Below are positions 1 through 64,000 of a stretch of DNA of 64,000 bases, one piece after another. The stretch's first letter is position 1. Each line of letters starts with the position of its first letter. Below the pieces are notes generated by a model. The model searched no databases, had not been told where the DNA came from, and saw nothing but the letters and a program-made list of their open reading frames with translations. The translations under genes and the position numbers were made by a program. Source of the stretch: Vescimonas coprocola (lineage in GTDB: Bacteria; Bacillota; Clostridia; Oscillospirales; Oscillospiraceae); contig NZ_AP023418.1 in the NCBI RefSeq assembly GCF_018408575.1, positions 620,001-684,000 of the forward strand. Reading direction: 5' to 3'.

Positions 1-63
1 ATCGAGAAGAAGGAAGAGAACTTCGCCGCCGAGGTGGCTGCCCAGATGAATCAGGGCAAGTAA
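1..63 (+). CDS. tsf: Elongation factor Ts, C-terminal end (partial)
   Basis: The first 20 codons are an open frame ending in TAA at 61-63. The peptide contains EKKEENFAAEV, which matches the usual C-terminal tail of bacterial EF-Ts (GIEKKxENFAxEV). EF-Ts is the nucleotide exchange factor for EF-Tu in translation. Only the tail is visible, so the call rests on this short motif and on the terminator that follows. The rest of the gene lies upstream of the window. Confidence 0.7.
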   Translation: MEKKEENFAAEVAAQMNQGK

Positions 64-101
64 GTCTCCTTATAGCAAAAGAAATCATACACCGTAAGAT
101 A

Positions 102-142
102 AAAGCACAGGGCGCTTTCCGTAAGGGAGCGCCCTGTGCTTT
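102..142 (+). terminator. Terminator after tsf
   Basis: A perfect 15-bp stem (102-116 with 128-142) closes an 11-nt loop, and the right arm ends in TTT. It lies about 40 nt after the tsf stop codon and is a typical rho-independent terminator. Confidence 0.85.
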
Positions 143-198
143 CCTATTTGCTTTCAGACCATGGTAAAGCATCATACGGATATCAGGGGGCGTTGGCT

Positions 199-496
199 AT
201 GATAACGATCCAAAGGGCGGACGATGTTTTTCCTGTCGATACCGAGCAGACACAACGGTATGATGAAGCACACTCCCTCTGCGACTGCGGGTACTGCCGC
301 AACTACTACGCCCAAATAAAGGGTAAGCTTCCGAAATTAGACGCTTTTTTAGTCGATGAAGAGCCGATAAGGGAAAACGAAAGAAACGCAAACGACCTTT
401 TCATAGAATATTATTTGCCCCCGGCGGCTCACTTTTCCAGCTGTTGGCAAAAAGTATGCCGTCGGAGACAGAAACAAAATGAAAAAAGCTCTGTGA
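199..496 (+). pseudogene. Small CDC-x2-CRNYY protein, frameshifted
   Basis: From ATG 199 the frame reads MITIQRADDVFPVDTEQT, then HSLCDCGYCRNYYAQIKG and LPKLDAFL. This resembles a Clostridial family of unknown function with a conserved CDCxxCRNxY core followed by an acidic, tyrosine-rich part. The frame stays in register to a run of five C at 418-422. If one C is removed, the frame continues as LTFPAVGKKYAVGDRNK and ends at TGA 494-496, inside the rpmB terminator hairpin. Without that correction the frame runs on antisense through rpmB. I read it as a single-base insertion in a homopolymer, either a real pseudogene or a sequencing error. The family recognition is from memory. Confidence 0.5.
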
Positions 497-513
497 GGCT
501 TCACAGAGCTTTT
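482..513 (-). terminator. Terminator downstream of rpmB
   Basis: A perfect 10-bp stem (487-496 with 501-510) has a 4-nt loop. Read on the minus strand it is followed by a T6 tract (complement of A 482-487), 20 nt after the rpmB stop. It also has TTT on the plus side and could act in both directions. Confidence 0.85.
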
Positions 514-518
514 AATCA

Positions 519-707
519 TCAGATCGCACGGGTAACCTTGCCGGAACGCAGGCACCGGGTACAAACATACACATGGCGAGGCGTGCCATTGATAACCGCC
601 TTAACACGCTTGACATTGGGCTTCCAGGGACGATTGGAACGCCGGTGGGAGTGAGAGACCTTGATGCCGAAGGTCACGCCCTTGTCGCAAAATTCGCACT
701 TAGCCAT
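519..707 (-). CDS. rpmB: 50S ribosomal protein L28
   Basis: A 62-residue basic protein begins MAKCEFCDKGVTFG and contains VSHSHRRSNRPWKPN, VYVCTRCLRSGKV. This is the bL28 pattern, with two CxxC pairs of the zinc-binding (C+) form: C4/C7 and the CTRC near the C-terminus. Start ATG 705-707 was chosen because AAGGAGGTG lies 7 nt upstream. The gene is monocistronic, with its own promoter (761-789) and terminator (482-513). L28 is a structural protein of the large ribosomal subunit. Confidence 0.97.
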   Translation of the reverse strand: MAKCEFCDKGVTFGIKVSHSHRRSNRPWKPNVKRVKAVINGTPRHVYVCTRCLRSGKVTRAI

Positions 708-760
708 CCGTTGCACCTCCTTGCTGTGACTAACTTCCGCTTGATTCACAAGCATCTAAT

Positions 761-789
761 ATAGTAGCAGATAAAACCGGAAAATGCAA
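761..789 (-). promoter_or_regulatory. Sigma-A promoter of rpmB
   Basis: On the minus strand TTGCAT (784-789) is separated by 17 nt from TACTAT (761-766). The distance to the rpmB start leaves a leader of roughly 45 nt. Confidence 0.7.
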
Positions 790-926
790 GCACTATTTGA
801 CAAAAAAACAAAAAAATTCGGCCGAGGACGGAAGCGGCAGCTCCTCCGCCGCAGGAAACCGCTCAGGGAGCGGGAAGGCGGGTACCGCAGAGGAGACGTA
901 AGGGGAGGTGGGATGCGTTTTTGGTA

Positions 927-955
927 TTGTAAAAACGCCCCCCGTACGATATAAT
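927..955 (+). promoter_or_regulatory. Sigma-A promoter of the hprK-dnaE operon
   Basis: TTGTAA (927-932), a 17-nt spacer and a consensus TATAAT (950-955) lie about 37 nt before the hprK start codon. Confidence 0.75.
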
Positions 956-991
956 ACTATAAATATAAACCGAGGAACAGGGGGCTTCCAT

Positions 992-1954
992 ATGGCAGAT
1001 AAGGTGAAGCGCACCCCCGCCAAGCTCAGTAAGCTGGTGGAGGATTTTGACATGGAGATCGTGTGCCGGGGCAGCGACTATGACCAGCGCACGGTGAGCA
1101 TTTCCGATATGAACCGCCCGGCCCTGCAGCTGGTGGGCTTTTACGACTACTTCGAGCCCAAGCGCCTGCAGGTGTTCGGCAAGTCTGAGATGACCTTCCT
1201 CAAGGCCATGAAGCTGGAGGACCGCCGCCGGGTGTTCGACAACCTGCTGCGCTGCGAGATACCGGCCCTCATCATCGCCCGGAACATGGAGATCTTCCCC
1301 GAGCTGCTGGAGATTGCCCGGAAGCACGGTCGCACGCTGCTGCGTTCCGAGCTGAACACCGTGGAGCTGACCAGCCAGATCATCGACTACCTGAACCGGG
1401 CGCTGGCCCCCCAGATCACCCGCCACGGCGTGCTGATGAACATCAACGGGCAGGGCGTGCTGCTGCTGGGGGAATCCGGCATCGGCAAGAGCGAAACGGC
1501 CATCGAGCTGCTGAAGCGAGGCCACCGTCTGGTGGCGGACGACGCCGTGGAGATCCGGCGGGTGTCCGACTCCCTCTACGGCACGGCCCCGGAGCTGATC
1601 CGCCACTACATCGAGATCCGTGGCATCGGCGTCATCGACGTGCAGCAGCTGTTCGGCATGGGCTCCGTGCAGTTTGATACGGAGCTGGACCTTGTGGTGC
1701 AGCTGGAGAAGTGGGTGGACGGCAAGTTCTATGACCGCCTGGGTCTGGGGGAGGAGATGTATTCCATTCTGGGCGTCAAGCTGCCGTATATGATCATCCC
1801 CGTCCGGCCGGGCCGAAATCTGGCCGGCATCGTGGAGATCGCCACCATGAAGAACCGGCAGATGAAGTTCGGCTATAACCCGGCCCGGGATTTCGTGGAT
1901 CGGGTAGACCGCCAGATCGACGCCCTGACCCGGCAGAGTGAGGAGCAGAAATGA
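992..1954 (+). CDS. hprK: HPr kinase/phosphorylase
   Basis: This 320-residue protein is the usual length for HprK/P, the bifunctional enzyme that phosphorylates and dephosphorylates Ser46 of HPr (and Crh) in carbon catabolite repression. The Walker A loop GESGIGKS is at residues 160-167, followed by VADDAVEI. The family signature EIRGIGVIDVQQLFG is present. Start ATG 992 has a weak AGGAACAGGGGG site and a perfect promoter just upstream. The stop overlaps the next start (ATGA), showing translational coupling to the ROK kinase. The presence of hprK points to a PTS-HPr system elsewhere in the genome. Confidence 0.96.
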   Translation: MADKVKRTPAKLSKLVEDFDMEIVCRGSDYDQRTVSISDMNRPALQLVGFYDYFEPKRLQVFGKSEMTFLKAMKLEDRRRVFDNLLRCEIPALIIARNMEIFPELLEIARKHGRTLLRSELNTVELTSQIIDYLNRALAPQITRHGVLMNINGQGVLLLGESGIGKSETAIELLKRGHRLVADDAVEIRRVSDSLYGTAPELIRHYIEIRGIGVIDVQQLFGMGSVQFDTELDLVVQLEKWVDGKFYDRLGLGEEMYSILGVKLPYMIIPVRPGRNLAGIVEIATMKNRQMKFGYNPARDFVDRVDRQIDALTRQSEEQK

Positions 1955-2916
1955 ACTACATCGGCATTGACATCGGCGGCACCAACCTGAAGGCGGGGCT
2001 GGTGAACGACGAGGGCAGCATCCTCGCTATGGAAAAGCGCAAAATTGCCGAGATATCCGATCAGAAAGCACTGGTGGAGGCACTGGTGGCGCTGACTCAG
2101 AGCCTGACGGAGCGGGGCGGCCTGACGCCGGAGCAGATACGTTCCGTGGGCGTGGGCGTGCCGGGAGCGGTGGAGATCCACTCCGGTGCGGTGCTGTACA
2201 CCTGCAATCTGCCCCTGCGGAACGTCCCCCTCCGCAAGCTCTTCCACCGGTATCTGCCCTACCCCCTGTATGTGGAGAACGACGCCAACTGTGCGGCGCT
2301 GGCGGAATACTACGCCGGAGCCGGCAAGGGCAGCAAGCGCTTTGTCACCATCACGCTGGGGACCGGCGTGGGAGCGGGCATCCTCCACAACGGACAGATC
2401 TATCACGGCGCTAACGGCATGGCCGGCGAGGTGGGCCACATGAGCATCGTCTACCACGGGGAGCCCTGTCCCTGCGGCCGCAGAGGCTGCTGGGAGCGCT
2501 ACGCCTCCGCCAGCGCCCTGAAGCGCCTGACGGCACGGGCTATGGAGGAGCATCCCGGCAGCATCCTGTGCCGGGTGGTGGCCGAGAACAACGGCAAGGT
2601 ATCGGGCCAGTCGGCCTTTATCGCCGCACGGGAGGGCGACCCCGTGGGCCAAAGCGTCTGCGACGAGTACATCGGCTATCTGGCGGCGGGAGTCACCAAC
2701 GTGGTGAACATCTTCCAGCCGGATACGCTGGCCATCGGCGGCGGCGTCAGCAACGAGAGCGACGAGCAGCTGCTGCTGCCCCTGCGGCGGCTGGTGGAGC
2801 AGGAGAGCATCCCCTGCAACCGGGACAAACGCACCCGGATCGTCAAGGCCCAGTTGGGCAACAACGCCGGGATCATCGGTGCCGCTCTGCTGGGAAAACG
2901 AAAATTACGGAAATAG
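1951..2916 (+). CDS. glcK: ROK-family sugar kinase, probable glucokinase
   Basis: The 321-residue protein starts IGIDIGGTNLKAGL (ATP phosphate-binding loop, residues 4-17). It has the ROK signature GHMSIVYHGEPCPCGRRGCW, in which C173, C175 and C180 form the usual structural zinc site with a preceding His. A second nucleotide-binding stretch, TITLGTGVGAGI, is present. ROK glucokinases phosphorylate free glucose in the cytosol. Substrate is inferred from the family and from coupling to hprK. Other hexose or amino sugars are possible. The 4-nt overlap with hprK and the 11-nt gap before murB place it in the operon. Confidence 0.85.
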   Translation: MNYIGIDIGGTNLKAGLVNDEGSILAMEKRKIAEISDQKALVEALVALTQSLTERGGLTPEQIRSVGVGVPGAVEIHSGAVLYTCNLPLRNVPLRKLFHRYLPYPLYVENDANCAALAEYYAGAGKGSKRFVTITLGTGVGAGILHNGQIYHGANGMAGEVGHMSIVYHGEPCPCGRRGCWERYASASALKRLTARAMEEHPGSILCRVVAENNGKVSGQSAFIAAREGDPVGQSVCDEYIGYLAAGVTNVVNIFQPDTLAIGGGVSNESDEQLLLPLRRLVEQESIPCNRDKRTRIVKAQLGNNAGIIGAALLGKRKLRK

Positions 2917-2927
2917 GAGGCTGGCCT

Positions 2928-3839
2928 ATGTGCTGGTATGAGCAGCTGGATGAAAAAGTGCGGGAGTACCTGCCGGATATGACCATGGAGCGGGAGGTCC
3001 CCCTCAGCAGGCACACCTCCTTCCGCATCGGCGGCCCCGCCCGGCGGATGGCCTTCCCTACCAGCCGGGAGCAGCTGGTGATCCTCATGGGACTGGCGGA
3101 GACCTGCGGCGTGAAGCCGTTCCTGCTGGGCCGTGGCACCAATCTGCTGGTGGACGACCGGGGGCTGGACACGCTGGTCATCAAGACGGCGGAGCATATG
3201 ACGGCGGTGCGGCAGCTGGACGAGGTGACGCTGGAGGCGGACGCCGGCATCCTGCTGAACCATCTGGCGGTGTATGCTCAGCAGCACGGCCTGTCGGGTC
3301 TGGAGTTCGCCCACGGCATCCCCGGCACCTTAGGCGGGGCCGTATGTATGAACGCCGGAGCCTACGGCGGCGAGATGCGTCAGGTGGTGACGGAGGTGAC
3401 GGCGCTGCTGCCGGAGGGCGTGCGGCGCTTCACGGCCGAGGAGGCGGCCTTCGGCTATCGACACAGCGCCTTTCTGGATACGGAGGCGGTGGTGCTGGGC
3501 GCCAGACTGCGCCTGACCCCCGACGATCCCGCCGCCATTCGGCAGCGGATGGATGATCTCATGGCCCGCCGCCGCCAGTCCCAGCCGCTGGAGTATCCCA
3601 GCGCCGGCAGCACCTTCAAGCGGCCGGAGGGCTACTTCGCCGGGACACTCATCGAACAGACGGGCCTGAAGGGCCTGACGGTAGGCGGAGCGCAGGTTTC
3701 CACCAAGCACGCAGGCTTTGTCATCAACGTGGGCGGCGCTACCAGCGCCGACGTGGAGGAGCTGATCCGGCAGGTGCAGCAGGCGGTGTACGCCGCCCAC
3801 GGTGTGCATCTGGAGCCGGAGGTGCGGATCGTCCGCTGA
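2928..3839 (+). CDS. murB: UDP-N-acetylenolpyruvoylglucosamine reductase
   Basis: A 303-residue FAD-dependent enzyme performs the second committed step of peptidoglycan precursor synthesis, reducing enolpyruvyl-UDP-GlcNAc to UDP-MurNAc with NADPH. Visible motifs are LLGRGTNLLV (FAD site), GIPGTLGGAVCMNAGAYGGE (FAD pyrophosphate region) and AGSTFKRPEG, with S228 as the expected catalytic serine. GLTVGGAQVSTKHAGFVIN and EPEVRIV at the end complete the family pattern. Start ATG 2928 follows TAGGAGG by 6 nt. Its position before rapZ-yvcK-whiA is the conserved arrangement of Clostridia. Confidence 0.96.
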   Translation: MCWYEQLDEKVREYLPDMTMEREVPLSRHTSFRIGGPARRMAFPTSREQLVILMGLAETCGVKPFLLGRGTNLLVDDRGLDTLVIKTAEHMTAVRQLDEVTLEADAGILLNHLAVYAQQHGLSGLEFAHGIPGTLGGAVCMNAGAYGGEMRQVVTEVTALLPEGVRRFTAEEAAFGYRHSAFLDTEAVVLGARLRLTPDDPAAIRQRMDDLMARRRQSQPLEYPSAGSTFKRPEGYFAGTLIEQTGLKGLTVGGAQVSTKHAGFVINVGGATSADVEELIRQVQQAVYAAHGVHLEPEVRIVR

Positions 3840-3852
3840 GAAAGGAACGAGC

Positions 3853-4710
3853 ATGGAAATTCTGATCATCACGGGGCTGTCCGGCGGCGGCAAGAGTCGG
3901 GCGGCCTCCTATCTGGAGGATATCGGCTACTACACGGTAGATAATCTGCCGGCGGAGATGATGGTGAAGTTTGCCGACTTCTGCGCTGGGTCCAGCGGTC
4001 GATATGACCGGGTGGCGCTGGTGTACGACGTCCGCTCCGGGGAACCCACGGACATTCTCATCGAGACGCTGGAGCGCCTGAAGGCCAGCGGCGTCAACTG
4101 CCGGATGCTGTTTCTGGAGGCGGATAACCAGACCATCGTCAACCGCTATAAGGAGACTCGCCGGATGCACCCCCTGCAAAAGAAGGGCGAAAGTGTGGAG
4201 CAGGCCATCCGCCGGGAGCGGGAGTGGATGCAGCCGGTGCGGGACCATGCGGATTTCGTGCTGGACACCTCCGCCCTCTCCATCGCCAAGCTCCGCAGCG
4301 AGCTGCTGGACCTGTTCGGCCAGCAGGGGGATCGGGGAGGATTGGCCGTCAACGTCCTGTCCTTCGGCTTCAAGCACGGCATCCCCATCGAGGCGGATCT
4401 GGTGTTCGATGTGCGCTTCATGCCCAACCCCTACTATGTGCCGGAGCTGAAGAATAAAACGGGACTGGATCAGGCGGTGCGGGACTTTGTGTTTTCCTTC
4501 CGCCAGACCAATGATTTCATGGAGCAGCTGGAGAAGATGCTGACCTTCCTGCTGCCCCTGTACGCCGAGGAGGGCAAGTCCGCACTGGTCATTGCCATCG
4601 GCTGTACCGGCGGCCACCATCGCTCCGTGGCGGTGGCCCATGAACTGGCGGAGTACATCACGGAGGAAGGGTATCAGGTCACGGAAAACCATCGGGACAT
4701 CTCCCGATAA
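3853..4710 (+). CDS. rapZ: RapZ/YvcJ nucleotide-binding protein
   Basis: The 285-residue P-loop protein has Walker A GLSGGGKS at residues 8-15 and the YTVDNLPAEM segment typical of the family. The conserved C-terminal stretch GCTGGHHRSV is intact. In E. coli RapZ is an RNase E adaptor controlling GlmS. In Firmicutes YvcJ binds and hydrolyses GTP/ATP and is linked to competence and envelope homeostasis. Start ATG 3853 is 9 nt after AAAGGA. It sits 13 nt after murB and 15 nt before yvcK. Confidence 0.95.
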   Translation: MEILIITGLSGGGKSRAASYLEDIGYYTVDNLPAEMMVKFADFCAGSSGRYDRVALVYDVRSGEPTDILIETLERLKASGVNCRMLFLEADNQTIVNRYKETRRMHPLQKKGESVEQAIRREREWMQPVRDHADFVLDTSALSIAKLRSELLDLFGQQGDRGGLAVNVLSFGFKHGIPIEADLVFDVRFMPNPYYVPELKNKTGLDQAVRDFVFSFRQTNDFMEQLEKMLTFLLPLYAEEGKSALVIAIGCTGGHHRSVAVAHELAEYITEEGYQVTENHRDISR

Positions 4711-4725
4711 CAGGAGGGACGCTGT

Positions 4726-5775
4726 ATGGAGCCATACCGACAGTCGGTAGCACCGGAGCACGGCCCCCGCATCGCCGCCATCGGCGGCGGCACGGGCCTG
4801 TCCACTCTGCTGCGTGGCCTGAAGCGTTATACGAAGAATATCACGGCCATTGTCACGGTGGCCGATGACGGAGGCGGCTCCGGGCGGCTGCGGCAGGACC
4901 TGGGGATGCTTCCGCCGGGAGATATCCGCAACTGTCTGGAGGCGCTGGCCAATGCCGAACCCCTGATGGCCCAGCTGATGCACTACCGGTTCCCGGAGGG
5001 AGAGCTGGCGGGCCAGAGCTTCGGCAATCTCTTTCTGGCGGCCCTCAACGGCATCATGCCCAGCTTTGACCGGGCGGTAGAGAGCCTGAGTCAGGTGCTG
5101 GCCATCACCGGTAGGGTGCTGCCGGTGACCAATGAGAATATCCAGCTGGAGGCGGAGTTTGAAAACGGCGCACGGGTGGTGGGGGAGTCCCGCATCTTTC
5201 AGTGCAAGCAGGAGCAGGACTGCCGCATCCGCCGGGTGAATCTGCTGCCCAGCCGTCCCAAGGCCCTGCCGGAGGCGGTGGAGGCCATCCGGGAGGCGGA
5301 GATGGTGGTGCTGGCGCCGGGGAGCCTGTATACCAGCATCATCCCCAACCTGCTGGTGGATGGCATCGTGGAGGCCATCCGGGAGTCCCGTGCCCTGAAA
5401 ATTTACGTCTGTAATGTCATGACGCAGGAGGGGGAGACAGAGGGGTATACTGCCTCGGACCATATCCGGGCGCTGTTTAACCACAGCTGCCCCGGCCTCT
5501 TTGACTTATGCCTGGTCAACGACGCCCCCATCCCGCCTTCGGTGATGCGGGGCTATACCCGTGAGGGGGCGGAACCCATCCTGTGCGACCGGGATGCCTG
5601 CGAGGCGCTGGGGGTGGAGGTCATCACTCGCCCCGTGTCCACAGTGGAAAACGGGCTGGTGCGCCATAATCCGGGCCATTTGGCGTGGGAGCTGGTGCGG
5701 CTCCATGCCCAGAGAAATATCCGTCTGGTGGAGGATTCCCTCCGCCGGACGCCGAGAAACCGAGTGGAGAAATGA
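4726..5775 (+). CDS. yvcK: YvcK/CofD-like gluconeogenesis factor
   Basis: The 349-residue protein has the N-terminal nucleotide loop AAIGGGTGLSTLLRGLK (residues 17-33), then VADDGGGSGRLR and GMLPPGDIRNCL. These are hallmarks of the YvcK branch of the CofD superfamily. YvcK binds UDP-sugars and is needed for growth on gluconeogenic carbon and for cell shape. Start ATG 4726 follows CAGGAGG. Its place between rapZ and whiA is the standard synteny. Confidence 0.95.
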   Translation: MEPYRQSVAPEHGPRIAAIGGGTGLSTLLRGLKRYTKNITAIVTVADDGGGSGRLRQDLGMLPPGDIRNCLEALANAEPLMAQLMHYRFPEGELAGQSFGNLFLAALNGIMPSFDRAVESLSQVLAITGRVLPVTNENIQLEAEFENGARVVGESRIFQCKQEQDCRIRRVNLLPSRPKALPEAVEAIREAEMVVLAPGSLYTSIIPNLLVDGIVEAIRESRALKIYVCNVMTQEGETEGYTASDHIRALFNHSCPGLFDLCLVNDAPIPPSVMRGYTREGAEPILCDRDACEALGVEVITRPVSTVENGLVRHNPGHLAWELVRLHAQRNIRLVEDSLRRTPRNRVEK

Positions 5776-5782
5776 GGAAGGT

Positions 5783-6682
5783 ATGCAGTCATTTGCGGGA
5801 AAGGTAAAAAACGAGCTGTGCCGGGTGCCGGTGCAGCGCCTGTGCTGCGCCAGAGCTGAGGCCTATGGTGTGCTGCTCTACGGCAATACCTTCAGCCCCA
5901 CAGAGGTGCGGCTCATTACCGAGAGTGCCGACTTTGCCGCCCGGCTGCCCCGGCTGTTCCAGCGGGCCTTCGGCCTGAAATTCGACCGTCTGCCGGAGGA
6001 GGAGCGGGGGAAGCTGATCTTCGGCATCACCGACCGGAGCAAGCTGGACCGCATCATCAACCAGCTGGGCTACGATCCCCGGCAGAATCTGGTGCTCCAT
6101 GTGAACTTCGGGCTGCTGGAGGACGAGTGCTGCCGGACGGCCTTCCTGCGGGGGGCCTTTCTGGCGGGTGGCAGTGTCACCGACCCGGAAAAGCGCTATC
6201 ATCTGGAGCTGGATACCGGCCATGCACAGGCCAGCCGGGAGGTAGCGGCCCTGCTGACGGAGATGGGCTTTCTGCCCCACAGCGTCCGCCGGGGCGGCAG
6301 CTCTGTTATTTACTTCAAGCAGTCTGAGCATATCGAGGATCTGCTGACCACCATTGGGGCTCCGGCGGCGGCTATGGATATCATGACCGCCAAGGTGGAT
6401 AAGGAGATCCGCAACGGGGCCAACCGAGCCATGAACTGCGACATGGCCAATGTAAATAAGACCATTGACGCTGCGCTGGAGCAGAAAAATGCCATCCAGC
6501 GTCTACAGGAGAACGGATGGCTGGAGCGCCTGCCGGAAAAGCTGCGGCAGACAGCTCTGCTGCGCCTGCAATACCCGGAGATGTCCCTGTCCCAGCTGGC
6601 GGAGAAATGCGACCCGCCGGTGACGAAATCCTGCATGAACCATCGGATGCGGAAGTTATTGGAGGAGGCGAAGAAGCTGTGA
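5783..6682 (+). CDS. whiA: DNA-binding protein WhiA
   Basis: The 299-residue protein has a divergent LAGLIDADG homing-endonuclease-like N-terminal domain (MQSFAGKVKNELC, then FLRGAFLAGGSV). A C-terminal helix-turn-helix is seen as LSQLAEKCDPPVTKSCMNHR, close to the usual DPPVxKSxxNHR motif. WhiA influences cell division and chromosome segregation in Firmicutes. Start ATG 5783 is placed 4 nt after GAGGAAG, 8 nt past the yvcK stop. The stop codon overlaps the next ATG. Confidence 0.95.
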   Translation: MQSFAGKVKNELCRVPVQRLCCARAEAYGVLLYGNTFSPTEVRLITESADFAARLPRLFQRAFGLKFDRLPEEERGKLIFGITDRSKLDRIINQLGYDPRQNLVLHVNFGLLEDECCRTAFLRGAFLAGGSVTDPEKRYHLELDTGHAQASREVAALLTEMGFLPHSVRRGGSSVIYFKQSEHIEDLLTTIGAPAAAMDIMTAKVDKEIRNGANRAMNCDMANVNKTIDAALEQKNAIQRLQENGWLERLPEKLRQTALLRLQYPEMSLSQLAEKCDPPVTKSCMNHRMRKLLEEAKKL

Positions 6683-7134
6683 TGACGAAGGAAGAGCGGT
6701 GCCGTCTGGCCCTTGGCTATCACCGGCAGCACTATAACTGCGGCCAGAGCGTGCTGGGGGCCTTCCGGGACCTGACGGGTCTGACGGAGGAGCAGTGCTG
6801 GGGCCTTGGCAGCGGCCTCGGCAGCGGGATGCGCTGCGGCGGCATCTGTGGCGCCGTGTCCGGCGGCGTGCTGGTGCTGGGCCTGCTGCATCCCTACACG
6901 GCACAGGAGGGGCCGGAGGGCCGGCGGCGCTCTGTGGAACAGGTGAAGGAGTTCCAGCGCCGCTTCACCCAGCAGTTTCACCTGCTGAACTGCCGGGAAC
7001 TGCTGGCGGAGCGTGGCCTGCATCCTACGCCTACGGCGCAGGCGGTAGGGGCCGACGACCACTGCGGAACACTCATCGTCTCGGCGGTGGAGCTGCTGTG
7101 TGACTATCTGGCGGAGCTGGACGGCCAAAAATAA
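6682..7134 (+). CDS. C_GCAxxG_C_C family protein
   Basis: This 150-residue protein is rich in Cys and Gly. It shows YNCGQSVLGAF near the N-terminus and GLGSGMRCGGICGAVSGGVL in the middle, followed by further single Cys residues (NCRELL, DHCG). This is the pattern of the C_GCAxxG_C_C family, thought to be redox or metal related, often next to electron-transfer or membrane proteins. Function is unknown. The start codon overlaps the whiA stop (TGATG), so it is translationally coupled. A transmembrane or glycine-rich hairpin is possible around residues 38-72. Confidence 0.85.
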   Translation: MTKEERCRLALGYHRQHYNCGQSVLGAFRDLTGLTEEQCWGLGSGLGSGMRCGGICGAVSGGVLVLGLLHPYTAQEGPEGRRRSVEQVKEFQRRFTQQFHLLNCRELLAERGLHPTPTAQAVGADDHCGTLIVSAVELLCDYLAELDGQK

Positions 7135-7201
7135 GAAGCCGAGAATAAGCTGCCAAGAGCAAGCGGTCAGGGATGAACCTGCGACGGAGGAAAGAGTAGC
7201 T

Positions 7202-10200
7202 ATGGGATTTGTGCATCTTCATGTGCATACGGAATACAGCCTGCTGGACGGGGCCTGCCGCATCCGGGACCTTCCGGCCCGCATCCGGGAAATGGGCCAG
7301 ACGGCGGTGGCCATCACCGACCACGGGGTCATGTATGGTGCCATCGACTTCTACCGGGCCTGCAAGGCGGAAGGCATCCATCCGATCATCGGGTGCGAGG
7401 TGTATGTGGCCCGCCGCACCCGGTTCGACAAAGTTCATGAATATGACGCCGAGTCCAGGCATCTGGTGCTGCTGTGCAAAAACGAGACGGGCTACCGGAA
7501 CCTGTCGTACATGGTGAGTCAGGCATTTGTGGAGGGCTTTTACATCAAGCCCCGCATCGATCTGGACCTGCTGCGCCAGCACAGCGAGGGGCTCATCGCC
7601 CTGTCGGCCTGTCTGGCCGGGGAGATCCCCAAGCGGCTGGTAAACGGCGACTACGACGGGGCCAAGGAGTACGCCCTGACCATGCAGGAGATATTCGGAG
7701 AGGATAACTTCTATCTGGAACTGCAGGACCACGGCATCCCCCAGCAGACGCTGGTGAACCGGGATCTGCTCCGCATCCATCAGGAGACGGGCATCCCACT
7801 GGTCTGCACCAACGATGCCCACTACCTGCGGCCGGAGGACGCCGAGAGCCACGATGTACTGCTGTGCATCCAGACGGGCAAGACCGTGGACGACGAGAAC
7901 CGGATGCGCTACGAGCCGAGAAACTTCTACCTCCGCTCCACGGAGGAGATGGAGGAGTTGTTCGGCGCCTATCCCGACGCCGTAGCCAACACCCAGCGCA
8001 TCGCTGACCGCTGCCGGATGGAGTTTACCTTCGGCAAGTATCACCTGCCGGAGTTCCAGCTGCCGCCGGGGGTAGATTCTCCCACCTATCTGCGGCAGCT
8101 GTGTGAAAAGGGGTTCACGGAGCGCTACGGCACGGAGCATGAGGAATACCGCCGCCAGCTGGACTACGAGCTGGACATGATCGGACGCATGGGCTTTACG
8201 GATTATTTCCTCATCGTGTCGGATTTCGTCCGATACGCCAAGGATGCCGGTATCCCTGTGGGACCGGGCCGAGGCTCGGCGGCGGGGAGCATGGTCTCCT
8301 ACTGTCTGTACATCACGGACATCGACCCCATGCAGTACCATTTGTATTTTGAGCGCTTCCTGAATCCGGAGCGGGTATCCATGCCGGATATCGATATGGA
8401 CTTCGGAGACACCCGCCGGGGCGAGGTGGTGGACTACGTCCGCCGCAAGTACGGCGACGACCATGTGGCCCAGATCGTCACCTTCGGCACCATGGCGGCC
8501 CGGGCCGCCATTCGGGATGTGGGCCGGGCGCTGAACATGACCTATGCCGAGGTGGATGTGGTGGCCAAGTTGGTGCCAACGGCCCTGCACATTACCCTGA
8601 AGGATGCGCTGAAGCTATCCAAGCAGCTCTCCGACCTCTATGAGACGGATGAACGGGTCCGCCGGCTTATCGACATGGCGCAGGCGCTGGAGGGGATGCC
8701 CCGCCACGCCTCCACCCACGCAGCCGGTGTGGTCATCACCAAGCGGCCGGTATATGAATATGTACCGCTGGCCCGAAATGACGAGTCTATCGTCTGCCAG
8801 TACACCATGGTGACGCTGGAGGAGCTGGGGCTGCTGAAAATGGATTTTCTGGGCCTGCGGAACCTGACGGTTTTGGACGACGCCGTGAAGATGGTGCAGA
8901 AGTACCGACCGGACTTCCGGCTGGCGGATATCCCCATGGACGATGCGGCGGTGTTCGAAATGCTGTCGCAGGGCAAGACCGGCGGCGTATTTCAGATGGA
9001 GTCCGCCGGCATGACCGGGGTGTGCGTGGGGCTGAAGCCCCAGAGCATCGAGGACATCACCGCCATCATCGCCCTGTACCGCCCCGGCCCCATGGAGTCC
9101 ATCCCCCGGTTCATCGCCTGCAAGCACGACCCCAAGCTGGTGGTGTACAAGCATCCCTCCCTCCAGCCCATCCTCTCCGGCACCTATGGGTGCATCGTCT
9201 ATCAGGAGCAGGTCATTCAGATCTTCCAGCAGCTAGCGGGCTATTCGCTGGGGCAGGCGGACATGGTGCGCCGGGCCATGTCCAAGAAGAAGGCCAAGGA
9301 TGTGGAGCGGGAGCGGGAGGCATTCCTCCACGGCGACCCCACCCGGAACATCCGGGGCTGTGTGGCCAACGGCATCCCGGAGGCAACGGCTCAGGCCATC
9401 TACGACGAGATCTACGACTTCGCCAACTACGCCTTCAACAAGGCCCACGCCGTCAGCTATGCGGTGGTAGCCTATCAGACGGCGTATTTCAAGCACTACT
9501 TCACACGGGAGTACATGGCGGCGCTGCTGACGTCGGTGCTGGATAACTCCGACAAGGTGGCTGAGTACATCGCTGAGTGCCGGGACTGCGGCATTGAGCT
9601 GCTGCCCCCGGACGTGAACCGCTCCAGCGACGGCTTCACCGTGGAGGATGGAGGCATCCGCTTCGGGCTGGTGGCCATCAAGAACATCGGCCGGGGCTTT
9701 ATCCAGACCATGATGCGGCGGCGGGAGCAGGACGGCCCCTTCCGGTCGTTTCAGGACTTCTGCCAGCGGATGTTCGACTGCACGGACATGAACAAGCGGG
9801 CAGTGGAGAATCTGATCCGCAGCGGCGCCTTCGACTCCATGAAGGTGCGGCGCTCCCAGCTGATCCAGGTCTTTGAAAAGGTGCTGGACAGCATTGCAGA
9901 GTCCCGGCGCAAGAACGTGGAGGGCCAGCTGGATCTGTTCGGTATGGCGGCGGGGGAGGACGCCCCGCCGGCGGAGACGCCCCTGCCGGACATCCCGGAG
10001 TTCACCGCTGCCGAGCGGATGTTCATGGAGAAGGAGACTACGGGCCTTTATCTCAGCGGCCACCCCATGGCGGATTACCGGGCAATGGCCCGGCAGGCGG
10101 GAGCGGTGCCTATCCACACCATTCTGGAGGACTTTTCCGCCGAGGACGGGCCTGTCCGGTTCGCCGACGGCCAGAGCATCACCATTGCGGGCATCGTCAC

Positions 10201-10690
10201 TGCCAGCCGCACCCGTACCACCCGCAACAACGCCCTCATGGCCTACGTGACGGTGGAGGATGAGGCGGCATCCATCGAGCTGCTGTGCTTCAGCCGCACC
10301 ATTGAGCGCTGCGGCAGCTATATGCAGGTGAACAGCCCGGTGCTGGTGCAGGGGAAGCTCTCCGTCCGGGACGAGAAACCGCCGCAGATCATGTGCGACA
10401 GCGTTTATCCCCTGAAGGAGGGGCTGCCGCCCCGGCGGGAGAACCGCCGTCCGGTACAGGAGAACGCCACCATTTATCTGCGGGTCCCCGGCATGGACAG
10501 CCCGGCGTTCCAGCATATCAAGCTGGTGATGACCATGTTCGAGGGGGACACGCCACTGAAGATCCGGCTGGCGGACAGCGGCAAGCTGTTGGGGGCCAAG
10601 TGCCTGAACCACCCGGCCTTCGTGCAGGAGTGCCGGGAGTGGCTGGGTCCGGAGAACGTGGTGGTGAAAACCGCCTTCACCGGAAAATGA
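7202..10690 (+). CDS. dnaE: DNA polymerase III alpha subunit (DnaE type)
   Basis: The 1162-residue protein begins with an intact PHP domain (HLHVHTEYSLLDGA at residues 4-17, later ITDHGVMYG). The PolIIIalpha palm shows GPGRGSAAGS and the catalytic aspartates in PDIDMDFGD (D396, D398, D400). A helix-hairpin-helix region follows, and an OB fold near residues 990-1070 (TIAGIVTASRTR). The length and domain order fit DnaE, not PolC. Start ATG 7202 follows GGAGG by 11 nt. It is the last gene before a strong terminator. In Firmicutes DnaE acts with PolC at the replication fork. Confidence 0.97.
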   Translation: MGFVHLHVHTEYSLLDGACRIRDLPARIREMGQTAVAITDHGVMYGAIDFYRACKAEGIHPIIGCEVYVARRTRFDKVHEYDAESRHLVLLCKNETGYRNLSYMVSQAFVEGFYIKPRIDLDLLRQHSEGLIALSACLAGEIPKRLVNGDYDGAKEYALTMQEIFGEDNFYLELQDHGIPQQTLVNRDLLRIHQETGIPLVCTNDAHYLRPEDAESHDVLLCIQTGKTVDDENRMRYEPRNFYLRSTEEMEELFGAYPDAVANTQRIADRCRMEFTFGKYHLPEFQLPPGVDSPTYLRQLCEKGFTERYGTEHEEYRRQLDYELDMIGRMGFTDYFLIVSDFVRYAKDAGIPVGPGRGSAAGSMVSYCLYITDIDPMQYHLYFERFLNPERVSMPDIDMDFGDTRRGEVVDYVRRKYGDDHVAQIVTFGTMAARAAIRDVGRALNMTYAEVDVVAKLVPTALHITLKDALKLSKQLSDLYETDERVRRLIDMAQALEGMPRHASTHAAGVVITKRPVYEYVPLARNDESIVCQYTMVTLEELGLLKMDFLGLRNLTVLDDAVKMVQKYRPDFRLADIPMDDAAVFEMLSQGKTGGVFQMESAGMTGVCVGLKPQSIEDITAIIALYRPGPMESIPRFIACKHDPKLVVYKHPSLQPILSGTYGCIVYQEQVIQIFQQLAGYSLGQADMVRRAMSKKKAKDVEREREAFLHGDPTRNIRGCVANGIPEATAQAIYDEIYDFANYAFNKAHAVSYAVVAYQTAYFKHYFTREYMAALLTSVLDNSDKVAEYIAECRDCGIELLPPDVNRSSDGFTVEDGGIRFGLVAIKNIGRGFIQTMMRRREQDGPFRSFQDFCQRMFDCTDMNKRAVENLIRSGAFDSMKVRRSQLIQVFEKVLDSIAESRRKNVEGQLDLFGMAAGEDAPPAETPLPDIPEFTAAERMFMEKETTGLYLSGHPMADYRAMARQAGAVPIHTILEDFSAEDGPVRFADGQSITIAGIVTASRTRTTRNNALMAYVTVEDEAASIELLCFSRTIERCGSYMQVNSPVLVQGKLSVRDEKPPQIMCDSVYPLKEGLPPRRENRRPVQENATIYLRVPGMDSPAFQHIKLVMTMFEGDTPLKIRLADSGKLLGAKCLNHPAFVQECREWLGPENVVVKTAFTGK

Positions 10691-10734
10691 GGCTCTTGCC
10701 GCCTGCGGGCAGCAGATGCCGCAAAGCGTGAGAC

Positions 10735-10770
10735 AAGGCCCCGGACACCCATGGGTGTCCGGGGCCTTTT
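10735..10770 (+). terminator. Terminator of the hprK-dnaE operon
   Basis: The arms AAGGCCCCGGACACCC (10735-10750) and GGGTGTCCGGGGCC (10753-10766) form a long GC-rich stem with a minimal loop, followed by TTTT. It is about 45 nt after the dnaE stop. Confidence 0.9.
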
Positions 10771-10843
10771 ATGCCGGATGGGTCTTGTCGTTGGGATGGA
10801 GCAGTGCGCTTACGGAAAATGGGGCAACGGAAAGGGGGAAGGA

Positions 10844-11680
10844 TCAGTGGCAGGCGCAGTAGCTGCGGGTGCTGGCGTAGTCCTTGGGCATCTCCACGGT
10901 GTTGGGCGGGAAGAACTCGTTGACCGGGAAGGCCACGCTGCGGAACAGGCCGCAGGGGTCCTCCTGATCGCCGCCGCTGCACTCCGTCTGGGGGATGCAG
11001 TAGTCATACACCGGGATCAGCAGCTGGGTGTCCCGCTCCAGCCGCACCAGAGAGAACTGTCCTAAGGTGACATAATACCGACGGCCGCCGTTGTCGTCAA
11101 AGAGCAGGGGTTGGTCGAAGCTCTGGGCGATGAAGGCGGGGATCTCCGTCAGGCCGCAGTCGCAGCGGCAGGGCTTGCAGCGGTCCTCGGCACGGGCGTC
11201 CAGCACGATGGGGTCCACCGCCTCCACCACCGCCGTGGGCAGGTTGCTGCGGCGGCAGCCGGGGATATCCAGATCGTCCAGCACCGTGTCGGAGGAGAAA
11301 ATCTTGGCGCTGCCCTCGCTGCCGAAGAGAATGACCCGCTTGTCAAAGACGCACAGGCCCTCCGCCTCGGTACAGCGGGGAGTGCCGGTGCCGACCTGGA
11401 GAGTGACCCGGTAGAAAAACCGCATATCGATGGAGTAGAACCCCCGGTTGAAGGTGACGGGCTCCACGTCGGTATAGACGTAGAGCAGCTCCGCCGTGCC
11501 GCCCCGCACCATCTGGCAGGCCGACAGCACCTCCTGAGCCGATGCCGTGGGGTAAAAGCGCAGATCCTCCACGCAGTCCTTGTCACGGCAGGAGTCGAAG
11601 ATCTTATGGGTATGGATGCAGACGGCCTCACGCACGCTGCTCAGATCGCAGACCGGGCCGGGCATACCGTTTTCAGGCAT
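10844..11680 (-). CDS. Conserved Clostridial protein of unknown function
   Basis: The 278-residue protein has segments VCIHTHKIFDSCRDKDCVED (residues 20-39) and VYTDVEPVTFNRGFYSIDMR (about residues 69-88). It also has FDKRVILFGSEGSAKIF, a cysteine cluster CKPCRCDC, and another group of cysteines at the C-terminus. I recall the same architecture as a widespread uncharacterised family in spore-forming Clostridia, sometimes annotated as spore-coat-like. That is not shown here. Start ATG 11680 follows TAGGAGG by 7 nt. It has no signal peptide or membrane segment and is transcribed alone, opposite to its neighbours. Confidence 0.8.
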   Translation of the reverse strand: MPENGMPGPVCDLSSVREAVCIHTHKIFDSCRDKDCVEDLRFYPTASAQEVLSACQMVRGGTAELLYVYTDVEPVTFNRGFYSIDMRFFYRVTLQVGTGTPRCTEAEGLCVFDKRVILFGSEGSAKIFSSDTVLDDLDIPGCRRSNLPTAVVEAVDPIVLDARAEDRCKPCRCDCGLTEIPAFIAQSFDQPLLFDDNGGRRYYVTLGQFSLVRLERDTQLLIPVYDYCIPQTECSGGDQEDPCGLFRSVAFPVNEFFPPNTVEMPKDYASTRSYCACH

Positions 11681-11786
11681 AGAAAAACCTCCTATTTAAG
11701 TACTCAAGGGCATCGCCCTTTCAATCCAGTCTATGCGTCCGGCCCGGCGGGGTGCGGGAAATGCAGGCGAGGAGGGGAAAAACCTC

Positions 11787-11815
11787 TGTACAAATCGGAA
11801 ATTTTTCATTATAAT
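11787..11815 (+). promoter_or_regulatory. Promoter of the DUF4364 gene
   Basis: A consensus TATAAT at 11810-11815 lies 35 nt before the ATG. The -35 candidate TGTACA (11787-11792) is weak but has a 17-nt spacer. Confidence 0.6.
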
Positions 11816-11850
11816 AGGGGTGTATAGAAAAGCCGAAAGGACGTGATCCA

Positions 11851-12378
11851 ATGGGAGTCGGATTTATCCGTGACAAGCTGGAGATCAAGTTTCTCATTTT
11901 GTACATTGCCGCCCGTGTGTCGGAGCCGCTGCCGCTGGAGGGGATGCAGGAGCTGACCATGTGCGACGACGGCATTGACTATTTCGATTTTTCGGAGTGT
12001 CTGAACGATCTGGTGCAGACGGAGCATCTGCGCCTGACGGAGGAGGGGCGGTACGCCATCACCCCCAAGGGGCTGAAAAACAGCGCCATCTGCGAGTCCA
12101 GCCTGCCCTATTCCGTGCGGCTGCGGACGGACAGGAACATCGAGGAATACAACAAGGAGCTGCTGCGGCAGGCGCAGGTGCAGGGGAAGGCCATCCCACG
12201 GGAAAACGGCACCTACACCGTGGAATTAAAGCTCAGCGACGATGTGGACAGCCTGATGCAGCTGGAGCTGATGGTGGCCACGGAGGAGATGGCCAAGGAT
12301 CTGGCGGAGCGGTTTCGCAAGGACCCGGAGCATCTCTATGCCCGTGTGCTGGAGGCCCTGTACGAGGAACAGAAGTGA
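11851..12378 (+). CDS. DUF4364 family protein
   Basis: The 175-residue soluble protein starts MGVGFIRDKLEIKFLILYIA. It continues with a winged-helix-like portion (YFDFSECLNDLVQTEHLRLT, then YAITPKGL), which is the DUF4364 pattern of Clostridia. These proteins resemble PadR/MarR-type winged helices and are presumed transcriptional regulators. No ligand is known. It is monocistronic between its own promoter and the terminator at 12384-12416. Confidence 0.85.
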   Translation: MGVGFIRDKLEIKFLILYIAARVSEPLPLEGMQELTMCDDGIDYFDFSECLNDLVQTEHLRLTEEGRYAITPKGLKNSAICESSLPYSVRLRTDRNIEEYNKELLRQAQVQGKAIPRENGTYTVELKLSDDVDSLMQLELMVATEEMAKDLAERFRKDPEHLYARVLEALYEEQK

Positions 12379-12383
12379 AATGA

Positions 12384-12416
12384 CGGAGGGCGGCGGGAGC
12401 CGTCCTCCGATTTTTT
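12384..12416 (+). terminator. Terminator after DUF4364 gene
   Basis: An 11-bp stem with one G-T pair (CGGAGGGCGGC with GCCGTCCTCCG) is followed by A and T6, a few nucleotides after the stop codon. Confidence 0.9.
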
Positions 12417-12420
12417 GGGC

Positions 12421-12449
12421 TTTACAAAATAGAAAATATGTTCTATAAT
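12421..12449 (+). promoter_or_regulatory. Promoter of the SLOG/DUF1273 gene
   Basis: TTTACA (12421-12426), a 17-nt spacer and TATAAT (12444-12449) lie 34 nt before the ATG, directly after the preceding terminator. Confidence 0.8.
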
Positions 12450-12483
12450 GAAATGGAAACCAAAGGGGGAAGGAGGGAGCGCT

Positions 12484-12987
12484 ATGCGAGCCAGACCGAT
12501 CAGCTGCTGTTTTTCCGGCCATCGGCCCGGTAAGCTGCCGTGGGGCGACGATGAGGGAGATCGCCGGTGTCTTGCGCTGAAGGAGCGGCTGTGGAACGCG
12601 ATGGAGGCGGCCTATGAGCGGGGCTATCGCCACTTCATCTGCGGCATGGCCCAAGGGTGCGACCTGTATTTCTGCGAGTTGGCGCTGGCGCTGCGGCAGC
12701 TGCACGGCGACGTGACGGTGGAGGCGGCCATCCCGTGTCCCTCGCAGGCGGAGGGGTGGCCGGCGGAGCAGCGGCTGCGGTGGCAGCGGCTGGTGGCGGC
12801 CTGCGACTATGAGACGATGGTGCAGCAGCAGTACAGCCCCGGCTGTATGCAGCGGCGCAACCGGTACATGGTGGATCACGCCTCGCTGCTGATCGCCGTA
12901 CACGACGGGCTTCCCGGCGGCACCCGGCGCACCATCGAATACGCCCTGCGGCGGGGCATCGGCATTGTGGATATCCCGGTGGGATAG
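12484..12987 (+). CDS. SLOG-family (DUF1273/YpsA-like) protein
   Basis: The 167-residue protein contains CCFSGHRPGKLPWG and HFICGMAQGCDLYFCELAL. It also has RRNRYMVDHASLLIAVHDG and GGTRRTIEYALRRGI. These are the conserved blocks of the YpsA/DUF1273 branch of the SLOG superfamily, a Rossmann-like fold that binds nucleotides or nucleotide-derived ligands. In B. subtilis YpsA affects cell division. No catalytic role is proven. ATG 12484 was chosen because GGAGGG lies 5 nt upstream and the promoter leaves a leader of only about 28 nt. Confidence 0.88.
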   Translation: MRARPISCCFSGHRPGKLPWGDDEGDRRCLALKERLWNAMEAAYERGYRHFICGMAQGCDLYFCELALALRQLHGDVTVEAAIPCPSQAEGWPAEQRLRWQRLVAACDYETMVQQQYSPGCMQRRNRYMVDHASLLIAVHDGLPGGTRRTIEYALRRGIGIVDIPVG

Positions 12988-12989
12988 GC

Positions 12990-13025
12990 AAAAGCGTGGG
13001 ACGCCGGAGGGCATCCCACGCTTTT
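12990..13025 (+). terminator. Terminator after SLOG gene
   Basis: A 12-bp stem AAAAGCGTGGGA / TCCCACGCTTTT (12990-13001 with 13014-13025) starts immediately past the TAG stop. Confidence 0.85.
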
Positions 13026-13056
13026 CTTGTATTGCGTTCTGTTGATCTATGCTCTG

Positions 13057-13596
13057 TCACTTGATGAGCTTCTGGATGGCCTTGCTGTCGGGGGTGCCGG
13101 CGGCGGCCAGCAGCTCGAAGAGGGTGGCCTCATAGGTGGTGAGGAGGATACCCTCCTATTTGGCCCGCTCCAGCGCCATCCGGTGGTCGGCGGGCTTGCG
13201 GCTGGAGAGGCAGTCGGTAACCAGATACGGCTGGTAGCCGTGGGCCTTCAGATCCATGGCGGTCTGGAGCACACAGATGTGGCTCTCGATGCCGCAGAGC
13301 AGCACATAGGGCTGCTGCTCCGGGGGCAGCAGCTTCTCCCGCAGCTGGGGATAAGCGCTGAAGGTGAGCTTTTCCAGATGCTCCGATGTGCCGGCGGCCT
13401 CCCGGATGGGGGCCACGGTATCACCCAGACCCTTGGTATACTGCTGCGTCAGGTACACGGGGACGCCCAGCACCCGCAGACCCTTCAGCAGCTTTACGGT
13501 GTTTTGGAGCAGCGTTTCGGGATCAGTCATGGCGGGCAGGATACGCTCCTGATAGTCCACGCAGACGACGGCGGTTTTTTCTCGGATGATTCGCAT
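13057..13596 (-). pseudogene. Isochorismatase-family hydrolase with in-frame TAG
   Basis: From ATG 13596 (ACAGGAGGTC upstream) the protein reads TAVVCVDYQERILPAM and QYTKGLGDT. It then has LLCGIESHICVLQTAMDLKA with the family cysteine, and LVTDCLSSR. This is a cysteine hydrolase of the isochorismatase/nicotinamidase superfamily. Codon 147 is TAG (13156-13158). Beyond it the same frame continues without another stop as EGILLTTYEATLFELLAAAG to a TGA at 13057, giving the usual length of about 179 residues. The homologous position is normally tyrosine, so a TAT/TAC to TAG change is likely. The truncated 146-residue product keeps the catalytic residues and may or may not fold. TAG is used as an ordinary stop by the ROK and SLOG genes nearby. 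Confidence 0.85.
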
Positions 13597-13627
13597 AACA
13601 GACCTCCTGTTGACTTCTGTGGATAAC

Positions 13628-13663
13628 AAAAAGACCCGAAGCCTTACGGTTTCGGGTCTTTTT
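13628..13663 (-). terminator. Hairpin adjoining tRNA-Arg 3' fragment (site A)
   Basis: Stem AAAAAGACCCGAA / TTCGGGTCTTTTT directly abuts the tRNA-derived att core. It matches the position of the terminator of the intact tRNA-Arg at 38127-38162 and is the same sequence as at 31823-31858. It probably is the original chromosomal tRNA terminator, displaced when elements integrated. Confidence 0.7.
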
Positions 13664-13707
13664 GGCACGCCGTGAGGGATTCGAACCCCCGGCCTTCTGG
13701 TCCGTAG
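13663..13707 (-). repeat. att copy A (tRNA-Arg 3' fragment, 45 bp)
   Basis: These 45 bp are identical to the 3' part of the tRNA-Arg gene at 38162-38206 and to 31858-31902. They include the encoded CCA, T arm and part of the anticodon arm. Beyond 13707 the sequence diverges from the tRNA, so this is not a functional tRNA gene. It marks the left boundary of the element array. Confidence 0.92.
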
Positions 13708-13821
13708 GTTGTCTCAAGGGTAAATCGGAGTCGTTTCGGCTCCGATTTGCGCTTTTTACCACCGTTCGCTCGGCGGATTTTCCGTTGTTTCCATTCAGCC
13801 CTGCCCGCTTTTTTCGGATTC

Positions 13822-13839
13822 TGGGTCAAAACTGGGTCA
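13822..13839 (+). promoter_or_regulatory. Paired TGGGTCA repeats (left-end arm sites, A)
   Basis: TGGGTCA occurs at 13822-13828 and 13833-13839, spaced 11 nt start to start. The same pair with the same spacing follows site B at 32017-32034. The position suggests binding sites for the integrase N-terminal domain. Function is inferred. Confidence 0.55.
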
Positions 13840-13967
13840 GAGAAAATTTTGAAATTACAAAACAAAAGTTGTCAAGCGTTTGTCCAATATAATTTTTATC
13901 ACGTTGACACACGTGACTTAGAGTGTGGGTGTCGATTGTCCATACTACGTTTCAGAGCACCCTAAGA

Positions 13968-14828
13968 TCATACTTTTTGAGTTCGCTTTCCGGTGTTCTC
14001 AGAGCCGCGTACTTCCTCGTGGTAAAAATAATCCACAATGACCGGATGTCCCGGCTCTGCCCGGCCGTAGGGGAGTTCGTTGTCCACAAAGGGACAACCG
14101 CATTCTCTTGCAAGGTACTCCGCCTGTTCTTCCAGACCACGGAAGTAGCTTCTGTCTCCCTTGCTGTAGATGGTGTCGTACAGGGGGAACAGGTGGGGAT
14201 ATTTCTCCTGGATATAGTCTAAGATGTCTTTTTTGAAACCGCCCCGCAGATTCAAATTTTCCAGCCACACCAGGTCGCACTGATCCTTCACCCGGCGGAA
14301 GATGGCCTCGAAATCCGTGATACCGGGAAAAACCGGAGCGATAAAGCACACGGTGCGGATACCTGCGTCATAAACCTGTTTCATGGCATCCAGCCGCCGC
14401 TTGATGCTGACGGCATTGTCCATATCGTTTTTGAAATCCTCGTCCAGCGTATTGATCGACCAGGAAACCGTGACCTTTCCCATCTCTTTCAGAAGGTCGA
14501 TATCCCGTACTACCAGGTCAGACTTAGTGCAGATCAAAATCTCCGCGCCGCTGTCTTTCAGTTGCTCCAGCAGCTTGCGGGTATTTTCGAACTGTTCCTC
14601 CTGGGGCAGATAGCCATCGGTCACAGAACCGATGACTACGCGCTGTCCGGCGTATTTCCGGGGATTTTTGATGGCAGGCCAATGCTTCACATCCAGAAAA
14701 GTACCCCAAGGCTCAGTATGGCCGGTGAACCGCTTCATGAACGAAGCGTAGCAGTATTTGCAGCCATGGGTACAGCCTACATAAGGATTGACGGAATAGC
14801 CTCCCACCGGCAGGGTGGATTTTGTCAT
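13968..14828 (-). CDS. SPL-family radical SAM protein
   Basis: The 286-residue protein contains CTHGCKYCYASFMKRF, giving the CxxxCxxC [4Fe-4S]/SAM motif (with CYA tail) of the SplB/COG1533 group. Later blocks are VTDGYLPQEE, ICTKSDLVVRDIDLL and VSWSINTLDEDFKNDM. Known members include spore photoproduct lyase, but this subgroup has no assigned substrate. ATG 14828 has no good ribosome site. The frame stays open upstream (VETKNI) to a TGA without another ATG, so the N-terminus may have lost its original start. It lies in the decayed left part of element 1. Confidence 0.85.
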   Translation of the reverse strand: MTKSTLPVGGYSVNPYVGCTHGCKYCYASFMKRFTGHTEPWGTFLDVKHWPAIKNPRKYAGQRVVIGSVTDGYLPQEEQFENTRKLLEQLKDSGAEILICTKSDLVVRDIDLLKEMGKVTVSWSINTLDEDFKNDMDNAVSIKRRLDAMKQVYDAGIRTVCFIAPVFPGITDFEAIFRRVKDQCDLVWLENLNLRGGFKKDILDYIQEKYPHLFPLYDTIYSKGDRSYFRGLEEQAEYLARECGCPFVDNELPYGRAEPGHPVIVDYFYHEEVRGSENTGKRTQKV

Positions 14829-14969
14829 AATATTTTTGGTTTCTACATCCTGAAGGTTGGTCGGATATTTTTCGCGGACATTTCAGGGCATTTCCACACC
14901 TTTCCGCTCGGGAAATTTCACAGCGGTATCCTTTCCGGTACGGATAAATCCGCCGGATTTTTCCGCGTT

Positions 14970-14988
14970 TGGGTCACGGTTTGGGTCA
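14970..14988 (+). promoter_or_regulatory. Orphan pair of TGGGTCA repeats
   Basis: TGGGTCA is found at 14970-14976 and 14982-14988, with the 12-nt spacing seen at the right ends of the two intact elements (31766-31784, 38068-38086). No integrase or att core remains next to it, so it looks like a relic of a third element's right end. Confidence 0.5.
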
Positions 14989-15001
14989 GAGCAGAAAACT
15001 A

Positions 15002-15022
15002 GCGGCGCAGAAACTGCGCCGC
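15002..15022 (-). terminator. Terminator-like hairpin after DUF6076 fragment
   Basis: A perfect 9-bp stem (GCGGCGCAG / CTGCGCCGC, 3-nt loop) is followed on the minus strand by TAGTTTTC. It is 28 nt past the fragment's stop. Confidence 0.55.
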
Positions 15023-15049
15023 AGTAATCAAAGATTAAGCAGTAAATCG

Positions 15050-15345
15050 TCAAATTCGCAGTTCCTTCTGATAGTCCGCCAGTTCCATTTCACTGTTCTC
15101 TGCCTTCTGCCGTAATTCTACAGTATACCGAGACCACTGCTCAAATTGAGCGGTGGTCATTTTCCGCTTCAGGTAGCGGGCGAAATGCGTTTTGTCCGCG
15201 CGATTATACGCGAGCCAGATGGATTCATTTTTGCATTTGTCGTCGTACCGTTTGTGGGAACCGATCTCGCGGCAGTGCTGTTCGCCGTACTTCACGGGAC
15301 GCTCACAGTACTCCGCGCTCACGCGCCCGGTCTGTGGACCCAGCG
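15050..15345 (-). pseudogene. DUF6076 protein, C-terminal fragment
   Basis: The frame from about 15345 to TGA 15050 reads QTGRVSAEYCERPVKYGEQH and CREIG. These blocks match the intact gene at 27923-28882 almost residue for residue. The N-terminal part and the first half of the zinc-finger-like CxxC are missing. Upstream the frame runs into unrelated sequence (antisense of the relaxase debris), so the join near 15345 is a recombination scar. Probably not expressed as a functional protein. Confidence 0.8.
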
Positions 15346-15367
15346 ATCGCGTATGCTCCGTGCTGAA

Positions 15368-16105
15368 TCTATGGTAGCGTGGTAAATGACGGTCTGCAAA
15401 AGCTTTGTGTGTATACAGACGAACTGATAGTCGTTCGGAAAGATGTTGCCGACAAAGACGTGAACAAAGCGGCATGGGAGGCCATGCGCAGAATCATTGG
15501 CCAGCTAGAGTATTGAAAATCCATCGGAGTTGTTCATCAGAAACTGTTGGAGTTTGCGATGGAACTGCGTACGGTCAATGGCAAAAAGCAATATGGGTAC
15601 CTCAAAAAGCCGCTGAAAGATATGCTGGATTTCATCGTGGATGAACTTGAAAAGATGCCGGAGGTAGCAACGTATTATTCCATCTGGAATGACCTGCGTG
15701 ATACGCTAGAAAGTTACTACAAAAGCAGGTCCGGACAAGCACAATCCGCTTTCGCAGCAGAAAGAATTTCGCGCAATCAAGAACGTCATTATTCAAGAAG
15801 CGGCGCATTTGCGCTTTCAGCTCGAAGATTCTTTTGCACAGACTTCTACAAATCCGACACTTGCAGGTGAAAATACTCTATCCGCAGCTTCTCACCAAGT
15901 GCGTCTTCCATCCGAATATCTTTTGAGTTCAAGCGTCAAATTGTTTCACCAGATGAGGCAAGTTTTCCACGACACCGCCGCGCCACCCAGCAACCCGATG
16001 GGCATCTGCGTGGACTCCAAACGCCGTAAAAATCTCATGCAGAAGCGGGTGGCGATAGGACATAAGCAGGATGCCCATGGGCAGTCGCAGAGCAGTTTTG
16101 GGTAA
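15368..16105 (+). pseudogene. Relaxase (MobP-type) C-terminal remnant, frameshifted
   Basis: Three open stretches share one strand. A first piece (15368-15516) ends GQLEY and TGA, and I cannot assign it. A second in the same frame gives ELRTVNGKKQYGYLKKPLKD and EVATYYSIWNDLRDTLESYY. A third, one frame over from about 15740, gives PLSQQKEFRAIKNVIIQEA. The last two match the C-terminal region of MobP3-like relaxases of Clostridial mobilizable elements. The catalytic N-terminal domain is absent. At least one stop and one frameshift interrupt it, so it is a dead fragment showing that element 1 was once mobilizable. Confidence 0.6.
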
Positions 16106-16203
16106 TTTGTCGTACAAATTGCACTTTTAACAGAAAAGAAAGGGAGGTAAACAGAGTGTTTTTTTGCATGTATCCAAAGATGTTATTGAAGCACTTGTTT
16201 GTG

Positions 16204-16232
16204 TTGACGGTGACCAAAAATGTTGATATTAT
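16204..16232 (+). promoter_or_regulatory. Promoter of the deaminase gene
   Basis: TTGACG (16204-16209), 17 nt, then TATTAT (16227-16232). The predicted transcript starts near 16239, which supports the start codon at 16272 over the ATG at 16248. Confidence 0.75.
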
Positions 16233-16271
16233 GTAGCTAAGATTTATATGAATTGCCGAGTAGGGGATGCT

Positions 16272-17597
16272 ATGAGCCAAGTTGAATATTTTGCGGAGCG
16301 GAGCTTTGCAATCAAAGGGACGCTGGTTTTTACCGCACAGCGGGATCAATTTACCATCATGGAAGACGCATATCTGGTCTGCGATGGAAAAAAAGTTGCA
16401 GGGACTTATTCAGCGTTACCGGAGCAATATCGTCAAATTAAGGTTCTGGATGCAAGCGGGAAATTTGTGATTCCCGGAACATGCGACATCCACGTTCACG
16501 CCTCACAAGCACCCTTTCAAGGTATTGGGCAAAATATTGAAAACGGACAGTGGAACACATGGTTCGAGCGTTATGCGTTCCCAGACGAGTCTAGATTTAA
16601 CGATCCAGCGTATGCGGAACTGACCTACACCCGCTTTGCGAAGTCACTTCTTGCTACACCGACGACGCGCCTGTGTGCCTATGCCACGACCAGCCGCACG
16701 GCGACAGAGACTCTCATGAAAGCTCTGGCAAAGTTCGGCTTTGCAGGTTACGTTGGGAAAGTCAATATGGATCGAAACTGTGCAGCTGGACTGTTGGAAA
16801 CAACAGAGGAAACAATTGCGCAGACCCGCCTTTGGCTAGAGGAAACGAAAGATGGTATTGGTGCAATCTACCCGATCCTCACACCGCGTTATTTCCCGAG
16901 TTGTACGGAAAGCTGTTTAGAGCAACTGGGAGAGCTTGCCGAGGAATACCACGTCCCAGTGCAGTCACATCTTTCGGAGGGGCTGGATGAAATTGACTGG
17001 GTGCACGAGCTTGCACCGGATCTTGATTATTATGCGCAGGCCTATGACCGTGCTGGTTTGCTTGGACCGCATACACGGGCTGTGATGGCGCACTGCGTTT
17101 TTTCCTCCCCCGAAGAGGTGAAAACGCTGAAAAGACGCAATGTGCTGGTAGCACATTGTCCACAGTCGAATATGAACAGTTGCGGTTGCGCAGCACCAAT
17201 CATGGAATATCTCGATGCTGGAATTGCAGTCGGACTGGGCACGGATGTCGGCGGCGGCAATACCCTGAATATGTTCCGAACGATCTTTGAAGCGATTTTG
17301 GCGTCTAAAGTCTTTTGGGCTTCCAAAAACAGCGCGCGCAATATGGATCAGCGGAAAGTTTTGTCTCTGCCCAATGCGTTTTACCTTGCAACAAAAGGCG
17401 GCGGCGTACTTTGGAAAAGCGGGAGCTTTGAACCGGGATATTGCTTTGATGCGGTGATTTTGGATGACAGCCGCTTCTGCGACGGCGTGCAGCGGACACC
17501 GTATGAGCGGATAGAACGGTTAATTACCAGGTCGGATGATCGAGACATCTGTGCAAAATATATTGACGGCGTCTGTGTCTACAAAAAAGGAGAATAA
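16272..17597 (+). CDS. Guanine deaminase-like amidohydrolase
   Basis: The 441-residue protein is a zinc amidohydrolase of the guanine/chlorohydrolase deaminase group. It shows PGTCDIHVHASQAPFQGIG (H74, H76), VQSHLSEGLDE, VMAHCVF and GLGTDVGGGNTLNMF. It closes with a beta-sandwich segment (GYCFDAVILDD). Guanine deaminase converts guanine to xanthine, but other heterocycle amines are possible. Start ATG 16272 has TAGGGG 5 nt upstream. GC content is lower than the core genes, consistent with transfer. It is first in the cargo operon direction. Confidence 0.8.
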   Translation: MSQVEYFAERSFAIKGTLVFTAQRDQFTIMEDAYLVCDGKKVAGTYSALPEQYRQIKVLDASGKFVIPGTCDIHVHASQAPFQGIGQNIENGQWNTWFERYAFPDESRFNDPAYAELTYTRFAKSLLATPTTRLCAYATTSRTATETLMKALAKFGFAGYVGKVNMDRNCAAGLLETTEETIAQTRLWLEETKDGIGAIYPILTPRYFPSCTESCLEQLGELAEEYHVPVQSHLSEGLDEIDWVHELAPDLDYYAQAYDRAGLLGPHTRAVMAHCVFSSPEEVKTLKRRNVLVAHCPQSNMNSCGCAAPIMEYLDAGIAVGLGTDVGGGNTLNMFRTIFEAILASKVFWASKNSARNMDQRKVLSLPNAFYLATKGGGVLWKSGSFEPGYCFDAVILDDSRFCDGVQRTPYERIERLITRSDDRDICAKYIDGVCVYKKGE

Positions 17598-17601
17598 GAA
17601 C

Positions 17602-17979
17602 ATGACAGCATTTACAGGAGACATTCAAATCCTTCTATACACCGAAGAGGAAAACTTTTCTGTCTGCCGAGACTTCTATCAAACGCTGCTCGGACAGAAG
17701 CCATATTACAGTTGGAACGAAAGCGCGCAGGATTGCGGCGCAAAGTTCCGGGCTGGTCGCGGTACAATCAGCGTACTCTGTCAGGCACATGACAGAAAGA
17801 CCGGCCCTGTGATCGTCAATCTGGAAACCGAAGATGTCGATCAGACCTATCAGGAGCTTACGGCTGCAGAAGGCATCCGGATTGTGAGCAAGCCTGTAAC
17901 ACAGAGCTACGGTACAAGGTACTTTGCCGTTGAAGACCCCTGTGGAAACCGGATCAACCTGTATCACAGCAATCACTGA
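17602..17979 (+). CDS. VOC-family (glyoxalase-like) protein
   Basis: The 125-residue protein has one vicinal-oxygen-chelate module: ILLYTEEENFSVCRDFYQTL at the N-terminus and FAVEDPCGNRINLYH at the C-terminus. VOC proteins bind a metal and act on small-molecule isomerisation, dioxygenation or as binding proteins. The substrate is unknown. Start ATG 17602 follows AAAGGAG by 8 nt, 4 nt after the deaminase stop, so the two are co-transcribed. Confidence 0.8.
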   Translation: MTAFTGDIQILLYTEEENFSVCRDFYQTLLGQKPYYSWNESAQDCGAKFRAGRGTISVLCQAHDRKTGPVIVNLETEDVDQTYQELTAAEGIRIVSKPVTQSYGTRYFAVEDPCGNRINLYHSNH

Positions 17980-17981
17980 GT

Positions 17982-18773
17982 TCAGACGATCCTGCGGTTC
18001 AGCTGATACTTGATATAGTCTGTGTCCGAGTAAATCTGCGAACTGATAAACGGTTCATTGTGATTATCAAGACACATGCTGCTCAGAAAGAGCAGCGGAT
18101 GCTGCTTGTCCTCGAGCGGGGATTCAAGGAACGGGTAGTCTTCCGGTTGGGCAACGGAGATTGTGGTTTCGTCCTGACAGGCGGCGCGGCCGGTTGCGAG
18201 AAAAAGGAAAAGCCGCAGATCGGTATTGTTTGACCCAAGCAGCTGTACACGCTGACCTTTCGAGAGGAAGGCCAGCGGGAAACTGTCTTCAGCCAGTACA
18301 CAAAAATGTTCATCTGCCGTGTACAGGCAGCGCCGGGTGAGGATCCGATCTTCTTCACCGATGTGAAAACGGGTGGAAAAGAAAGCTCCTGCGCGCTGCT
18401 GCACAAATCCGAGCTGCCGCATGGCGGGCGTGTGTCCCTGCTTGGAGATCAGCGTCGGAAAATCGACAAAGTGGAGCAGGCTTTCATCCTCCAGCAGCGG
18501 CTGATGACGCACATAGGTGCCGCTTCCTTGCCTGCGCTGGACGAAGCCTTCTGTTTCCAACTGGCTCATGACTTCCCGGATCGTGGTTCGGCTGACATCG
18601 AAACGCTTTGCAAGCGCAGGCTCTGAGGGCAGCCGTTCGCCGGGTTCCGCATTGCGCAGCAGGAGTTCAAACGGAACGCTGGAGGTACTTTGCAGAAAGG
18701 ATCCGATGCCGCAGGGGAACGAGACGCTGATGTTTGAAGCACAGGATGCAGACAGTTGCTTTGAGGCAATCAT
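17982..18773 (-). CDS. GntR/HutC-family regulator with altered N-terminus
   Basis: The frame has the GntR winged helix EPGERLPSEPALAKRFDVSR, then TTIREVMSQLETEGFVQRR and GSGTYV. A UTRA-type ligand domain follows (about residues 100-260), as in HutC-type sensors of sugars or histidine/nucleoside compounds. The first winged-helix segment before FELLLRNAEPG is shortened. The frame then runs into antisense of a VOC fragment, and no ribosome site precedes any possible start. The true start is therefore unclear, and the gene may be a 5'-damaged copy. It reads towards the VOC gene and probably once controlled the transporter operon next to it. Confidence 0.7.
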   Translation of the reverse strand: MIASKQLSASCASNISVSFPCGIGSFLQSTSSVPFELLLRNAEPGERLPSEPALAKRFDVSRTTIREVMSQLETEGFVQRRQGSGTYVRHQPLLEDESLLHFVDFPTLISKQGHTPAMRQLGFVQQRAGAFFSTRFHIGEEDRILTRRCLYTADEHFCVLAEDSFPLAFLSKGQRVQLLGSNNTDLRLFLFLATGRAACQDETTISVAQPEDYPFLESPLEDKQHPLLFLSSMCLDNHNEPFISSQIYSDTDYIKYQLNRRIV

Positions 18774-18897
18774 GAAAAAGGAAGCGCCGCTGGTTCAGGT
18801 TTTGCAGGAACCCTGTGGCTGCAAGGACGGAACGCGGGCGTTTACCCTGCTTGATCCGCATGGAAATCATGTTGTGATCTATAGTGAGCAGAGATGA
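18730..18897 (+). pseudogene. VOC-family protein, C-terminal fragment
   Basis: From about 18730 to TGA 18897 the frame gives MFEAQDADSCFEAIMKKEAP and FTLLDPHGNHVVIYSEQR. This is the second half of a glyoxalase-like protein that differs from the intact VOC gene at 17602. The first half is missing where it meets the gntR 5' end, between about 18690 and 18730. The stop overlaps the potential ATG at 18894, so it may still be translationally linked to the ABC ATPase. Confidence 0.7.
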
Positions 18898-18917
18898 TAA
18901 AACAGGAGGAACGGCGA

Positions 18918-20447
18918 GTGGAACCGATTTTACGGGCGGAAAAACTCACGAAACGATTCGGAGAATTGACGGCAAACCGGGAGATTGACATCGAAATCCA
19001 CGCCGGTGAAATCCATGCGATAGCAGGCGAGAACGGTGCGGGAAAAAGTACGCTGATGAAGATGCTCTATGGTGTCTATCAGCCGACTGCCGGAAATCTG
19101 TATATTGACGGAGAAAAAATGGAGCGCTGGAATCCGACGATTGCCCGCGAAAAGGGTATCGGAATGGTATTTCAGGATTTCCGGCTCGTTCCTGCTTTCA
19201 CAGTTCTGGAAAATGTATTCCTTTCCCTCCATTCTGCCGGGTGGAAGATCAATAAAAAGAAGCTTCGCGATGAAATTAATCGAATCTCTGCGGAGTATCG
19301 CCTTTCCGTGGATCCTGACACGGAGGTTTGGAAGCTTGACCTCGGACAGCGGCAGCATGTGGAGATCCTGAAGATTCTGCTGGATCCGCAGACCCGTGTG
19401 ATGATTTTCGATGAGCCCACAAGCGTGCTGGCACCGCACGAAGTGCAGGCTTTTCTGCAGATGCTGAGCGGATTCCGCAATAAGGGGTATGGGATCTTCC
19501 TGATCACGCACAAAATTGACGAGATCCTTGCTGTGGCTGACCGAATCACAATTCTGCGTCAGGGCGAACATGTCTGTACCTTTGAACGCAGAGATGGCTT
19601 CAGCCAGCAGCAGATCATCTCGGCAATGATGGGGAATGTTCCGGTCAACTTTGAGCTGGAACGCCCGGAATGCAGTGAGGAAAACGAAGCAGCGGCACTG
19701 CAGCTGTCGCTTTCCGGAGTCAGCATAAAGGATGACCACGATCAGTTGATTCTGCATGATGTCAGCTTTGAAATGCACAAAGCAGAGATCCTGGGCATTG
19801 CCGGCATATCCGGAAATGGGCAGAGAGAACTGGCGGAGGCCATATACGGAGCGCGGAAGCTGCAGAGCGGTATCCTGAGCGCAAATGAAGAGGATATCTC
19901 CTCAACAGATATTGCGCATAGAATCCGGTTGGGGATGCGAATGGTGACTGAGGATCCCATTCGCGACAACGTTGTTCCGACGTTTTCGATTCTGGAAAAC
20001 ATGGCGCTGGTCGGCCTGGATCCGATTTACCGCCATGGTGATATGGACTGGCAGGCAATGCGCAGTCAGCTGCAGACACATTCTGAGGTCAAGACCCTCC
20101 GGGTCCCACAGGCAGAAAGAATTGCCGGGACACTTTCTGGCGGCAATCTGCAGCGAATGACGTTTGCCCGTGCCGTTATCTCTAGACCGCGCCTGTTAAT
20201 TGCCAGTTATCCAAGCCGGGGACTGGACATCGCCACAGTACACGCAGTCCACAAGACACTGTTCCGGCTGAAAAAACAGGGCGTGGGTACGATCCTGATT
20301 TCCGAAGATATCTCGGAGCTGTTCACGATGTGCGACCGGATCCTGGTCCTGTCTTCTCACACTGCGTTTGGACCGTACTGTGTAGACGCGTGTACGCCGA
20401 ATGAGATCGGAAAAATTATGCTTCAAGGAGAGAACGCACATGAATAA
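18918..20447 (+). CDS. BMP-type ABC transporter, dual ATPase subunit
   Basis: The 509-residue protein has two ABC modules. The first has Walker A GENGAGKST (residues 37-45), a signature LDLGQRQHVEI and Walker B VMIFDEPTSVL. The second has a degenerate Walker A (GISGNGQRE), signature LSGGNLQR and an unusual Walker B region (LLIASYPSRGLD). This is the layout of the NupO/YufO-like nucleoside and simple-sugar importers. GTG 18918 was chosen because AGGAGG lies 8 nt upstream. The in-frame ATG at 18894 has no ribosome site. It energises the two permeases that follow. Confidence 0.9.
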   Translation: MEPILRAEKLTKRFGELTANREIDIEIHAGEIHAIAGENGAGKSTLMKMLYGVYQPTAGNLYIDGEKMERWNPTIAREKGIGMVFQDFRLVPAFTVLENVFLSLHSAGWKINKKKLRDEINRISAEYRLSVDPDTEVWKLDLGQRQHVEILKILLDPQTRVMIFDEPTSVLAPHEVQAFLQMLSGFRNKGYGIFLITHKIDEILAVADRITILRQGEHVCTFERRDGFSQQQIISAMMGNVPVNFELERPECSEENEAAALQLSLSGVSIKDDHDQLILHDVSFEMHKAEILGIAGISGNGQRELAEAIYGARKLQSGILSANEEDISSTDIAHRIRLGMRMVTEDPIRDNVVPTFSILENMALVGLDPIYRHGDMDWQAMRSQLQTHSEVKTLRVPQAERIAGTLSGGNLQRMTFARAVISRPRLLIASYPSRGLDIATVHAVHKTLFRLKKQGVGTILISEDISELFTMCDRILVLSSHTAFGPYCVDACTPNEIGKIMLQGENAHE

Positions 20448-21477
20448 GGCACAAAAGAAGCCGCTGCAACTTCAAGACAGCTTGGCAGTTAGGATCCTGA
20501 TCTGCGTCCTGTTTCCTCTGATCGCGTTTGCCGGGCTGCTCCTGTCGCAGGGCAAATCGCCGCTTGTGGCGTATCAGACCATCATTACATCTATTTTTGG
20601 TTCGGCTTACGGCTTTGGCGAAGTAATTGTCCGTGCGTCGTATCTGATCCTGACGGGTCTTGCGGCAAGCATTCCGGCCCGTGTTGGCCTGGCCAACGCA
20701 GGCGGAGAAGGCCAGATGGCGATTGCCGCTCTCGGAACCGCTGTTGCCGGAAGCACAGTGCTGGCAAATCTGCCCGGTGTTATCGGAATCCCGCTGATGC
20801 TGCTGGTTGGTATGATCTGCGGGGCTTTGTATGCAGGCGTCGGTGTTTTTCTGAAGCAGAAGCTTGCAATGAACGAGATCCTGACGACAATCCTTATGAA
20901 CTATGTTGCGACCTACCTGATCTCTGCCATGCTGTTTGGCAGCCTTCGCGATCCAAATGGATGGAATTACCCGCAGACGGTAGAAATTGCGCCCCAGCTG
21001 CGTTTTCACACCTTTTTTGGAACAAGAATGAACGCCGGTATCTTTGTCGCGATTGCCATGGCAGGCTTGACCTGGTATATCATCTATCATACAAGAGTGG
21101 GGTTTGCGGTGCGTACGATCGGCGGAAACCAGATGGCTGCACGTTACGCAGGCATACAAGTGAGAAAAATACAGACCTGGGTGTTCTTGTTCGCGGGTGC
21201 ACTTGCCGGCCTTGCCGGCGCGGTCATGGTCGTCGGCGTCGAGGGCCGTGTGCGGATCAGTGCGGGCGAGACCATGGGCTTTATGGGCTTCCTTGCTGCA
21301 GGAATGGCTGGAAACAACCCGCTTTTGCTGATCCTGTCCGCCTTACTGATCGGCGGTTTGACCGTCGCCGGTAACGGCATGGAGATCAACACCGGGCTTC
21401 CGGCGGCGACAATGCAGATTTTGATCATGCTCGTTTTGCTGACAATTATGACGGTGGGAGGAAAGAGAAAGGCATGA
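20440..21477 (+). CDS. BMP-type ABC transporter permease 1
   Basis: The 345-residue polytopic membrane protein has about eight to ten hydrophobic segments and the family block ASIPARVGLANAGGEGQMAI. The loop AMNEILTTILMNYVATYL follows. It matches the NupP/YufP side of BPD_transp_2 permeases. It starts inside the end of the ATPase gene (8-nt overlap), with AAGGAG 8 nt upstream, and its stop overlaps the next start, so translation is coupled. Confidence 0.88.
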   Translation: MNKAQKKPLQLQDSLAVRILICVLFPLIAFAGLLLSQGKSPLVAYQTIITSIFGSAYGFGEVIVRASYLILTGLAASIPARVGLANAGGEGQMAIAALGTAVAGSTVLANLPGVIGIPLMLLVGMICGALYAGVGVFLKQKLAMNEILTTILMNYVATYLISAMLFGSLRDPNGWNYPQTVEIAPQLRFHTFFGTRMNAGIFVAIAMAGLTWYIIYHTRVGFAVRTIGGNQMAARYAGIQVRKIQTWVFLFAGALAGLAGAVMVVGVEGRVRISAGETMGFMGFLAAGMAGNNPLLLILSALLIGGLTVAGNGMEINTGLPAATMQILIMLVLLTIMTVGGKRKA

Positions 21478-22373
21478 ATGAACTAACAACGATTCTCATT
21501 TGCATGGTCAGCGCAGGAACTCCCATCATTTACGCGCTGCTTGGGGATTTGGTTGGCCAACGAACCGGCATCACCAGCCTGAGCGTAGAAGGAAGCATGC
21601 TTTGTGGCGCATGTGTAGGCTTTGCCGTAGCAGCCGGGAGCGGAAGCCTGTTTTTGGCTGTTTTGTGCGCAGCGATTGCAGGCGGCTTGATTGGGCTGAT
21701 CCAGGCGTTCCTTTCCATCTCCAGAAAAAGCAACATGATGGCGACCGGGTTTATCCTGATTTTCTTTGCGCAGGGCCTGACCACCTTTTTTGGAAGATCG
21801 CAGCTCGGCGTCAGCCTTGGAAAGTCGTTTTCCCTCGCCATTCCGGTTCTGAGCAAGATTCCGGTGATTGGGCCGGCCTTTTTTCAGCAGGATATTCTGA
21901 CGTATATCGCTTATGTACTTCCGGTGTTAGCTTGGTGGTTCCTGACAAAAACAAGAACGGGGCTGGTGCTCTGTTCTGTGGGGGAACGGCCTGATGTCAC
22001 AAGAGCGTACGGGTATAACCCGGTGGTTCTGCAATACGGAGCGGTTATTTTTGCAGGTGTTCTGGCTGGAATCGGCGGGGCACATATGAGCGTGATCTAT
22101 GCGATGAGTTGGGCAAACAACATGATCAACGGACGGGGAATTATTGCCTCCTCTCTGGTGATCCTCTGCTCGTGGAAGCCGCAGCGAGCATACCTTGCGG
22201 CGTATCTGTTCGGCCTGGCACAGGCGCTGCAGATATTCTTCCAGATCCACGAAGTGCCCATTTCCATGTATGTGACATTGATGATGCCCTACCTGTTTAC
22301 ATTGGTTGCTCTGGCAATTATTTCGACGTCCAAAAAGCCGTCGATGCCGGAACAACTGAAAATTATTACTTAA
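21474..22373 (+). CDS. BMP-type ABC transporter permease 2
   Basis: The 299-residue polytopic membrane protein starts with a TM segment. It contains DLVGQRTGITSLSVEGSMLC and SRKSNMMATGFILIFFAQGL, typical of the NupQ/YufQ-type partner permease. The ATGA overlap with permease 1 couples their translation. Together the two permeases form the membrane channel of the importer. Confidence 0.88.
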   Translation: MNELTTILICMVSAGTPIIYALLGDLVGQRTGITSLSVEGSMLCGACVGFAVAAGSGSLFLAVLCAAIAGGLIGLIQAFLSISRKSNMMATGFILIFFAQGLTTFFGRSQLGVSLGKSFSLAIPVLSKIPVIGPAFFQQDILTYIAYVLPVLAWWFLTKTRTGLVLCSVGERPDVTRAYGYNPVVLQYGAVIFAGVLAGIGGAHMSVIYAMSWANNMINGRGIIASSLVILCSWKPQRAYLAAYLFGLAQALQIFFQIHEVPISMYVTLMMPYLFTLVALAIISTSKKPSMPEQLKIIT

Positions 22374-22396
22374 AGAAAAAGGACGGAGGAAAAACA

Positions 22397-23518
22397 ATGA
22401 AAAAAGTAGTTGCAATGATGTTGGTGCTGGTTCTGCTCGCGGCAACGCTGGTGGCATGCGCAAAGCCGGCTGACCCCACCCAGACGCAGACGGAACAGAC
22501 GGGCGACGTCAAGCCCGGTGCGGGGGCAAAGAAGCTTGGCATTATCCTGAGCGGAACAAAAGACGACTATGGCTTCAACCTGAATTTCGTGCAGCTTGGT
22601 GAACTTGTTGAGAAAGAGCTTGGCATTGAAGTCGTGATCAAGGAAAACGTCCCTACAACCTCTGACAGCGAAGGTGTCATGGAGGAGCTGATTGCACAGG
22701 GGTGCACCATTCTGTTCCCCTCGCAGTTTGGATTCCTCGAATACTCGCACAATGTCGCGCTGCGTCATCCTGAGGTAGCGTTCTATTCGCTCCCGATCAC
22801 GGATTACGCCGGCGGAAACTTTTCCATCATCCATGGAGAAGTGCAGGATGTCTGGTATCTGAATGGTGTCCTGGCCGCCATGTATTCGACAACGGACAAG
22901 ATCGGCTTCATTGGCTCTCTGCCGATCCCGGATGTCATTGTTGCCATCGACGCGTTTGCACTTGGCGCGCAGTCGATCAAGCCTGAGATTGATATTACCG
23001 CGGTCTTTACCGGGTCGTGGGCGGATACTGGCCTGCAGACCACATCTGTGAACCAGTTGATCGACAGCGGTTGTGATGTCATTGCGCCGTTCCAGGATTC
23101 CATCAAGACGATGATGGAAATCTGCCGCAGCCGTGGCGTGCACTGCTTCGGCTGCAACTCTGATGCGTATGAGCTGGATCCCCAGACGTGGCTGTCTGCG
23201 TGCATTACGGATTGGAGCGGCTATATTCCGTATCTGAAGCAGGCGATTGACGGAGAATATGAACCGGTGAACATCAGCGGCGGCATGGAACTGAACCTGA
23301 TCAAGCAGGCAACATTTGGCGACACAGTCTCTGATGAGATCGTGGCGAAGCTTGGTGAAGTGCGCGAGCAGTTGATTAACAAGGAGATTGCCGTGTTTGA
23401 GGGCCCGATCTATGCGCAGGACGGTTCGGTCATGTTTGAGGACGGATACAGACCGACGATCGAAGAAATCAACGTGATCGATCAACTGGTTCAGGGCGTA
23501 AAGGGCAGCATGAACTGA
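22397..23518 (+). CDS. BMP-family substrate-binding lipoprotein
   Basis: The 373-residue protein has a lipoprotein signal ending LLAATLVACAKP, with the lipidated Cys at residue 21. It has the BMP/PnrA fold pattern (GIILSGTKDDYGFNLN, then IGFIGSLPIPDVIVAIDAF and GCDVIAPFQDS). BMP proteins bind purine nucleosides in PnrA and NupN systems, but some bind other ligands. Start ATG 22397 follows GGAGGA. It completes the ABC importer and lies 24 nt downstream of permease 2. Confidence 0.9.
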   Translation: MKKVVAMMLVLVLLAATLVACAKPADPTQTQTEQTGDVKPGAGAKKLGIILSGTKDDYGFNLNFVQLGELVEKELGIEVVIKENVPTTSDSEGVMEELIAQGCTILFPSQFGFLEYSHNVALRHPEVAFYSLPITDYAGGNFSIIHGEVQDVWYLNGVLAAMYSTTDKIGFIGSLPIPDVIVAIDAFALGAQSIKPEIDITAVFTGSWADTGLQTTSVNQLIDSGCDVIAPFQDSIKTMMEICRSRGVHCFGCNSDAYELDPQTWLSACITDWSGYIPYLKQAIDGEYEPVNISGGMELNLIKQATFGDTVSDEIVAKLGEVREQLINKEIAVFEGPIYAQDGSVMFEDGYRPTIEEINVIDQLVQGVKGSMN

Positions 23519-23530
23519 GCGGGAAAAGCT

Positions 23531-24469
23531 ATGCTGATTGACGCGCATGTTCATATTTTCCCAAACGTTGATGGGTATGGCCCAAAAGGCCATACCCATG
23601 GCGCGGGATATGGCCGGATTGATGCAGGAGACGGCATTGCACAGGATGTGCTGCCGGCGATCAACGAAAACACCAGCCATACATTGCAGATGCTGCTGCA
23701 TGAGATGCGGCAGGCACAGGTGGATAAAGCTGTCCTGATTCTTTGCCCATGCTATGGAGACTGGAGCGAGTATGTACTGCAAGCATGCCGGGACTATCCG
23801 GAGCAGTTTACTGCCTCCGCTTTTTTTGACCCTTGGAGTCCCGCGGCGCGCCAGTATTATGCCGAAAAGCTGGAAGGATCGCTTTGGAAAAACATTAAAA
23901 TTGAGTTTTCTGAGGCGGGCGGCCTGTACGGTGTCTATCCCGGCGTACAGCTGGATGCACCAGAGCTAAGATGGCTTTGGGAGGCCATGGAAGCAGGTGG
24001 AAAAACGGTTTCGTTTGACCTCGGTCGGCCAGGCGATGGTTCTTATCAGACAGATCAGATCGCGTCCATCGCAAAGCGTCATCCGGGATTGAAAATCGTG
24101 CTTTGCCACATGGGGCAGCCCTCGCGAGCTGCAGAGCGCAACCCGGAGCTTTGGTCTGCGTGGTTGGAGCAGATTCGTTTGGGTACGTTGCCAAATGTTT
24201 GGTTTGATCTTTCCGCGCTCCCGTATCATGTGCAGAAGGAAGAAGAATATCCATTTCCCAGTACGAAACGCTATTTTGACTTGGCACGCGGGATCGTGGG
24301 AGCAAAGAAATTGTTATGGGGGACAGATATTCCATGGCTGCTGGGGACGGCAAACTATCAGCAGTTGGTGGCACACGGAAAATTCCTTTTGTCCGACTGT
24401 ACGGAGAAAGAGCGAGAGATGATGTTTGCAGGAAACGCATGGGATGTTTATTGGAATCATCGCAAATGA
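23531..24469 (+). CDS. Amidohydrolase-2 family metal-dependent hydrolase
   Basis: The 312-residue TIM-barrel protein begins MLIDAHVHIFPNVDG (metal-binding HxH). It also has VLCHMGQPSRAAE and a final LLWGTDIPWLLGT with the conserved Asp. This is the COG2159 group, which includes lactonases and decarboxylases such as those opening sugar lactones or cleaving aromatic acids. The context, next to KDG kinase and KDPG aldolase, makes a sugar-lactone hydrolase a reasonable guess, but nothing proves it. It follows the binding-protein gene by 12 nt. Confidence 0.8.
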   Translation: MLIDAHVHIFPNVDGYGPKGHTHGAGYGRIDAGDGIAQDVLPAINENTSHTLQMLLHEMRQAQVDKAVLILCPCYGDWSEYVLQACRDYPEQFTASAFFDPWSPAARQYYAEKLEGSLWKNIKIEFSEAGGLYGVYPGVQLDAPELRWLWEAMEAGGKTVSFDLGRPGDGSYQTDQIASIAKRHPGLKIVLCHMGQPSRAAERNPELWSAWLEQIRLGTLPNVWFDLSALPYHVQKEEEYPFPSTKRYFDLARGIVGAKKLLWGTDIPWLLGTANYQQLVAHGKFLLSDCTEKEREMMFAGNAWDVYWNHRK

Positions 24470-24487
24470 AAGTAGGGAGTCGACAAA

Positions 24488-25444
24488 ATGAATGTTTCTG
24501 AAAGACTGGCTGCATCGGCTGTTGTGCCGGTTGTGGTATTGGATGACGCGAAGGACGCGGTCGCGACGGCAAAGGCTTTGCTTGCCGGCGGCGTGGACGT
24601 GATGGAAATCACGTTCCGCACGGCTGCTGCGGCGGACTCGATCAAGGCAGTCGCGGAAAGCTGCCCCGACATGTTAGTTGGCGCAGGAACGGTCATTACG
24701 CTTGAACAGTGTAAAAAAGCCACCGAGTGCGGCGCAAAATTTATCGTATCCCCCGGCTTTGACGAAGAAGTCGTCCGCTGGTGCGTGGAAAACGGCGTTG
24801 CCGTGACGCCCGGCTGCGTGACGCCGACGGAAATTATGGCGGCAATGAAGCTGGGTTTAAACGTTGTGAAGTTCTTCCCGGCTGGCGTTTATGGCGGACT
24901 TTCTGCCATGAAGGCGCTCTCGGGTCCGTTCGGCGGGATCAAATTCATCCCGACCGGCGGCGTGAATGGTCAGAACATCGGCGAGTTCATCGCCGCGCCG
25001 TTCATCCACGCAGTCGGCGGCAGCTGGGTCTGCTCGAAGGCGGACATTGCAGCCGGTAATTTTGAGAAGATCACAAAGCTCTGCAAGGAAGCAAGAGCCG
25101 CTGCGCTGGGGTTCGAGGTAGCGCACGTCGGCGTCAACTGCGAAGATGCCGATGCGGCATCCGCGGTCTGCGAGAAGCTGAACAAAGCGTTTGATCTGCC
25201 GGTCAAAGACGGCAACTCTTCGATGTTTGCATCCAGCGGTATCGAGGTCATGAAGTCCATGTTCAAGGGCAAAAACGGTCATATTGCGATCCGCACCAAC
25301 TCTGTGGAGCTGGCGGTGGCAGGGCTTGCAAAGAAGGGCTTTGCGTATGACGAAAGCTCGGCAAAGTACAAAAACGGACGTATGACAGCTGCATACCTCA
25401 AAGACGAGTTCGGCGGTTTCGCCGTGCATCTGCTGCAGAAGTAA
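24488..25444 (+). CDS. KDPG/KHG aldolase fused to a VOC-like domain
   Basis: The 318-residue protein has two parts. Residues 1-205 are a class I KDPG/KHG aldolase: VDVMEITFRTAAA, VGAGTVITLEQCKKA, VVKFFPAGVYGG with Schiff-base lysine K128, and FIPTGGVN. Residues about 210-318 form a separate VOC-like module (EVAHVGVNCEDADAASAVCE to FGGFAVHLLQK). Stand-alone aldolases of this family are about 205-215 residues. The aldolase splits 2-keto-3-deoxy-6-phosphogluconate into pyruvate and glyceraldehyde-3-phosphate. The extra domain is unexplained. It lies 12 nt before the kinase that would make its substrate. Confidence 0.88.
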   Translation: MNVSERLAASAVVPVVVLDDAKDAVATAKALLAGGVDVMEITFRTAAAADSIKAVAESCPDMLVGAGTVITLEQCKKATECGAKFIVSPGFDEEVVRWCVENGVAVTPGCVTPTEIMAAMKLGLNVVKFFPAGVYGGLSAMKALSGPFGGIKFIPTGGVNGQNIGEFIAAPFIHAVGGSWVCSKADIAAGNFEKITKLCKEARAAALGFEVAHVGVNCEDADAASAVCEKLNKAFDLPVKDGNSSMFASSGIEVMKSMFKGKNGHIAIRTNSVELAVAGLAKKGFAYDESSAKYKNGRMTAAYLKDEFGGFAVHLLQK

Positions 25445-25456
25445 GGAGGGACGAAG

Positions 25457-26482
25457 ATGAAAGTTCTGACATTTGGTGAAATTATGCTCCGCCTGAAAGC
25501 GCCGGGACACGAGCGCTTCTTCCAGAGCCCGATGCTTGAGGCGACCTTCGGCGGCGGCGAAGCCAACGTGGCAATCTCCCTTGCAAATTACGGCATGGAC
25601 GCAGAATTTTTGACCGTCTTGCCGAAGAACGATATTGCAGAGTGCTGTATCCGCGAACTGCGCTATTTTGGCGTGGACACAAAGAAGATCGTCCGCAGCG
25701 AGGGTCGCATGGGCATTTATTACTTAGAGGGCGGCGCAAATCAGCTGCCGAGCAAGGTCGTCTATGACCGTGCGTATTCCTCAATCGCACTTGCAAAGCC
25801 GGGCGATATCGACTGGGACAAAGCCTTCGAGGGTGTGGATTGGTTCCACATCACGGGCATTACGCCTGCAATTTCCGAATCCGCAATGGAGCTGTCGCTC
25901 GAAGCCGTCAAGGAAGCGAAGAAGCGGAACATCACCGTCTCCTGTGACCTCAACTACCGCAAGAACCTCTGGAAGTATGGCAAGAAGGCCAGCGAGGTCA
26001 TGCGAGAGCTTGCAAAGTATGTCGATGTGGCGATTGCCAACGAAGAAGACGTGCAGAAATCGCTCGAAATTACCGTCGATGTGAACGTCGAGTCCGGTGA
26101 ACTCGATCGTAAGAAGTATAAAGCGCTCGGCAACAAGGTGCTGGAAAGCTATCCGAACATGAAGTGCATCGCCATCACGCTCCGTGAGAGCCACAGTGCC
26201 GACTGGAACGGCTGGGCGGCGTGCCTGAATGACGGCAAGGATTTCTATGTTTCAAAGAAATATGAAATCCGCGACATTATTGACCGCGTGGGCGGCGGCG
26301 ACAGCTTTGCGGGCGGTCTGATCTACGGCCTGAACCAGTATGAGGACAAGCAGTCCGCGCTCGAATTTGCAGTTGCAGCTTCCTGTCTGAAGCACAGCGT
26401 CATCGGCGACTTTAACCGTGTCAGCGTTTCCGATGTGGAAAAGCTCATGGGCGGCGACGGCACGGGGCGGGTGCAGAGATAA
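25457..26482 (+). CDS. kdgK: 2-keto-3-deoxygluconate kinase (PfkB family)
   Basis: The 341-residue ribokinase-fold sugar kinase begins [15 protein letters not shown] and has [15 protein letters not shown]. The C-terminal signature [15 protein letters not shown] contains the catalytic Asp. The length and N-terminus fit KDG kinases of Clostridia. It would phosphorylate 2-keto-3-deoxygluconate to KDPG, which the preceding aldolase cleaves. Substrate is inferred from this pairing. Start ATG 25457 follows AAGGAGGG. Confidence 0.87.
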
Positions 26483-26494
26483 CAGGAGAATATC

Positions 26495-27649
26495 ATGGAA
26501 TGGATCAATGAAAAAGCAAAAACACTGAAGCAGGGCGCAATCCGCGCCATGTTTGACCGCGCAAACACCATGACCGGCGTCATCAGCCTCGGCATCGGCG
26601 AACCCGATATGCCTACGCCGAAGCTGGTCTGTGAGGCCTGCAAGGAAGCGCTCGACAAGGGCATCACGCATTATACGCCGAACGCCGGTACGCTCTCGTT
26701 CCGTCAGGCCATCGCGGAAAAATCCTACCTGAAGGATCTGCACTACGACCCGAACACGGAGATCATCATCACCAACGGTGGCATGGGCGCGCTGAGTCTC
26801 CTGTTCCTCATCCTGCTGAACAAGGGTGATGAAATCCTCATTCAGGATCCGCAGTGGCTGAACTATGTGGCGCAGGTCGCATACTGTGACGGCACGGCGG
26901 TCCGCGTCCCCACGGATCTGAAGCATAACTTTGAAATGCAGCCGGAAACCATCGAAAAGCTCATCACACCGCACACCAAGGCGCTGATGATCAACACCCC
27001 GAACAACCCCACCGGCTCCGTTATGACGCGCGAAACGATGGCAAAGATCGCCGAGCTGGCCGTGAAGCACGATCTGCTGGTGATCTCTGACGATGTCTAC
27101 AACACCCTGCTCTACGCCGGAGAGGAAGCGCACTGCATCGCGTCTTTCCCGGGCATGAGAGAGCGCACCGTCATCGTCAACAGCTTTTCAAAGTCCTATG
27201 CGATGACCGGCTGGCGCATCGGCTTTGTCGCAGCCCCGGCGGAGATCGTTGACCGCATGACCAAGTGTCAGGAAAACTTCAACGCCTGCGCCAACGCCCC
27301 CGGCCAGTACGCGGCGACCGTTGCGCTCGACCATCCGGAGCTCTGCGAAGAGCTGCGTCAGGTCTTTGAGCGCCGCCGCAGCATCCTGCTCGACGGCCTC
27401 GCCAAGATCGACGGCATCCGCTGCAACCGCCCGAACGGCGCGTTCTATGTCTTTGCCGACATCAGCAGCTTCGGCCTGAGCAGCGTCGAGTTCTGCAACC
27501 GCCTGCTCGACGAGCAGAAGGTCGTCTGCATTCCGGGCAGCGCCTTTGGCGAATGCGGCGAAGGCTTCATCCGTATCGCATACACCTGCTCGGATGACAA
27601 TCTCCGTGAGGCGCTCCGCCGCATCGACACCTTCTGCAAATCTCTGTAA
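26495..27649 (+). CDS. Class I/II PLP-dependent aminotransferase
   Basis: The 384-residue fold-type I aminotransferase has SLGIGEPDMPTP and NTPNNPTGSVM. Its PLP site VNSFSKSYAMTGWRIGF has lysine K233, and FIRIAYTCSDDNLREAL lies near the end. Enzymes of this shape transaminate aspartate, aromatic or other amino acids. The donor and acceptor are not deducible. It is the last gene of the catabolic row, 12 nt after the kinase. Confidence 0.9.
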   Translation: MEWINEKAKTLKQGAIRAMFDRANTMTGVISLGIGEPDMPTPKLVCEACKEALDKGITHYTPNAGTLSFRQAIAEKSYLKDLHYDPNTEIIITNGGMGALSLLFLILLNKGDEILIQDPQWLNYVAQVAYCDGTAVRVPTDLKHNFEMQPETIEKLITPHTKALMINTPNNPTGSVMTRETMAKIAELAVKHDLLVISDDVYNTLLYAGEEAHCIASFPGMRERTVIVNSFSKSYAMTGWRIGFVAAPAEIVDRMTKCQENFNACANAPGQYAATVALDHPELCEELRQVFERRRSILLDGLAKIDGIRCNRPNGAFYVFADISSFGLSSVEFCNRLLDEQKVVCIPGSAFGECGEGFIRIAYTCSDDNLREALRRIDTFCKSL

Positions 27650-27724
27650 GCCTCTTTCCCTTTCCGCCTCTGCCGATGGCAGCGCTGCGCATTATATAGG
27701 CATGAGTTTTGAAAACAAGATGAC

Positions 27725-27856
27725 ATGGGTTATCTCGCATACAAGGCTGCAAAGGCCGGCGGTTTCTACGCTGCGGCCATCGGCTCCGCGGCAAATTCCT
27801 TGCTTGCGGATTTCCGTTTGCAAAAGCTTTCCGACCTGGTGAAAACGTTTGCGTAA
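27725..27856 (+). pseudogene. Short open frame, probable gene remnant
   Basis: A 43-codon frame (start 27725, stop TAA 27854) reads GYLAYKAAKAGGFYAAAIGS and ends LADFRLQKLSDLVKTFA. It has no ribosome site. It looks like the C-terminal tail of a larger alpha-helical enzyme rather than a complete gene. I do not recognise the family. It sits just before the terminator at 27889. Confidence 0.35.
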
Positions 27857-27888
27857 AAGGACTGTATTTTGCTCCGCTATAGACAAAG

Positions 27889-27924
27889 AATACGCTGCCG
27901 ACAGCTTACCGGCAGCGTATTTTC
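27889..27924. terminator. Bidirectional terminator of the catabolic row and DUF6076 gene
   Basis: A 12-bp stem (AATACGCTGCCG / CGGCAGCGTATT) has an 8-nt loop and T-rich flanks on both strands. It lies between convergent genes. Confidence 0.85.
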
Positions 27925-28882
27925 ATATTTTGGAGTCGCGGAGCCACTGCTGGAAATCCTCCAGCGAGATGATCTCCCGGTCGCACTTCTTCTTTTCTTC
28001 TCTGGCTTTTTCACTCCAGGCATAGAACTGCTCGTCGGTGATGCGCCCGGCCTTGATCCACGCGAAGCGCTTTTTGTACTCCTTGCGGTATGCTTTGAAA
28101 ATCGGGTCATCGGTCTGTCTTTTCGTCCACTGCCGGAACGCACCGATCTCGCGGCAGCGCTGCTCACCGTACTTTACCGGGCGCTCGCAGTACTCCGCGC
28201 TCACGCGGCCGGTCTGCGGAAACCAGCGGCCGCAATTCTTGCAGCGGCGCACGGTCACGCCGCGCTCGACGCAGCTTCGCAGCGAATAGTCGATCATGTC
28301 GCGCACGACGGACGAGTATAAAACAGGCGCGCACCGGCCCGGCTCGACCGGTTCAAAGCTCAGCGGGATTGGCTCAAATCGGAACAGCTCCGGATCTCTC
28401 GGCTGGTCGTGATGATAGTTTTTCGCCGCCTGTTTCTGCGGTTCACGCCCGGCGGAATCCACGTCCAGCACACATTTCAAAAACTTCTCGACCTGCTTCC
28501 TTGTCTCTGAAAACTGCTTTGCAAACTCCTTTAAGTCCAAAGCAATCGCCTGAATTTCCGCTTGACCGTAGCCATTTACGGAAAAACAGCCGAAGCTGCG
28601 CGTATATAGAAGGCGAAGATAAATGTGCTTCTCGGCCAGCACACCGAGCTCCACCATCGCGGCTGTATACGCTTCGCGGGCGCGGCTCTCAACGAAGCGT
28701 TCCCAATTCACGCTGATGCGTTCCAGCATCGGCGTGATTTCTTTTTCGTCCAGTTCCAGAAACGTCAGCAGACTTTCCAAAAACGGAAGTTCCAGCCGCT
28801 TGGACGGCAGCCCCTGCATTCCGAACGCATCATTTTCAAAGAACTCCTTCTCACCGGAGAAATACATCTTTGCATACCACAT
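27923..28882 (-). CDS. DUF6076-like protein with zinc-finger C-terminus
   Basis: The 319-residue protein has an alpha-helical N-terminal part. The C-terminal region has RRCKNCGRWFPQTG, then SAEYCERPVKYGEQRCREIG, which could bind zinc through CxxC and two later Cys. I recognise the architecture as DUF6076, common on Firmicutes mobile elements, with unknown function. ATG 28882 was chosen over GTG 28891 because GAGGTG sits 6 nt upstream. A truncated relative lies at 15050-15345. Confidence 0.75.
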   Translation of the reverse strand: MWYAKMYFSGEKEFFENDAFGMQGLPSKRLELPFLESLLTFLELDEKEITPMLERISVNWERFVESRAREAYTAAMVELGVLAEKHIYLRLLYTRSFGCFSVNGYGQAEIQAIALDLKEFAKQFSETRKQVEKFLKCVLDVDSAGREPQKQAAKNYHHDQPRDPELFRFEPIPLSFEPVEPGRCAPVLYSSVVRDMIDYSLRSCVERGVTVRRCKNCGRWFPQTGRVSAEYCERPVKYGEQRCREIGAFRQWTKRQTDDPIFKAYRKEYKKRFAWIKAGRITDEQFYAWSEKAREEKKKCDREIISLEDFQQWLRDSKI

Positions 28883-29347
28883 AGTCGTCACCTCAAATAT
28901 GGACTAATTGTAAATTATAAATGCAATAGCCTTGACAAAAATATAGCTCTATGTTACCTTAAAATCAGAAAGCTGTCTAAATTATTTTATCATAGTCTAG
29001 CATCACATAGACAGCTTGTCAACGAAAAGTTGCTCTGTACCTTGAAAATTTCACACCCATCTCCAAAGACGATACTCGCCGGAGAAGTATGCCGCGACGC
29101 TGCAAAAGCAGCCAGCGTACCGAGGCGAAGCCAACGCCGTGTGCGTCAACAAAAGGCCGCAGGGCAGGAACGGGTATGGAGGATGGTAACCGGAAAAGAA
29201 AAAAGCCGTCCGGCTGCTGCAACAGTCGGACGGCGCGCCGCGTTTCGGAAAACACGGACTGCAACTGTGTTCAATCTAACAGAGGGACCTCCGAAACGCA
29301 AGTTTTTTCTCCGAAAATTCTAAAATTATATGGAGGTAAAAAAGACT
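28883..29347. other. Non-coding stretch between DUF6076 gene and HTH gene
   Basis: No convincing gene is seen in these 465 bases. The first part is AT-rich and holds a long interrupted inverted repeat (AGCTGTCTA near 28970 and TAGACAGCT near 29010). A plus-strand TTGACA (28932-28937) has only a poor -10 (TACCTT). The second part is GC-rich and ends in a hairpin (29205-29234) followed by T-rich sequence on the minus strand. It may encode regulatory RNA or be element-end sequence. Confidence 0.4.
29196..29234 (-). terminator. Orphan minus-strand terminator hairpin
   Basis: Stem GCCGTCCG (29205-29212) pairs with CGGACGGC (29227-29234). On the minus strand the stem is followed by TTTTTTCTTTTCC. 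No minus-strand gene ends here, so it may terminate a short RNA starting in 29235-29345. Confidence 0.5.
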
Positions 29348-29563
29348 TTGAACACATCAAGCATCAAAAATTTTGACGAGCTGCCGCTGTTTCTAAACGC
29401 ACAGCTTGTCTCCCGCACGCTGGGCGTTTCGCCGTCGAGCGCCTATGAACTTCTGCATGAGGACGGCTTTCCGTCGCTGCGGATCGGCAGCCGGCTTGTC
29501 GTACCGAAGGAGCAGTTCCGTCTATGGGTAGAACGGCAGACGGGAGGCACGCATGAGGAATAA
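29348..29563 (+). CDS. Small HTH (excisionase-type) DNA-binding protein
   Basis: The 71-residue protein carries a MerR/Xis-like helix-turn-helix: LFLNAQLVSRTLGVSPSSAY then PSLRIGSRLVVPKEQFRLW. Such proteins act as excisionases or small regulators on integrative elements. TTG 29348 is preferred because GGAGGT is 10 nt upstream. The ATG at 29330 would overlap that ribosome site. The stop lies inside the start of the next gene, so they are coupled. Its place before an integrase fits an Xis role. Confidence 0.7.
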   Translation: MNTSSIKNFDELPLFLNAQLVSRTLGVSPSSAYELLHEDGFPSLRIGSRLVVPKEQFRLWVERQTGGTHEE

Positions 29564-30002
29564 GTATTACACGTCGCGCGATCCGATTAAAAACTACTTT
29601 CCTCTGCCGAATGAAGTTTTCGCCCTCGGTCTTTCACCGGGCGCGTTGGCTGTCTACAGCTATCTGATGTACACTGAGGATCGGACGACATATCAGTGCC
29701 ATGCAAGCTACAAAACGATTGGTAAAGCCGTCAATATGAGTCCGAACACCGTGCGAAAATATGTGACAGAACTGGTAGAGCGAGGACTCATCAAGACGGA
29801 ACGCACTACGATCATCACGCAGGATGGACGCAAGCAGAACAGAAGCCTTCTGTACACGCTCCTGCCCATTCAGTTCTCTATCCAGCAGTTTTATGAGCAA
29901 AAGCTTGCAAAGCTGGACACGGAATGTGAGCAGGAACGCATCCGAAAACGCTTGGAAGCGCTCCAACAGGCACGGCAGAAAACCACCTGTCCACCCGCGT
30001 GA
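29553..30002 (+). CDS. Helix-turn-helix, replication-initiator-like protein
   Basis: The 149-residue protein starts DPIKNYFPLPNEVFALGLSP. It has a winged helix YKTIGKAVNMSPNTVRKYV then ELVERGLIKTERTT, followed by a charged helical tail (EQERIRKRLEALQQARQK). The N-terminus resembles the RepA_N/HTH_36 type replication or regulatory proteins found on Firmicutes elements. It overlaps the HTH gene by 11 nt. Whether it drives replication of the excised element or only regulates it cannot be told. Confidence 0.65.
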   Translation: MRNKYYTSRDPIKNYFPLPNEVFALGLSPGALAVYSYLMYTEDRTTYQCHASYKTIGKAVNMSPNTVRKYVTELVERGLIKTERTTIITQDGRKQNRSLLYTLLPIQFSIQQFYEQKLAKLDTECEQERIRKRLEALQQARQKTTCPPA

Positions 30003-30589
30003 GCCGCGTGTGGCGGCTGTGTCCGGTTTTCCGGACACAGCCGGGCGCGTACCCACCGGAAACCCAAGACCGGACGTTGCGCCACCGTGCGGGAGAACAG
30101 AAAATTCGACCAAAGCCCAGCGCATCGGGTTCGGTCGAAAGAGGAAATGCGGCAACCGTGGAAAACACCGAGACGGGCAAAATAGGGGGATTTTGGACGC
30201 TGCGGCGAGAAAGCAGGAGAAAGGCATTGGCGCTTTTCGCGCCAATGCCTATTCACAGCAGCCCGCAGTGCGAGCTGCCGCAAGGGTTTGCGGGTTTTGG
30301 AAATTGACGCTTTTTTCGAGGGTACCGGAACGGTTTGACGCTAAATTTGAGAAAAGTCGCCGCAAAGCCCCGTGTCACAACGGTTTGCGGCGGCGCTTTG
30401 ATAGAAAATCGGTACGCTTTATACCGTTGTAGTCGGCGGAAGTCTCCGTAGCAGCTCAAATCTTGCTACGCCATAAACAAAGATAAGCGGCGGTTGAGAA
30501 TTGATAACTTTCTGATAATAGTGTGGCTTCCCCATAGCTTTTCTCTGCCTTTTACGGTATTGTGTACCGTTACAAAGGAGGTCGATTTT
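30003..30589. other. Non-coding leader before integrase 1
   Basis: No gene is apparent in these 587 bases. They hold an inverted repeat (GGCTGTGTCCGG / CCGGACACAGCC near 30014-30044). A perfect 11-bp hairpin (30223-30233 with 30239-30249) is repeated at 36525-36551. From 30211 onward the sequence nearly matches 36513 onward. It probably contains promoter and control signals for the integrase. Confidence 0.5.
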
Positions 30590-31741
30590 ATGCCAAAACG
30601 ACGAGCAAACGGAGAAGGCAATATCCGAAAGCGCAAGGATGGACGATGGGAGGGCCGCTACACAGTCGGTCACGATCCGGAAACCGGAAAAGCCATCATC
30701 AAGAACGTTCTTGGAAAGACGCAAGCGGAAGTAAAAGAAAAGCTGAAGAAAGCCATCGAGGAAAATGTGGGCATCGACTATGGGCGGGCCAAGACCTACA
30801 CCGTGGGAACATGGCTGGAGGTCTGGATGGAGAACTACGCGAAAGTAAAACTCAGACCCTCCACGTTCAAGACCAGCCAAGGCTTTCTGAAAAACCACAT
30901 CAAGCCGCAGATCGGCCGCGTTCCGCTGGCAGAATTGACCTCTCTGGACTTGCAGCGGTTCTACAAACACCTGTTGGACGGTGGCCGGGTTGACCGTATC
31001 GAGGCCAAGAAAAAGCCGAAAGGGTTAGCACCGAAAACCGTGCGGAACATCCATCAGATGATCGGTTCGGCGTACAATCTCGCCATGGAGCAGAAGTTGG
31101 TGAGCAAGAATCCAACGCAGGGCTGCGCCCTGCCAAAAGTCGAGCACAAAGAGATGAGAACGCTGACCGCCGACCAACTCAGCGCCTTCTTCCGGGAGGC
31201 CAGGGACAGCGGCGTGTACGAACTCTACTACCTCGACCTCGCCACCGGACTTAGGCGGGGCGAACTGCTGGGACTGAAATGGACGGACATCGACCTCGAC
31301 CGTGGTGTGCTGAAAATCCAACGGGCCATCTCGCGGCAGAACGGCAAGGTAATGGAAGCCCCGTTGAAAACGAAAAACGCCTACCGCACACTGCCGTTGT
31401 CGGCAGACGCGATAGACGTTCTAAAGGCACAGAAAAACAAGGTGGGAAGCAGCGAGTGGGTATTTCCATCGCCCACCGGATGCCCCATGTCACCGGACAG
31501 CGTCCTGCATATGCTGCAAAGAGTGCTGAAACGGGCGGGATTGCCACGGATACGCTTCCATGACCTGCGTCACACCTTCGCCACCATGGCGCTGCAAAAC
31601 GGCGTGGATGTAAAAACCGTGTCCTCGATGCTCGGTCACTACTCCGCAGGCTTCACGCTAGACACCTACGCCCATGTCACCACTGACGCCCAGATGAAAG
31701 CCGCCCAGACGATGGGGAGCATCCTCTCCCGTGCGGTATAG
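30590..31741 (+). CDS. Tyrosine site-specific integrase 1
   Basis: The 383-residue recombinase has an arm-binding N-terminus (RRANGEGNIRKRKDGRWEGR) and a SAM-like core-binding domain (about residues 75-175). The catalytic domain has R222 (LATGLRRGELLGL), the H-x-x-R motif FHDLRHTFATM, and LGHYSAGFTLDTYAHV with nucleophile Y360. It is 116 nt from att copy B, the tRNA-Arg 3' sequence it presumably recombines. ATG 30590 follows AAAGGAGG. Its near twin is at 36892-38043. Confidence 0.95.
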   Translation: MPKRRANGEGNIRKRKDGRWEGRYTVGHDPETGKAIIKNVLGKTQAEVKEKLKKAIEENVGIDYGRAKTYTVGTWLEVWMENYAKVKLRPSTFKTSQGFLKNHIKPQIGRVPLAELTSLDLQRFYKHLLDGGRVDRIEAKKKPKGLAPKTVRNIHQMIGSAYNLAMEQKLVSKNPTQGCALPKVEHKEMRTLTADQLSAFFREARDSGVYELYYLDLATGLRRGELLGLKWTDIDLDRGVLKIQRAISRQNGKVMEAPLKTKNAYRTLPLSADAIDVLKAQKNKVGSSEWVFPSPTGCPMSPDSVLHMLQRVLKRAGLPRIRFHDLRHTFATMALQNGVDVKTVSSMLGHYSAGFTLDTYAHVTTDAQMKAAQTMGSILSRAV

Positions 31742-31765
31742 ACCTTTCCGCTATCCGCTCCCGTT

Positions 31766-31784
31766 GGGGTCAGCGTTTGGGTCA
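31766..31784 (+). promoter_or_regulatory. Paired GGGTCA repeats (right-end arm sites, B)
   Basis: GGGGTCA (31766-31772) and TGGGTCA (31778-31784) are spaced 12 nt. The same pair occurs at 38068-38086. They lie between the integrase stop and att copy B and are inferred arm-type integrase sites. Confidence 0.55.
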
Positions 31785-31822
31785 GAAAAAAGCAGCGGGA
31801 GAAAACAACAACTTATGCAAAC

Positions 31823-31902
31823 AAAAAGACCCGAAGCCTTACGGTTTCGGGTCTTTTTGGCACGCCGTGAGGGATTCGAACCCCCGGCCTTCTGGTCCGT
31901 AG
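31823..31902 (-). repeat. att copy B with terminator hairpin
   Basis: The segment combines the hairpin AAAAAGACCCGAA / TTCGGGTCTTTTT with the 45-bp tRNA-Arg core (31858-31902). It is the same as 13628-13707, including the next six bases. It marks the junction between elements 1 and 2. It is not a complete tRNA. Confidence 0.92.
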
Positions 31903-32016
31903 GTTGTCCCGAAGAAAAAACGGAGCCGTTTCGGCTCCGTTTCAAGCTGTTTACCGATATTTGCTGGACAGGCATTCCTTTGTTTCCGCCCGTAACTGCC
32001 TGTTCCAGTTCTATTC

Positions 32017-32034
32017 TGGGTCAAAAATGGGTCA
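32017..32034 (+). promoter_or_regulatory. Paired TGGGTCA repeats (left-end arm sites, B)
   Basis: TGGGTCA at 32017-32023 and 32028-32034, spaced 11 nt as at 13822-13839. Inferred arm-type sites of element 2's left end. Confidence 0.55.
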
Positions 32035-32475
32035 AAATACTTTTCCATACAGCATATGCTATCGCTTAAGGTCATTGTACCATAGTGTAAGAGCATATAC
32101 AACAACGAACCTAATAAAAATGTGAAAACCTCCACAATTCAAGAATAGGCTTCCCGCAGCCCTGCGGGGCTGCGATGCCGGAGAAAGCGGACGCACGCTG
32201 TAAACGCATACATCCGCTTCCTCCGGCTTTGCTGTGTCAGCTGACGAGACCCTCGCACAGAAGTACCCCGTGTTTGCCCTCGTGAGCCGCTGTGTGACCT
32301 CCTTCGGGGAAGGGAAGCATCCCAGCCCAAGAGAAGGCTTTCAAGCCGGTTTCGGGCGGATTTGGAAAAGACTCTGCGTTTGAGCCGTGTCGTGTGGCAG
32401 CGCAAAAATGACCACGCTGTAATCAAAGAATACTGAGACCGGAAACGACAGGCGTTCCTTCCCCCCACACAAAAC
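32035..32475. other. Non-coding left end of element 2
   Basis: No gene is supported in these bases. A GC-rich inverted repeat (GCAGCCCTGCGGGGCTGC near 32157-32174) is present. The rest holds no clear motif. Confidence 0.4.
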
Positions 32476-32514
32476 GGCAAAAGCGGGGGCGCTTGACGCA
32501 CCTCCGCTTTTGCC
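32476..32514 (-). terminator. Terminator of the surface-protein gene
   Basis: A long stem (GGCAAAAGCGG with CCGCTTTTGCC, extended with mismatches) lies 31 nt past the stop. On the minus strand it is followed by GTTTTG. Confidence 0.8.
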
Positions 32515-32545
32515 ATATAGAGAAAAATCAAAGAAAGGCGGCTTG

Positions 32546-35500
32546 TTAGTTCTCTTTGCGCTTACGGGTGACGATCACCGCGCCAGCCATGACAGCCACA
32601 AGACCCATGCCCAGATACAGGGTGATACCCGCGTCGCCGGTGTTACCGGACTTCACGTCCTTACCGTCGTTCTTCTTGTCATCGGTGGTGCTGGAACTGG
32701 AACTGCCGCCAGTGGGGCGGGTCAGCTTCTTGTAGGACTTCTCGGCATCCAGCAGGGTCTGATAGTTGGTGACAAGCTCCTTCTGCGCATCGGACAGCGC
32801 GTCATAGGCCTTGCGGGCGGCCTTGATGCTGCTGCCGCTGTCCTTGGTCACTTCACCGATGGCGTCGATCTTGGCGATCACATCCGCCACAGCGTCCTCG
32901 TCGGCCTGAGCCTGTGTCTTGAGGTTCACGTAGTAGATCACAGGCTCCTTTTCGCCCTCCTGCACCACAACGCGCACCATGCGGTGGTTCAGGGAGTCAA
33001 ACTTGGCGCTCTTGCCGTAAACGTCGTTGATGTAGACGTTGGTGTTCTCCGGCGCGTCCACAGCCACCTCAACGGCGGTATCGGCCACGGCGGAATACAC
33101 GTCCACGCCATCCTTCAGCGCCAGCTTCTGGCCGTTGATGGAGATGGAGGCGGGAGCGGCGGTAACGCCAACGGGAGCGGCAGCCGCGTCGGTCTTATAG
33201 ATGGCGCTGACCTCGGTGGACTTTTCGCCGATGCCGCCGCCATCGACGTTGGAGGCGGTCTGCACCTTTACGTACTTGACCCAATCCAGCTTCACGGGCT
33301 GGCCGTTCTCGTCTACGGCCCAGTCAAGGTCGAATACCTCGCCGCCCTCGGCACCGGTGTAGGGATTCAAGCCGTTATAGCAGGTGTCGGCATAGCCCCA
33401 CTTGGGAACAGCCACATCGAAAATCTCATTACGAGTGGTTCCTTTGCCGCCCAACAGCGTACCGGTAACGGTAATACTGGTATCATTTTCAGCTGTCCAC
33501 GGGAACAGGGGATAGAGGGCTTTGTTGGGATAGAGATAGCTGGTGCCGGAATAGCCCATGCTGTCTGTCCAGTCTGCCGCCGTACCGGAAGCGCCGCCAT
33601 AGACGGTGGAGGTGCCGGTGGACTTGGTGTAAGTTATGGTATAATCCCAATAGGCGTGGTTGCTGTAGTGGTCGGAACCAGCCAGCGTATACCACGTCTT
33701 GCCATCCTGCGATACCAACACATTGGCAGGCTCATAAAAGCCGAAGTGGTTGGTGCCGTAGTTGTTGCCCCGCACCACGAAGTCCACGCCGTAAGGGTGG
33801 TTGGGATCGTTGGTGATCAGTTGGTCAAAGCGGTAGATGATGTAGCCGCCGAAGTTGCCCAAAGATACCAGCATATTCATACCAGTACCACTCTGCGGGA
33901 AGCCTGCCAGCGCCCGCTCCGGCATGGTTCCATAAGTACCCGTTGCGTTATTGGCGTTGTTGGTGTACTGGCTGGCCAGACACAGATATTCCTCCACCGC
34001 TGTGGGGGTATCCATAGCGTTATCCCGCTGGTACACCGTAACATTAAAGCGCAGCTTGCGGCCAGTGGTAGACTCTGCCAGCACATAGTAGGTCTTTTCC
34101 ATCCGCCGGGAATGCAGTCCGCTGGCCTCAAGCTCGGAAGCATTGACAGGCAGCACGTAGAAGCCATCCTTCTGCTCCAGTGCAGCGCCCTCTGCCTTGT
34201 ATTGTTCATCGGTGAGATAGACTTTCTTTGCCTCAGTATTAAAAAGGAAAGAAGCGGTCTCTGCATTGCGGTCAAGTATCATGCTAAAACTGTTCTGTGC
34301 CGTCTGCACTGGAGTATAGAGGGTCGCATTTTCTACCTTGACCTCTTGGATGGGGCTGTCTGTGTCCTGCTCCCACGCCAAGAATACATTTTCCTTTTCT
34401 ACCTTAATCCTGTTACAGAACCAGTCGCTCTCAGGGTATTTCGGTAGTATTCCACGGGTAAACAGAACTCTTTCGGGCGCAAAGGTTGTTTTGCTTAAAT
34501 CGCCCTGCGCACGTGTCACAGCGCAAAAACCTTCACTGTCATATTCTGGTGTCCAAAGAGGTGTACCGGTTGCAGGGCCGCTATTATCAATAATCGTATA
34601 GCCTTTGGCAGGGCGGACTAAGATGTGGTCGACGGCGGCAGGAATCTCAATCACATTGAAGGTGCCATTTCCGACAGCTCTGGTCTCTGCCTTCATGGTC
34701 AAGGGTTGCTTAGTTCCGTCACCAAAGACCGCATACACTTCGGCCAACGGCAATACGTTAAACTGCAGCTCACCCTGTAGCGTCGGATCGTCCACCGAAG
34801 TGGCTGTCAGCACAAGAGCATTTTTCACTTCTGTGCCCTTGATCGCAATGCTGGATTGTCCGTCCCAAGGATTCTTTGCTCTGTACGGCATCACGGAGGG
34901 ATCGTTGACTGTCCAATTACAGACCACCGGCTCGCCCTTTTCGTTGGTGGCAGTCACGGTGACCTTCTCGTTCCAAATGACGCTTTCCTTGTCTGTGGTC
35001 AGCGTCAGCTTGGGAGTGGTCACGCCGCCTGCCTCCACCGTCACCGCGGCGTAGGCGGGGGAGCTGACGACATTGTTGGTACTCTTACCCTTGGCGCCGT
35101 TGGCCCACACATACCAGTCGCCTGCTTCGGGGAAGGTGATGCTGGCCGCACCGCTGGAGTCGGTGGTGACGCTCTGGGCGTCGCTGGCAAACAGCGTCTT
35201 GCCGTAGTAAACGGTCTGCGTACCGCAGACGTTATACTGCGTCCCGCTGGGACTCATCATGTTCGTCTGCGCTGTCTTACAGGTGATGGTTTTGGCCTCA
35301 CCCGCCGTGGCGGTATAGCTGTGGGTGGGCGCATCGCCGTCCATGAAATACTGGAAGCCAGCGTAGGCGTCACCCCAGAAGCTCCAGTCGTCGAACATCG
35401 CCACGTCCACCACGTCGCCATCTTTCAGGATGATCCGGTCCGCCGTGGCGCCGGTGCTGCCCGACATGATGGGGTACACATGGTTCACATAATAGGTCAG

Positions 35501-35890
35501 GTTCTGATCGTGGCCCCAGAACTGCGTCATGTACATACTTCCGGCGGCACCGGACACGGTAAGCGCGTCTCCGCCTACCGTCAGCTTGCCGCTGTTCAGG
35601 TACTCCTGCTCCAGCATTTTGATGAACAGGTGCAGCACCGTGGGCTGCTCGCCTGCGTCCGCACGGGTGTATTTGCCCAGACCGTAGTCATCCAGATCAA
35701 AATACTCCACCGTTACCGGGACATAGGCCAGCGTTTTGCCGCTGGTGCCGTTTTTGTACTTCCCGTTATCCGACAGGGAGAAATAAACCGTGACCTTGCT
35801 GTTGTCTTCACCCGCGGCAAACGCCAGCGTGGGGATCAGGCTCAGCACCATCATCAGCGCCAGCAGAAGCGAGAGGATTCTCTTTTTCAT
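32546..35890 (-). CDS. Large cell-surface protein with C-terminal anchor
   Basis: The 1114-residue protein starts with a signal peptide (MKKRILSLLLALMMVLSLIP ending AFAA). A DUF4430-like region follows (about residues 35-190, with YYVNHVYPIMSGSTG). Next come an Ig/Big-like module (LTLTTDKESVIWNEKVTVTA) and a long central part with VLVSQDGKTWYTLAGSD. A helical repeat (ARKAYDALSDAQKELVTNY) and a Ser/Lys-rich spacer follow. The end is KSGNTGDAGI, a hydrophobic helix and RKRKEN. That tail is a sortase-type signal with NTGD in place of LPxTG. The start has AAAGGA 11 nt upstream. It likely binds a ligand or host/microbial surface. The ligand is unknown. Confidence 0.85.
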   Translation of the reverse strand: MKKRILSLLLALMMVLSLIPTLAFAAGEDNSKVTVYFSLSDNGKYKNGTSGKTLAYVPVTVEYFDLDDYGLGKYTRADAGEQPTVLHLFIKMLEQEYLNSGKLTVGGDALTVSGAAGSMYMTQFWGHDQNLTYYVNHVYPIMSGSTGATADRIILKDGDVVDVAMFDDWSFWGDAYAGFQYFMDGDAPTHSYTATAGEAKTITCKTAQTNMMSPSGTQYNVCGTQTVYYGKTLFASDAQSVTTDSSGAASITFPEAGDWYVWANGAKGKSTNNVVSSPAYAAVTVEAGGVTTPKLTLTTDKESVIWNEKVTVTATNEKGEPVVCNWTVNDPSVMPYRAKNPWDGQSSIAIKGTEVKNALVLTATSVDDPTLQGELQFNVLPLAEVYAVFGDGTKQPLTMKAETRAVGNGTFNVIEIPAAVDHILVRPAKGYTIIDNSGPATGTPLWTPEYDSEGFCAVTRAQGDLSKTTFAPERVLFTRGILPKYPESDWFCNRIKVEKENVFLAWEQDTDSPIQEVKVENATLYTPVQTAQNSFSMILDRNAETASFLFNTEAKKVYLTDEQYKAEGAALEQKDGFYVLPVNASELEASGLHSRRMEKTYYVLAESTTGRKLRFNVTVYQRDNAMDTPTAVEEYLCLASQYTNNANNATGTYGTMPERALAGFPQSGTGMNMLVSLGNFGGYIIYRFDQLITNDPNHPYGVDFVVRGNNYGTNHFGFYEPANVLVSQDGKTWYTLAGSDHYSNHAYWDYTITYTKSTGTSTVYGGASGTAADWTDSMGYSGTSYLYPNKALYPLFPWTAENDTSITVTGTLLGGKGTTRNEIFDVAVPKWGYADTCYNGLNPYTGAEGGEVFDLDWAVDENGQPVKLDWVKYVKVQTASNVDGGGIGEKSTEVSAIYKTDAAAAPVGVTAAPASISINGQKLALKDGVDVYSAVADTAVEVAVDAPENTNVYINDVYGKSAKFDSLNHRMVRVVVQEGEKEPVIYYVNLKTQAQADEDAVADVIAKIDAIGEVTKDSGSSIKAARKAYDALSDAQKELVTNYQTLLDAEKSYKKLTRPTGGSSSSSTTDDKKNDGKDVKSGNTGDAGITLYLGMGLVAVMAGAVIVTRKRKEN

Positions 35891-35949
35891 CGCGTGATTT
35901 TCCTTTCTCTTTTGTATTTTTCTTATCTTAAAAGGCCGTGAGGTCTGAA

Positions 35950-35971
35950 TTTTTGCGCATATGCGCAAAAA
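35950..35971. repeat. 22-bp perfect palindrome 1
   Basis: TTTTTGCGCAT / ATGCGCAAAAA is perfectly self-complementary with its centre between 35960 and 35961. It is 60 nt upstream of the surface-protein start and directly abuts palindrome 2. It may be an operator or a cruciform-forming site. Confidence 0.9.
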
Positions 35972-35993
35972 CATAAAGCGATATCGCTTTATG
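35972..35993. repeat. 22-bp perfect palindrome 2
   Basis: CATAAAGCGAT / ATCGCTTTATG is perfectly self-complementary and begins on the base after palindrome 1. The two together make a 44-bp block upstream of the surface-protein gene. Confidence 0.9.
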
Positions 35994-36512
35994 AGGAGAT
36001 CTTCTGGACTTGAGGAGGCTGGGAGAGGGGAGCGCCCCCTCTCCCGCCCGGAGAAAAGCGGCTTATCACCGTAGTCAGCCGCAAAAAATAACGCACAGCC
36101 AAACCCGGCTATGCGTTGTGGAAAAACAAAAGCGCATGGCCCAAATGACCGTGCGCCGCACCTCTCATTTTGGCTTCGGGAATGGCAAAACCAACCGGCC
36201 CGGTGCATAGCGTATCTGACTTAGCCCCCTCGCGCCGCGTTTCCGCGCCGCCCAAGGCATCACAGTGACCTTCTCGCGGGGCCTCTCACCCCATTCCGCC
36301 GCCGGGTGTTGTTTTCGCATTCGCGTTTGTTCCCCGGCGCACCGTCCGTATCTTTAGTTGTCGTAATGTAGTGTATCACATCGAAACGGGAATTGCAAGG
36401 GAGATGTCCGGTGTTTTTTACGAAAACAGTTGAGACAGGGCAGGGAGGGGGCATCCCGGCCTTAAAGGTGGTTTTCGGGCGGTTTTGCGGAGGACTTTCG
36501 GGACGAAGAGAG
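35994..36512. other. Non-coding, hairpin-rich stretch in element 2
   Basis: No credible gene is found. Visible structures are GGGAGAGGGG / CCCCCTCTCCC (about 36021-36046) and CGCACAGCC / GGCTATGCG (about 36100-36116). They have no T tracts and no promoter pair. They could be part of an RNA or an element-specific replication or transfer site. Confidence 0.4.
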
Positions 36513-36891
36513 AAGCAGGAGAAAGGCATTGGCGCTTTTCGCGCCAATGCCTATTCACAGCAGCCCGCAGTGCGAGCTGCCGCAAGGGTTTGCGGGTTTT
36601 GGAAATTGACGCTTTTTTCGAGGTTCCCGGAACTGTTTGACGCTAAATTTGAGAAAAGTCGCCGCAAAGCCCCGTGTCACAACGGTTTGCAGCGGCGCTT
36701 TGATAGAAAATCGGTACGCTTTATACCGTTGTAGTCGGCGGAAGTCTCCGTAGCAGCTCAAATCTTGCTACGCCATAAACAAAGATAAGCGGCGGTTGAG
36801 AATTGATAACTTTCTGATAATAGTGTGGCTTCCCCATAGCTTTTCTCTGCCTTTTACGGTATTGTGTGCCGTTACAAAGGAGGCTGATTTT

Positions 36892-38043
36892 ATGCCAAAA
36901 AGACGAGCAAACGGGGAAGGGAACATCCGAAAGCGCAAGGATGGACGCTGGGAAGGCCGGTACACTGTCGGCCACGATCCAGAAACTGGCAAGGCCATCA
37001 TCAAAAATGTCCTCGGCAAGACACAAGCAGAAGTGAAAGAGAAACTGAAAAAGGCTATCGAGGAAAACGTCGGCATCGACTATGGGCGAGCCAAAACCTA
37101 CACGGTAGGTAATTGGTTAGAAGTGTGGTACGAGAACTATGCCAAAATCAAGATGCGCCCATCCACCTACCTGACCTACCATGGCTACATCGAAAACCAC
37201 ATCAAGCCGCAGATCGGCAGCATTCCGCTGGCAGACCTGACATCTCTGGACTTACAGCAGTTCTATAAGCACCTGCTGGATGGTGGCCGGGTTGACCGTA
37301 TCGAGGCCAAGAAAAAGCCGAAAGGGTTAGCACCGAAAACCGTGCGGAACATCCATCAGATGATCGGTTCGGCGTACAACCTTGCCATCGAGCAGAAGTT
37401 GGTGAGCAAAAATCCAACGCAAGGCTGCGCCTTGCCGAAGGTGGAGCACAAGGAGATGAAAACGCTGACCGCCGACCAACTCAGCGCCTTCTTCCAGGAG
37501 GCCAGGGACAGCGGCGTGTACGAACTCTACTACCTCGACCTCGCCACCGGACTTCGGCGGGGTGAACTGCTGGGACTGAAATGGACGGACGTCGACCTCG
37601 ACCGTGGCATACTGAAAATCCAACGGGCCATTTCCCGGCAAAACGGCAAAGTAGTCGAGGCACCGTTGAAAACGAAAAACGCCTACCGCACGCTGCCGCT
37701 GTCGGCAGACGCGATAGACGTTCTAAAGGCACAGAAAAACAAGGTGGGAAGCAGCGAATGGGTATTTCCATCGCCCACCGGAGGCCCTATGTCCCCGGAC
37801 AGCGTCCTGCATATGCTGCAAAGAGTGCTGAACCGGGCGGGATTGCCACGGATACGCTTTCATGACCTACGCCACACCTTCGCGACGATGGCCCTGCAAA
37901 ACGGCGTGGACGTGAAAACGGTCAGCAGTATGCTCGGACACTACTCCGCGGGCTTCACGCTGGACACCTATGCCCATGTCACCACCGACGCACAGCTCAA
38001 AGCGGCGCAAACGATGGGGAGCATCCTCTCCCGTGCGGTATAG
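36892..38043 (+). CDS. Tyrosine site-specific integrase 2
   Basis: The 383-residue recombinase has the same layout as integrase 1, including R222, the HDLRHTF block and Y360. It differs mainly at residues about 66-110 in the core-binding domain (NWLEVWYENYAKIKMRPSTY versus TWLEVWMENYAKVKLRPSTF). The other domains are nearly the same. ATG 36892 follows AAAGGAGG. It lies 118 nt from att copy C at the intact tRNA-Arg gene and presumably catalyses integration and excision there. Confidence 0.95.
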   Translation: MPKRRANGEGNIRKRKDGRWEGRYTVGHDPETGKAIIKNVLGKTQAEVKEKLKKAIEENVGIDYGRAKTYTVGNWLEVWYENYAKIKMRPSTYLTYHGYIENHIKPQIGSIPLADLTSLDLQQFYKHLLDGGRVDRIEAKKKPKGLAPKTVRNIHQMIGSAYNLAIEQKLVSKNPTQGCALPKVEHKEMKTLTADQLSAFFQEARDSGVYELYYLDLATGLRRGELLGLKWTDVDLDRGILKIQRAISRQNGKVVEAPLKTKNAYRTLPLSADAIDVLKAQKNKVGSSEWVFPSPTGGPMSPDSVLHMLQRVLNRAGLPRIRFHDLRHTFATMALQNGVDVKTVSSMLGHYSAGFTLDTYAHVTTDAQLKAAQTMGSILSRAV

Positions 38044-38067
38044 ACCTTTCCGCTATCCGCTCCCGTT

Positions 38068-38086
38068 GGGGTCAGCGTTTGGGTCA
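38068..38086 (+). promoter_or_regulatory. Paired GGGTCA repeats (right-end arm sites, C)
   Basis: GGGGTCA (38068-38074) and TGGGTCA (38080-38086) are spaced 12 nt, as at 31766-31784. Inferred integrase arm sites. Confidence 0.55.
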
Positions 38087-38126
38087 GAAAAAAGAGCGGC
38101 ATCCGAAATTAGCAACTTATGCAAAC

Positions 38127-38162
38127 AAAAATCCTCGAAATCTTACGATTTCGAGGATTTTT
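38127..38162 (-). terminator. Terminator of tRNA-Arg
   Basis: Stem AAAAATCCTCGAAAT / ATTTCGAGGATTTTT abuts the CCA end of the tRNA on the minus strand and gives a T-rich tail. It was probably brought in with the element's attP, because its sequence differs from the hairpins at sites A and B. Confidence 0.8.
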
Positions 38163-38206
38163 GGCACGCCGTGAGGGATTCGAACCCCCGGCCTTCTGGT
38201 CCGTAG
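38162..38206 (-). repeat. att copy C inside tRNA-Arg
   Basis: These 45 bp are the tRNA 3' part shared with copies A and B. They form the integration target core. Confidence 0.9.
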
Positions 38207-38238
38207 CCAGACGCTCTATCCAGCTGAGCTAACGGCGC
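38162..38238 (-). tRNA. tRNA-Arg (anticodon ACG)
   Basis: The 77-nt gene folds as a full cloverleaf. Acceptor GCGCCGU pairs with ACGGCGU, the D-stem is GCUC/GAGC, and the anticodon arm UCUGG-CUACGGA-CCAGA gives anticodon ACG. The T arm is GGGGG-UUCGAAU-CCCUC, and G-CCA is encoded. ACG becomes ICG and reads CGU/CGC/CGA. It is the integration target of the element array and remains intact because the element supplies its 3' half. Confidence 0.95.
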
Positions 38239-38259
38239 TTGTCTCTTGACGACTTTGAC

Positions 38260-38288
38260 ATCATAGCACATGATATCAGGAATTGCAA
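38260..38288 (-). promoter_or_regulatory. Promoter of tRNA-Arg
   Basis: On the minus strand TTGCAA (38283-38288), 17 nt, TATGAT (38260-38265), about 22 nt before the tRNA 5' end. Confidence 0.8.
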
Positions 38289-38349
38289 GGGCTTTTTTCA
38301 TTTTTCTTGAAAAAATTTTTATAGGGCCAGAGGAGGGGAAAATGTGCGC

Positions 38350-38378
38350 TGGACAGCGGGGGGAAGATGTGCTATAAT
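38350..38378 (+). promoter_or_regulatory. Promoter of the nucleoside kinase gene
   Basis: TGGACA (38350-38355), 17 nt, TATAAT (38373-38378), about 75 nt before the start codon. Confidence 0.75.
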
Positions 38379-38452
38379 ATACGCCTAATAATATTGCATG
38401 ATGGATGCAGGGAAGCGGCGAGAGAGTGCCGCAGAGAAAGGAGCCACCGGTT

Positions 38453-39379
38453 ATGAGAGTCATTGATCTGGAGAACATCAACTATGCCATGCGGAGCGAG
38501 ACGCAATTCGTGCTGCGGTGTGAGGAGGTGTTCCACGATAAGATCAGTGCGGCGGCGACCACCATTCTCTCCAACAAGGGCGAAAAGCCGCTGGTGGCGC
38601 TGACGGGTCCCTCCGGCAGCGGCAAAACCACCACTGCCATGCGTTTGCAGGAGTATTTGCAGAATCTGGGAGTCCATGTGTGCCTGCTGAGCATGGATAA
38701 CTTCTTCCTGCCGCTGGATCAGCGCCCTCCGGAGGCCACCGACTGGGAATCCCCCTACTGCGTCAACGTGGAGCAGCTGGTGTCCTGCATCTCCCAGCTG
38801 GCCGACGGCAAGGAGGCGGATATCCCCTGGTACGACTTTAAGGAGGGCAAGACCGGCGGATATCGCAAGATGCAGGGCGACAAGGACGGCATCATCATTG
38901 CAGAGGGCATCCATATGCTCAACCCGCTGATCTTCGAGAAGATCCGGGGCATTGCCAACGGCATCTATGTGGCGCCCCGTACCCGTATCATCACCTATGA
39001 CGACAAGATCGTCCGGCCGGAGCAGCTGCGGGTGGCCCGCCGGCTCATCCGGGACTACAACACCAGAGGCCACTCTCTGCGGGAGACGGTGGAGCGGGCG
39101 GCCAGCGTCAACCGGGGCGAGGAGAACTACATCAAGCCCTATAAGTCCAACGCCGCCATCCAGATCGACAGCTTCCACGACTATGAGCCGTGTATTCTGG
39201 CCAAGTATCTGCTGGAGATCCCCCAGTTCCGGCAGGAGCTGACGGACGAATTCATGGCGGAGAACGATCTGACGGATCTGATGAAGGTGGTGCGGGAGGT
39301 GCCGCCCCTGCACACGCCGTATGTGCCGCTGAACTCCATCGTGCGGGAGTTTGTGGGCGGCAGCTGCTACGAGTATTAA
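38453..39379 (+). CDS. Uridine kinase-like nucleoside kinase
   Basis: The 308-residue P-loop kinase has Walker A ALTGPSGSGKTTTA (about residues 52-65) and LLSMDNFFLPLDQRPPE. It also has IIIAEGIHMLN and a C-terminal extension (PYKSNAAIQIDSFHDYEP) beyond the usual uridine kinase core of about 210 residues. It belongs to the uridine/phosphoribulokinase superfamily. The exact nucleoside is not certain. Start ATG 38453 follows AAAGGAG. Confidence 0.85.
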   Translation: MRVIDLENINYAMRSETQFVLRCEEVFHDKISAAATTILSNKGEKPLVALTGPSGSGKTTTAMRLQEYLQNLGVHVCLLSMDNFFLPLDQRPPEATDWESPYCVNVEQLVSCISQLADGKEADIPWYDFKEGKTGGYRKMQGDKDGIIIAEGIHMLNPLIFEKIRGIANGIYVAPRTRIITYDDKIVRPEQLRVARRLIRDYNTRGHSLRETVERAASVNRGEENYIKPYKSNAAIQIDSFHDYEPCILAKYLLEIPQFRQELTDEFMAENDLTDLMKVVREVPPLHTPYVPLNSIVREFVGGSCYEY

Positions 39380-39451
39380 ATGGTAAGAAGCAGCTCTGTG
39401 GGCTGTGAGATATGTTGTTATCCGTGCCTTTTTAGAGAGGAGAAATGAAGT

Positions 39452-40072
39452 ATGCACAAGATCATTACCATCAGCCGTGAGTTTGGTTCCGGCGGCCGTG
39501 AGCTGGGCAAGCGCCTGGCGGAGGAGTTGGGCATCCCCTGCTACGACCACCAGATCATCGAGATGATCGCCAAGGAGAACGGCTTTGACGAGCGGTATGT
39601 GGCCAATGTGTCCGAGAAGAGCATCGAGGCCGCCTATCCCATGACCATCGGCCATCGGTTCGCCATGCCCTCCATGGAGATCATGGAGCAGCCCATTCGG
39701 GTGGCGGCGGCCCAGCGCCAGATCATCGAGAACTTCGCCAAGCAGGGGGACTGCGTCATCATCGGCCGCTGCGCCGACGTGATCCTGAAGGACTATCACC
39801 CCCTGAACCTGTTCATCTACGCCGACATGGAGGCCAAGGTGGAGCGCTGCATCCGCCGGGCTCCGGAGGGGGAGCATCTGACCCGCAACGAGATCGAGCG
39901 GATGATCAAGCAGGTGGATAAGAACCGTGCCCAGTACCGCCAGATGTACAGCGATACCAAGTGGGGCGCCAAGGAGTCCTATCACCTGTGCGTCAACACC
40001 ACGGAGAGGTACATGAAGGAGATCGTTCCGGGGCTGGCCGCCTATGTGCGGTGCTGGTTCAACGAGGAATAA
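39452..40072 (+). CDS. Cytidylate kinase-like family protein
   Basis: The 206-residue P-loop protein starts IITISREFGSGGRELGKRLA. It has IIGRCADVILKDYHPLNLFI and a later helical region, the pattern of the CMK-like (Cytidylate_kin2) family. The family probably phosphorylates a nucleotide or other small molecule, but the substrate is unproven. It lacks parts of true CMK. AGAGGAG precedes the ATG by 9 nt. Confidence 0.85.
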   Translation: MHKIITISREFGSGGRELGKRLAEELGIPCYDHQIIEMIAKENGFDERYVANVSEKSIEAAYPMTIGHRFAMPSMEIMEQPIRVAAAQRQIIENFAKQGDCVIIGRCADVILKDYHPLNLFIYADMEAKVERCIRRAPEGEHLTRNEIERMIKQVDKNRAQYRQMYSDTKWGAKESYHLCVNTTERYMKEIVPGLAAYVRCWFNEE

Positions 40073-40083
40073 GCAGGACAGCG

Positions 40084-40124
40084 GAGACTGCCGGGAGGGA
40101 GAGCCCGCCGGCAGTCTCTCTTTG
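40084..40124 (+). terminator. Hairpin between kinase and SDR gene
   Basis: GAGACTGCCGG pairs with CCGGCAGTCTC, and only a weak T-rich tail follows. It may attenuate or partly terminate transcription into the SDR-SulP-thiN genes. Confidence 0.5.
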
Positions 40125-40148
40125 CGTCAACGGAAAGGAGCAGGCAAT

Positions 40149-40922
40149 ATGAAGCGCATTGCAGTTATCACCGGGGCCTCCAGCGGTATGGGACGCCGGT
40201 TCGCTGAGACCGTGGACACCTTCGGTCGCTTTGATGAGATATGGGTCATCGCCCGCCATGAGGCGGCGCTGGAGGGGCTGCGGGAGCAGGTGCCGTTTCC
40301 CGTGCGGCCTTTGGCGCTGGATCTGACGGACTGCAGCAGCTTTGCGACGTATGCCAAGGTGCTGACGGAGGAGCCGGTGGAGGTGGGCCTGCTGGTGAAC
40401 GCCAGCGGCTTCGGAAAGTTCCGGGCGGTGGTGGATACGCCGCTGGAGGTGAACCTGAACATGGTGGACCTGAACTGTCAGGCGGTGATGGCCCTGTGTC
40501 AGCTGACGATCCCCTATATGCCGGAGGGCGGGCAGATCATCAACATCGCCTCGGTGGCGGCCTTCCAGCCCATTCCGTATATCGACGTGTACGGGGCCAG
40601 CAAGGCCTTTGTGCTGAGCTTCAGCCGGGCATTGAACCGGGAGCTGCGGGGCCGGGGCATCCGGGTCATGGCCCTTTGCCCCTTCTGGACCCGGACGGCC
40701 TTCTTTGCCCGTGCCACCGTCAACGGCGGTGAATCGGTGGTGAAGAAGTATGTGGCCATGTATGAGCCGGAGCAGCTGGTGCAGCGGGCATGGCGGGATG
40801 CCAAGCGGGGGAAGGATGTGAGCCAGTTCGGCTTTGTGGCCCGGTTCCAGACGGGACTGACGAAGCTCCTGCCCCACAGTCTGGTGATGGATGTATGGAT
40901 GCATCAGCAGAAGTTGAAGTGA
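40149..40922 (+). CDS. Short-chain dehydrogenase/reductase
   Basis: The 257-residue Rossmann protein has VITGASSGMGRRFAET (cofactor loop), LLVNASGFGKF (NNAG-like) and IINIASVAAFQPI. YGASKAF holds the catalytic Tyr-x-x-x-Lys. These proteins reduce or oxidise hydroxy/keto groups with NAD(P). The substrate is unknown. Start ATG 40149 follows AAAGGAG. Confidence 0.88.
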   Translation: MKRIAVITGASSGMGRRFAETVDTFGRFDEIWVIARHEAALEGLREQVPFPVRPLALDLTDCSSFATYAKVLTEEPVEVGLLVNASGFGKFRAVVDTPLEVNLNMVDLNCQAVMALCQLTIPYMPEGGQIINIASVAAFQPIPYIDVYGASKAFVLSFSRALNRELRGRGIRVMALCPFWTRTAFFARATVNGGESVVKKYVAMYEPEQLVQRAWRDAKRGKDVSQFGFVARFQTGLTKLLPHSLVMDVWMHQQKLK

Positions 40923-40932
40923 GGCAGCGGGG

Positions 40933-43080
40933 ATGAGGTATCTGTTTCCCACGGGGAAGGGCTATCAGCGGAAGTGGCTGGGGCAGGACGTGCTGTCCGG
41001 CGTGGTCATTGCCGCCGTGTCCATCCCCATTTCCATGGGCTATGCCCAGATCGCCGGGCTTCCGGCGGTATATGGTTTGTACGGATCACTGCTGCCGGTG
41101 ATCCTGTTTGCGCTGCTGTCTACGTCGCCGCAGTTCATCTTCGGCGTGGATGCCGCCCCGGCGGCCATGATCGGCGGTGTGCTGGGAGGTATGGGCATCG
41201 CCATGGGCTCCGCCGAGGCGGAGCGGGTGGTGCCGGTTCTGACCTTCTACGTGGGGGTATGGCTGCTGCTGTTTGCCCTGCTGCGGGCGGGGCGGGTGCT
41301 GCGGTTCGTGTCCACCTCTGTGATGGGGGGATTTATCAGCGGTATCTGCTGCACCATCATTCTGATGCAGCTGCCCAAGCTCATGGGCGGCACCGCCGGT
41401 ACCGGAGAGCTGCCGGAGCTGGTGCGGCATCTGGCCGGGGTGCAGGTCCATCCCCTGTCTCTGGGGCTGGGGGCGGCGGCGCTGGTGATCCTGCTGGCGG
41501 CCAAGCGGCTGAGACCCAAATTCCCCATGGCCATCGTGGTGATGGGACTGGGGGCGCTGGCCACGGTGCTGTTTGACCTGCCGGGGCATGGCGTAGCGTG
41601 TCTGGGCGCAGTGGAGCCGGGACTTCCGGCGCTGCATCTGCCGGACTGGAGCGCTGTCAGCCTGACGGAGGGGCTGGGCAACAGCCTGCCGGTGGCGGTG
41701 GTCATCATGGCGGAGACGCTGCTGGCCGAGAGCAGCTTCGCCATGCGGGACGGCTATGAGATTCGGGACAGTCAGGAGCTGCTGGCCTTTGCGGCGGCCA
41801 ATCTGGGAGCCGGCATGGTGGGCTGCTGCCCGGTAAACGGCAGCGTGTCCCGCTCCTCCATGAATGTGCAGTACCGGGGCAAGACCCAAGCGGTGTCGCT
41901 GGTGGCGGCAGCGGGGATGGCGGCGGTGCTGCTGTGGGGCAGCGGGCTGATCCGGCTGCTGCCGGTGCCGGTGCTGACGGCCATCGTTATTTCGGCCCTG
42001 CTGGGGGCGGTGGAGTTCGACATGGCCCACCGGCTGCTGCGGGCGGATCGGAAGGAGCTGGCCATTTTTCTGGCGGCCTTTCTGGGCGTGCTGGTGCTGG
42101 GGACCATCTATGGTGTGGTCATCGGCGTGCTGCTGTCCTTCGTGGATGTGATCCGGCGGGCCTCCCAGCCCAGCCGGGAGCTGCTGGGGGTCATCTCCGG
42201 GCAGCCGGGCTTCTACCCGCTGGGGCGCATGAGTCAGGCGCATCCGCTGGAGGGAGTGGCCCTGTACCGGTTCAGCGGCGGACTGTTCTTTGCCAACATC
42301 GACCGGTTCCAGAAGGATGTGGAGAACTGCGTGAAGCCCGGTATCCGGGCGGTGATCGTGGATGCCAGCGGCATCGTCAGCGTGGATCTGACCTCGGCGG
42401 AACGGCTGGTGCTGCTGTACCGGCGGCTGAAGGAGCAGGGGGTGCGGCTGTACCTGACGGAGCATATCGGACAGGTCAACGACGAGCTGCGGCGCTTCGG
42501 GGCCGGGGAACTCATCGAGGAGGGCGCTGTGCGCCGGACCTTGTATGCGGCGCTGGAGGACTGCGGCGCCGCAGAGGGCGAGGTGAAGCAGTGGATCCCG
42601 GAGGAGATGCGCCATGCGGTGCCGGAGCTGCTGCGGCAGACGCAGGAGCTGGAGTGGGCCTACGGCGAGGAAGCCCAGAGCAAGCTGGATGCCATGACGG
42701 GACAGGTTTTGCAGACGCTGGAGGAGACGAAGCCGGAGCAGCGGGAGCAGGAGCTGGAGTTCCTGCTGGAGCGGGGCCGGTGGCAGGGCGTGATCGACCG
42801 GGACGCTATTTTACAGCATCTGGAGGAGCATCTGGCAGAGCTTTCCCGGCTGCTGGAGCGGTCGGAGGATGCGGTGCTGCTGGAGCTGGAGCAGGAGCGG
42901 GAACGGGTGACGGAGGCGCTGCGGCGTCAACACCCGGAGATCGCTTCGTATCTGGCGGCTCATCGAGAGGAGCTGGAGCAGCGGTTCCAGCGGAAGTATC
43001 CAGAGGCGGCCCGGCACATCCACGAGCTGCGCCAGCGGCTGCATCAGCTGCCGGAGGATGAAACGAAGGAGCAGAGGTGA
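40933..43080 (+). CDS. SulP-family anion transporter with long C-terminal extension
   Basis: The 715-residue protein has a SulP membrane domain of about 12 hydrophobic segments (residues 1-420, with SIPISMGYAQIAGLPAVYGL). A STAS domain follows (about residues 432-545, VIVDASGIVSVDLTSAERLV). Bacterial SulP proteins usually end near residue 550-600. Here a further 160 residues are rich in Glu, Gln, Arg and Leu (LLERSEDAVLLELEQERERV) and probably form coiled coils. The family moves sulfate, bicarbonate or dicarboxylates. The substrate is unknown. Confidence 0.88.
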   Translation: MRYLFPTGKGYQRKWLGQDVLSGVVIAAVSIPISMGYAQIAGLPAVYGLYGSLLPVILFALLSTSPQFIFGVDAAPAAMIGGVLGGMGIAMGSAEAERVVPVLTFYVGVWLLLFALLRAGRVLRFVSTSVMGGFISGICCTIILMQLPKLMGGTAGTGELPELVRHLAGVQVHPLSLGLGAAALVILLAAKRLRPKFPMAIVVMGLGALATVLFDLPGHGVACLGAVEPGLPALHLPDWSAVSLTEGLGNSLPVAVVIMAETLLAESSFAMRDGYEIRDSQELLAFAAANLGAGMVGCCPVNGSVSRSSMNVQYRGKTQAVSLVAAAGMAAVLLWGSGLIRLLPVPVLTAIVISALLGAVEFDMAHRLLRADRKELAIFLAAFLGVLVLGTIYGVVIGVLLSFVDVIRRASQPSRELLGVISGQPGFYPLGRMSQAHPLEGVALYRFSGGLFFANIDRFQKDVENCVKPGIRAVIVDASGIVSVDLTSAERLVLLYRRLKEQGVRLYLTEHIGQVNDELRRFGAGELIEEGAVRRTLYAALEDCGAAEGEVKQWIPEEMRHAVPELLRQTQELEWAYGEEAQSKLDAMTGQVLQTLEETKPEQREQELEFLLERGRWQGVIDRDAILQHLEEHLAELSRLLERSEDAVLLELEQERERVTEALRRQHPEIASYLAAHREELEQRFQRKYPEAARHIHELRQRLHQLPEDETKEQR

Positions 43081-43085
43081 CGGAC

Positions 43086-43697
43086 ATGGCGTGCTATATT
43101 TTCGGCGCAGGAGATTTTGACGGGCTGGAGGAACGGCCCGGTGCGGAGGACTATGTGATCGCCGCCGATGGCGGATACACCGCCTGCCGGAGGGCGGGGG
43201 TGGAGCCGCAGCTGCTGCTGGGGGATTTCGATTCGCTGGCGGAGGTACCGGCGCTGCCCCATGTGGAGCGGGTGCCGGTGGAGAAGGATGACACGGACAT
43301 GATGCTGGCCGTCAAGCGGGGGCTGGAGCGGGGCGAGACGCTGTTCCATCTCTATGGCGGCATGGGAGGACAGCGGACGGATCACACCGTGGCCAATTTT
43401 CAGGCGCTTTTGTATCTGGCGGATCACGGGGCCGAAGGCTGGCTCCACGGACGGGGCGAGCGATGGACCGCCATCCGGGACGGCAGCATCGTGTTTCCGG
43501 CCCGTCCGGAGGGCATTTTGTCGGTTTTCTGCGTGGGGCCGGACGCTGAGGGCGTCACCATCCGGGGGGCGCAGTACCCGCTGGAGGGGGCGACCTTGAC
43601 GGCCTCGGTGCCGCTGGGTGTAAGCAATCACTTTATTGGGCAAGATATTATGGTAGAGGTGACACACGGCAGTTTGCTGCTGGGGTTACATGATTAA
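43086..43697 (+). CDS. thiN: Thiamine diphosphokinase
   Basis: The 203-residue protein shows VIAADGGYTACRRAGVEPQL, LLGDFDSL, KDDTDMMLAVKRGL and YGGMGGQRTDHTVANFQALL. It ends GVSNHFIGQDIMVEVTHGSL. These are the conserved blocks of bacterial thiamine pyrophosphokinase, which converts thiamine to thiamine diphosphate with ATP. ATG 43086 is preferred for the GAGGTG 6 nt upstream. A GTG at 43077 is in frame. It begins about 5 nt after the SulP gene. Confidence 0.92.
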   Translation: MACYIFGAGDFDGLEERPGAEDYVIAADGGYTACRRAGVEPQLLLGDFDSLAEVPALPHVERVPVEKDDTDMMLAVKRGLERGETLFHLYGGMGGQRTDHTVANFQALLYLADHGAEGWLHGRGERWTAIRDGSIVFPARPEGILSVFCVGPDAEGVTIRGAQYPLEGATLTASVPLGVSNHFIGQDIMVEVTHGSLLLGLHD

Positions 43698-43715
43698 AAT
43701 TTGGAGGTAACAAAC

Positions 43716-44126
43716 ATGAAAAAGATGGTGACCGGCGTGCTGGCACTGGTAATGGTGCTGGTGATGGTGGGCTGCGGCCAGAAGGACAATGGCGTGGTAA
43801 ACGGCGTGGCCAAGGACGGCGCCACCATCGGTGAGGGTGCCAAGTCCTTCACCATGGAGGTGGTGGATAAGGACGGCGGTAAGGTGACGTTCACCGTCAA
43901 GACCGACGCCGACACCGTGGGCAAGGCCCTGCTGGATCAGGGTGTCATCGCCGGAGAGGACAGCAGCTATGGGCTGTACGTCAAGACCGTCAACGGCATC
44001 ACGCTGGACTATGACACCGACGGGATGTACTGGGCCTTCTATATCAACGGCGAGTACGCCCAGACCGGCGTGGACGCCACCGGTGTAGAGGATGGCGCAG
44101 TATACGCCTTCCGGGCCGAGAAATAA
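43716..44126 (+). CDS. DUF4430 lipoprotein
   Basis: The 136-residue protein has a signal ending LVMVLVMVGCGQKD with the lipidated Cys. A single DUF4430 domain follows: FTMEVVDKDGGKVTFTVKTD, then GKALLDQGVIAGEDSSYGLY and YWAFYINGEYAQTGV. DUF4430 resembles the C-terminal domain of transcobalamin-like proteins and may bind a small ligand such as a corrinoid at the cell surface. Start ATG follows GGAGGT by 8 nt. Linked to thiN only by proximity. Confidence 0.85.
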   Translation: MKKMVTGVLALVMVLVMVGCGQKDNGVVNGVAKDGATIGEGAKSFTMEVVDKDGGKVTFTVKTDADTVGKALLDQGVIAGEDSSYGLYVKTVNGITLDYDTDGMYWAFYINGEYAQTGVDATGVEDGAVYAFRAEK

Positions 44127-44166
44127 CAAGCGGCCGGGATACCGGCCAGTGTGGAAAGACAAAACA

Positions 44167-44206
44167 CCCCGGAGCGCTCTTATGGGAGTGCTTCGGGGGA
44201 TTTTTT
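44167..44206 (+). terminator. Terminator after DUF4430 gene
   Basis: Stem CCCCGGAGCGCTC pairs with GGGAGTGCTTCGGGG (with G-T pairs) and is followed by T6. Confidence 0.85.
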
Positions 44207-44215
44207 AATTTGGGG

Positions 44216-44253
44216 AAAAGGCCCGCCGCAGATACTTCTGCGGCGGGCCTTTT
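44216..44253 (-). terminator. Terminator after GNAT gene
   Basis: A 15-bp perfect stem AAAAGGCCCGCCGCA / TGCGGCGGGCCTTTT is flanked by T tracts on both strands and lies between convergent genes. Confidence 0.85.
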
Positions 44254-44268
44254 GGGCGGTTGTGGGGG

Positions 44269-44772
44269 TCAGAGGGCCTTGGTATACATCTCCTCCACGG
44301 AACCGAAGGAGGGACGCTTTCTGCCGCTGGCGGTGAAGCCGAGGGATTGATAGAACCGGATGGCAGGCAGATTGGCATCGAATACCCAAAGCAGGATGGA
44401 GGGGTATCCGGCGCTTTTCACGTCCCGCAGGACCTTCTCCAGCAGCAGCTTGCCATAGCCCTGATGCCAGTGTGCCGACAGGGAATGGATGCAGATCAGC
44501 TCGGCGGTCCCGGCCATGTCGGGCTCTCTGGCGGCGTCCCACCATGCGATACCGTGGGGCGCACCGTCCAACTCCAGAATGTATCCATGGGCGCTGCCAT
44601 GGGTCAGCAGATGCTCATACATTCGGGTCACAGGCTCCGGGTCCGTATATTCGGAGAGGATGCCGGCGGGGATGATCTCCCGAAAGGCGGCTTTCCAGCT
44701 TTCGGTCTGGATGTGGGCAAGCTGCGGGGCATCTCCGGGCTTTACGCTTCGGATGTGCACAGTGTGGTTCAT
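44269..44772 (-). CDS. GNAT-family N-acetyltransferase
   Basis: The 167-residue protein has VHIRSVKPGDAPQLAHIQTE and the acetyl-CoA loop region HWHQGYGKLLLEKVLRDVKS. The end is LWVFDANLPAIRFYQSLGF and KRPSFGSVEEMYTKAL. The acceptor substrate is unknown. Start ATG 44772 follows AAAGGAGG by 7 nt. Confidence 0.88.
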   Translation of the reverse strand: MNHTVHIRSVKPGDAPQLAHIQTESWKAAFREIIPAGILSEYTDPEPVTRMYEHLLTHGSAHGYILELDGAPHGIAWWDAAREPDMAGTAELICIHSLSAHWHQGYGKLLLEKVLRDVKSAGYPSILLWVFDANLPAIRFYQSLGFTASGRKRPSFGSVEEMYTKAL

Positions 44773-44812
44773 GAGGGCCTCCTTTGCATCTGCTGAGGGG
44801 GAAAATTTCGGG

Positions 44813-45573
44813 TCAGAGGGCCAGAACGGCGTCGAGACACAGGGTGAGGGCGTATTCATAGGCGCTGCCGCCCCAGTGCCGCTGGTCGTAGCGCTGGACG
44901 TCAGCAAGGCTGTCCGCTGTATAAAGAAGCATCCCCCAAGTGGCGCTGCGGAAGGCGGCACAGGCCGCAAGGGCAGAGCACTCCATCTCCGCCACGGAGC
45001 AGCCCTCGCTTTTGCGGTAGGCGACCTTCTCCTTCGTCTCACGGAAGAAGCCGTCCATGTGACGACCTCCTGATAGCGCATATGGTGGGCGAGGATGGTT
45101 TGCTCGATGGCCCGCCGGGCGGGTTCGCTGATCTCTATATAGCGGGAGGGCGGGGCGTAGTGGTAGGAGGCCCCCTCGTCCCGCAGCGCCTTGCAGGGGA
45201 CAAGGAAGGTACCCTCGTCAAAGGGCGTCAGCACGCCGCAGCTGCCGGCGGAGATGATCTCACGGACCCCGTAGCTGATGAGCCAGTCCAGCAGCTGGGC
45301 CGCTGCGGCGGCCCCCACCGGGGCCTGACAGAGGGCGACCTCCTGCCCGTGGTAGGTGGTGACATAGATGGGGTAGAGCCTGGTGGCGCTGTTGAAGGTG
45401 GCGACCTGTCTGGCTCCCGCAGCGTGGGCGCAGCGGTCGATGTAGCCGCCGAGAAAGGCGAACACGCATTTCCGGGGCAGATGCAGGTCCAGCTACTCAT
45501 AGTCCGGGCCGATGACGGCGGTCTGCTCCGGATCGAACTCCAGAAGCGGTATCTCGCAGGGGATGATGCCCAT
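44813..45573 (-). pseudogene. Nucleoside phosphorylase-like gene, nonsense plus frameshift
   Basis: From ATG 45573 (AGGGG upstream) the frame reads IPLLEFDPEQTAVIGPDYE and then TAG (45493-45495, codon 27). It continues as LDLHLPRKCVFAFLGGYIDR, VATFNSATRLYPIYVTTYHG and EIISAGSCGVL, the uridine/purine phosphorylase fold. Near 45055 the frame breaks: VVTWT must continue as DGFFRETKEKV in another frame. That frame then runs through GCSVAEMECSALAACAAFRS to the stop at 44813. About 7 bases seem lost. Two lesions make it dead. Confidence 0.85.
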
Positions 45574-45819
45574 GGCGTGGCCCCTGAATGTGAAATCAAA
45601 GCGGGGGGATGGAGACTATGATACCACACAGGGAGGGGGACTGCAAGAGGGGCTGGGAGGGGGCTTTCCGGTGATTTGGAGCGGGATGGCGGCGATGGAG
45701 GGAGAAAATTTTGCAGGCAGCGGAGGAGAGCGGGCGAAAAATGGAGGTGTGAGACGGGAAAGGGCAACAGCGGGTGCAACAAAGGCCGGTGATCGGGGAG
45801 GGATAGGAGGGGTGAGGAG

Positions 45820-45993
45820 ATGCGGAAGCGGTTTTATCGGGATCGGGCCGTGGCGGAGTGCGGGCTGTGCGGACGGGAGATCTGGCCGGAGGAGGGGTTT
45901 TATCAGGTGAACGGGGAGATCTTCTGCCGGGATTGTCTGGAGAGGTATGCGGAGCAATTTTTTGCGGGGTTTTTCAGAGAAGGGACTGTGTGA
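45820..45993 (+). CDS. Small zinc-ribbon-like protein of the phage cassette
   Basis: The 57-residue protein has ECGLCGREIWPEEGFYQVNG followed by IFCRDCLERYA, two CxxC pairs that could bind one zinc. Start ATG 45820 follows AGGAGG by about 10 nt. The TGA stop overlaps the next ATG, so it is coupled to the small terminase-like gene. The two CxxC knuckles suggest nucleic-acid or protein binding. The precise role is unknown. Confidence 0.75.
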   Translation: MRKRFYRDRAVAECGLCGREIWPEEGFYQVNGEIFCRDCLERYAEQFFAGFFREGTV

Positions 45994-46337
45994 TGGGGAA
46001 GGAAAGAAATGTGCCGTGGGAGGAGATCCTGCGGCGGAGAAAAGAGGGGGAGACGGCCCGTGCGCTGGCGGAGGAGTTCGGCGTGTCCGTGGAGAGTGTC
46101 TATAAGCGAGGGCAGCGGGAGCGGCTGGAGCAGAGGGGCAGCTTGCAGCAGGCGGCCCGGAACCTGTGCCGCAGTGCAGGGAGCATGGTGGCGCAGATGG
46201 AGGATATGGACGCCAAGGAACTCAAGGAGCTGACGGCGCTGCTGCGGGAGCTGGTGACGCTGGAGGAACGGACGGACAAGGGGCCGGAGACGGTGAAGGT
46301 GGTGCTGGCGAAGGAAGCGGAGGAGTGGAGCAGATGA
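45993..46337 (+). CDS. HTH protein, probable small terminase subunit
   Basis: The 114-residue protein starts with a helix-turn-helix (EGETARALAEEFGVSVESVY, residues about 18-37). A helical region follows that could oligomerise (MEDMDAKELKELTALLRELV). The position directly before the large terminase is that of terS, which recognises phage DNA for packaging. The sequence alone does not prove it. Confidence 0.65.
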   Translation: MGKERNVPWEEILRRRKEGETARALAEEFGVSVESVYKRGQRERLEQRGSLQQAARNLCRSAGSMVAQMEDMDAKELKELTALLRELVTLEERTDKGPETVKVVLAKEAEEWSR

Positions 46338-47698
46338 GCGTGCAGGTGGTGAAGCTGGAGCGGCCCAACCCCCGGCAGGAGGAGTTTTTGAAGTGTGAAA
46401 AGAAGTATGTGGCCTTCGGCGGGGCCAGAGGTGGCGGGAAGAGCTGGGCAGTGCGGACCAAGGCAGTGCTGATGGCCCTGAAGTACCCCGGCATCCGCAT
46501 TTTGCTGGTACGGCGGACCATGCCGGAGCTGGAGAGCAATCACCTGCGGTTTTTACGCAGGCAGTTGGCGGGGGTGGCGGAATACAAGGCGGTCTCCCGG
46601 CAGCTGGTGTTCCCCGGCGGCAGCGTGCTGGAGCTGGGGTACTGCGCCTGTGACGGGGATATGGATCGGTATCAGGGGGCAGAGTTCGACGTGATCTGTA
46701 TCGATGAGGCCACCCAGCTGAAGGAGGAGTGGCTGCGGCAGTTTGCGGCGTGTCTGCGAGGGGTGAATGAGTTCCCCAAGAGGATGTACTATACCTGCAA
46801 CCCCGGCGGGCCGGGGCATGGGTACATCAAGCGGCTGTTCATCGACCGGCGATACCGGGCGGGAGAGCGGGCGGAGGAATACGCCTTCATCCCCGCCAAG
46901 GTCACGGACAATCAGGCGCTGCTGCGGGCGCAGCCGGACTATCTGCGGCAGCTGGAGGCCCTGCCCCTGCGGCTGCGGCAGGCGTGGCTGGAGGGCAAGT
47001 GGGACGTGTTTCAGGGGCAGTTCTTTCAGGAGTTTGTGGACGACCCGGCCCACTATCGGGACAGGCGGTTCACCCACGTCATCGAGCCCTTCGACATCCC
47101 CAGAGAGTGGAGCATCTGGCGCAGCTACGACTTCGGCTATGCCAAGCCCTTTTCCTGCGGCTGGTGGGCGGTGGATCACGACGGGTGCGTGTATCGGATC
47201 CTGGAACTGTATGGCTGCACCGGGGAGCCGGATGAGGGGGTAAAGTGGACGCCGGAGAAGCAGTTTGCAGAGATCCGGCGTATCGAGGACACCCACCCGT
47301 GGCTGAAGGGACGGGATATTTTAGGGGTGGCGGACCCGGCCATTTGGGACAGCAGCCGGGGAGAGAGCATCTATGAGACGGCGCTGAAGCACCGCATCTT
47401 CTTTATGAAGGGGGACAATCGGCGGATACCGGGATGGATGCAGATGCACTATCGGATGGCCTTCGACGAGGAGGGGTATCCGCAGCTGTATGTGTTCACC
47501 GGGTGCCGGGCTTTTCGCAGGACCGTGCCGGGGCTGCTGTTCTCCGAGACGGAGCCGGAGGATCTGGACACCCGGATGGAGGATCATGTGGCCGATGAGA
47601 GCCGGTATCTGTGCATGGCCCGGCCTATCCCGCCCCGGCGGGTGGAGACGGCACTGCCGGTGCAGGACGATCCACTGAATATGCTGGCGAGGCGGTAA
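46334..47698 (+). CDS. Phage terminase large subunit
   Basis: The 454-residue protein has the packaging ATPase Walker A GGARGGGKSW (residues 29-38) and Walker B DVICIDEATQ. The C-terminal nuclease pattern begins at SYDFGYA and has GVADPAIWD. It cuts and pumps DNA into proheads. ATGA overlap with the preceding gene. The fold fits Terminase_6/3-like large subunits. Confidence 0.92.
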   Translation: MSVQVVKLERPNPRQEEFLKCEKKYVAFGGARGGGKSWAVRTKAVLMALKYPGIRILLVRRTMPELESNHLRFLRRQLAGVAEYKAVSRQLVFPGGSVLELGYCACDGDMDRYQGAEFDVICIDEATQLKEEWLRQFAACLRGVNEFPKRMYYTCNPGGPGHGYIKRLFIDRRYRAGERAEEYAFIPAKVTDNQALLRAQPDYLRQLEALPLRLRQAWLEGKWDVFQGQFFQEFVDDPAHYRDRRFTHVIEPFDIPREWSIWRSYDFGYAKPFSCGWWAVDHDGCVYRILELYGCTGEPDEGVKWTPEKQFAEIRRIEDTHPWLKGRDILGVADPAIWDSSRGESIYETALKHRIFFMKGDNRRIPGWMQMHYRMAFDEEGYPQLYVFTGCRAFRRTVPGLLFSETEPEDLDTRMEDHVADESRYLCMARPIPPRRVETALPVQDDPLNMLARR

Positions 47699-47820
47699 TA
47701 CCGGGAAAAATTTCCGGTGTTGCACAGGGGCGTGCAACAGGAGGGGAAACTTCCGGCGGCGGTGGGCGGAGAAGTGAGGACAGGAAAGCTGTTTTGGACA
47801 AACGGAAGGGGAGAAATGAC

Positions 47821-49563
47821 ATGAGAAAAACGCAGCAGACGGCGGGGGAGAAGCCCCGCATCGGAGAGCAGGAGGTGCGCCGGGCGGCGGAGCTTCTGAA
47901 GAAGTACCGGCAGGGGAAGGTGAATCTGGAGCGGCGTATCATCGACAATGAGCAGTTCTGGAAGCTGCGGCACTGGCCGCAGATGGAGAAGAAGGGGGAG
48001 GGGGGAAATCCCGGCGACCCGCAGCCCACCAGCGGGTGGCTGGTGAACTGCATCCTCTCCAAGCACGCAGACGCCATGGACTGCTACCCGGAGCCTACGG
48101 TGCTGCCCAGAGAACCGGGGGACCGGGCGGAGGCGGCCAAGCTGACCCGTATCCTGCCGGCCATCCTGAAGAAGAACCAGTTCAAGCGAACCTATTCCAG
48201 CGCATGGTGGTACAAGCTGAAAAGCGGGTGCGCCGTGTACGGCGTGTTCTGGGATGCGGGCAAGCTCAACGGTCTGGGGGACGTGTCCATCCGGCGGATG
48301 GATCTGCTGAACCTGTTTTGGGAGCCGGGGGTGACGGACATTCAGGATTCGGCCAACTTCTTCTCCACGGAGCTGGTGAGCCATGAGGTGCTGGAGGAGC
48401 AGTATCCCCAGCTGAAGGGGAAGCTGGGCGGCGGAGGGTTTACCGTGAGCCGGTTCCTGTATGACGATCAGGTGGATACCTCCGACAAGGCACTGGTGGT
48501 GGACTGGTACTACCACACCCGTGAGAAGGGGCGCAGGGTGCTGCAGTACTGCAAGTTCGTGGGGGAGACGGTGCTGTATGCCACGGAGAACGACCCGGAG
48601 CTGCGGGAGCGGGGGTGGTATGACCATGGGAAGTATCCCTTTGTGTTCGACGTGCTGTTCCCGGAGGAGGGGACGCCCTGCGGGTACGGGTATGTGGATC
48701 TGTGCAAATCCCCGCAGAAGCAGATCGACCTGATGAATCAGGCCATTCTCAAGAATACGCTGGCGGCGGCCACGCCACGGTTTTTCATTCGGTCGGACGG
48801 GGCGGTGAACGAAAACGAGTACGCCGATTGGACCCGGCCCTTCGTACACACCAACGGCAATCTGGGGGCGGACTCCATTGCGCCTATTCACACGGCGGGG
48901 CTGGACAGCGTGTATGTGGCCATCATGCAGAGCAAGATCGCCGAGATGAAGGAGACGGCGGGGAACCGGGACGTGGCCAACGGCGGAACGGCCTCCGGTG
49001 TGACGGCGGCCACGGCCATCGCCGCCTTGCAGGAGGCGGGGGGCAAGCTGTCCCGGAACATGATCGACGACGGGTATGAGGCGTTTTCCGATGTGGTGAC
49101 GCTGGTCATCGAGCTGATCCGGCAATTTTATCAGCTTCCCCGGCAGTTCCGGCTGCTGGGGGCCATGGGCCGGGAGGAATTCGTCAGCTACGACGGGCAG
49201 GGCCTGCGGGAGCAGGTGATGGACGATGGGACGGGGGTCTGCTACCGGGTGCCGGAGTTCGATCTGGAGGTGTCGGCGCAGGATGAGAATCCCTACAAGA
49301 CCATGGAGTATAACCAGCTGGCCCTGCAGCTGTTTCAGATGGGCTTTTTCCGGGAGGATATGGCGGATCAGGCGCTGCGGTGTCTGGAGCTGATGGACTT
49401 CAAGAACAAGGACCAGCTGACGGCGGCTATTTTGCAGGGTAAGCAGCAGGCTGCCATGGCGCCCCCGGCGGAGGGAGCGGCCTCCGGCGGCGGGACGGCG
49501 GTGAAGCAGTCGGCCATGGAGCGGATGCGTCAGCAGACCCATGAGGCGGTGAGGCCCCGATGA
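47821..49563 (+). CDS. Phage portal protein
   Basis: The 580-residue protein is of podovirus-type portal length and contains GWLVNCILSKHADAMDCYPE, KQIDLMNQAILKNTLAAATP and ETAGNRDVANGGTASGVTAA. The position between terminase and protease and the size support portal. I cannot identify a single catalytic motif. The C-terminus is low-complexity (Ala/Gly/Gln-rich). Start ATG 47821 follows GGGGAGA by 6 nt. Confidence 0.8.
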   Translation: MRKTQQTAGEKPRIGEQEVRRAAELLKKYRQGKVNLERRIIDNEQFWKLRHWPQMEKKGEGGNPGDPQPTSGWLVNCILSKHADAMDCYPEPTVLPREPGDRAEAAKLTRILPAILKKNQFKRTYSSAWWYKLKSGCAVYGVFWDAGKLNGLGDVSIRRMDLLNLFWEPGVTDIQDSANFFSTELVSHEVLEEQYPQLKGKLGGGGFTVSRFLYDDQVDTSDKALVVDWYYHTREKGRRVLQYCKFVGETVLYATENDPELRERGWYDHGKYPFVFDVLFPEEGTPCGYGYVDLCKSPQKQIDLMNQAILKNTLAAATPRFFIRSDGAVNENEYADWTRPFVHTNGNLGADSIAPIHTAGLDSVYVAIMQSKIAEMKETAGNRDVANGGTASGVTAATAIAALQEAGGKLSRNMIDDGYEAFSDVVTLVIELIRQFYQLPRQFRLLGAMGREEFVSYDGQGLREQVMDDGTGVCYRVPEFDLEVSAQDENPYKTMEYNQLALQLFQMGFFREDMADQALRCLELMDFKNKDQLTAAILQGKQQAAMAPPAEGAASGGGTAVKQSAMERMRQQTHEAVRPR

Positions 49564-49847
49564 TCCGGGCGGTATTCGGACGGGACCGGGTGACGGTGAT
49601 GGGTCACGCCGGGTATGCTCCCAAGGGGCAGGACATCGTGTGTGCGGCGGCATCGGCGCTGGTATTTGCCCTGATCGGCAGCCTGCGGCAGGAGGAGAAT
49701 CTGCGGGAGGTGGTGATCCGGCCGGGGTATGTGACGGCGGCGGCCAAGGGGCCGTGCCGGGCAGAGCTGGAGCTGGTGCGGTGCGGACTGGCGCAGCTGG
49801 CGGCGCAGTATCCCCAATGCGTAGAGGTGGAGGGGAATTGCAGATAG
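49560..49847 (+). CDS. Prp-like cysteine protease in phage cassette
   Basis: The 95-residue protein has GHAGYAPKGQDIVCAAASAL, with H16 and C28 12 residues apart, as in host Prp (YsxB). Prp is the protease that removes the N-terminal extension of ribosomal protein L27. Its location directly between portal and scaffold is where phages place the prohead protease. The 4-nt overlap with the portal gene couples translation. No separate host copy is in the window. I infer a role in capsid maturation. Confidence 0.85.
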   Translation: MIRAVFGRDRVTVMGHAGYAPKGQDIVCAAASALVFALIGSLRQEENLREVVIRPGYVTAAAKGPCRAELELVRCGLAQLAAQYPQCVEVEGNCR

Positions 49848-49880
49848 GGTCGTGACCTACCACGGAAAGGAGGTATCTCT

Positions 49881-50480
49881 ATGAGAGGGGTACAGTGGAT
49901 GCAGTGGTTTGCAGAGGAGGGGGTGGCCGATGAGGCGGCCCGGACGGGCGATACGGCTCCCGACGCCGGGGAGCAGGAGAATTTTGCGGCGCTGATCCGG
50001 GGCAGGTACAAGGCGGACTTCGACGCCAGAGTACAGAAGATCCTGGATGGACGGCTGCGGGGCCTGCGGCAGGAGAATGCACGGCTCCGGCAGGAACGGG
50101 AGCAGCGGCAGGAGCAGGCCCGTCAGGCGATAGAGGCCATGGCGGCACAGGAGGAGCAGGTGCGGCAGGTCTATCCGGAGTTCCGGTGGCAGCGGGAGAT
50201 GGAGAACCCGGCCTTCGGACGGCTGGTGTGCGCCGGAGTGGAGCCTATGGCGGCCTATGAGGTGGTGCATCGGGAGGACATCCTGCGGCGGGCCATGGCC
50301 TACTCCGCCAAGCGGACGGCACGGCAGGCGGCACGTTCTATCGCCAGCGTGGGCAGACGTCCGGCAGAGAACGGCGGGCGGTGTGTAGGCGTGACGGGCA
50401 GCGATCCCAGAGGACTGACCTCCCGTGAACTGGCGGATATCCGCAGACGGGTCATGGAGGGGGAGAAAATCTCCTTCTGA
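49881..50480 (+). CDS. Phage scaffold-like protein
   Basis: The 199-residue protein is highly charged and helical (LRQENARLRQEREQRQEQAR). It begins MRGVQWMQWFAEEGVADEAA. Residues Q8-W9-F10-A11 match the LQxFA pattern cut by Prp. The position between protease and capsid is that of a scaffold. The prediction is that its N-terminus is removed after assembly. Start ATG 49881 follows AAAGGAGG. Confidence 0.75.
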   Translation: MRGVQWMQWFAEEGVADEAARTGDTAPDAGEQENFAALIRGRYKADFDARVQKILDGRLRGLRQENARLRQEREQRQEQARQAIEAMAAQEEQVRQVYPEFRWQREMENPAFGRLVCAGVEPMAAYEVVHREDILRRAMAYSAKRTARQAARSIASVGRRPAENGGRCVGVTGSDPRGLTSRELADIRRRVMEGEKISF

Positions 50481-50543
50481 TGGGAGCGGCCACGGATGGA
50501 GCCGCAGGAAGAACACAACGAAGCGGAGAAAGGAAAGAGGAAT

Positions 50544-51767
50544 ATGGAGAAACTGTTCGATCTGCAGGTGTTTGCACAGGAGAACACCCAGACCACCGGC
50601 GGACTGTCCGCCGAGATGAAAACCTATTACGGCATGGAGCTGTTGGATAACGCCAAGCCCCAGCTGGTACACAACCAGTTCGCCGCCACCAAGCCCCTGC
50701 CTACCGGCGGCGGCAAGACGGTGGAATGGCGCAAGTTCGGCTCCTTCGACAAGGCGCTGACCCCGCTGACGGAGGGCGTGACCCCGGACGGCAGCGGCAT
50801 CTCCGTCAGCTACATCACCAAGGAGCTGGCTCAGTACGGTGACTACACCACGGTGTCGGATATGCTGGATCTGACAGCCATCGACGATGTGGTGCTGGAG
50901 ATCACCGATCGGCACGGCGCCAACATGGGGCTGACGCTGGATACCGTGACCCGCAATGAGATCCAGCAGGGTAAGCAGGTGCTGTATGCTCCGGCCATCG
51001 GCGCAGACGGCAGCAAGACGGAGGTCACTGCCCGTGGCGCTCTGACGGCGGCGTGCCGCCTGACCAGCGAGATGGTGGCCAAGGCCGCTACCCAGCTGAA
51101 GAAGATGAACGCACCTACCTTCGACGGCAAGTATGTGTGCATTCTGCACCCCAGTGTGGCCTTCGATCTGCGGCAGGACGAGGCGTGGATCGCCGCACAT
51201 CAGTATGCCGCTGCCACGGAGCTGTTCTCCGGCGAGATCGGTGAGCTGCACGGAGTGCGTTTTGTGGAGACCACGGAGGCAAAAATCTTCCGGGGCGAGG
51301 ATCTGGCACAGAACGGCCGCACCTTGCTGGTCAACGGCAAGGTGGAGAATAACGCCGTGGTGGCCTTTGACGGCGGCACCGTGGCGGCGGGCGCTCTGGC
51401 GGGCCGGTATGTGCTGCTGGGCGGTGAGCGCCGCCGTGTGGTCAGCAACACCGGCAGCAGCATGACGCTGGACAGCGCCGTGACCGCCGCCGACAACGCC
51501 GTCATCTATCCCGGCGAGGGCGGCGCCGAGGGCTGTGCCGTATACGGCTGCCTGTTCGTAGGAAAGGGCGCCTACGGCGTGGTGGATCTCAACGATGGCA
51601 CGGAGGTCATCGTGAAGCCCCGTGGCTCCTCCGGCACTGCCGATCCGCTGGATCAGCGCTCCAGCGTGGGCTGGAAGGGCGTTCACGCCGCTGCGATCCT
51701 GTACGACGAGTACATCGTGCGGGTGGAGTGCGGCTCCTCCTACTCCGGGCAGGACAAGGCCAACTAA
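50544..51767 (+). CDS. N4-gp56 family major capsid protein
   Basis: The 407-residue protein shows GGKTVEWRKFGSFDKALTPL, the block YTTVSDMLDLTAIDDVVLEI, and GLTLDTVTRNEIQQGKQVLY, typical of N4-gp56-type capsids. An HK97-fold shell protein is expected. Its N-terminus MEKLFDLQVFAQENTQ has Q8-V9-F10-A11, like the Prp site in L27. A middle region (KTEVTARGALTAACRLTSEM) fits the fold. The upstream ATG at 50496 would put 16 residues ahead of the motif; AAAGAGG favours 50544. Confidence 0.9.
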   Translation: MEKLFDLQVFAQENTQTTGGLSAEMKTYYGMELLDNAKPQLVHNQFAATKPLPTGGGKTVEWRKFGSFDKALTPLTEGVTPDGSGISVSYITKELAQYGDYTTVSDMLDLTAIDDVVLEITDRHGANMGLTLDTVTRNEIQQGKQVLYAPAIGADGSKTEVTARGALTAACRLTSEMVAKAATQLKKMNAPTFDGKYVCILHPSVAFDLRQDEAWIAAHQYAAATELFSGEIGELHGVRFVETTEAKIFRGEDLAQNGRTLLVNGKVENNAVVAFDGGTVAAGALAGRYVLLGGERRRVVSNTGSSMTLDSAVTAADNAVIYPGEGGAEGCAVYGCLFVGKGAYGVVDLNDGTEVIVKPRGSSGTADPLDQRSSVGWKGVHAAAILYDEYIVRVECGSSYSGQDKAN

Positions 51768-51785
51768 AGAGAAGCGGAAAACAGA

Positions 51786-51811
51786 GGGTGCGGGCGGTAT
51801 CGCCCGCACCC
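51786..51811 (+). other. GC-rich hairpin after capsid gene
   Basis: Stem GGGTGCGGGCG / CGCCCGCACCC has a 4-nt loop and no T tract. It may protect the capsid mRNA end or slow transcription. Confidence 0.6.
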
Positions 51812-51834
51812 GGCGGACGGAAAGGAGCAGGCAG

Positions 51835-52038
51835 ATGCAGGAGAAAATGAAAACGGTGCTCATCCCCAGAGGACGGAAGAACGAGGAGAATTTCGTGCTG
51901 GTATCGGTGAATGGGCGGAACTTCAAGATCATGAAGGGCGTGGAGGTACAGGTGCCGGAGTTTGTGGCGCAGGTGCTGGAGAACGCCCGGATGATGGAGG
52001 ACGATGCCCGCAGCTATGTAGACCGCATGGCCAACTGA
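51835..52038 (+). CDS. Small phage head-associated protein
   Basis: The 67-residue protein, KTVLIPRGRKNEENFVLVSV then GVEVQVPEFVAQVLENARMM, has no obvious family. Its position right after the capsid suggests a head decoration or head-fibre component. Start ATG follows AAAGGAG. Confidence 0.65.
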   Translation: MQEKMKTVLIPRGRKNEENFVLVSVNGRNFKIMKGVEVQVPEFVAQVLENARMMEDDARSYVDRMAN

Positions 52039-52056
52039 ACGGAAGGGGGAGAGAGA

Positions 52057-52431
52057 ATGGCGACGGTCAAGCAGGTGCTGGAGCAGGTGGACGCCATGCT
52101 CCCCAACCAGTACACCACGGCGGAGAAGCGGCGGTGGCTTCTGCAGGCGGAGGGCTTCGTAGTGCGGGAGGTGCATCAGCCCCACGCAGGCGGAGAGGAG
52201 ACAGAGGTGCCGCCGGAGGACGCCGGGGAGGACACGGTGCTGCTGGTGCAGCCGCCCTATGACGAGCTGTACCGCCACTATGTGGAGGCACAGATCCACT
52301 ACGCCAACGGGGAGATGGAGCGGTACAACAATGCCTGTGCCGCTTGGAACAACGCCCTGCTGACATACCGGGACTTCTGGTGCCGCAGTCATATGCCCCG
52401 GCAGGGGGTGAAGGCGCTGCGGCTGATGTGA
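52057..52431 (+). CDS. Probable head-tail connector protein
   Basis: The 124-residue helical protein contains QVDAMLPNQYTTAEKRRWLL and YDELYRHYVEAQIHYANGEM. It resembles gp6-like connector subunits in size, helical content and position after the capsid genes. The assignment is by synteny. Confidence 0.6.
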   Translation: MATVKQVLEQVDAMLPNQYTTAEKRRWLLQAEGFVVREVHQPHAGGEETEVPPEDAGEDTVLLVQPPYDELYRHYVEAQIHYANGEMERYNNACAAWNNALLTYRDFWCRSHMPRQGVKALRLM

Positions 52432-52441
52432 GGGGGATGGG

Positions 52442-54160
52442 ATGTTTTTTCAGAAAATGAGCGTGCCGGTGCAGAGCACGGTGACGGTCAGCAGCTTTTT
52501 AGGGCTGGATCGGCGGGCCAGAGGGGAGCTGGGCTCCTTCCGGGAGATGGAGAACCTCACCTCCGACGGCTATCCCACCCTGACGGTGCGGCCCCGGCGT
52601 GGTCTTGCAGGGCGGGTGGAGTCCCCCGGCGGCATAGCCGCCAAGGATGCTTTGATCTGGGTGGACGGGCACACCCTGTATATCGGCGGCGTGGCCACAG
52701 AGTTGGTGCTGACGGAGGGAAGCAAGCAGCTCATTAGCATGGGCAGCTGGCTTATCGTGTGGCCGGACAAGAAGTACATCAACACCGGCGACCTCAGCCG
52801 GTACGGCAGTTTGGAGAATCGGGTGCAGACGCAGGGACAGGTGACGCTGTCTCTCTGCGGGGCCAAGGGGGCGGCGCTGGGGGACTATCTGGTCTCGGAG
52901 GAGCCGCCGGCGGACCCGGCGGGAGGGTGCCTGTGGCTAGACACCGCCGGAGAACTGCCGGTGCTGCGGCAGTACGGTGAGAGTGGCTGGAGCATCCGGG
53001 AGGATACCTATGTAAAAATAGCGGCAGGCGGCATCGGCGTGGGCTTCACCGCCGGGGACGGCGTGGTCATCGAGGGGTGCCGTGAGGAGAGCATCAACGG
53101 CAGCCATGTGCTGGAGGCGGCGGAGGACGGCGCTCTGGTGGTGCCGGGGATGATCGCCAGTCAGGCGACCCAGACGGAGACGTTGACGGTGCGGCGCAGC
53201 GTGCCGGAGATGGACTTCGTTATCGAGAGCGGCAACCGGCTGTGGGGGTGCAAGTACGGTGTGGTGGACGGAAAGGCCGTCAATGAGATCTATGCCAGTA
53301 AGCTGGGGGATTTCAAGAATTGGAACTGCTACGCCGGGCGCAGCACCGACAGCTATGCAGCCACCCGTGGCTCCGACGGCCCCTTCACCGGGGCGGCGGA
53401 CTATCTGGGCAGTCCTCTGTTTTTCAAGGAGGACTGCGTCGAGCGGGTATATCCCAGTGCGGCGGGAGCGCACCAGATCGTGACGGTGCGGTGTCCCGGC
53501 GTCAGGAAGGGCAGCGGACGGAGCCTTCAGACGGTGGAGGGCGTGCTGTACTACCACGGCTGCGGCGGCGTATATGCCTTTGACGGCAGTATGCCCCAGC
53601 GGGTATCCCAAGCGCTGGGGGAGGATGAGTATCACGGCGCTGTGGCCGGAGGCGCAGACGGGAAGTACTATCTCTCGGTGCTGGACGCCGAAAATCAGCC
53701 GCAGCTGTTGGTATACGATGTGCGGCAGGGGTTGTGGCACCGGGAGGACGACCTGCGGGCGGTGGGCTTCGCCGTCAGCGGCGGCGTGCTGTACGCCATG
53801 ACCGGGGCGGGGGACATTCTCGCCTTAAAGGGCGGCGGCACAGTGCAGGAAGAGCCTGTTGTATGGTGGGCGGAGACCGGCGATCTGGGACTGGATTCCG
53901 GCGAGGGAAAGTACCTGGTGCGTCTGTCTCTGCGGCTGCGGCCGGAGGAGGGCGGCGCTGTCCGGGTAGCGGTGAGCTATGACGAGGGGGAGACGTGGCA
54001 GGAGCAGGGCGGCGTCACCGGCAGCGGGCGGCTGCGGGACTGCGTGCTCCATGTGCGGCCCCGGAGGTGCCGGAGACTGCGGCTGCGGCTCTATGGCGTG
54101 GGCGGCTGCCGGGTATACAGCCTGACGGCGGTGTATGAGAAGGGAAGTGACGGCCCGTGA
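52442..54160 (+). CDS. Phage stopper/tail beta-rich protein
   Basis: The 572-residue beta-rich protein begins SVPVQSTVTVSSFLGLDRRA and has repeated GxxY/W blades such as GVLYYHGCGGVYAFDGSM. This suggests a beta-propeller. The position after the connector fits a podovirus neck or tail-nozzle-like component. No exact family is recognised. The last codon overlaps the GTG of the next gene. Confidence 0.6.
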   Translation: MFFQKMSVPVQSTVTVSSFLGLDRRARGELGSFREMENLTSDGYPTLTVRPRRGLAGRVESPGGIAAKDALIWVDGHTLYIGGVATELVLTEGSKQLISMGSWLIVWPDKKYINTGDLSRYGSLENRVQTQGQVTLSLCGAKGAALGDYLVSEEPPADPAGGCLWLDTAGELPVLRQYGESGWSIREDTYVKIAAGGIGVGFTAGDGVVIEGCREESINGSHVLEAAEDGALVVPGMIASQATQTETLTVRRSVPEMDFVIESGNRLWGCKYGVVDGKAVNEIYASKLGDFKNWNCYAGRSTDSYAATRGSDGPFTGAADYLGSPLFFKEDCVERVYPSAAGAHQIVTVRCPGVRKGSGRSLQTVEGVLYYHGCGGVYAFDGSMPQRVSQALGEDEYHGAVAGGADGKYYLSVLDAENQPQLLVYDVRQGLWHREDDLRAVGFAVSGGVLYAMTGAGDILALKGGGTVQEEPVVWWAETGDLGLDSGEGKYLVRLSLRLRPEEGGAVRVAVSYDEGETWQEQGGVTGSGRLRDCVLHVRPRRCRRLRLRLYGVGGCRVYSLTAVYEKGSDGP

Positions 54161-54882
54161 GCACACTGATGATGCCGCCCAGCCCTCAGGGGACGGTGCA
54201 GGAGCAGCTGGTGCGGCAGTATTCGTACCTGTTTCAGATGGCCCAGCAGCTGAATGTGGCGCTGGGACAGCTGGAGAGCGGCGGGACTGCCGCACCCTCC
54301 GGCGGCACTGCGGCCCCGGCGGCGCGGGAGCAGCAGTATCAGACTCTGAAGAGTATGATCGTCAAGACGGCGGACACGGTGCAGAGGCGTATGGATCAGC
54401 TTTCGGCCAAGCTGACGGGAGAGTATGTGGCGGCGTCGGAGTTCGGTACCTATGTGGAGCGGCTCAATGCGTATCTGGAGGCGAATCCGGAGGCGCTGAC
54501 CCAGTATTACAGCTTTTTTGCCGACCTGCAGGCCAGCACGGAGACGGTGTCCGCCGCCTTTGAGCAGTACCGGGTGGAGACAGAAGGATACATCCGGACG
54601 GGCATCGTGTGCTACGACGGGGCGGTGCCGCAGTATGGCGTGGCGGTGGGGCAGAACCTCACCTGCCGGGAGGTGGACGGAGAGACGGTGGTGGAGCAGA
54701 ACGACTTCCGGGCCACCTTCACTGCCAGCAAGCTGTCCTTCTGGCAGGATGCCAGCGAGGTGGCATATGTGTCCAACAACCGGCTGTATATCACCAACAT
54801 CACGGTGCTGGAGGGTATGAGCATCGGGGAGTGGGAGATCTCGTCAGAGAACGGACTGGTGATCCGGTGGATGGGAGGTTGA
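54157..54882 (+). CDS. Phage structural protein (fibre/tail associated)
   Basis: The 241-residue protein has an N-terminal coiled-coil-like part (QQYQTLKSMIVKTADTVQRR) and a beta-rich C-terminal part (NNRLYITNITVLEGMSIGEW). A Ser/Gly/Ala-rich linker occurs at residues 42-55. GTG 54157 overlaps the previous stop; ATG 54169 is an alternative start. The layout suggests a fibre adaptor or chaperone-like component. Confidence 0.6.
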   Translation: MSTLMMPPSPQGTVQEQLVRQYSYLFQMAQQLNVALGQLESGGTAAPSGGTAAPAAREQQYQTLKSMIVKTADTVQRRMDQLSAKLTGEYVAASEFGTYVERLNAYLEANPEALTQYYSFFADLQASTETVSAAFEQYRVETEGYIRTGIVCYDGAVPQYGVAVGQNLTCREVDGETVVEQNDFRATFTASKLSFWQDASEVAYVSNNRLYITNITVLEGMSIGEWEISSENGLVIRWMGG

Positions 54883-54886
54883 GGAA

Positions 54887-56698
54887 ATGGCCAGTATTTA
54901 CGGAGGGGCCTCCGGCAACGGCTGGAAGCTGAGGCTGGACTATACGGTGACGCAGGATCGGGCGGCCAACACATCCAGTCTGAGGCTGCGGCTGTATCTG
55001 TACGCCAACACCACGGGGTCATACAATCTGGAGAAGGACTCGGCGTACTACGTTTTGCAGGGACAGAAGGTCTATCAGACGTATCAGTACACGGCGCCGG
55101 GATGGTATCTGTTGGGAGAACGGACGGTGACGGTGCGCCATGGGGCGGACGGAAACGGCTCGGTGCAGCTGGGCGGTCAGTGGGTGTCGGATGTGGAATC
55201 CAGCTGGACCCCGGCCAGCCTGTCGGTGTCGGCGGCGGTAGCGCTGCCCCGTATCCTGCGGCCCTCGGTGCTGCGGGCGGCGGAACTGACGCTGGGGCAG
55301 GCGTGTGTGCTGTCCATTCGTGCAGAGGAGGAGCGGTACACCCATCGGGTGACGTATGCGCTGGGGAGCGCCAGCGGCACGGTGGTGCAGGAGACGGCGC
55401 AGCGGGAGCTGACGTGGACTCCGCCGCTGGAGCTGGCCCGGCAGCTGCCTCAGTCTGTGGCGGGGACCATGCGTTTGACGGTGACCACCTATGACGGCGA
55501 CACCACCATGGGAAGCAGCGTCACGGAGTGCAGGGTCTATGTGCCGGATACGGTGCGGCCCACGGCGGCGCTGACGGTAACGCCGGTGAACGACAATGCC
55601 GTGCTGGAGCAGTGGGGCGTGTTTGTCAAGGGAATGACCCGGCTGAGGTGGCAGGTGACGGCGCAGGGAGCCTATGGGGCCTCCATCGACGGGTGCAGCG
55701 TCAGCTGCGGCGGTGTAGGCGGCAGCGGTCTGAACGGTGTGTCTGCTGGGGCGGTGTCGGTGAGCGGCGAGGTGACGGCTGCGGCCGCAGTGAAGGACAG
55801 TCGGGGGCGCAGCGTCTCTGTAGAAGCAGAGGCGGTGACAATATACGATTACAGCGGCCCCACCATGACCCGGCCGGCGGTATGCCGGTGCGATGCCGAC
55901 GGCACGGCGTGCAGCGACGGCGGCTATGTGAAGGTGAAGTGTGGGACGCAGTGCTCCGACGTGGGCGGACGGAATCAGGTGAGCCTGCGGGTGCGCTCCC
56001 GGCGTCCCGGCGGGGAGTTCGGCGGCTATACGGCGCTGGAGAGCGGCGTGGAGAAGGTGCTGCCGGGATTTTCTCCGCTGCTGTCGTATGAACTGGAGCT
56101 CTCGGCGGAGGACTTGCCGGGGAGCCGGAGAACGGTGGTGTGCGCCATTCCCACGGCGGCGGCTGCGGTGCATCTGGCCTCCGGCGGCACGGCGGTAGGC
56201 GTGGGGAAGTATGCCGAGCACGACCGGGCGGTGGAGGTGAACCCGGAGTGGGAGGTCTATGTGAAGGGTAAGGCCCTGTGGGAACTGATCTATCCTGTGG
56301 GGAGCCTGTATCTGTCGGCGGCGGATACCGATCCGGGGGTGCTGTTTGGCGGAACGTGGGAGCGCATCCGGGACAGGTTCCTGCTGGCGGCAGGCACTGC
56401 GTATGGTGCAGGGACCACCGGCGGTGAGGCGGTCCACACGCTGACGGAGAATGAACTGCCCGCCCATGCCCACAACCCGGCCAACGAGGCGGGGTACTAC
56501 GGCTTTATCACCAACAGCCAGAAGGTCTTTGCCGTGGGGGATATGGGCGTGCAGAGTGGCAGCGGCCGGTACTATCCCTATGCCCCGGCGGCCTTTGATA
56601 TCAGCCGCAATACCAAAACGGGCAGCGTGGGCGGCGGGAAGGCCCACAACAATATGCCGCCGTATCTGGCGGTGTACGTCTGGCAACGGACGGCATGA
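54887..56698 (+). CDS. Tail fibre/receptor-binding protein (DUF859-like, collar-type end)
   Basis: The 603-residue protein has an N-terminal DUF859-like part (NGWKLRLDYTVTQDRAANTS), and Ig-like segments follow. The end is PVGSLYLSAADTDPGVLFGG, TWERIRDRFLLAAGTAYGAG and HNNMPPYLAVYVWQRT. This final block is the tail-collar-like module found at the ends of fibres. It is the best candidate for host recognition in the cassette. Follows the previous gene by 4 nt. Confidence 0.8.
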   Translation: MASIYGGASGNGWKLRLDYTVTQDRAANTSSLRLRLYLYANTTGSYNLEKDSAYYVLQGQKVYQTYQYTAPGWYLLGERTVTVRHGADGNGSVQLGGQWVSDVESSWTPASLSVSAAVALPRILRPSVLRAAELTLGQACVLSIRAEEERYTHRVTYALGSASGTVVQETAQRELTWTPPLELARQLPQSVAGTMRLTVTTYDGDTTMGSSVTECRVYVPDTVRPTAALTVTPVNDNAVLEQWGVFVKGMTRLRWQVTAQGAYGASIDGCSVSCGGVGGSGLNGVSAGAVSVSGEVTAAAAVKDSRGRSVSVEAEAVTIYDYSGPTMTRPAVCRCDADGTACSDGGYVKVKCGTQCSDVGGRNQVSLRVRSRRPGGEFGGYTALESGVEKVLPGFSPLLSYELELSAEDLPGSRRTVVCAIPTAAAAVHLASGGTAVGVGKYAEHDRAVEVNPEWEVYVKGKALWELIYPVGSLYLSAADTDPGVLFGGTWERIRDRFLLAAGTAYGAGTTGGEAVHTLTENELPAHAHNPANEAGYYGFITNSQKVFAVGDMGVQSGSGRYYPYAPAAFDISRNTKTGSVGGGKAHNNMPPYLAVYVWQRTA

Positions 56699-56713
56699 AA
56701 AGGAGGAAGAAAG

Positions 56714-57826
56714 ATGGCATCCAATTATCCTACCGTCTACTACGGCTCCTACGGAGAGACGGTGAAGCAGCTGCAGCAGGCATTGAACCAGGTGGGCTAT
56801 TCGCTGGACGTGGACGGCGGCTTTGGGGAAAAGACCCGTGCGGCGGTGCTGGACTATCAGCGCAAGAATGGTCTGCGGGTGGACGGCGTGGCGGGCAGCG
56901 AGACCATGGGGAGCCTGTTGGCACGGCTGACCCCGGCTACCTCAGGCCCCAGCACCAGCGGTCAGGTGCTCTCCGGCGTGTCGGATGAGACTATGAGCCG
57001 GATGCGGCAGCTGGAGAAGGGATATACCCCATCCGATGAGGTGACGGCGGCCCGTGCTCTGTGGGAGAGCCTGCAGGGGCAGAAGCCGGGGGAATATGAG
57101 TCCCGGTTCCAGCAGCAGCTGGCGGCGCTGTACGACCAGATCAGCTCCCGCAAGCCCTATGCCTACGACCCGGAGCAGGACGCCGACTATCAGCGCTATG
57201 CACGGCTCTATCAGAGGCAGGGGCAGGCGGCCATGGAGGATACCATGGGGCAGGCGGCGGCGCTGTCCGGCGGGTATGGTTCCAGCTATGCCCAGCAGAC
57301 GGGGCAGCAGGCATACAGCCAGTATCTGTCGGAGCTGTCGGCCCTGATCCCGGAGCTGGAGAAGCAGGCTCGCAGCCGCTATGAGCAGCAGGGACAGGCC
57401 CTGATGGACCGGTACGGCCTGCTGCAGCAGGCGGAGCAGGTGGATTACAGCCGCTGGCAGGATCAGCTGAAGGCGTGGCAGTCCGACAGCGACCGGGCGT
57501 ATGAGTACTATAACAGCGTGGGGAAGGAGGACCGGGATCTGTACAGCACCATGCTGAAGTACTATGCCGGCAAGGCGGCGGACGAACAGAAGGCCGCTGA
57601 TGGGGTGCGGTACGGCAGCGGCCGGACGGTGGAGGGGGAGAAGCCCCAGTCCCTCAGCTCCACTGCCAGCGACAGTCTGGAGCGGGCCATGGGTAACTAT
57701 CTCAAGGCCGGGGATACCCGCAGCGCACAGAACCTTATTACCCTGTACAAGGAGCGGATGACGCCCACCCAGAAGAAGCGCTTTTCGGCGCTGTTTGACA
57801 AGTACGGCGCAGCCATCGGCTGGTAA
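56714..57826 (+). CDS. Peptidoglycan-binding domain, virion internal-like protein
   Basis: The 370-residue protein has an N-terminal PG_binding_1 module (GSYGETVKQLQQALNQVGYS, then VDGVAGSETMGSLLARL; residues about 12-74). A long Gln/Ala-rich helical part follows (QQTGQQAYSQYLSELSALIP). No lytic domain is recognised. Podovirus ejection or internal proteins can combine such modules. AAGGAGG precedes the ATG by about 9 nt. Confidence 0.65.
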   Translation: MASNYPTVYYGSYGETVKQLQQALNQVGYSLDVDGGFGEKTRAAVLDYQRKNGLRVDGVAGSETMGSLLARLTPATSGPSTSGQVLSGVSDETMSRMRQLEKGYTPSDEVTAARALWESLQGQKPGEYESRFQQQLAALYDQISSRKPYAYDPEQDADYQRYARLYQRQGQAAMEDTMGQAAALSGGYGSSYAQQTGQQAYSQYLSELSALIPELEKQARSRYEQQGQALMDRYGLLQQAEQVDYSRWQDQLKAWQSDSDRAYEYYNSVGKEDRDLYSTMLKYYAGKAADEQKAADGVRYGSGRTVEGEKPQSLSSTASDSLERAMGNYLKAGDTRSAQNLITLYKERMTPTQKKRFSALFDKYGAAIGW

Positions 57827-57830
57827 GGAC

Positions 57831-57859
57831 TTGCCAAAGGGCGGCGGGGCGGGTACAAT
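57831..57859 (+). promoter_or_regulatory. Promoter of transglutaminase-like gene
   Basis: TTGCCA (57831-57836), 17 nt, TACAAT (57854-57859), about 34 nt before the start codon. It shows the next gene is transcribed apart from the phage cassette. Confidence 0.7.
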
Positions 57860-57892
57860 AGAGCCTGACTTGTAAGGGGAGGGCGCTGAGGA

Positions 57893-58900
57893 ATGGCGGG
57901 ATACTACTACGGACAGCTGAGCAAGGAGAAAAAGGCGGTCTATGATATGCTGGCGGCGGGGTGCGATGCGCTGGCGGCGGTGATCCGGGTGCCGGATCTG
58001 GGGACGGAGGTGCTGTCGGACATCTATCTGCGGATGAAGCTGGATCTGCCGCTGCTGTTTTTTGTGACGGGATTTCACTACCGAAAGATGCCGGGGGCGG
58101 ATCATGTGGAGGTGCTGCCGGACTATCTGTTCGACCGGGGAAAGGTGAAGATGCACCGGCAGGCGGTGACGGCCCGGCTGGAGCGGCTGGCCCGGCCCCT
58201 GAAGGGAAAGAGTGACCGGGAGAAGGAGCTGGCCATCCACGATTTCATTCTGGAGAACGTCACCTATGACAAGCTGAAAAAGTCCTATTCTCACGAAATC
58301 ATCGGGCCGCTGACCCAAGGGGTGGGGGTGTGTGAGGGCATCGCCAAGACGGTGAAGGCCCTGTGCGACGCTGTGGGGCTTCCCTGTATCGTGGCGCTCA
58401 GCGAGGCGGCACCGGAGATCGGCGTGCGATACCGGCACACATGGAACGTGGTGACGGTGGAGGGGCAGCGGTATCATATGGACGCCACCTTTGATAACTC
58501 CCTCCAGCGGGGGATGAAGCGGTACGACTACTTCAATCTGGACGACCGGCATATCTTCCGGGACCATCAGAAGCTGGTGCTGCCGCTGCCGGAGTGCAGC
58601 GGAGACAAGGGGTACTTCTACCGGTCGCTGTCCTTCACCAAGACGGAGGATGTGGAGAAGCGGGTGCGGCAGGCCCTGCGGAAGAAGCAGGAGCACTTCG
58701 TGTTCCACTGGCGTGGCGGCGGGCTGAATCAGGAGATCCTGAGGCAGCTGCTGGAGAAGTGCGCCGGTGCGGCGGCAGAGCGGGGCAAGACCGTGGGCTG
58801 CTCCCTGAACCGGGCGCAGGCGGTGATCCAGCTGGATTTCTCCGACGCCCCGGCGGGAGAGGTGCTGGTGGAGGAGCCGGACGAGGGACAGAAGCTGTGA
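57893..58900 (+). CDS. Transglutaminase-like domain protein
   Basis: The 335-residue protein has the papain-like transglutaminase core: C147 in GVGVCEGIAKTVKALC, H182 in RHTWNVV and Asp in YHMDATFDN. It has no signal peptide, so it is likely cytosolic. The N-terminal 100 residues carry a helical extension of unknown role. Such proteins may be proteases or amidases rather than cross-linkers. It has its own promoter and terminator. Confidence 0.82.
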   Translation: MAGYYYGQLSKEKKAVYDMLAAGCDALAAVIRVPDLGTEVLSDIYLRMKLDLPLLFFVTGFHYRKMPGADHVEVLPDYLFDRGKVKMHRQAVTARLERLARPLKGKSDREKELAIHDFILENVTYDKLKKSYSHEIIGPLTQGVGVCEGIAKTVKALCDAVGLPCIVALSEAAPEIGVRYRHTWNVVTVEGQRYHMDATFDNSLQRGMKRYDYFNLDDRHIFRDHQKLVLPLPECSGDKGYFYRSLSFTKTEDVEKRVRQALRKKQEHFVFHWRGGGLNQEILRQLLEKCAGAAAERGKTVGCSLNRAQAVIQLDFSDAPAGEVLVEEPDEGQKL

Positions 58901-58933
58901 ATGGGTAAGGATTTCAGGCTCTTGAAGGGGTGA

Positions 58934-58967
58934 GAGGTGCAAAACCGGGGGTTTTGCGCCTCTTTTT
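58934..58967 (+). terminator. Terminator after transglutaminase-like gene
   Basis: Stem GAGGTGCAAAAC pairs with GTTTTGCGCCTC and is followed by T5. Confidence 0.85.
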
Positions 58968-58968
58968 G

Positions 58969-59010
58969 TTGCACTCAACCGTTGGTTGAATTATAATATC
59001 CGTAATTCAA
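58969..59010 (+). promoter_or_regulatory. Promoter and operator-like repeats before Xre gene
   Basis: TTGCAC (58969-58974), 17 nt, TATAAT (58992-58997). Between them lies the inverted repeat TCAACCGTTGGTTGA (58975-58989). A second one, TTGAATTA...TAATTCAA (about 58986-59010), spans the -10. They suggest autoregulation by the Xre protein that follows. Confidence 0.65.
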
Positions 59011-59081
59011 CTACGCCGTTATTGCCATTTTAGACGGTTTTTTATATGCTGAGAGCACAAAATGAAAGGAGCGAACACACG

Positions 59082-59219
59082 ATGAGTGAGAATTTGTTGG
59101 CAGGCCGCATCGCACAGCTGCGGAAAGAGGCGGGCATGACCCAGGAACAGCTGGGCAATGCCCTGGGACTGACGTATCAGTCGGTGAGCAAGTGGGAGAA
59201 TGGGGGTTCACTTAGATAA
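59082..59219 (+). pseudogene. Xre-family regulator truncated after HTH
   Basis: The 45-residue frame reads GRIAQLRKEAGMTQEQLGNA and TYQSVSKWENG, a full Xre HTH. It then ends in six unrelated codons and TAA. The sequence after about 59204 belongs to the incoming resistance element, so the gene was split by insertion. The rest of the gene should lie beyond the element's other end, outside the window. The remaining HTH might still bind its operator. Confidence 0.8.
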
Positions 59220-59280
59220 AGATACCACATCAATCCCACGCTGACTTTTGCTCAACCGATACAGCCGGAGGGCTGGATAA

Positions 59281-59330
59281 CAAGAAAAGGCGGTATGCGC
59301 CCCGTGGAGGGGTAGCGTACCGCCTTTTCT
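59281..59330. terminator. Long terminator-like hairpin
   Basis: AAGAAAAGGCGGTA pairs with TACCGCCTTTTCTT (extended with GCGCCCC / GGGG pairs). T-rich ends occur on both strands. Located 60 nt after the truncated Xre frame. Confidence 0.7.
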
Positions 59331-59373
59331 TGTGGGGGTTTCCAAAGGGGGCAACGCCCCCATTTGGCACACG

Positions 59374-59404
59374 ACTTTGCAAAGCAAAGTGTAGTGTGTT
59401 ATAC
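59374..59404 (+). other. MobV-type origin of transfer (oriT)
   Basis: The inverted repeat ACTTTGC / GCAAAGT (59374-59380, 59384-59390) is followed by GTAGTGTGTTATAC. This is the arrangement of the pMV158-type oriT, where the relaxase nicks within TAGTGTG/TTA (predicted between 59398 and 59399). It matches the MobV relaxase at 63837. The separation of 4.4 kb from that gene is unusual. Confidence 0.75.
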
Positions 59405-59816
59405 GCTCTGTCGGCGTTGCCGTGAAAATGCCGTTGCCGCCGGGGAGGGCAAGGGCATTTGAAGCGGCAGGAAAACAGGGCTGTGCTTGCGTGGCGTAGA
59501 GCCGTAAGCACAGGTCTGGTTTCAACAGCAGACTGGGCGTATATGAAAGCCCCCGTCCCTCGTCCTACGCTCCGACTTGTGGACAAAGTGTCCCGAAGTT
59601 GTGGCCACACTCCCGGAAAAGTAGCAGGACAGCGGGCAACCGTCAAGGCTGAAATGAACGGGTTTACACCCGGCCTTGACCGCCACCCGCCGTCCCGCTG
59701 GATGGGTGGACAAGGCGGCCAATCCCTCAAAGTGCTTGGCCGCGCTCTTTCTGATTTTGAGGTATTCAGTTTTTCAAAATTGAATAATCAAAATAAATTT
59801 TTTTGATTGAAAAAAT
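59405..59816. other. Non-coding stretch between oriT and ant(6)
   Basis: No gene is supported. It is GC-rich and includes GGACAAAGTGTCCCGAAGTT (59581-59600), which resembles part of the palindrome at 62614-62638. The last 60 bases become AT-rich, marking the edge of the resistance-gene segment. Confidence 0.4.
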
Positions 59817-60683
59817 TTATTTGTTATCATCTTCAATGACATATTTTTTCTTTTGCCGAATCACATAATTACTGATTTTTTCATCATATAGTGGATACTG
59901 GTAATCCAACTGGCATGCCACTTCTGACGAAACCTCCCGGAACAATGCCATACATTGTTCAAAGGATTCCCACATATGGGGATAGGAATCCATATTATAA
60001 GTGGACATAAGTCGTTCCCACAATTCCTCTGGGACATATTGCTTCATAAATTTATAGTTTTTTCCCAAACTGAAATGAAATCCCTGTTTGATACCAATCA
60101 GCCAGGAAATCATGCGAAGCAATTCTTTTCGTACTATATCATTCATATGGTCAATAGCAAAAAGAATTTCTTTGCGGCATAAGCCCTTTACTACATATGT
60201 TGTAGTATTCCAAAATTCATTACAGCAATCGTCAAACATTCTTTGAGTAGGCTTCTGCAAGTGGTAGTCTATATCCGTTGGTATTGGCGGCTTTACGATA
60301 CGGTTGTCTTTATCCAACAGTAACTTTACCAGTTTATCCCATGTAAAATACTCGTCTATCAGTTCCAGCGGCAGCAAAGTTAAATCTATCTTAACATCAT
60401 CAGTAAACAGCATTAAATATGAAAATCCCTTTTCTACAGCTGGAAATAATTCCATATCTTCCGGCTTTTGCAGAATCAACCTTTCACCAAATATATCTAG
60501 CCATTTATCATCACTTGTGAAGCTGTCCATATCCGTAACAAAAAAAGTAATATCAAAATCCTGAAAATCATCAGGCGGAATATTTGTATTTGTTCTAGAT
60601 CCTTCCAAAGTAACCATGCGAATGCGTTTGTCTGTTTTTGCAAAATTCAAAACAATATCATAAACTTCCTTTTCTGATCTCAT
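59817..60683 (-). CDS. ant(6): Aminoglycoside 6-adenylyltransferase, ANT(6)-type
   Basis: The 288-residue enzyme shows IRMVTLEGSRTNTNIPPDDF then QDFDITFFVTDM (GS and DxD nucleotidyltransferase motif). QKPEDMELFPAVEKGFSYLM, IDLTLLPLELID and WNTTTYVVKGLCRKEILFAI follow. This is ANT(6), closer to the -Ib than the -Ia type by recalled sequence. ANT(6) adenylates streptomycin and confers resistance. Start ATG 60683 follows GGAGGA. GC is low compared with neighbours. No promoter was recognised. Confidence 0.9.
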   Translation of the reverse strand: MRSEKEVYDIVLNFAKTDKRIRMVTLEGSRTNTNIPPDDFQDFDITFFVTDMDSFTSDDKWLDIFGERLILQKPEDMELFPAVEKGFSYLMLFTDDVKIDLTLLPLELIDEYFTWDKLVKLLLDKDNRIVKPPIPTDIDYHLQKPTQRMFDDCCNEFWNTTTYVVKGLCRKEILFAIDHMNDIVRKELLRMISWLIGIKQGFHFSLGKNYKFMKQYVPEELWERLMSTYNMDSYPHMWESFEQCMALFREVSSEVACQLDYQYPLYDEKISNYVIRQKKKYVIEDDNK

Positions 60684-60863
60684 TTTTATCTCCTCCAATT
60701 ATTGAAATAGGTGTGAAGCCATTTTAGGGCTTTCCCGCCTTGATTGCCCATCAGCAAGGACGGGCGGGGCTGTCAACGGCGGCGCATTTATGCGCCGTTC
60801 ATCTTGACCGTTGACTGGCTCGGTTGGCTTTGCTATCTCCCCGATAAAAATTAATTAGTCGGG

Positions 60864-61316
60864 CTACTTCGGCAATTCGCTTTCTTCAACTGGAACTGCT
60901 TCAAGGTCAATATTAGACCAATAAGAGCCAATATCTGAACTTGTAAAATATTCAAAATTGCCCGTGGAGGATTTCAGCTTTCCGTTCTTGACTCCATTAC
61001 AGACATAAATCAGTTCGTAGTTTGTTCCATCTGAAAGGTTAAATCGAAAGCTGGTCACATCTGCCCCTGTGGTTTCCTCAACTTGTTTGTCTTTCAACGA
61101 TAAGTCCTCAAACATATCATACAAGCCCGTTATATCACTTTCTGCAACGACTACTTTCTTTTCCGCTGATACAGGTACTCCCGCATAGTGGTACATTTCA
61201 ATATTCTCAACATCTCCAACCTCAAAGGGAAAGTCGATATTAACCGTTTCTCCGTTACAGCCGACCAGCCCCATTATTAAAATCAGCAAGGCTATCAAAC
61301 CTATCGCTTTTTTCAT
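60864..61316 (-). CDS. Lipoprotein of unknown function
   Basis: The 150-residue protein has a signal ending LLILIMGLVGCNGE with the lipidated Cys. A small soluble domain follows (YDMFEDLSLKDKQVEETTGA and SFRFNLSDGTNYELIYVC). Start ATG 61316 follows AAAGGAG by 10 nt. I do not recognise the family. It probably is cargo of the element. Confidence 0.7.
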   Translation of the reverse strand: MKKAIGLIALLILIMGLVGCNGETVNIDFPFEVGDVENIEMYHYAGVPVSAEKKVVVAESDITGLYDMFEDLSLKDKQVEETTGADVTSFRFNLSDGTNYELIYVCNGVKNGKLKSSTGNFEYFTSSDIGSYWSNIDLEAVPVEESELPK

Positions 61317-61356
61317 ATCATCGCACTCCTTTGTCAAGTAGGATTTTGTCGCTCCC

Positions 61357-62157
61357 TTACTTTCTACCCCGTTGTGGCTTTGGATTTTTCAGTAAATCCG
61401 ATTTCTGTGCAATCTTTTTCAACCACTTCTTTTCTTCCTCTGACAGTTTCCCATAGTTCAGCTTGAGCCGCTTACAGATAAATGCCATAGCCGCCTGTTC
61501 CGGGTCGCTGTCGGGACTGGCAGTTTCCTCGGCGGTCTGTAAGAAATCTTCCAGTGGGTTGTCCTCCGGAACGCTGAAAAAATCGTCCTTATGGGCTTCC
61601 CGCAGGTCGAGGGCTATCTTGTTTATGTCCTGCTGTATCACATAGCGGCAAAAGCTGTCGTCGTCAATATGGGCGGCGATAAGCTGTCTTAACTGCGGGT
61701 CGGTCAATCCGGGATTGTGTTGTTTCATAATCGTTGCACTCACAGCGTCCACAATGGCGTTTGCGCTCTGCACCTGCTTTCCCGCTACGCCGTTCACATA
61801 GATTTCAAGGTCGGCCATGAGCCGGGGAAATTCCGGGTGGGTCGCCAGTTCACACAAAAGAGAATTGTCCACCAACCCGCTTTTCAATAGTTCAATCATA
61901 TCGTCACTCAAACACAGGTCTGCAAGATCGGCGTTTGGGTGATTTTTTGTTTGAGAACGGCCCAGCAGATAATCAACGGTCACTTCATAGAACTTCGCCA
62001 ACTCAATAAGGGCATAGTGGCTGATGTCTTTGAACTTGTCCCCCTCATAACTGCCCAAAGCAGACTTGGAGAGATGGGTCTGCTCCGCAAGCTGCTCCAG
62101 CGTCAAGCCACGCTCCACACGCAGGTCTTTCAATCGTTCTTGTATGGATAGTTCCAT
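61357..62157 (-). CDS. Xre-type transcriptional regulator of mobile element
   Basis: The 266-residue protein has an N-terminal HTH (RVERGLTLEQLAEQTHLSKS, then LGSYEGDKF; residues about 13-42). A long helical C-terminal part follows (IMKQHNPGLTDPQLRQLIAA). This arrangement is common on Firmicutes conjugative and mobilizable elements, where such proteins regulate element genes. Start ATG follows GGAGGGA. Confidence 0.82.
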   Translation of the reverse strand: MELSIQERLKDLRVERGLTLEQLAEQTHLSKSALGSYEGDKFKDISHYALIELAKFYEVTVDYLLGRSQTKNHPNADLADLCLSDDMIELLKSGLVDNSLLCELATHPEFPRLMADLEIYVNGVAGKQVQSANAIVDAVSATIMKQHNPGLTDPQLRQLIAAHIDDDSFCRYVIQQDINKIALDLREAHKDDFFSVPEDNPLEDFLQTAEETASPDSDPEQAAMAFICKRLKLNYGKLSEEEKKWLKKIAQKSDLLKNPKPQRGRK

Positions 62158-62194
62158 GCTCTCCCTCCTTGTCTGCCAGATAAATTAGGATTTA

Positions 62195-62380
62195 TCATTC
62201 TTCCTTATCCTCAATTTCTCGCTCAAAAATTGAATATTTCCAATCATCAGTTCCAGAAATCAATCTCCACCCTTGCTTACCATATTCATTCAGCTTAGCA
62301 ATATATCTGTCTAACTTAACATGAACATTAAACGAAGGCTCTGCGCTTAAATCTACGGTCATATACTCATATCTTTTCAT
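62195..62380 (-). CDS. Small DUF4177-like protein
   Basis: The 61-residue protein is MKRYEYMTVDLSAEPSFNVH then LNEYGKQGWRLISGTDDW, which resembles DUF4177. Start ATG 62380 follows AAAGGAG by 9 nt. Function unknown. Confidence 0.65.
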   Translation of the reverse strand: MKRYEYMTVDLSAEPSFNVHVKLDRYIAKLNEYGKQGWRLISGTDDWKYSIFEREIEDKEE

Positions 62381-62733
62381 TTCTAATCTCCTTTTCAACT
62401 TCCAATTTGTCACTCTGTACTTATTATTTTACCACAATTCCGAGAGCGTGGAAATAGCCTGTTTTTTAAGCCGATTTCCTACCTTTCGGATATACGGGAC
62501 GGACGGTCATTTAGGTGTAGACTTATGGTAGTTCATCGATGGACAGCACCTTGAAAACAGAATGACCGTCCGAAAAAGGATACCCCGGCTGGGGAAGCAC
62601 CGCAAGGAGCTGGACTTCGGGACAAGTTGTCCCGAAGTTGCGGGGAACGTGCCAACGCCGGAACACGCCGCAGGAATGGGGCAGGAAACCTTTTCGGGGA
62701 GAACGGCAACAGAAAGCAAAATGGAGGGAACGC
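62381..62733. other. Non-coding divergent intergenic region
   Basis: This stretch separates the minus-strand regulator genes from the plus-strand Cys-rich VLP gene. It is AT-rich at first, then GC-rich, and holds a perfect 25-bp palindrome (62614-62638). No clear -35/-10 pair was found. Confidence 0.4.
62614..62638. repeat. 25-bp perfect palindrome
   Basis: Twelve bases ACTTCGGGACAA, a central G and the perfect complement TTGTCCCGAAGT. A shorter relative (GTCCCGAAGTT) occurs at about 59590-59600. It may be a regulator-binding or transfer-related site. Confidence 0.8.
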
Positions 62734-63147
62734 ATGAGAGATAACCCCTATAAAGACTTGCCGCCACTGGAACGCAGGCCGGACGGTTCCCTTTACCGCA
62801 TGACACCGGCGCAGAGAAAACAGGCGGCCAGCCTGATACGCCGGGAGTGTTGTTGCCGTGAGGACGGCAACTGCATTGTCCTTGATGATGGGGACACCTG
62901 CACCTGCCCGCAGACGATTTCTTTCTCGGTCTGCTGTAAGTGGTTCCGCTGGGCGGTCTTGCCGCTGGACGGGACGCTGGAAGCGGAAATTTTCCGGGAT
63001 AAGGACTTGAAACGCTGTGCGGTCTGCGGTGGCGTGTTCGTCCCCAAATCCAACCGGGCAAAATACTGCCCCGGCTGTGCCGCCAGAGTTCACAGGCGGC
63101 AGAAAACAGAAAGTGAACGGAAAAGGAGGTCTGCTGTGGACAGTTAG
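62734..63147 (+). CDS. Cysteine-rich VLP-domain protein
   Basis: The 137-residue protein has ASLIRRECCCREDGNCIVLD, TCTCPQTISFSVCCKWFRWA and VLPLDGTLEAEIF. It ends CAVCGGVFVPKSNRAKYCPG. These are blocks of the Cys_rich_VLP family found on mobilizable Firmicutes elements. Probably zinc-binding; role unknown. Start follows GGAGGG by 6 nt. Confidence 0.8.
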   Translation: MRDNPYKDLPPLERRPDGSLYRMTPAQRKQAASLIRRECCCREDGNCIVLDDGDTCTCPQTISFSVCCKWFRWAVLPLDGTLEAEIFRDKDLKRCAVCGGVFVPKSNRAKYCPGCAARVHRRQKTESERKRRSAVDS

Positions 63148-63258
63148 GAGCGAAAAAAGCCTTGATTTATCAGGCTTTGCAAGCCCCAAACCGGGGCAGG
63201 TGGTATAAAGTATCGCCCGGCCCGGAAAACGGGCTTCTAACCGTCCACAAAACGCGCT

Positions 63259-63654
63259 ATGACAAACACGATTTACATTCATCAGCCGGAACAGGCGTTC
63301 AGCTTCACCCGGCTCCCCAATTTCCTCTTTGAAGCCCCTACATTCCAGCCCCTGTCCAACGAGGCAAAGGTTCTGTACGCCTTTATCCTGCGCCGGACAG
63401 AGTTGTCCCGCAAGAATGGGTGGGCGGATGACTACGGACGGATTTTCCTGTATTACCCTATCTGCGAAGTGGTTGACCTGCTCCATTGTGGGCGGCAGAA
63501 AGCGGTGAACACCCTGCGGGAACTGCAATACGCCGGACTGGTGGAAATCCAGAAGCAGGGCTGTGGAAAACCCAACCGCATTTTCCCAAAATCCTATGAA
63601 GCGGTTCCAAACACCGACTTCAAGAAATCCGGTTCTGGTACGCCGGAGGACTGA
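63259..63654 (+). CDS. RepA_N-type replication initiator, short or frameshifted
   Basis: The 131-residue protein has FSFTRLPNFLFEAPTFQPLS, NEAKVLYAFILRRTELSRKN and DLLHCGRQKAVNTLRELQYA, a RepA_N initiator domain. It ends at TGA soon after KKSGSG. In the next frame the sequence continues as THEVRKSLLRRTKTG, a phrase typical of RepA tails. A frameshift near 63640 is possible. No good ribosome site precedes the ATG. Confidence 0.7.
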   Translation: MTNTIYIHQPEQAFSFTRLPNFLFEAPTFQPLSNEAKVLYAFILRRTELSRKNGWADDYGRIFLYYPICEVVDLLHCGRQKAVNTLRELQYAGLVEIQKQGCGKPNRIFPKSYEAVPNTDFKKSGSGTPED

Positions 63655-63836
63655 AAACCGTACCCATGAAGTACGGAAATCACTCCTGAGACGTACGAAA
63701 ACCGGACGGTATATAGAAATACAAAGATAAAAAGATTGATTTATATTCTATCCATTCCAATCCTATCCGAGCTATTTTCTGCGGGATTTTCCCTGTGGAA
63801 AACCCCGGATAGGAAAGGAATGGGGAAAGGAGCAGA

Positions 63837-64000
63837 ATGGCACAACACGCAATTTTACGGTTTGAGAAGCACAAGGGCAACCCGGCAAGGCCGCTGGAAG
63901 CCCATCACGAAAGACAGAAAGAACAGTATGCCAGCAATCCCGACATTGACACAAGCCGGAGCAAATACAACTTCCATATCGTCAAGCCGGAGGGACGCTA
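63837..64000 (+). CDS. MobV-type relaxase (Mob/Pre), partial
   Basis: The visible 54 codons read AQHAILRFEKHKGNPARPLE, AHHERQKEQYASNPDIDTSR and NFHIVKP, the N-terminus of Mob_Pre/MobV relaxases. The gene runs off the window. ATG 63837 follows AAAGGAG by 6 nt. It would nick the oriT at 59374-59404. Confidence 0.85.
   Translation, partial: MAQHAILRFEKHKGNPARPLEAHHERQKEQYASNPDIDTSRSKYNFHIVKPEGR

Follow-up and report, generated by a model that had tools for sequence, protein, structure and literature searches.

A Prp-family protease gene and matching N-terminal motifs on capsid and scaffold in a phage cassette of Vescimonas coprocola

Does a phage head cassette that carries a Prp-like protease gene process its own capsid and scaffold, or does that task fall to the host? 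Bacteria use Prp to trim ribosomal protein L27; S. aureus cannot do without it, and the enzyme has been proposed as a drug target. PMC5744158 treats the role of Prp cleavage for phages as an open question. The window, by which we mean the whole 64,000-nt stretch that was analysed, spans positions 620,001 to 684,000 of the forward strand of contig NZ_AP023418.1 (GCF_018408575.1) from the gut bacterium Vescimonas coprocola. The cassette features, numbered within the window, are listed here with a slash marking each candidate scissile bond.

46292..47698, + strand: terminase large subunit (PF03237, phrog_979)
47821..49563, + strand: P22-like portal protein (PF16510, 103.7 bits)
49560..49847, + strand: phage-type Prp cysteine protease, 95 aa (PF04327, 56.5 bits; AF2 model; PDB fold matches; tree)
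49881..50480, + strand: scaffold-like protein, 199 aa (coiled, phrog_13908)
49899..49913, + strand: putative scaffold Prp site M7-Q-W-F10/A11, predicted from sequence
50544..51767, + strand: N4-gp56 family major capsid protein, 407 aa from the ATG at 50544 (TIGR04387, phrog_1357)
50562..50576, + strand: putative capsid Prp site L7-Q-V-F10/A11, likewise predicted
52057..58900, + strand: remaining cassette genes, starting at 52057 (phrog_12105), 52442 (phrog_511), 54157, 54887 (tail protein), 56714 (peptidoglycan-binding, lysin-like) and 57893 (transglutaminase-like)

The Prp gene follows the portal gene and precedes the scaffold gene, and its start codon overlaps the portal stop (ATGA). Its product scored 56.5 bits against the PF04327 profile (curated cut-off 27), which places it in the Prp family, and it belongs to phrog_4478, labelled 'peptidase'. 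H16, D25 and C28 are encoded by CAC (49605-49607), GAC (49632-49634) and TGT (49641-49643), respectively. The spacing from H16 to C28 is 12, like that of H22 and C34 in S. aureus Prp, and the aspartate is found at Cys-3. A PDB fold search with the AF2 model (pLDDT 92.9) returned 11 matches at E of at most 1e-3, all of them solved Prps or homologs: S. aureus Prp (MEROPS C108; 7kld and 7jvs), which has the same fold (TMq 0.78-0.80) and the same H/D/C residues, TM1457, and two streptococcal proteins whose entries call them hypothetical. TM1457 goes by the name TmPrp in the available part of PMC9405229. Against the NCBIfam equivalogs of ribosomal Prp, the cassette protein scored far under every cut-off, and so did the host's own Prp from the rplU-rpmA locus. 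The gene at 49560-49847 is a true Prp by profile, fold and H16/D25/C28, which bears out an earlier note on this DNA that had recognized a Prp signature between portal and scaffold.

The same note had placed L27-like motifs at residues 7-12 of both scaffold and capsid, and the codons of residues 7-11 agree: ATGCAGTGGTTTGCA in the scaffold (MQWFA, with Met at P4) and CTGCAGGTGTTTGCA in the capsid (LQVFA). For the capsid, this numbering requires the ATG at 50544; the open frame begins at 50496, the ATG is preceded by AAAGGAAAGAGG, and this start fits the homologs. The capsid scored 250.8 bits against TIGR04387 (cut-off 60). In hhalign, scaffold residues 80-199 align with the scaffold part of natural Prp-scaffold fusions (probability 98.7), and the position of MQWFA, compared by eye, corresponds to that of LQHFA in locus L026 and LQLFA in L406. 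The mechanical ORFs of 100 aa or longer in the window total 42,258 residues and contain [LMI]Qx[FLM]A 7 times, both tag sites included, and from that rate we estimate the chance of the motif at two adjacent N-termini to be of the order of 1e-5.

We consider it highly probable that these genes form a self-contained Prp maturation module in which the capsid, and less surely the scaffold, is cut at F10/A11. The cassette Prp would recognise L/M-Q-x-F at the N-terminus of the capsid and, with less certainty, at that of the scaffold; C28 would act as nucleophile, H16 likely as general acid, and D25 would shape the substrate loop. Such a cut would take off 10 residues, paralleling the action of S. 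aureus Prp on L27 and on the capsid and scaffold of phage 80alpha. Because Prp cuts between F and A (available text of PMC5744158), the scissile bond here would be F10/A11, and the earlier proposal of a cut after A11 is off by one residue. We infer the cut itself, and with it any statement on its timing, its necessity, and the phage rather than the host enzyme as the cutter. Since the cassette has its own Prp together with tags on capsid and scaffold, its particles can probably mature without the host enzyme.

The same genome has a second Prp, at C1:176366-176680 between L21 and L27; an E. coli control genome searched for Prp gave no match. The cassette gene, flanked by portal on one side and scaffold on the other, is not located in an rplU-prp-rpmA arrangement. 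In a tree built by a quick method from a short alignment, one branch (SH-aLRT 100) split 23 host Prps from 100 phage Prps, and the cassette Prp did not group with the host proteins. The earlier note had suggested that the cassette itself carries the protease and had pointed to a host prp search and a tree comparison; both agree with it, and the cassette Prp is distinct from the host's. That the cassette gene is the genome's sole, ribosomal Prp is ruled out by the second, canonical copy.

We surveyed loci selected by Prp, with identical Prps dropped, along with L195, which is host rplU-prp-rpmA DNA inside a phage record. The motif was found on a downstream protein at 83 of the 96 phage-type loci and on two or more proteins at 56, compared with 2-17 and 0 for altered motifs and 1 and 0 on the other strand. 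After thinning at 60% identity, 56/67 loci had a motif ORF and 36/67 had two or more. The altered-motif controls rule out a chance meeting of motif and Prp gene. Thirteen loci lacked the strict motif: by eye, four have xxxFD sites; three have a YQMFA capsid and a scaffold without tag; in three, Prp is followed by terminase or portal, which puts scaffold and capsid outside the examined stretch; and three (L146, L151 and L187) are without explanation. Phage-borne Prps with matching motifs are widespread, cultured phages included. Thus, the description of this cassette as unusual did not survive the survey and the similar arrangements in cultured phages and Cp-1 (see below).

In a second set, selected by capsid from 40 places in each of two homolog lists, the tag was present at 36/36 loci with a local Prp, at 16/23 with Prp only elsewhere in the genome, and at 0/21 in Prp-free genomes, as counted by reading the listed N-termini. 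Four motifs were read by eye (L264, IQAFA; L267, IQLFA; L268 and L302, LQLFA), and L311 and L312 are distant capsids. The 'no local Prp' assignment is unsure for L252, L296 and L297, since less than 2 kb lies upstream of their capsid genes. L306 was left out because its capsid is incomplete at a contig end. Skipped in the two lists were most places with internal stops, fragments, near-copies and contig ends, together with some already sampled via the Prp search (G093, G109, G128, G138, G142 and G135:C23).

Within the window's own capsid family, the tag occurred in 23/23 loci with Prp and 0/4 loci without (Fisher 6e-5); this table leaves out L401 and L398, whose portal lies outside the stretch, and the upstream sequence of L401 is too short for it to count among the four Prp-less members, which look like a single loss event. 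The genomes of L400 and its sister L401 each retain a Prp that is host-like as judged by its score (76.1 and 79.3 bits). The Prp-less family capsids open with MSNMNTQTT or similar at the place where the tagged ones have LQLFA-DSNTQTT; elsewhere, the phiFL3A capsid reads ...LQIF-AAKTKIEDVIVPEVF compared with MSTKIADIIVPEVF in the Prp-less TVCOM_ph1 homolog. Prp-less relatives therefore start approximately where the cut would leave the tagged capsid, suggesting that the tag is an add-on. A motif merely ancestral to these capsids is ruled out by the joint absence and by the 0/21 in Prp-free genomes. The scaffold tag was present in 8 of the 27 scaffold N-termini listed for the family and is facultative, the capsid tag being the constant one. 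Locus L266 has an ISLQFFA scaffold, yet its genome has no detected Prp.

Natural in-frame Prp-scaffold fusions were found at 13 loci (two pairs are copies) and at 5 more. Every fusion has a site at the junction, and the 9 that were aligned all share its L, Q and F. AF2 modelling of one fusion placed the junction site in a linker of low confidence (pLDDT about 40), and we therefore make no statement on docking. HK97- and P2-type prohead proteases likewise share an operon with scaffold and capsid and occur as protease-scaffold fusions; their fold is unrelated. In 20/36 loci, the first and second tagged ORF carry the same 5-mer (expected 10.7, p 1e-4). Additionally, F/D or F/G motifs accompany divergent Prp active-site loops. 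The canonical-loop rule was framed after the first set and then applied to the Prp-selected set, which is partly dependent on it: the window is in both, and for 4 of the 6 non-canonical Prps the F/D sites had been seen before the rule was framed. L233 falls outside the 2x2 table because its pattern was not parsed, and its loop without Asp and LSLFD motif are as expected. A tree-based test found 3 independent pairs on well-supported branches (on average over 200 pairings, 2.7 agree and 0 disagree), too few to reach 0.05; it leaves out Prp-selected loci lacking an assigned motif class, among them 7 canonical Prps without a strict motif, an omission that favours the dialect reading. New here are the fusions with a junction site, the apparent F/A versus F/D or F/G dialects tracking the Prp loop, and the match between scaffold and capsid sites within one phage.

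Could the host ribosomal Prp cut the tagged proteins instead, as it does for 80alpha in the available part of PMC5744158, leaving the cassette Prp redundant or in another role? The host L27 site, LQFF/A, resembles the cassette tags, and the 16 of 23 loci with a tag, no Prp beside the capsid and a Prp elsewhere in the genome suggest that a host or distant Prp may do the work, as in 80alpha. We nevertheless regard this as improbable for the window: its family loses tag and cassette Prp together while the two checked genomes of that subgroup keep a host-like Prp, the motif dialect goes with the loop of the neighbouring Prp, and the fusions place the site beside the phage Prp itself. Host Prps also appear selective, since the S. 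aureus peptide is not cut by C. difficile Prp in the available part of PMC9405229.

Somewhat less probable again is a main role for Prp in binding the tag, as a chaperone or timing factor of assembly, with cleavage incidental. 80alpha with an uncleavable capsid or scaffold is viable and needs the scaffold N-terminus (available text of PMC5744158), indicating that cutting may not be essential, and PMC9405229 devotes a section to a chaperone role for Prp. However, the catalytic H and C are present without exception in 20/20 and 39/39 aligned Prps, and Prp-less homologs begin near the expected cut. Lastly, having the same fold and a similar motif, the cassette Prp could process host L27 during particle production, with the capsid tags as bycatch. 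This is very improbable, as the gene is part of the head operon, next to scaffold and capsid, the host is already equipped with a Prp, and the phage Prps form a separate group. A self-contained module probably cutting the capsid, and less surely the scaffold, is the best explanation overall.

Similar to this cassette, 80alpha has LQxF/A on capsid and scaffold (the scaffold motif here being MQWF/A). In contrast, 80alpha borrows the host enzyme, and it lacks the combination of N4-gp56 capsid and P22-like portal seen here. Phages phiFL3A, BL3, PLgT-1 and TP712 and Oenococcus and Latilactobacillus phages have a Prp near the portal gene, and both their scaffold and capsid carry LQxF[AS], as does the major tail protein of BL3; their heads are SPP1-like or of other siphovirus types, unlike the head genes here. 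The Prps of these cultured phages are annotated 'peptidase', 'ribosomal protein', 'unknown' or 'hypothetical'. For the phi29-like Streptococcus phage Cp-1, the available part of PMC12445089 reports that its own C108-family protease processes the head protein. That processing removes 48 residues, unlike the 10 proposed here, and LQxFA is absent from the first 110 residues of the Cp-1 head protein. We take the Cp-1 protease to be orf13, whose match to the phage Prp profile has an E of 2e-7.

A wider reading, which we offer tentatively and think unlikely to hold in full, is that Prp processing serves Bacillota head modules in general as a portable assembly switch. It would comprise two co-evolved dialects (LQxF/A with an H-x11-C, Asp-3 site; LxxF/D or F/G with other loops), natural Prp-scaffold polyproteins that release themselves and, within this genus of Oscillospiraceae, a resident gene-transfer-agent-like cassette maturing without the host ribosomal Prp. 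Enzyme and substrates in one cassette, two dialects and natural fusions provide ready pairs for work on the specificity of Prp, and relatives that naturally lack both Prp and tag provide an intact comparison for the purpose of the cut.

A gene transfer agent would be resident, lack integrase and replication genes of its own and follow the phylogeny of its host. A Pfam scan of 19 cassette and flank proteins found no integrase, and the chromosomal site of the cassette is not conserved. A homolog of the cassette terminase is present in 26 of the 32 genus genomes, and the terminase tracks host divergence (Mantel r 0.65, RpoB-TerL comparison).

The window encodes a Prp, a cysteine protease of the kind that cuts ribosomal protein L27, whose start codon overlaps the portal stop codon in an ATGA. 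The gene and its neighbours are arranged as follows.

47821-49563, + strand: P22-like portal, directly 5' of Prp
49560-49847, + strand: Prp, 95 aa, between portal and scaffold-like protein
49881-50480, + strand: scaffold-like protein, 199 aa, between Prp and capsid
50544-51767, + strand: N4-gp56 capsid, downstream of the scaffold

An AF2 model of this Prp (mean pLDDT 92.9, 39-sequence alignment) matches 11 PDB entries at E <=1e-3. These are S. aureus Prp (ligand- or peptide-bound), TM1457, S. mutans SMU.848 and S. pneumoniae 2idl, the last two both deposited without a function, and a sequence profile recovered the same five sequences as the structure search. In S. aureus Prp the counterparts of H16, D25 and C28 are H22, D31 and C34, and PMC9405229 describes the H22A, C34A, C34S and D31A substitutions there as eliminating activity. 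Fold and residues thus bear out the earlier note, which had read a Prp-like protease gene between portal and scaffold. Its matching L27-like motifs are also present, as the scaffold begins MRGVQWMQWF↓AEEG and the capsid MEKLFDLQVF↓AQEN (arrow, bond cut by Prp in phage 80alpha). The cut it had placed after A11 must be moved, since according to PMC5744158 Prp cuts the F↓A bond of LQxF↓A, one residue earlier at F10↓A11.

The same note had expected a self-contained Prp maturation module with an N4-gp56 capsid to be unusual, which is not supported. One search pattern applied to viral contigs returned 472 stretches with a Prp relative, and 80 of them were retained. We scored the strict motif [LMI]Qx[FLM][AGS] near the start of ORFs downstream of Prp at 96 distinct non-ribosomal Prp loci, each with at least 2 kb of downstream sequence. 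At least one downstream ORF carried the motif at 83 loci and at least two at 56, while seven altered motifs scored 2-17 loci, the other strand 1, and the two-ORF count in these controls was always 0. Thinning at 60% identity left 67 loci, with the motif at 56 and on two or more ORFs at 36 (controls 1-14 and 0). Additionally, scaffold and capsid are tagged in all eight cultured phages with a Prp: phiFL3A, BL3, PLgT-1, TP712, phiS13, a Latilactobacillus phage, Fontainebleau and Dorea DO134P1. Variant tags occur in TP712 (capsid LQRFS), Fontainebleau (NLQLFD, scaffold and capsid) and DO134P1 (capsid LQVFT). The tag is absent from all eight relatives picked by capsid and Prp-less in the stretch examined (TVCOM_ph1, 049ML001, 000TH010, Ab105-2phi, Javan117, LP-030-3, Pascal and API480). 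The major tail protein of BL3 is tagged as well, as are downstream proteins of 174-200 aa at L038, L130, L148, L150 and L177, in agreement with a remark on the phi13 tail in PMC5744158.

Some loci showed further features. DO134P1 (L034) has an unannotated open Prp frame before the scaffold at about 3990-4288, and the record 'Enterococcus phage Efs 1-1-1' (L195) has host prp-rpmA-type DNA at this place. At L006 and L008 a 671-aa protein before Prp (2949-4964; portal by position) starts MNLQLLARK, possibly a further Prp site, and the next tagged protein carries LQLLA.

We also selected loci by capsid. Capsids of family phrog_1357 are encoded by 46 of the order's 295 genomes and 56 of the class's 391; 80 loci were fetched in addition to the window, and L306 was dropped. 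A capsid tag (hydrophobic-x-x-F/L-A/D/G, counted by eye from N-termini) was found in 36/36 capsids beside a Prp, 16/23 with Prp only elsewhere in the genome and 0/21 in genomes without a Prp match, although these loci are often related and are not 80 independent events. L259 was scored as having a local Prp, a divergent one missed by Pfam. In a contrary case, L266, the scaffold starts ...ISLQFFA and no Prp was detected in the genome. Capsids at L273, L275, L276 and L277 are tagged LTLFD with no adjoining Prp; in each case the genome's two Prps lie on contigs other than that of the capsid.

Within the window's own family (27 non-identical loci, capsid at least 70% identical, portal-capsid interval covered), the capsid tag is present at 23/23 loci with Prp and 0/4 without. 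These four (L021, L022, L023 and L400) retain portal (71-76%), scaffold (38-40%) and capsid (75-76%), and their capsids begin MSNMNTQTT or alike at the place where tagged capsids read F↓A-DSNTQTT. A single Prp, with a score similar to that of the host Prp, is retained in the genome of L400 and likewise in that of its sister L401. The joint absence is probably a single loss, but it ties the capsid tag to the enzyme of the cassette. A scaffold tag, in contrast, is found in only 8 of the 27 family scaffold N-termini, the window's included.

We ruled out the window Prp being the genome's only, rplU/rpmA-type Prp. The separate host gene that the earlier note had proposed seeking lies between L21 and L27 at 176366-176680 of host contig C1; it is canonical, and the adjoining protein, confirmed as L27, starts MLNIGLQFFAHKK. 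In the tree comparison it had also proposed, a single branch with SH-aLRT 100 separates 23 rplU-rpmA-locus Prps of relatives from 100 phage-locus Prps (n=123, short alignment, quick method).

The motif varies with the enzyme. Of the 36 loci selected by capsid that have a Prp beside it, 18 combine P3 Gln with P1' Ala, 17 lack P3 Gln and have Asp or Gly, and one is mixed. Comparing Prp Asp at -3 with P1' Ala, 17 and 11 rows were as expected and 6 and 1 against (p 3e-4, 35 rows). In the Prp-selected set, LQxFA partners accompany 83/90 Prps with H-x11-C and Asp at -3 versus 0/6 other Prps, the capsid being out of range in two of those six and the other four having been seen earlier. In a combined set of 91 rows with a motif class, canonical Prps go with F↓A in 67, non-canonical ones with F↓D or F↓G in 21, and 3 run against this; the tree control is weak, offering three independent pairs with good support. 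Within a locus, the first two tagged ORFs share the same 5-mer in 20/36 cases versus 10.7 expected (p 1e-4); the window is among the loci where they differ.

Prp and scaffold share one reading frame at 13 loci (11 distinct), all with LQ[LM]F[AG] 10-27 residues past the Prp domain. The capsid-selected set has five more fusions, three with LQLFA at the junction and two with an Asp-less Prp and LCRFD. In these fusions the scaffold half is a homologue of the window's own scaffold. Because many fusions have a Met just ahead of the site, free scaffold may also be made.

Most likely, tagged capsid and scaffold are made from the same operon as Prp, which would take ten residues off each N-terminus by cutting at F10↓A11, and would do so, by analogy with 80alpha, before the procapsid assembles or while it does. 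According to PMC5744158, 80alpha can do without either cut, but its scaffold needs an initially intact N-terminus for assembly. Host Prp specificity is real, since C. difficile Prp leaves the S. aureus peptide uncut (PMC9405229), and an own enzyme would release the particle from it. A phage-encoded capsid protease of the Prp family is already known from Cp-1, whose enzyme is in MEROPS C108 and takes 48 residues off its head protein (PMC12445089, citing Martin 1998); the phage Prp profile hits Cp-1 orf13 (L190, 8805-9119, annotated hypothetical) at E 2e-7. The literature searched gave no description of a general module combining L27-like tags, dialects and fusions with the site at the junction; the founding Prp papers (Wall 2015, 2017), which may mention phage homologs, lay outside that search.

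The particle cassette spans 45820-58900 (~13 kb, compared with L313-L332). Its order, TerL-portal-Prp-scaffold-capsid-52057-52442-lysin, is kept in 13/13 further genus genomes examined; about eight of them also show the small flanking genes, and the scaffold is weak in one (G012). TerL occurs in 26/32 genus genomes (13/14 good ones), as a single copy in 24, and its distances follow those of RpoB (Mantel r 0.65, p 2e-4, 18 genomes). Chromosomal genes flank this and some other cassettes, the flanks varying between species, and none of the 19 proteins of cassette and flanks scanned with Pfam is an integrase, though half of the ten from the flanks have no family. This fits a resident, gene-transfer-agent-like particle, but also a host-bound satellite or prophage. 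Human faecal contig MT837590 encodes the same Prp without a difference, and its capsid is 99.8% identical. Immediately past the cassette's downstream end, a streptomycin adenylyltransferase-type gene (59820-60698, - strand; PF04439, 387 bits) is accompanied by an HTH regulator (61357-62157, - strand) and a RepA_N protein (63259-63654), which together look like a second mobile element.
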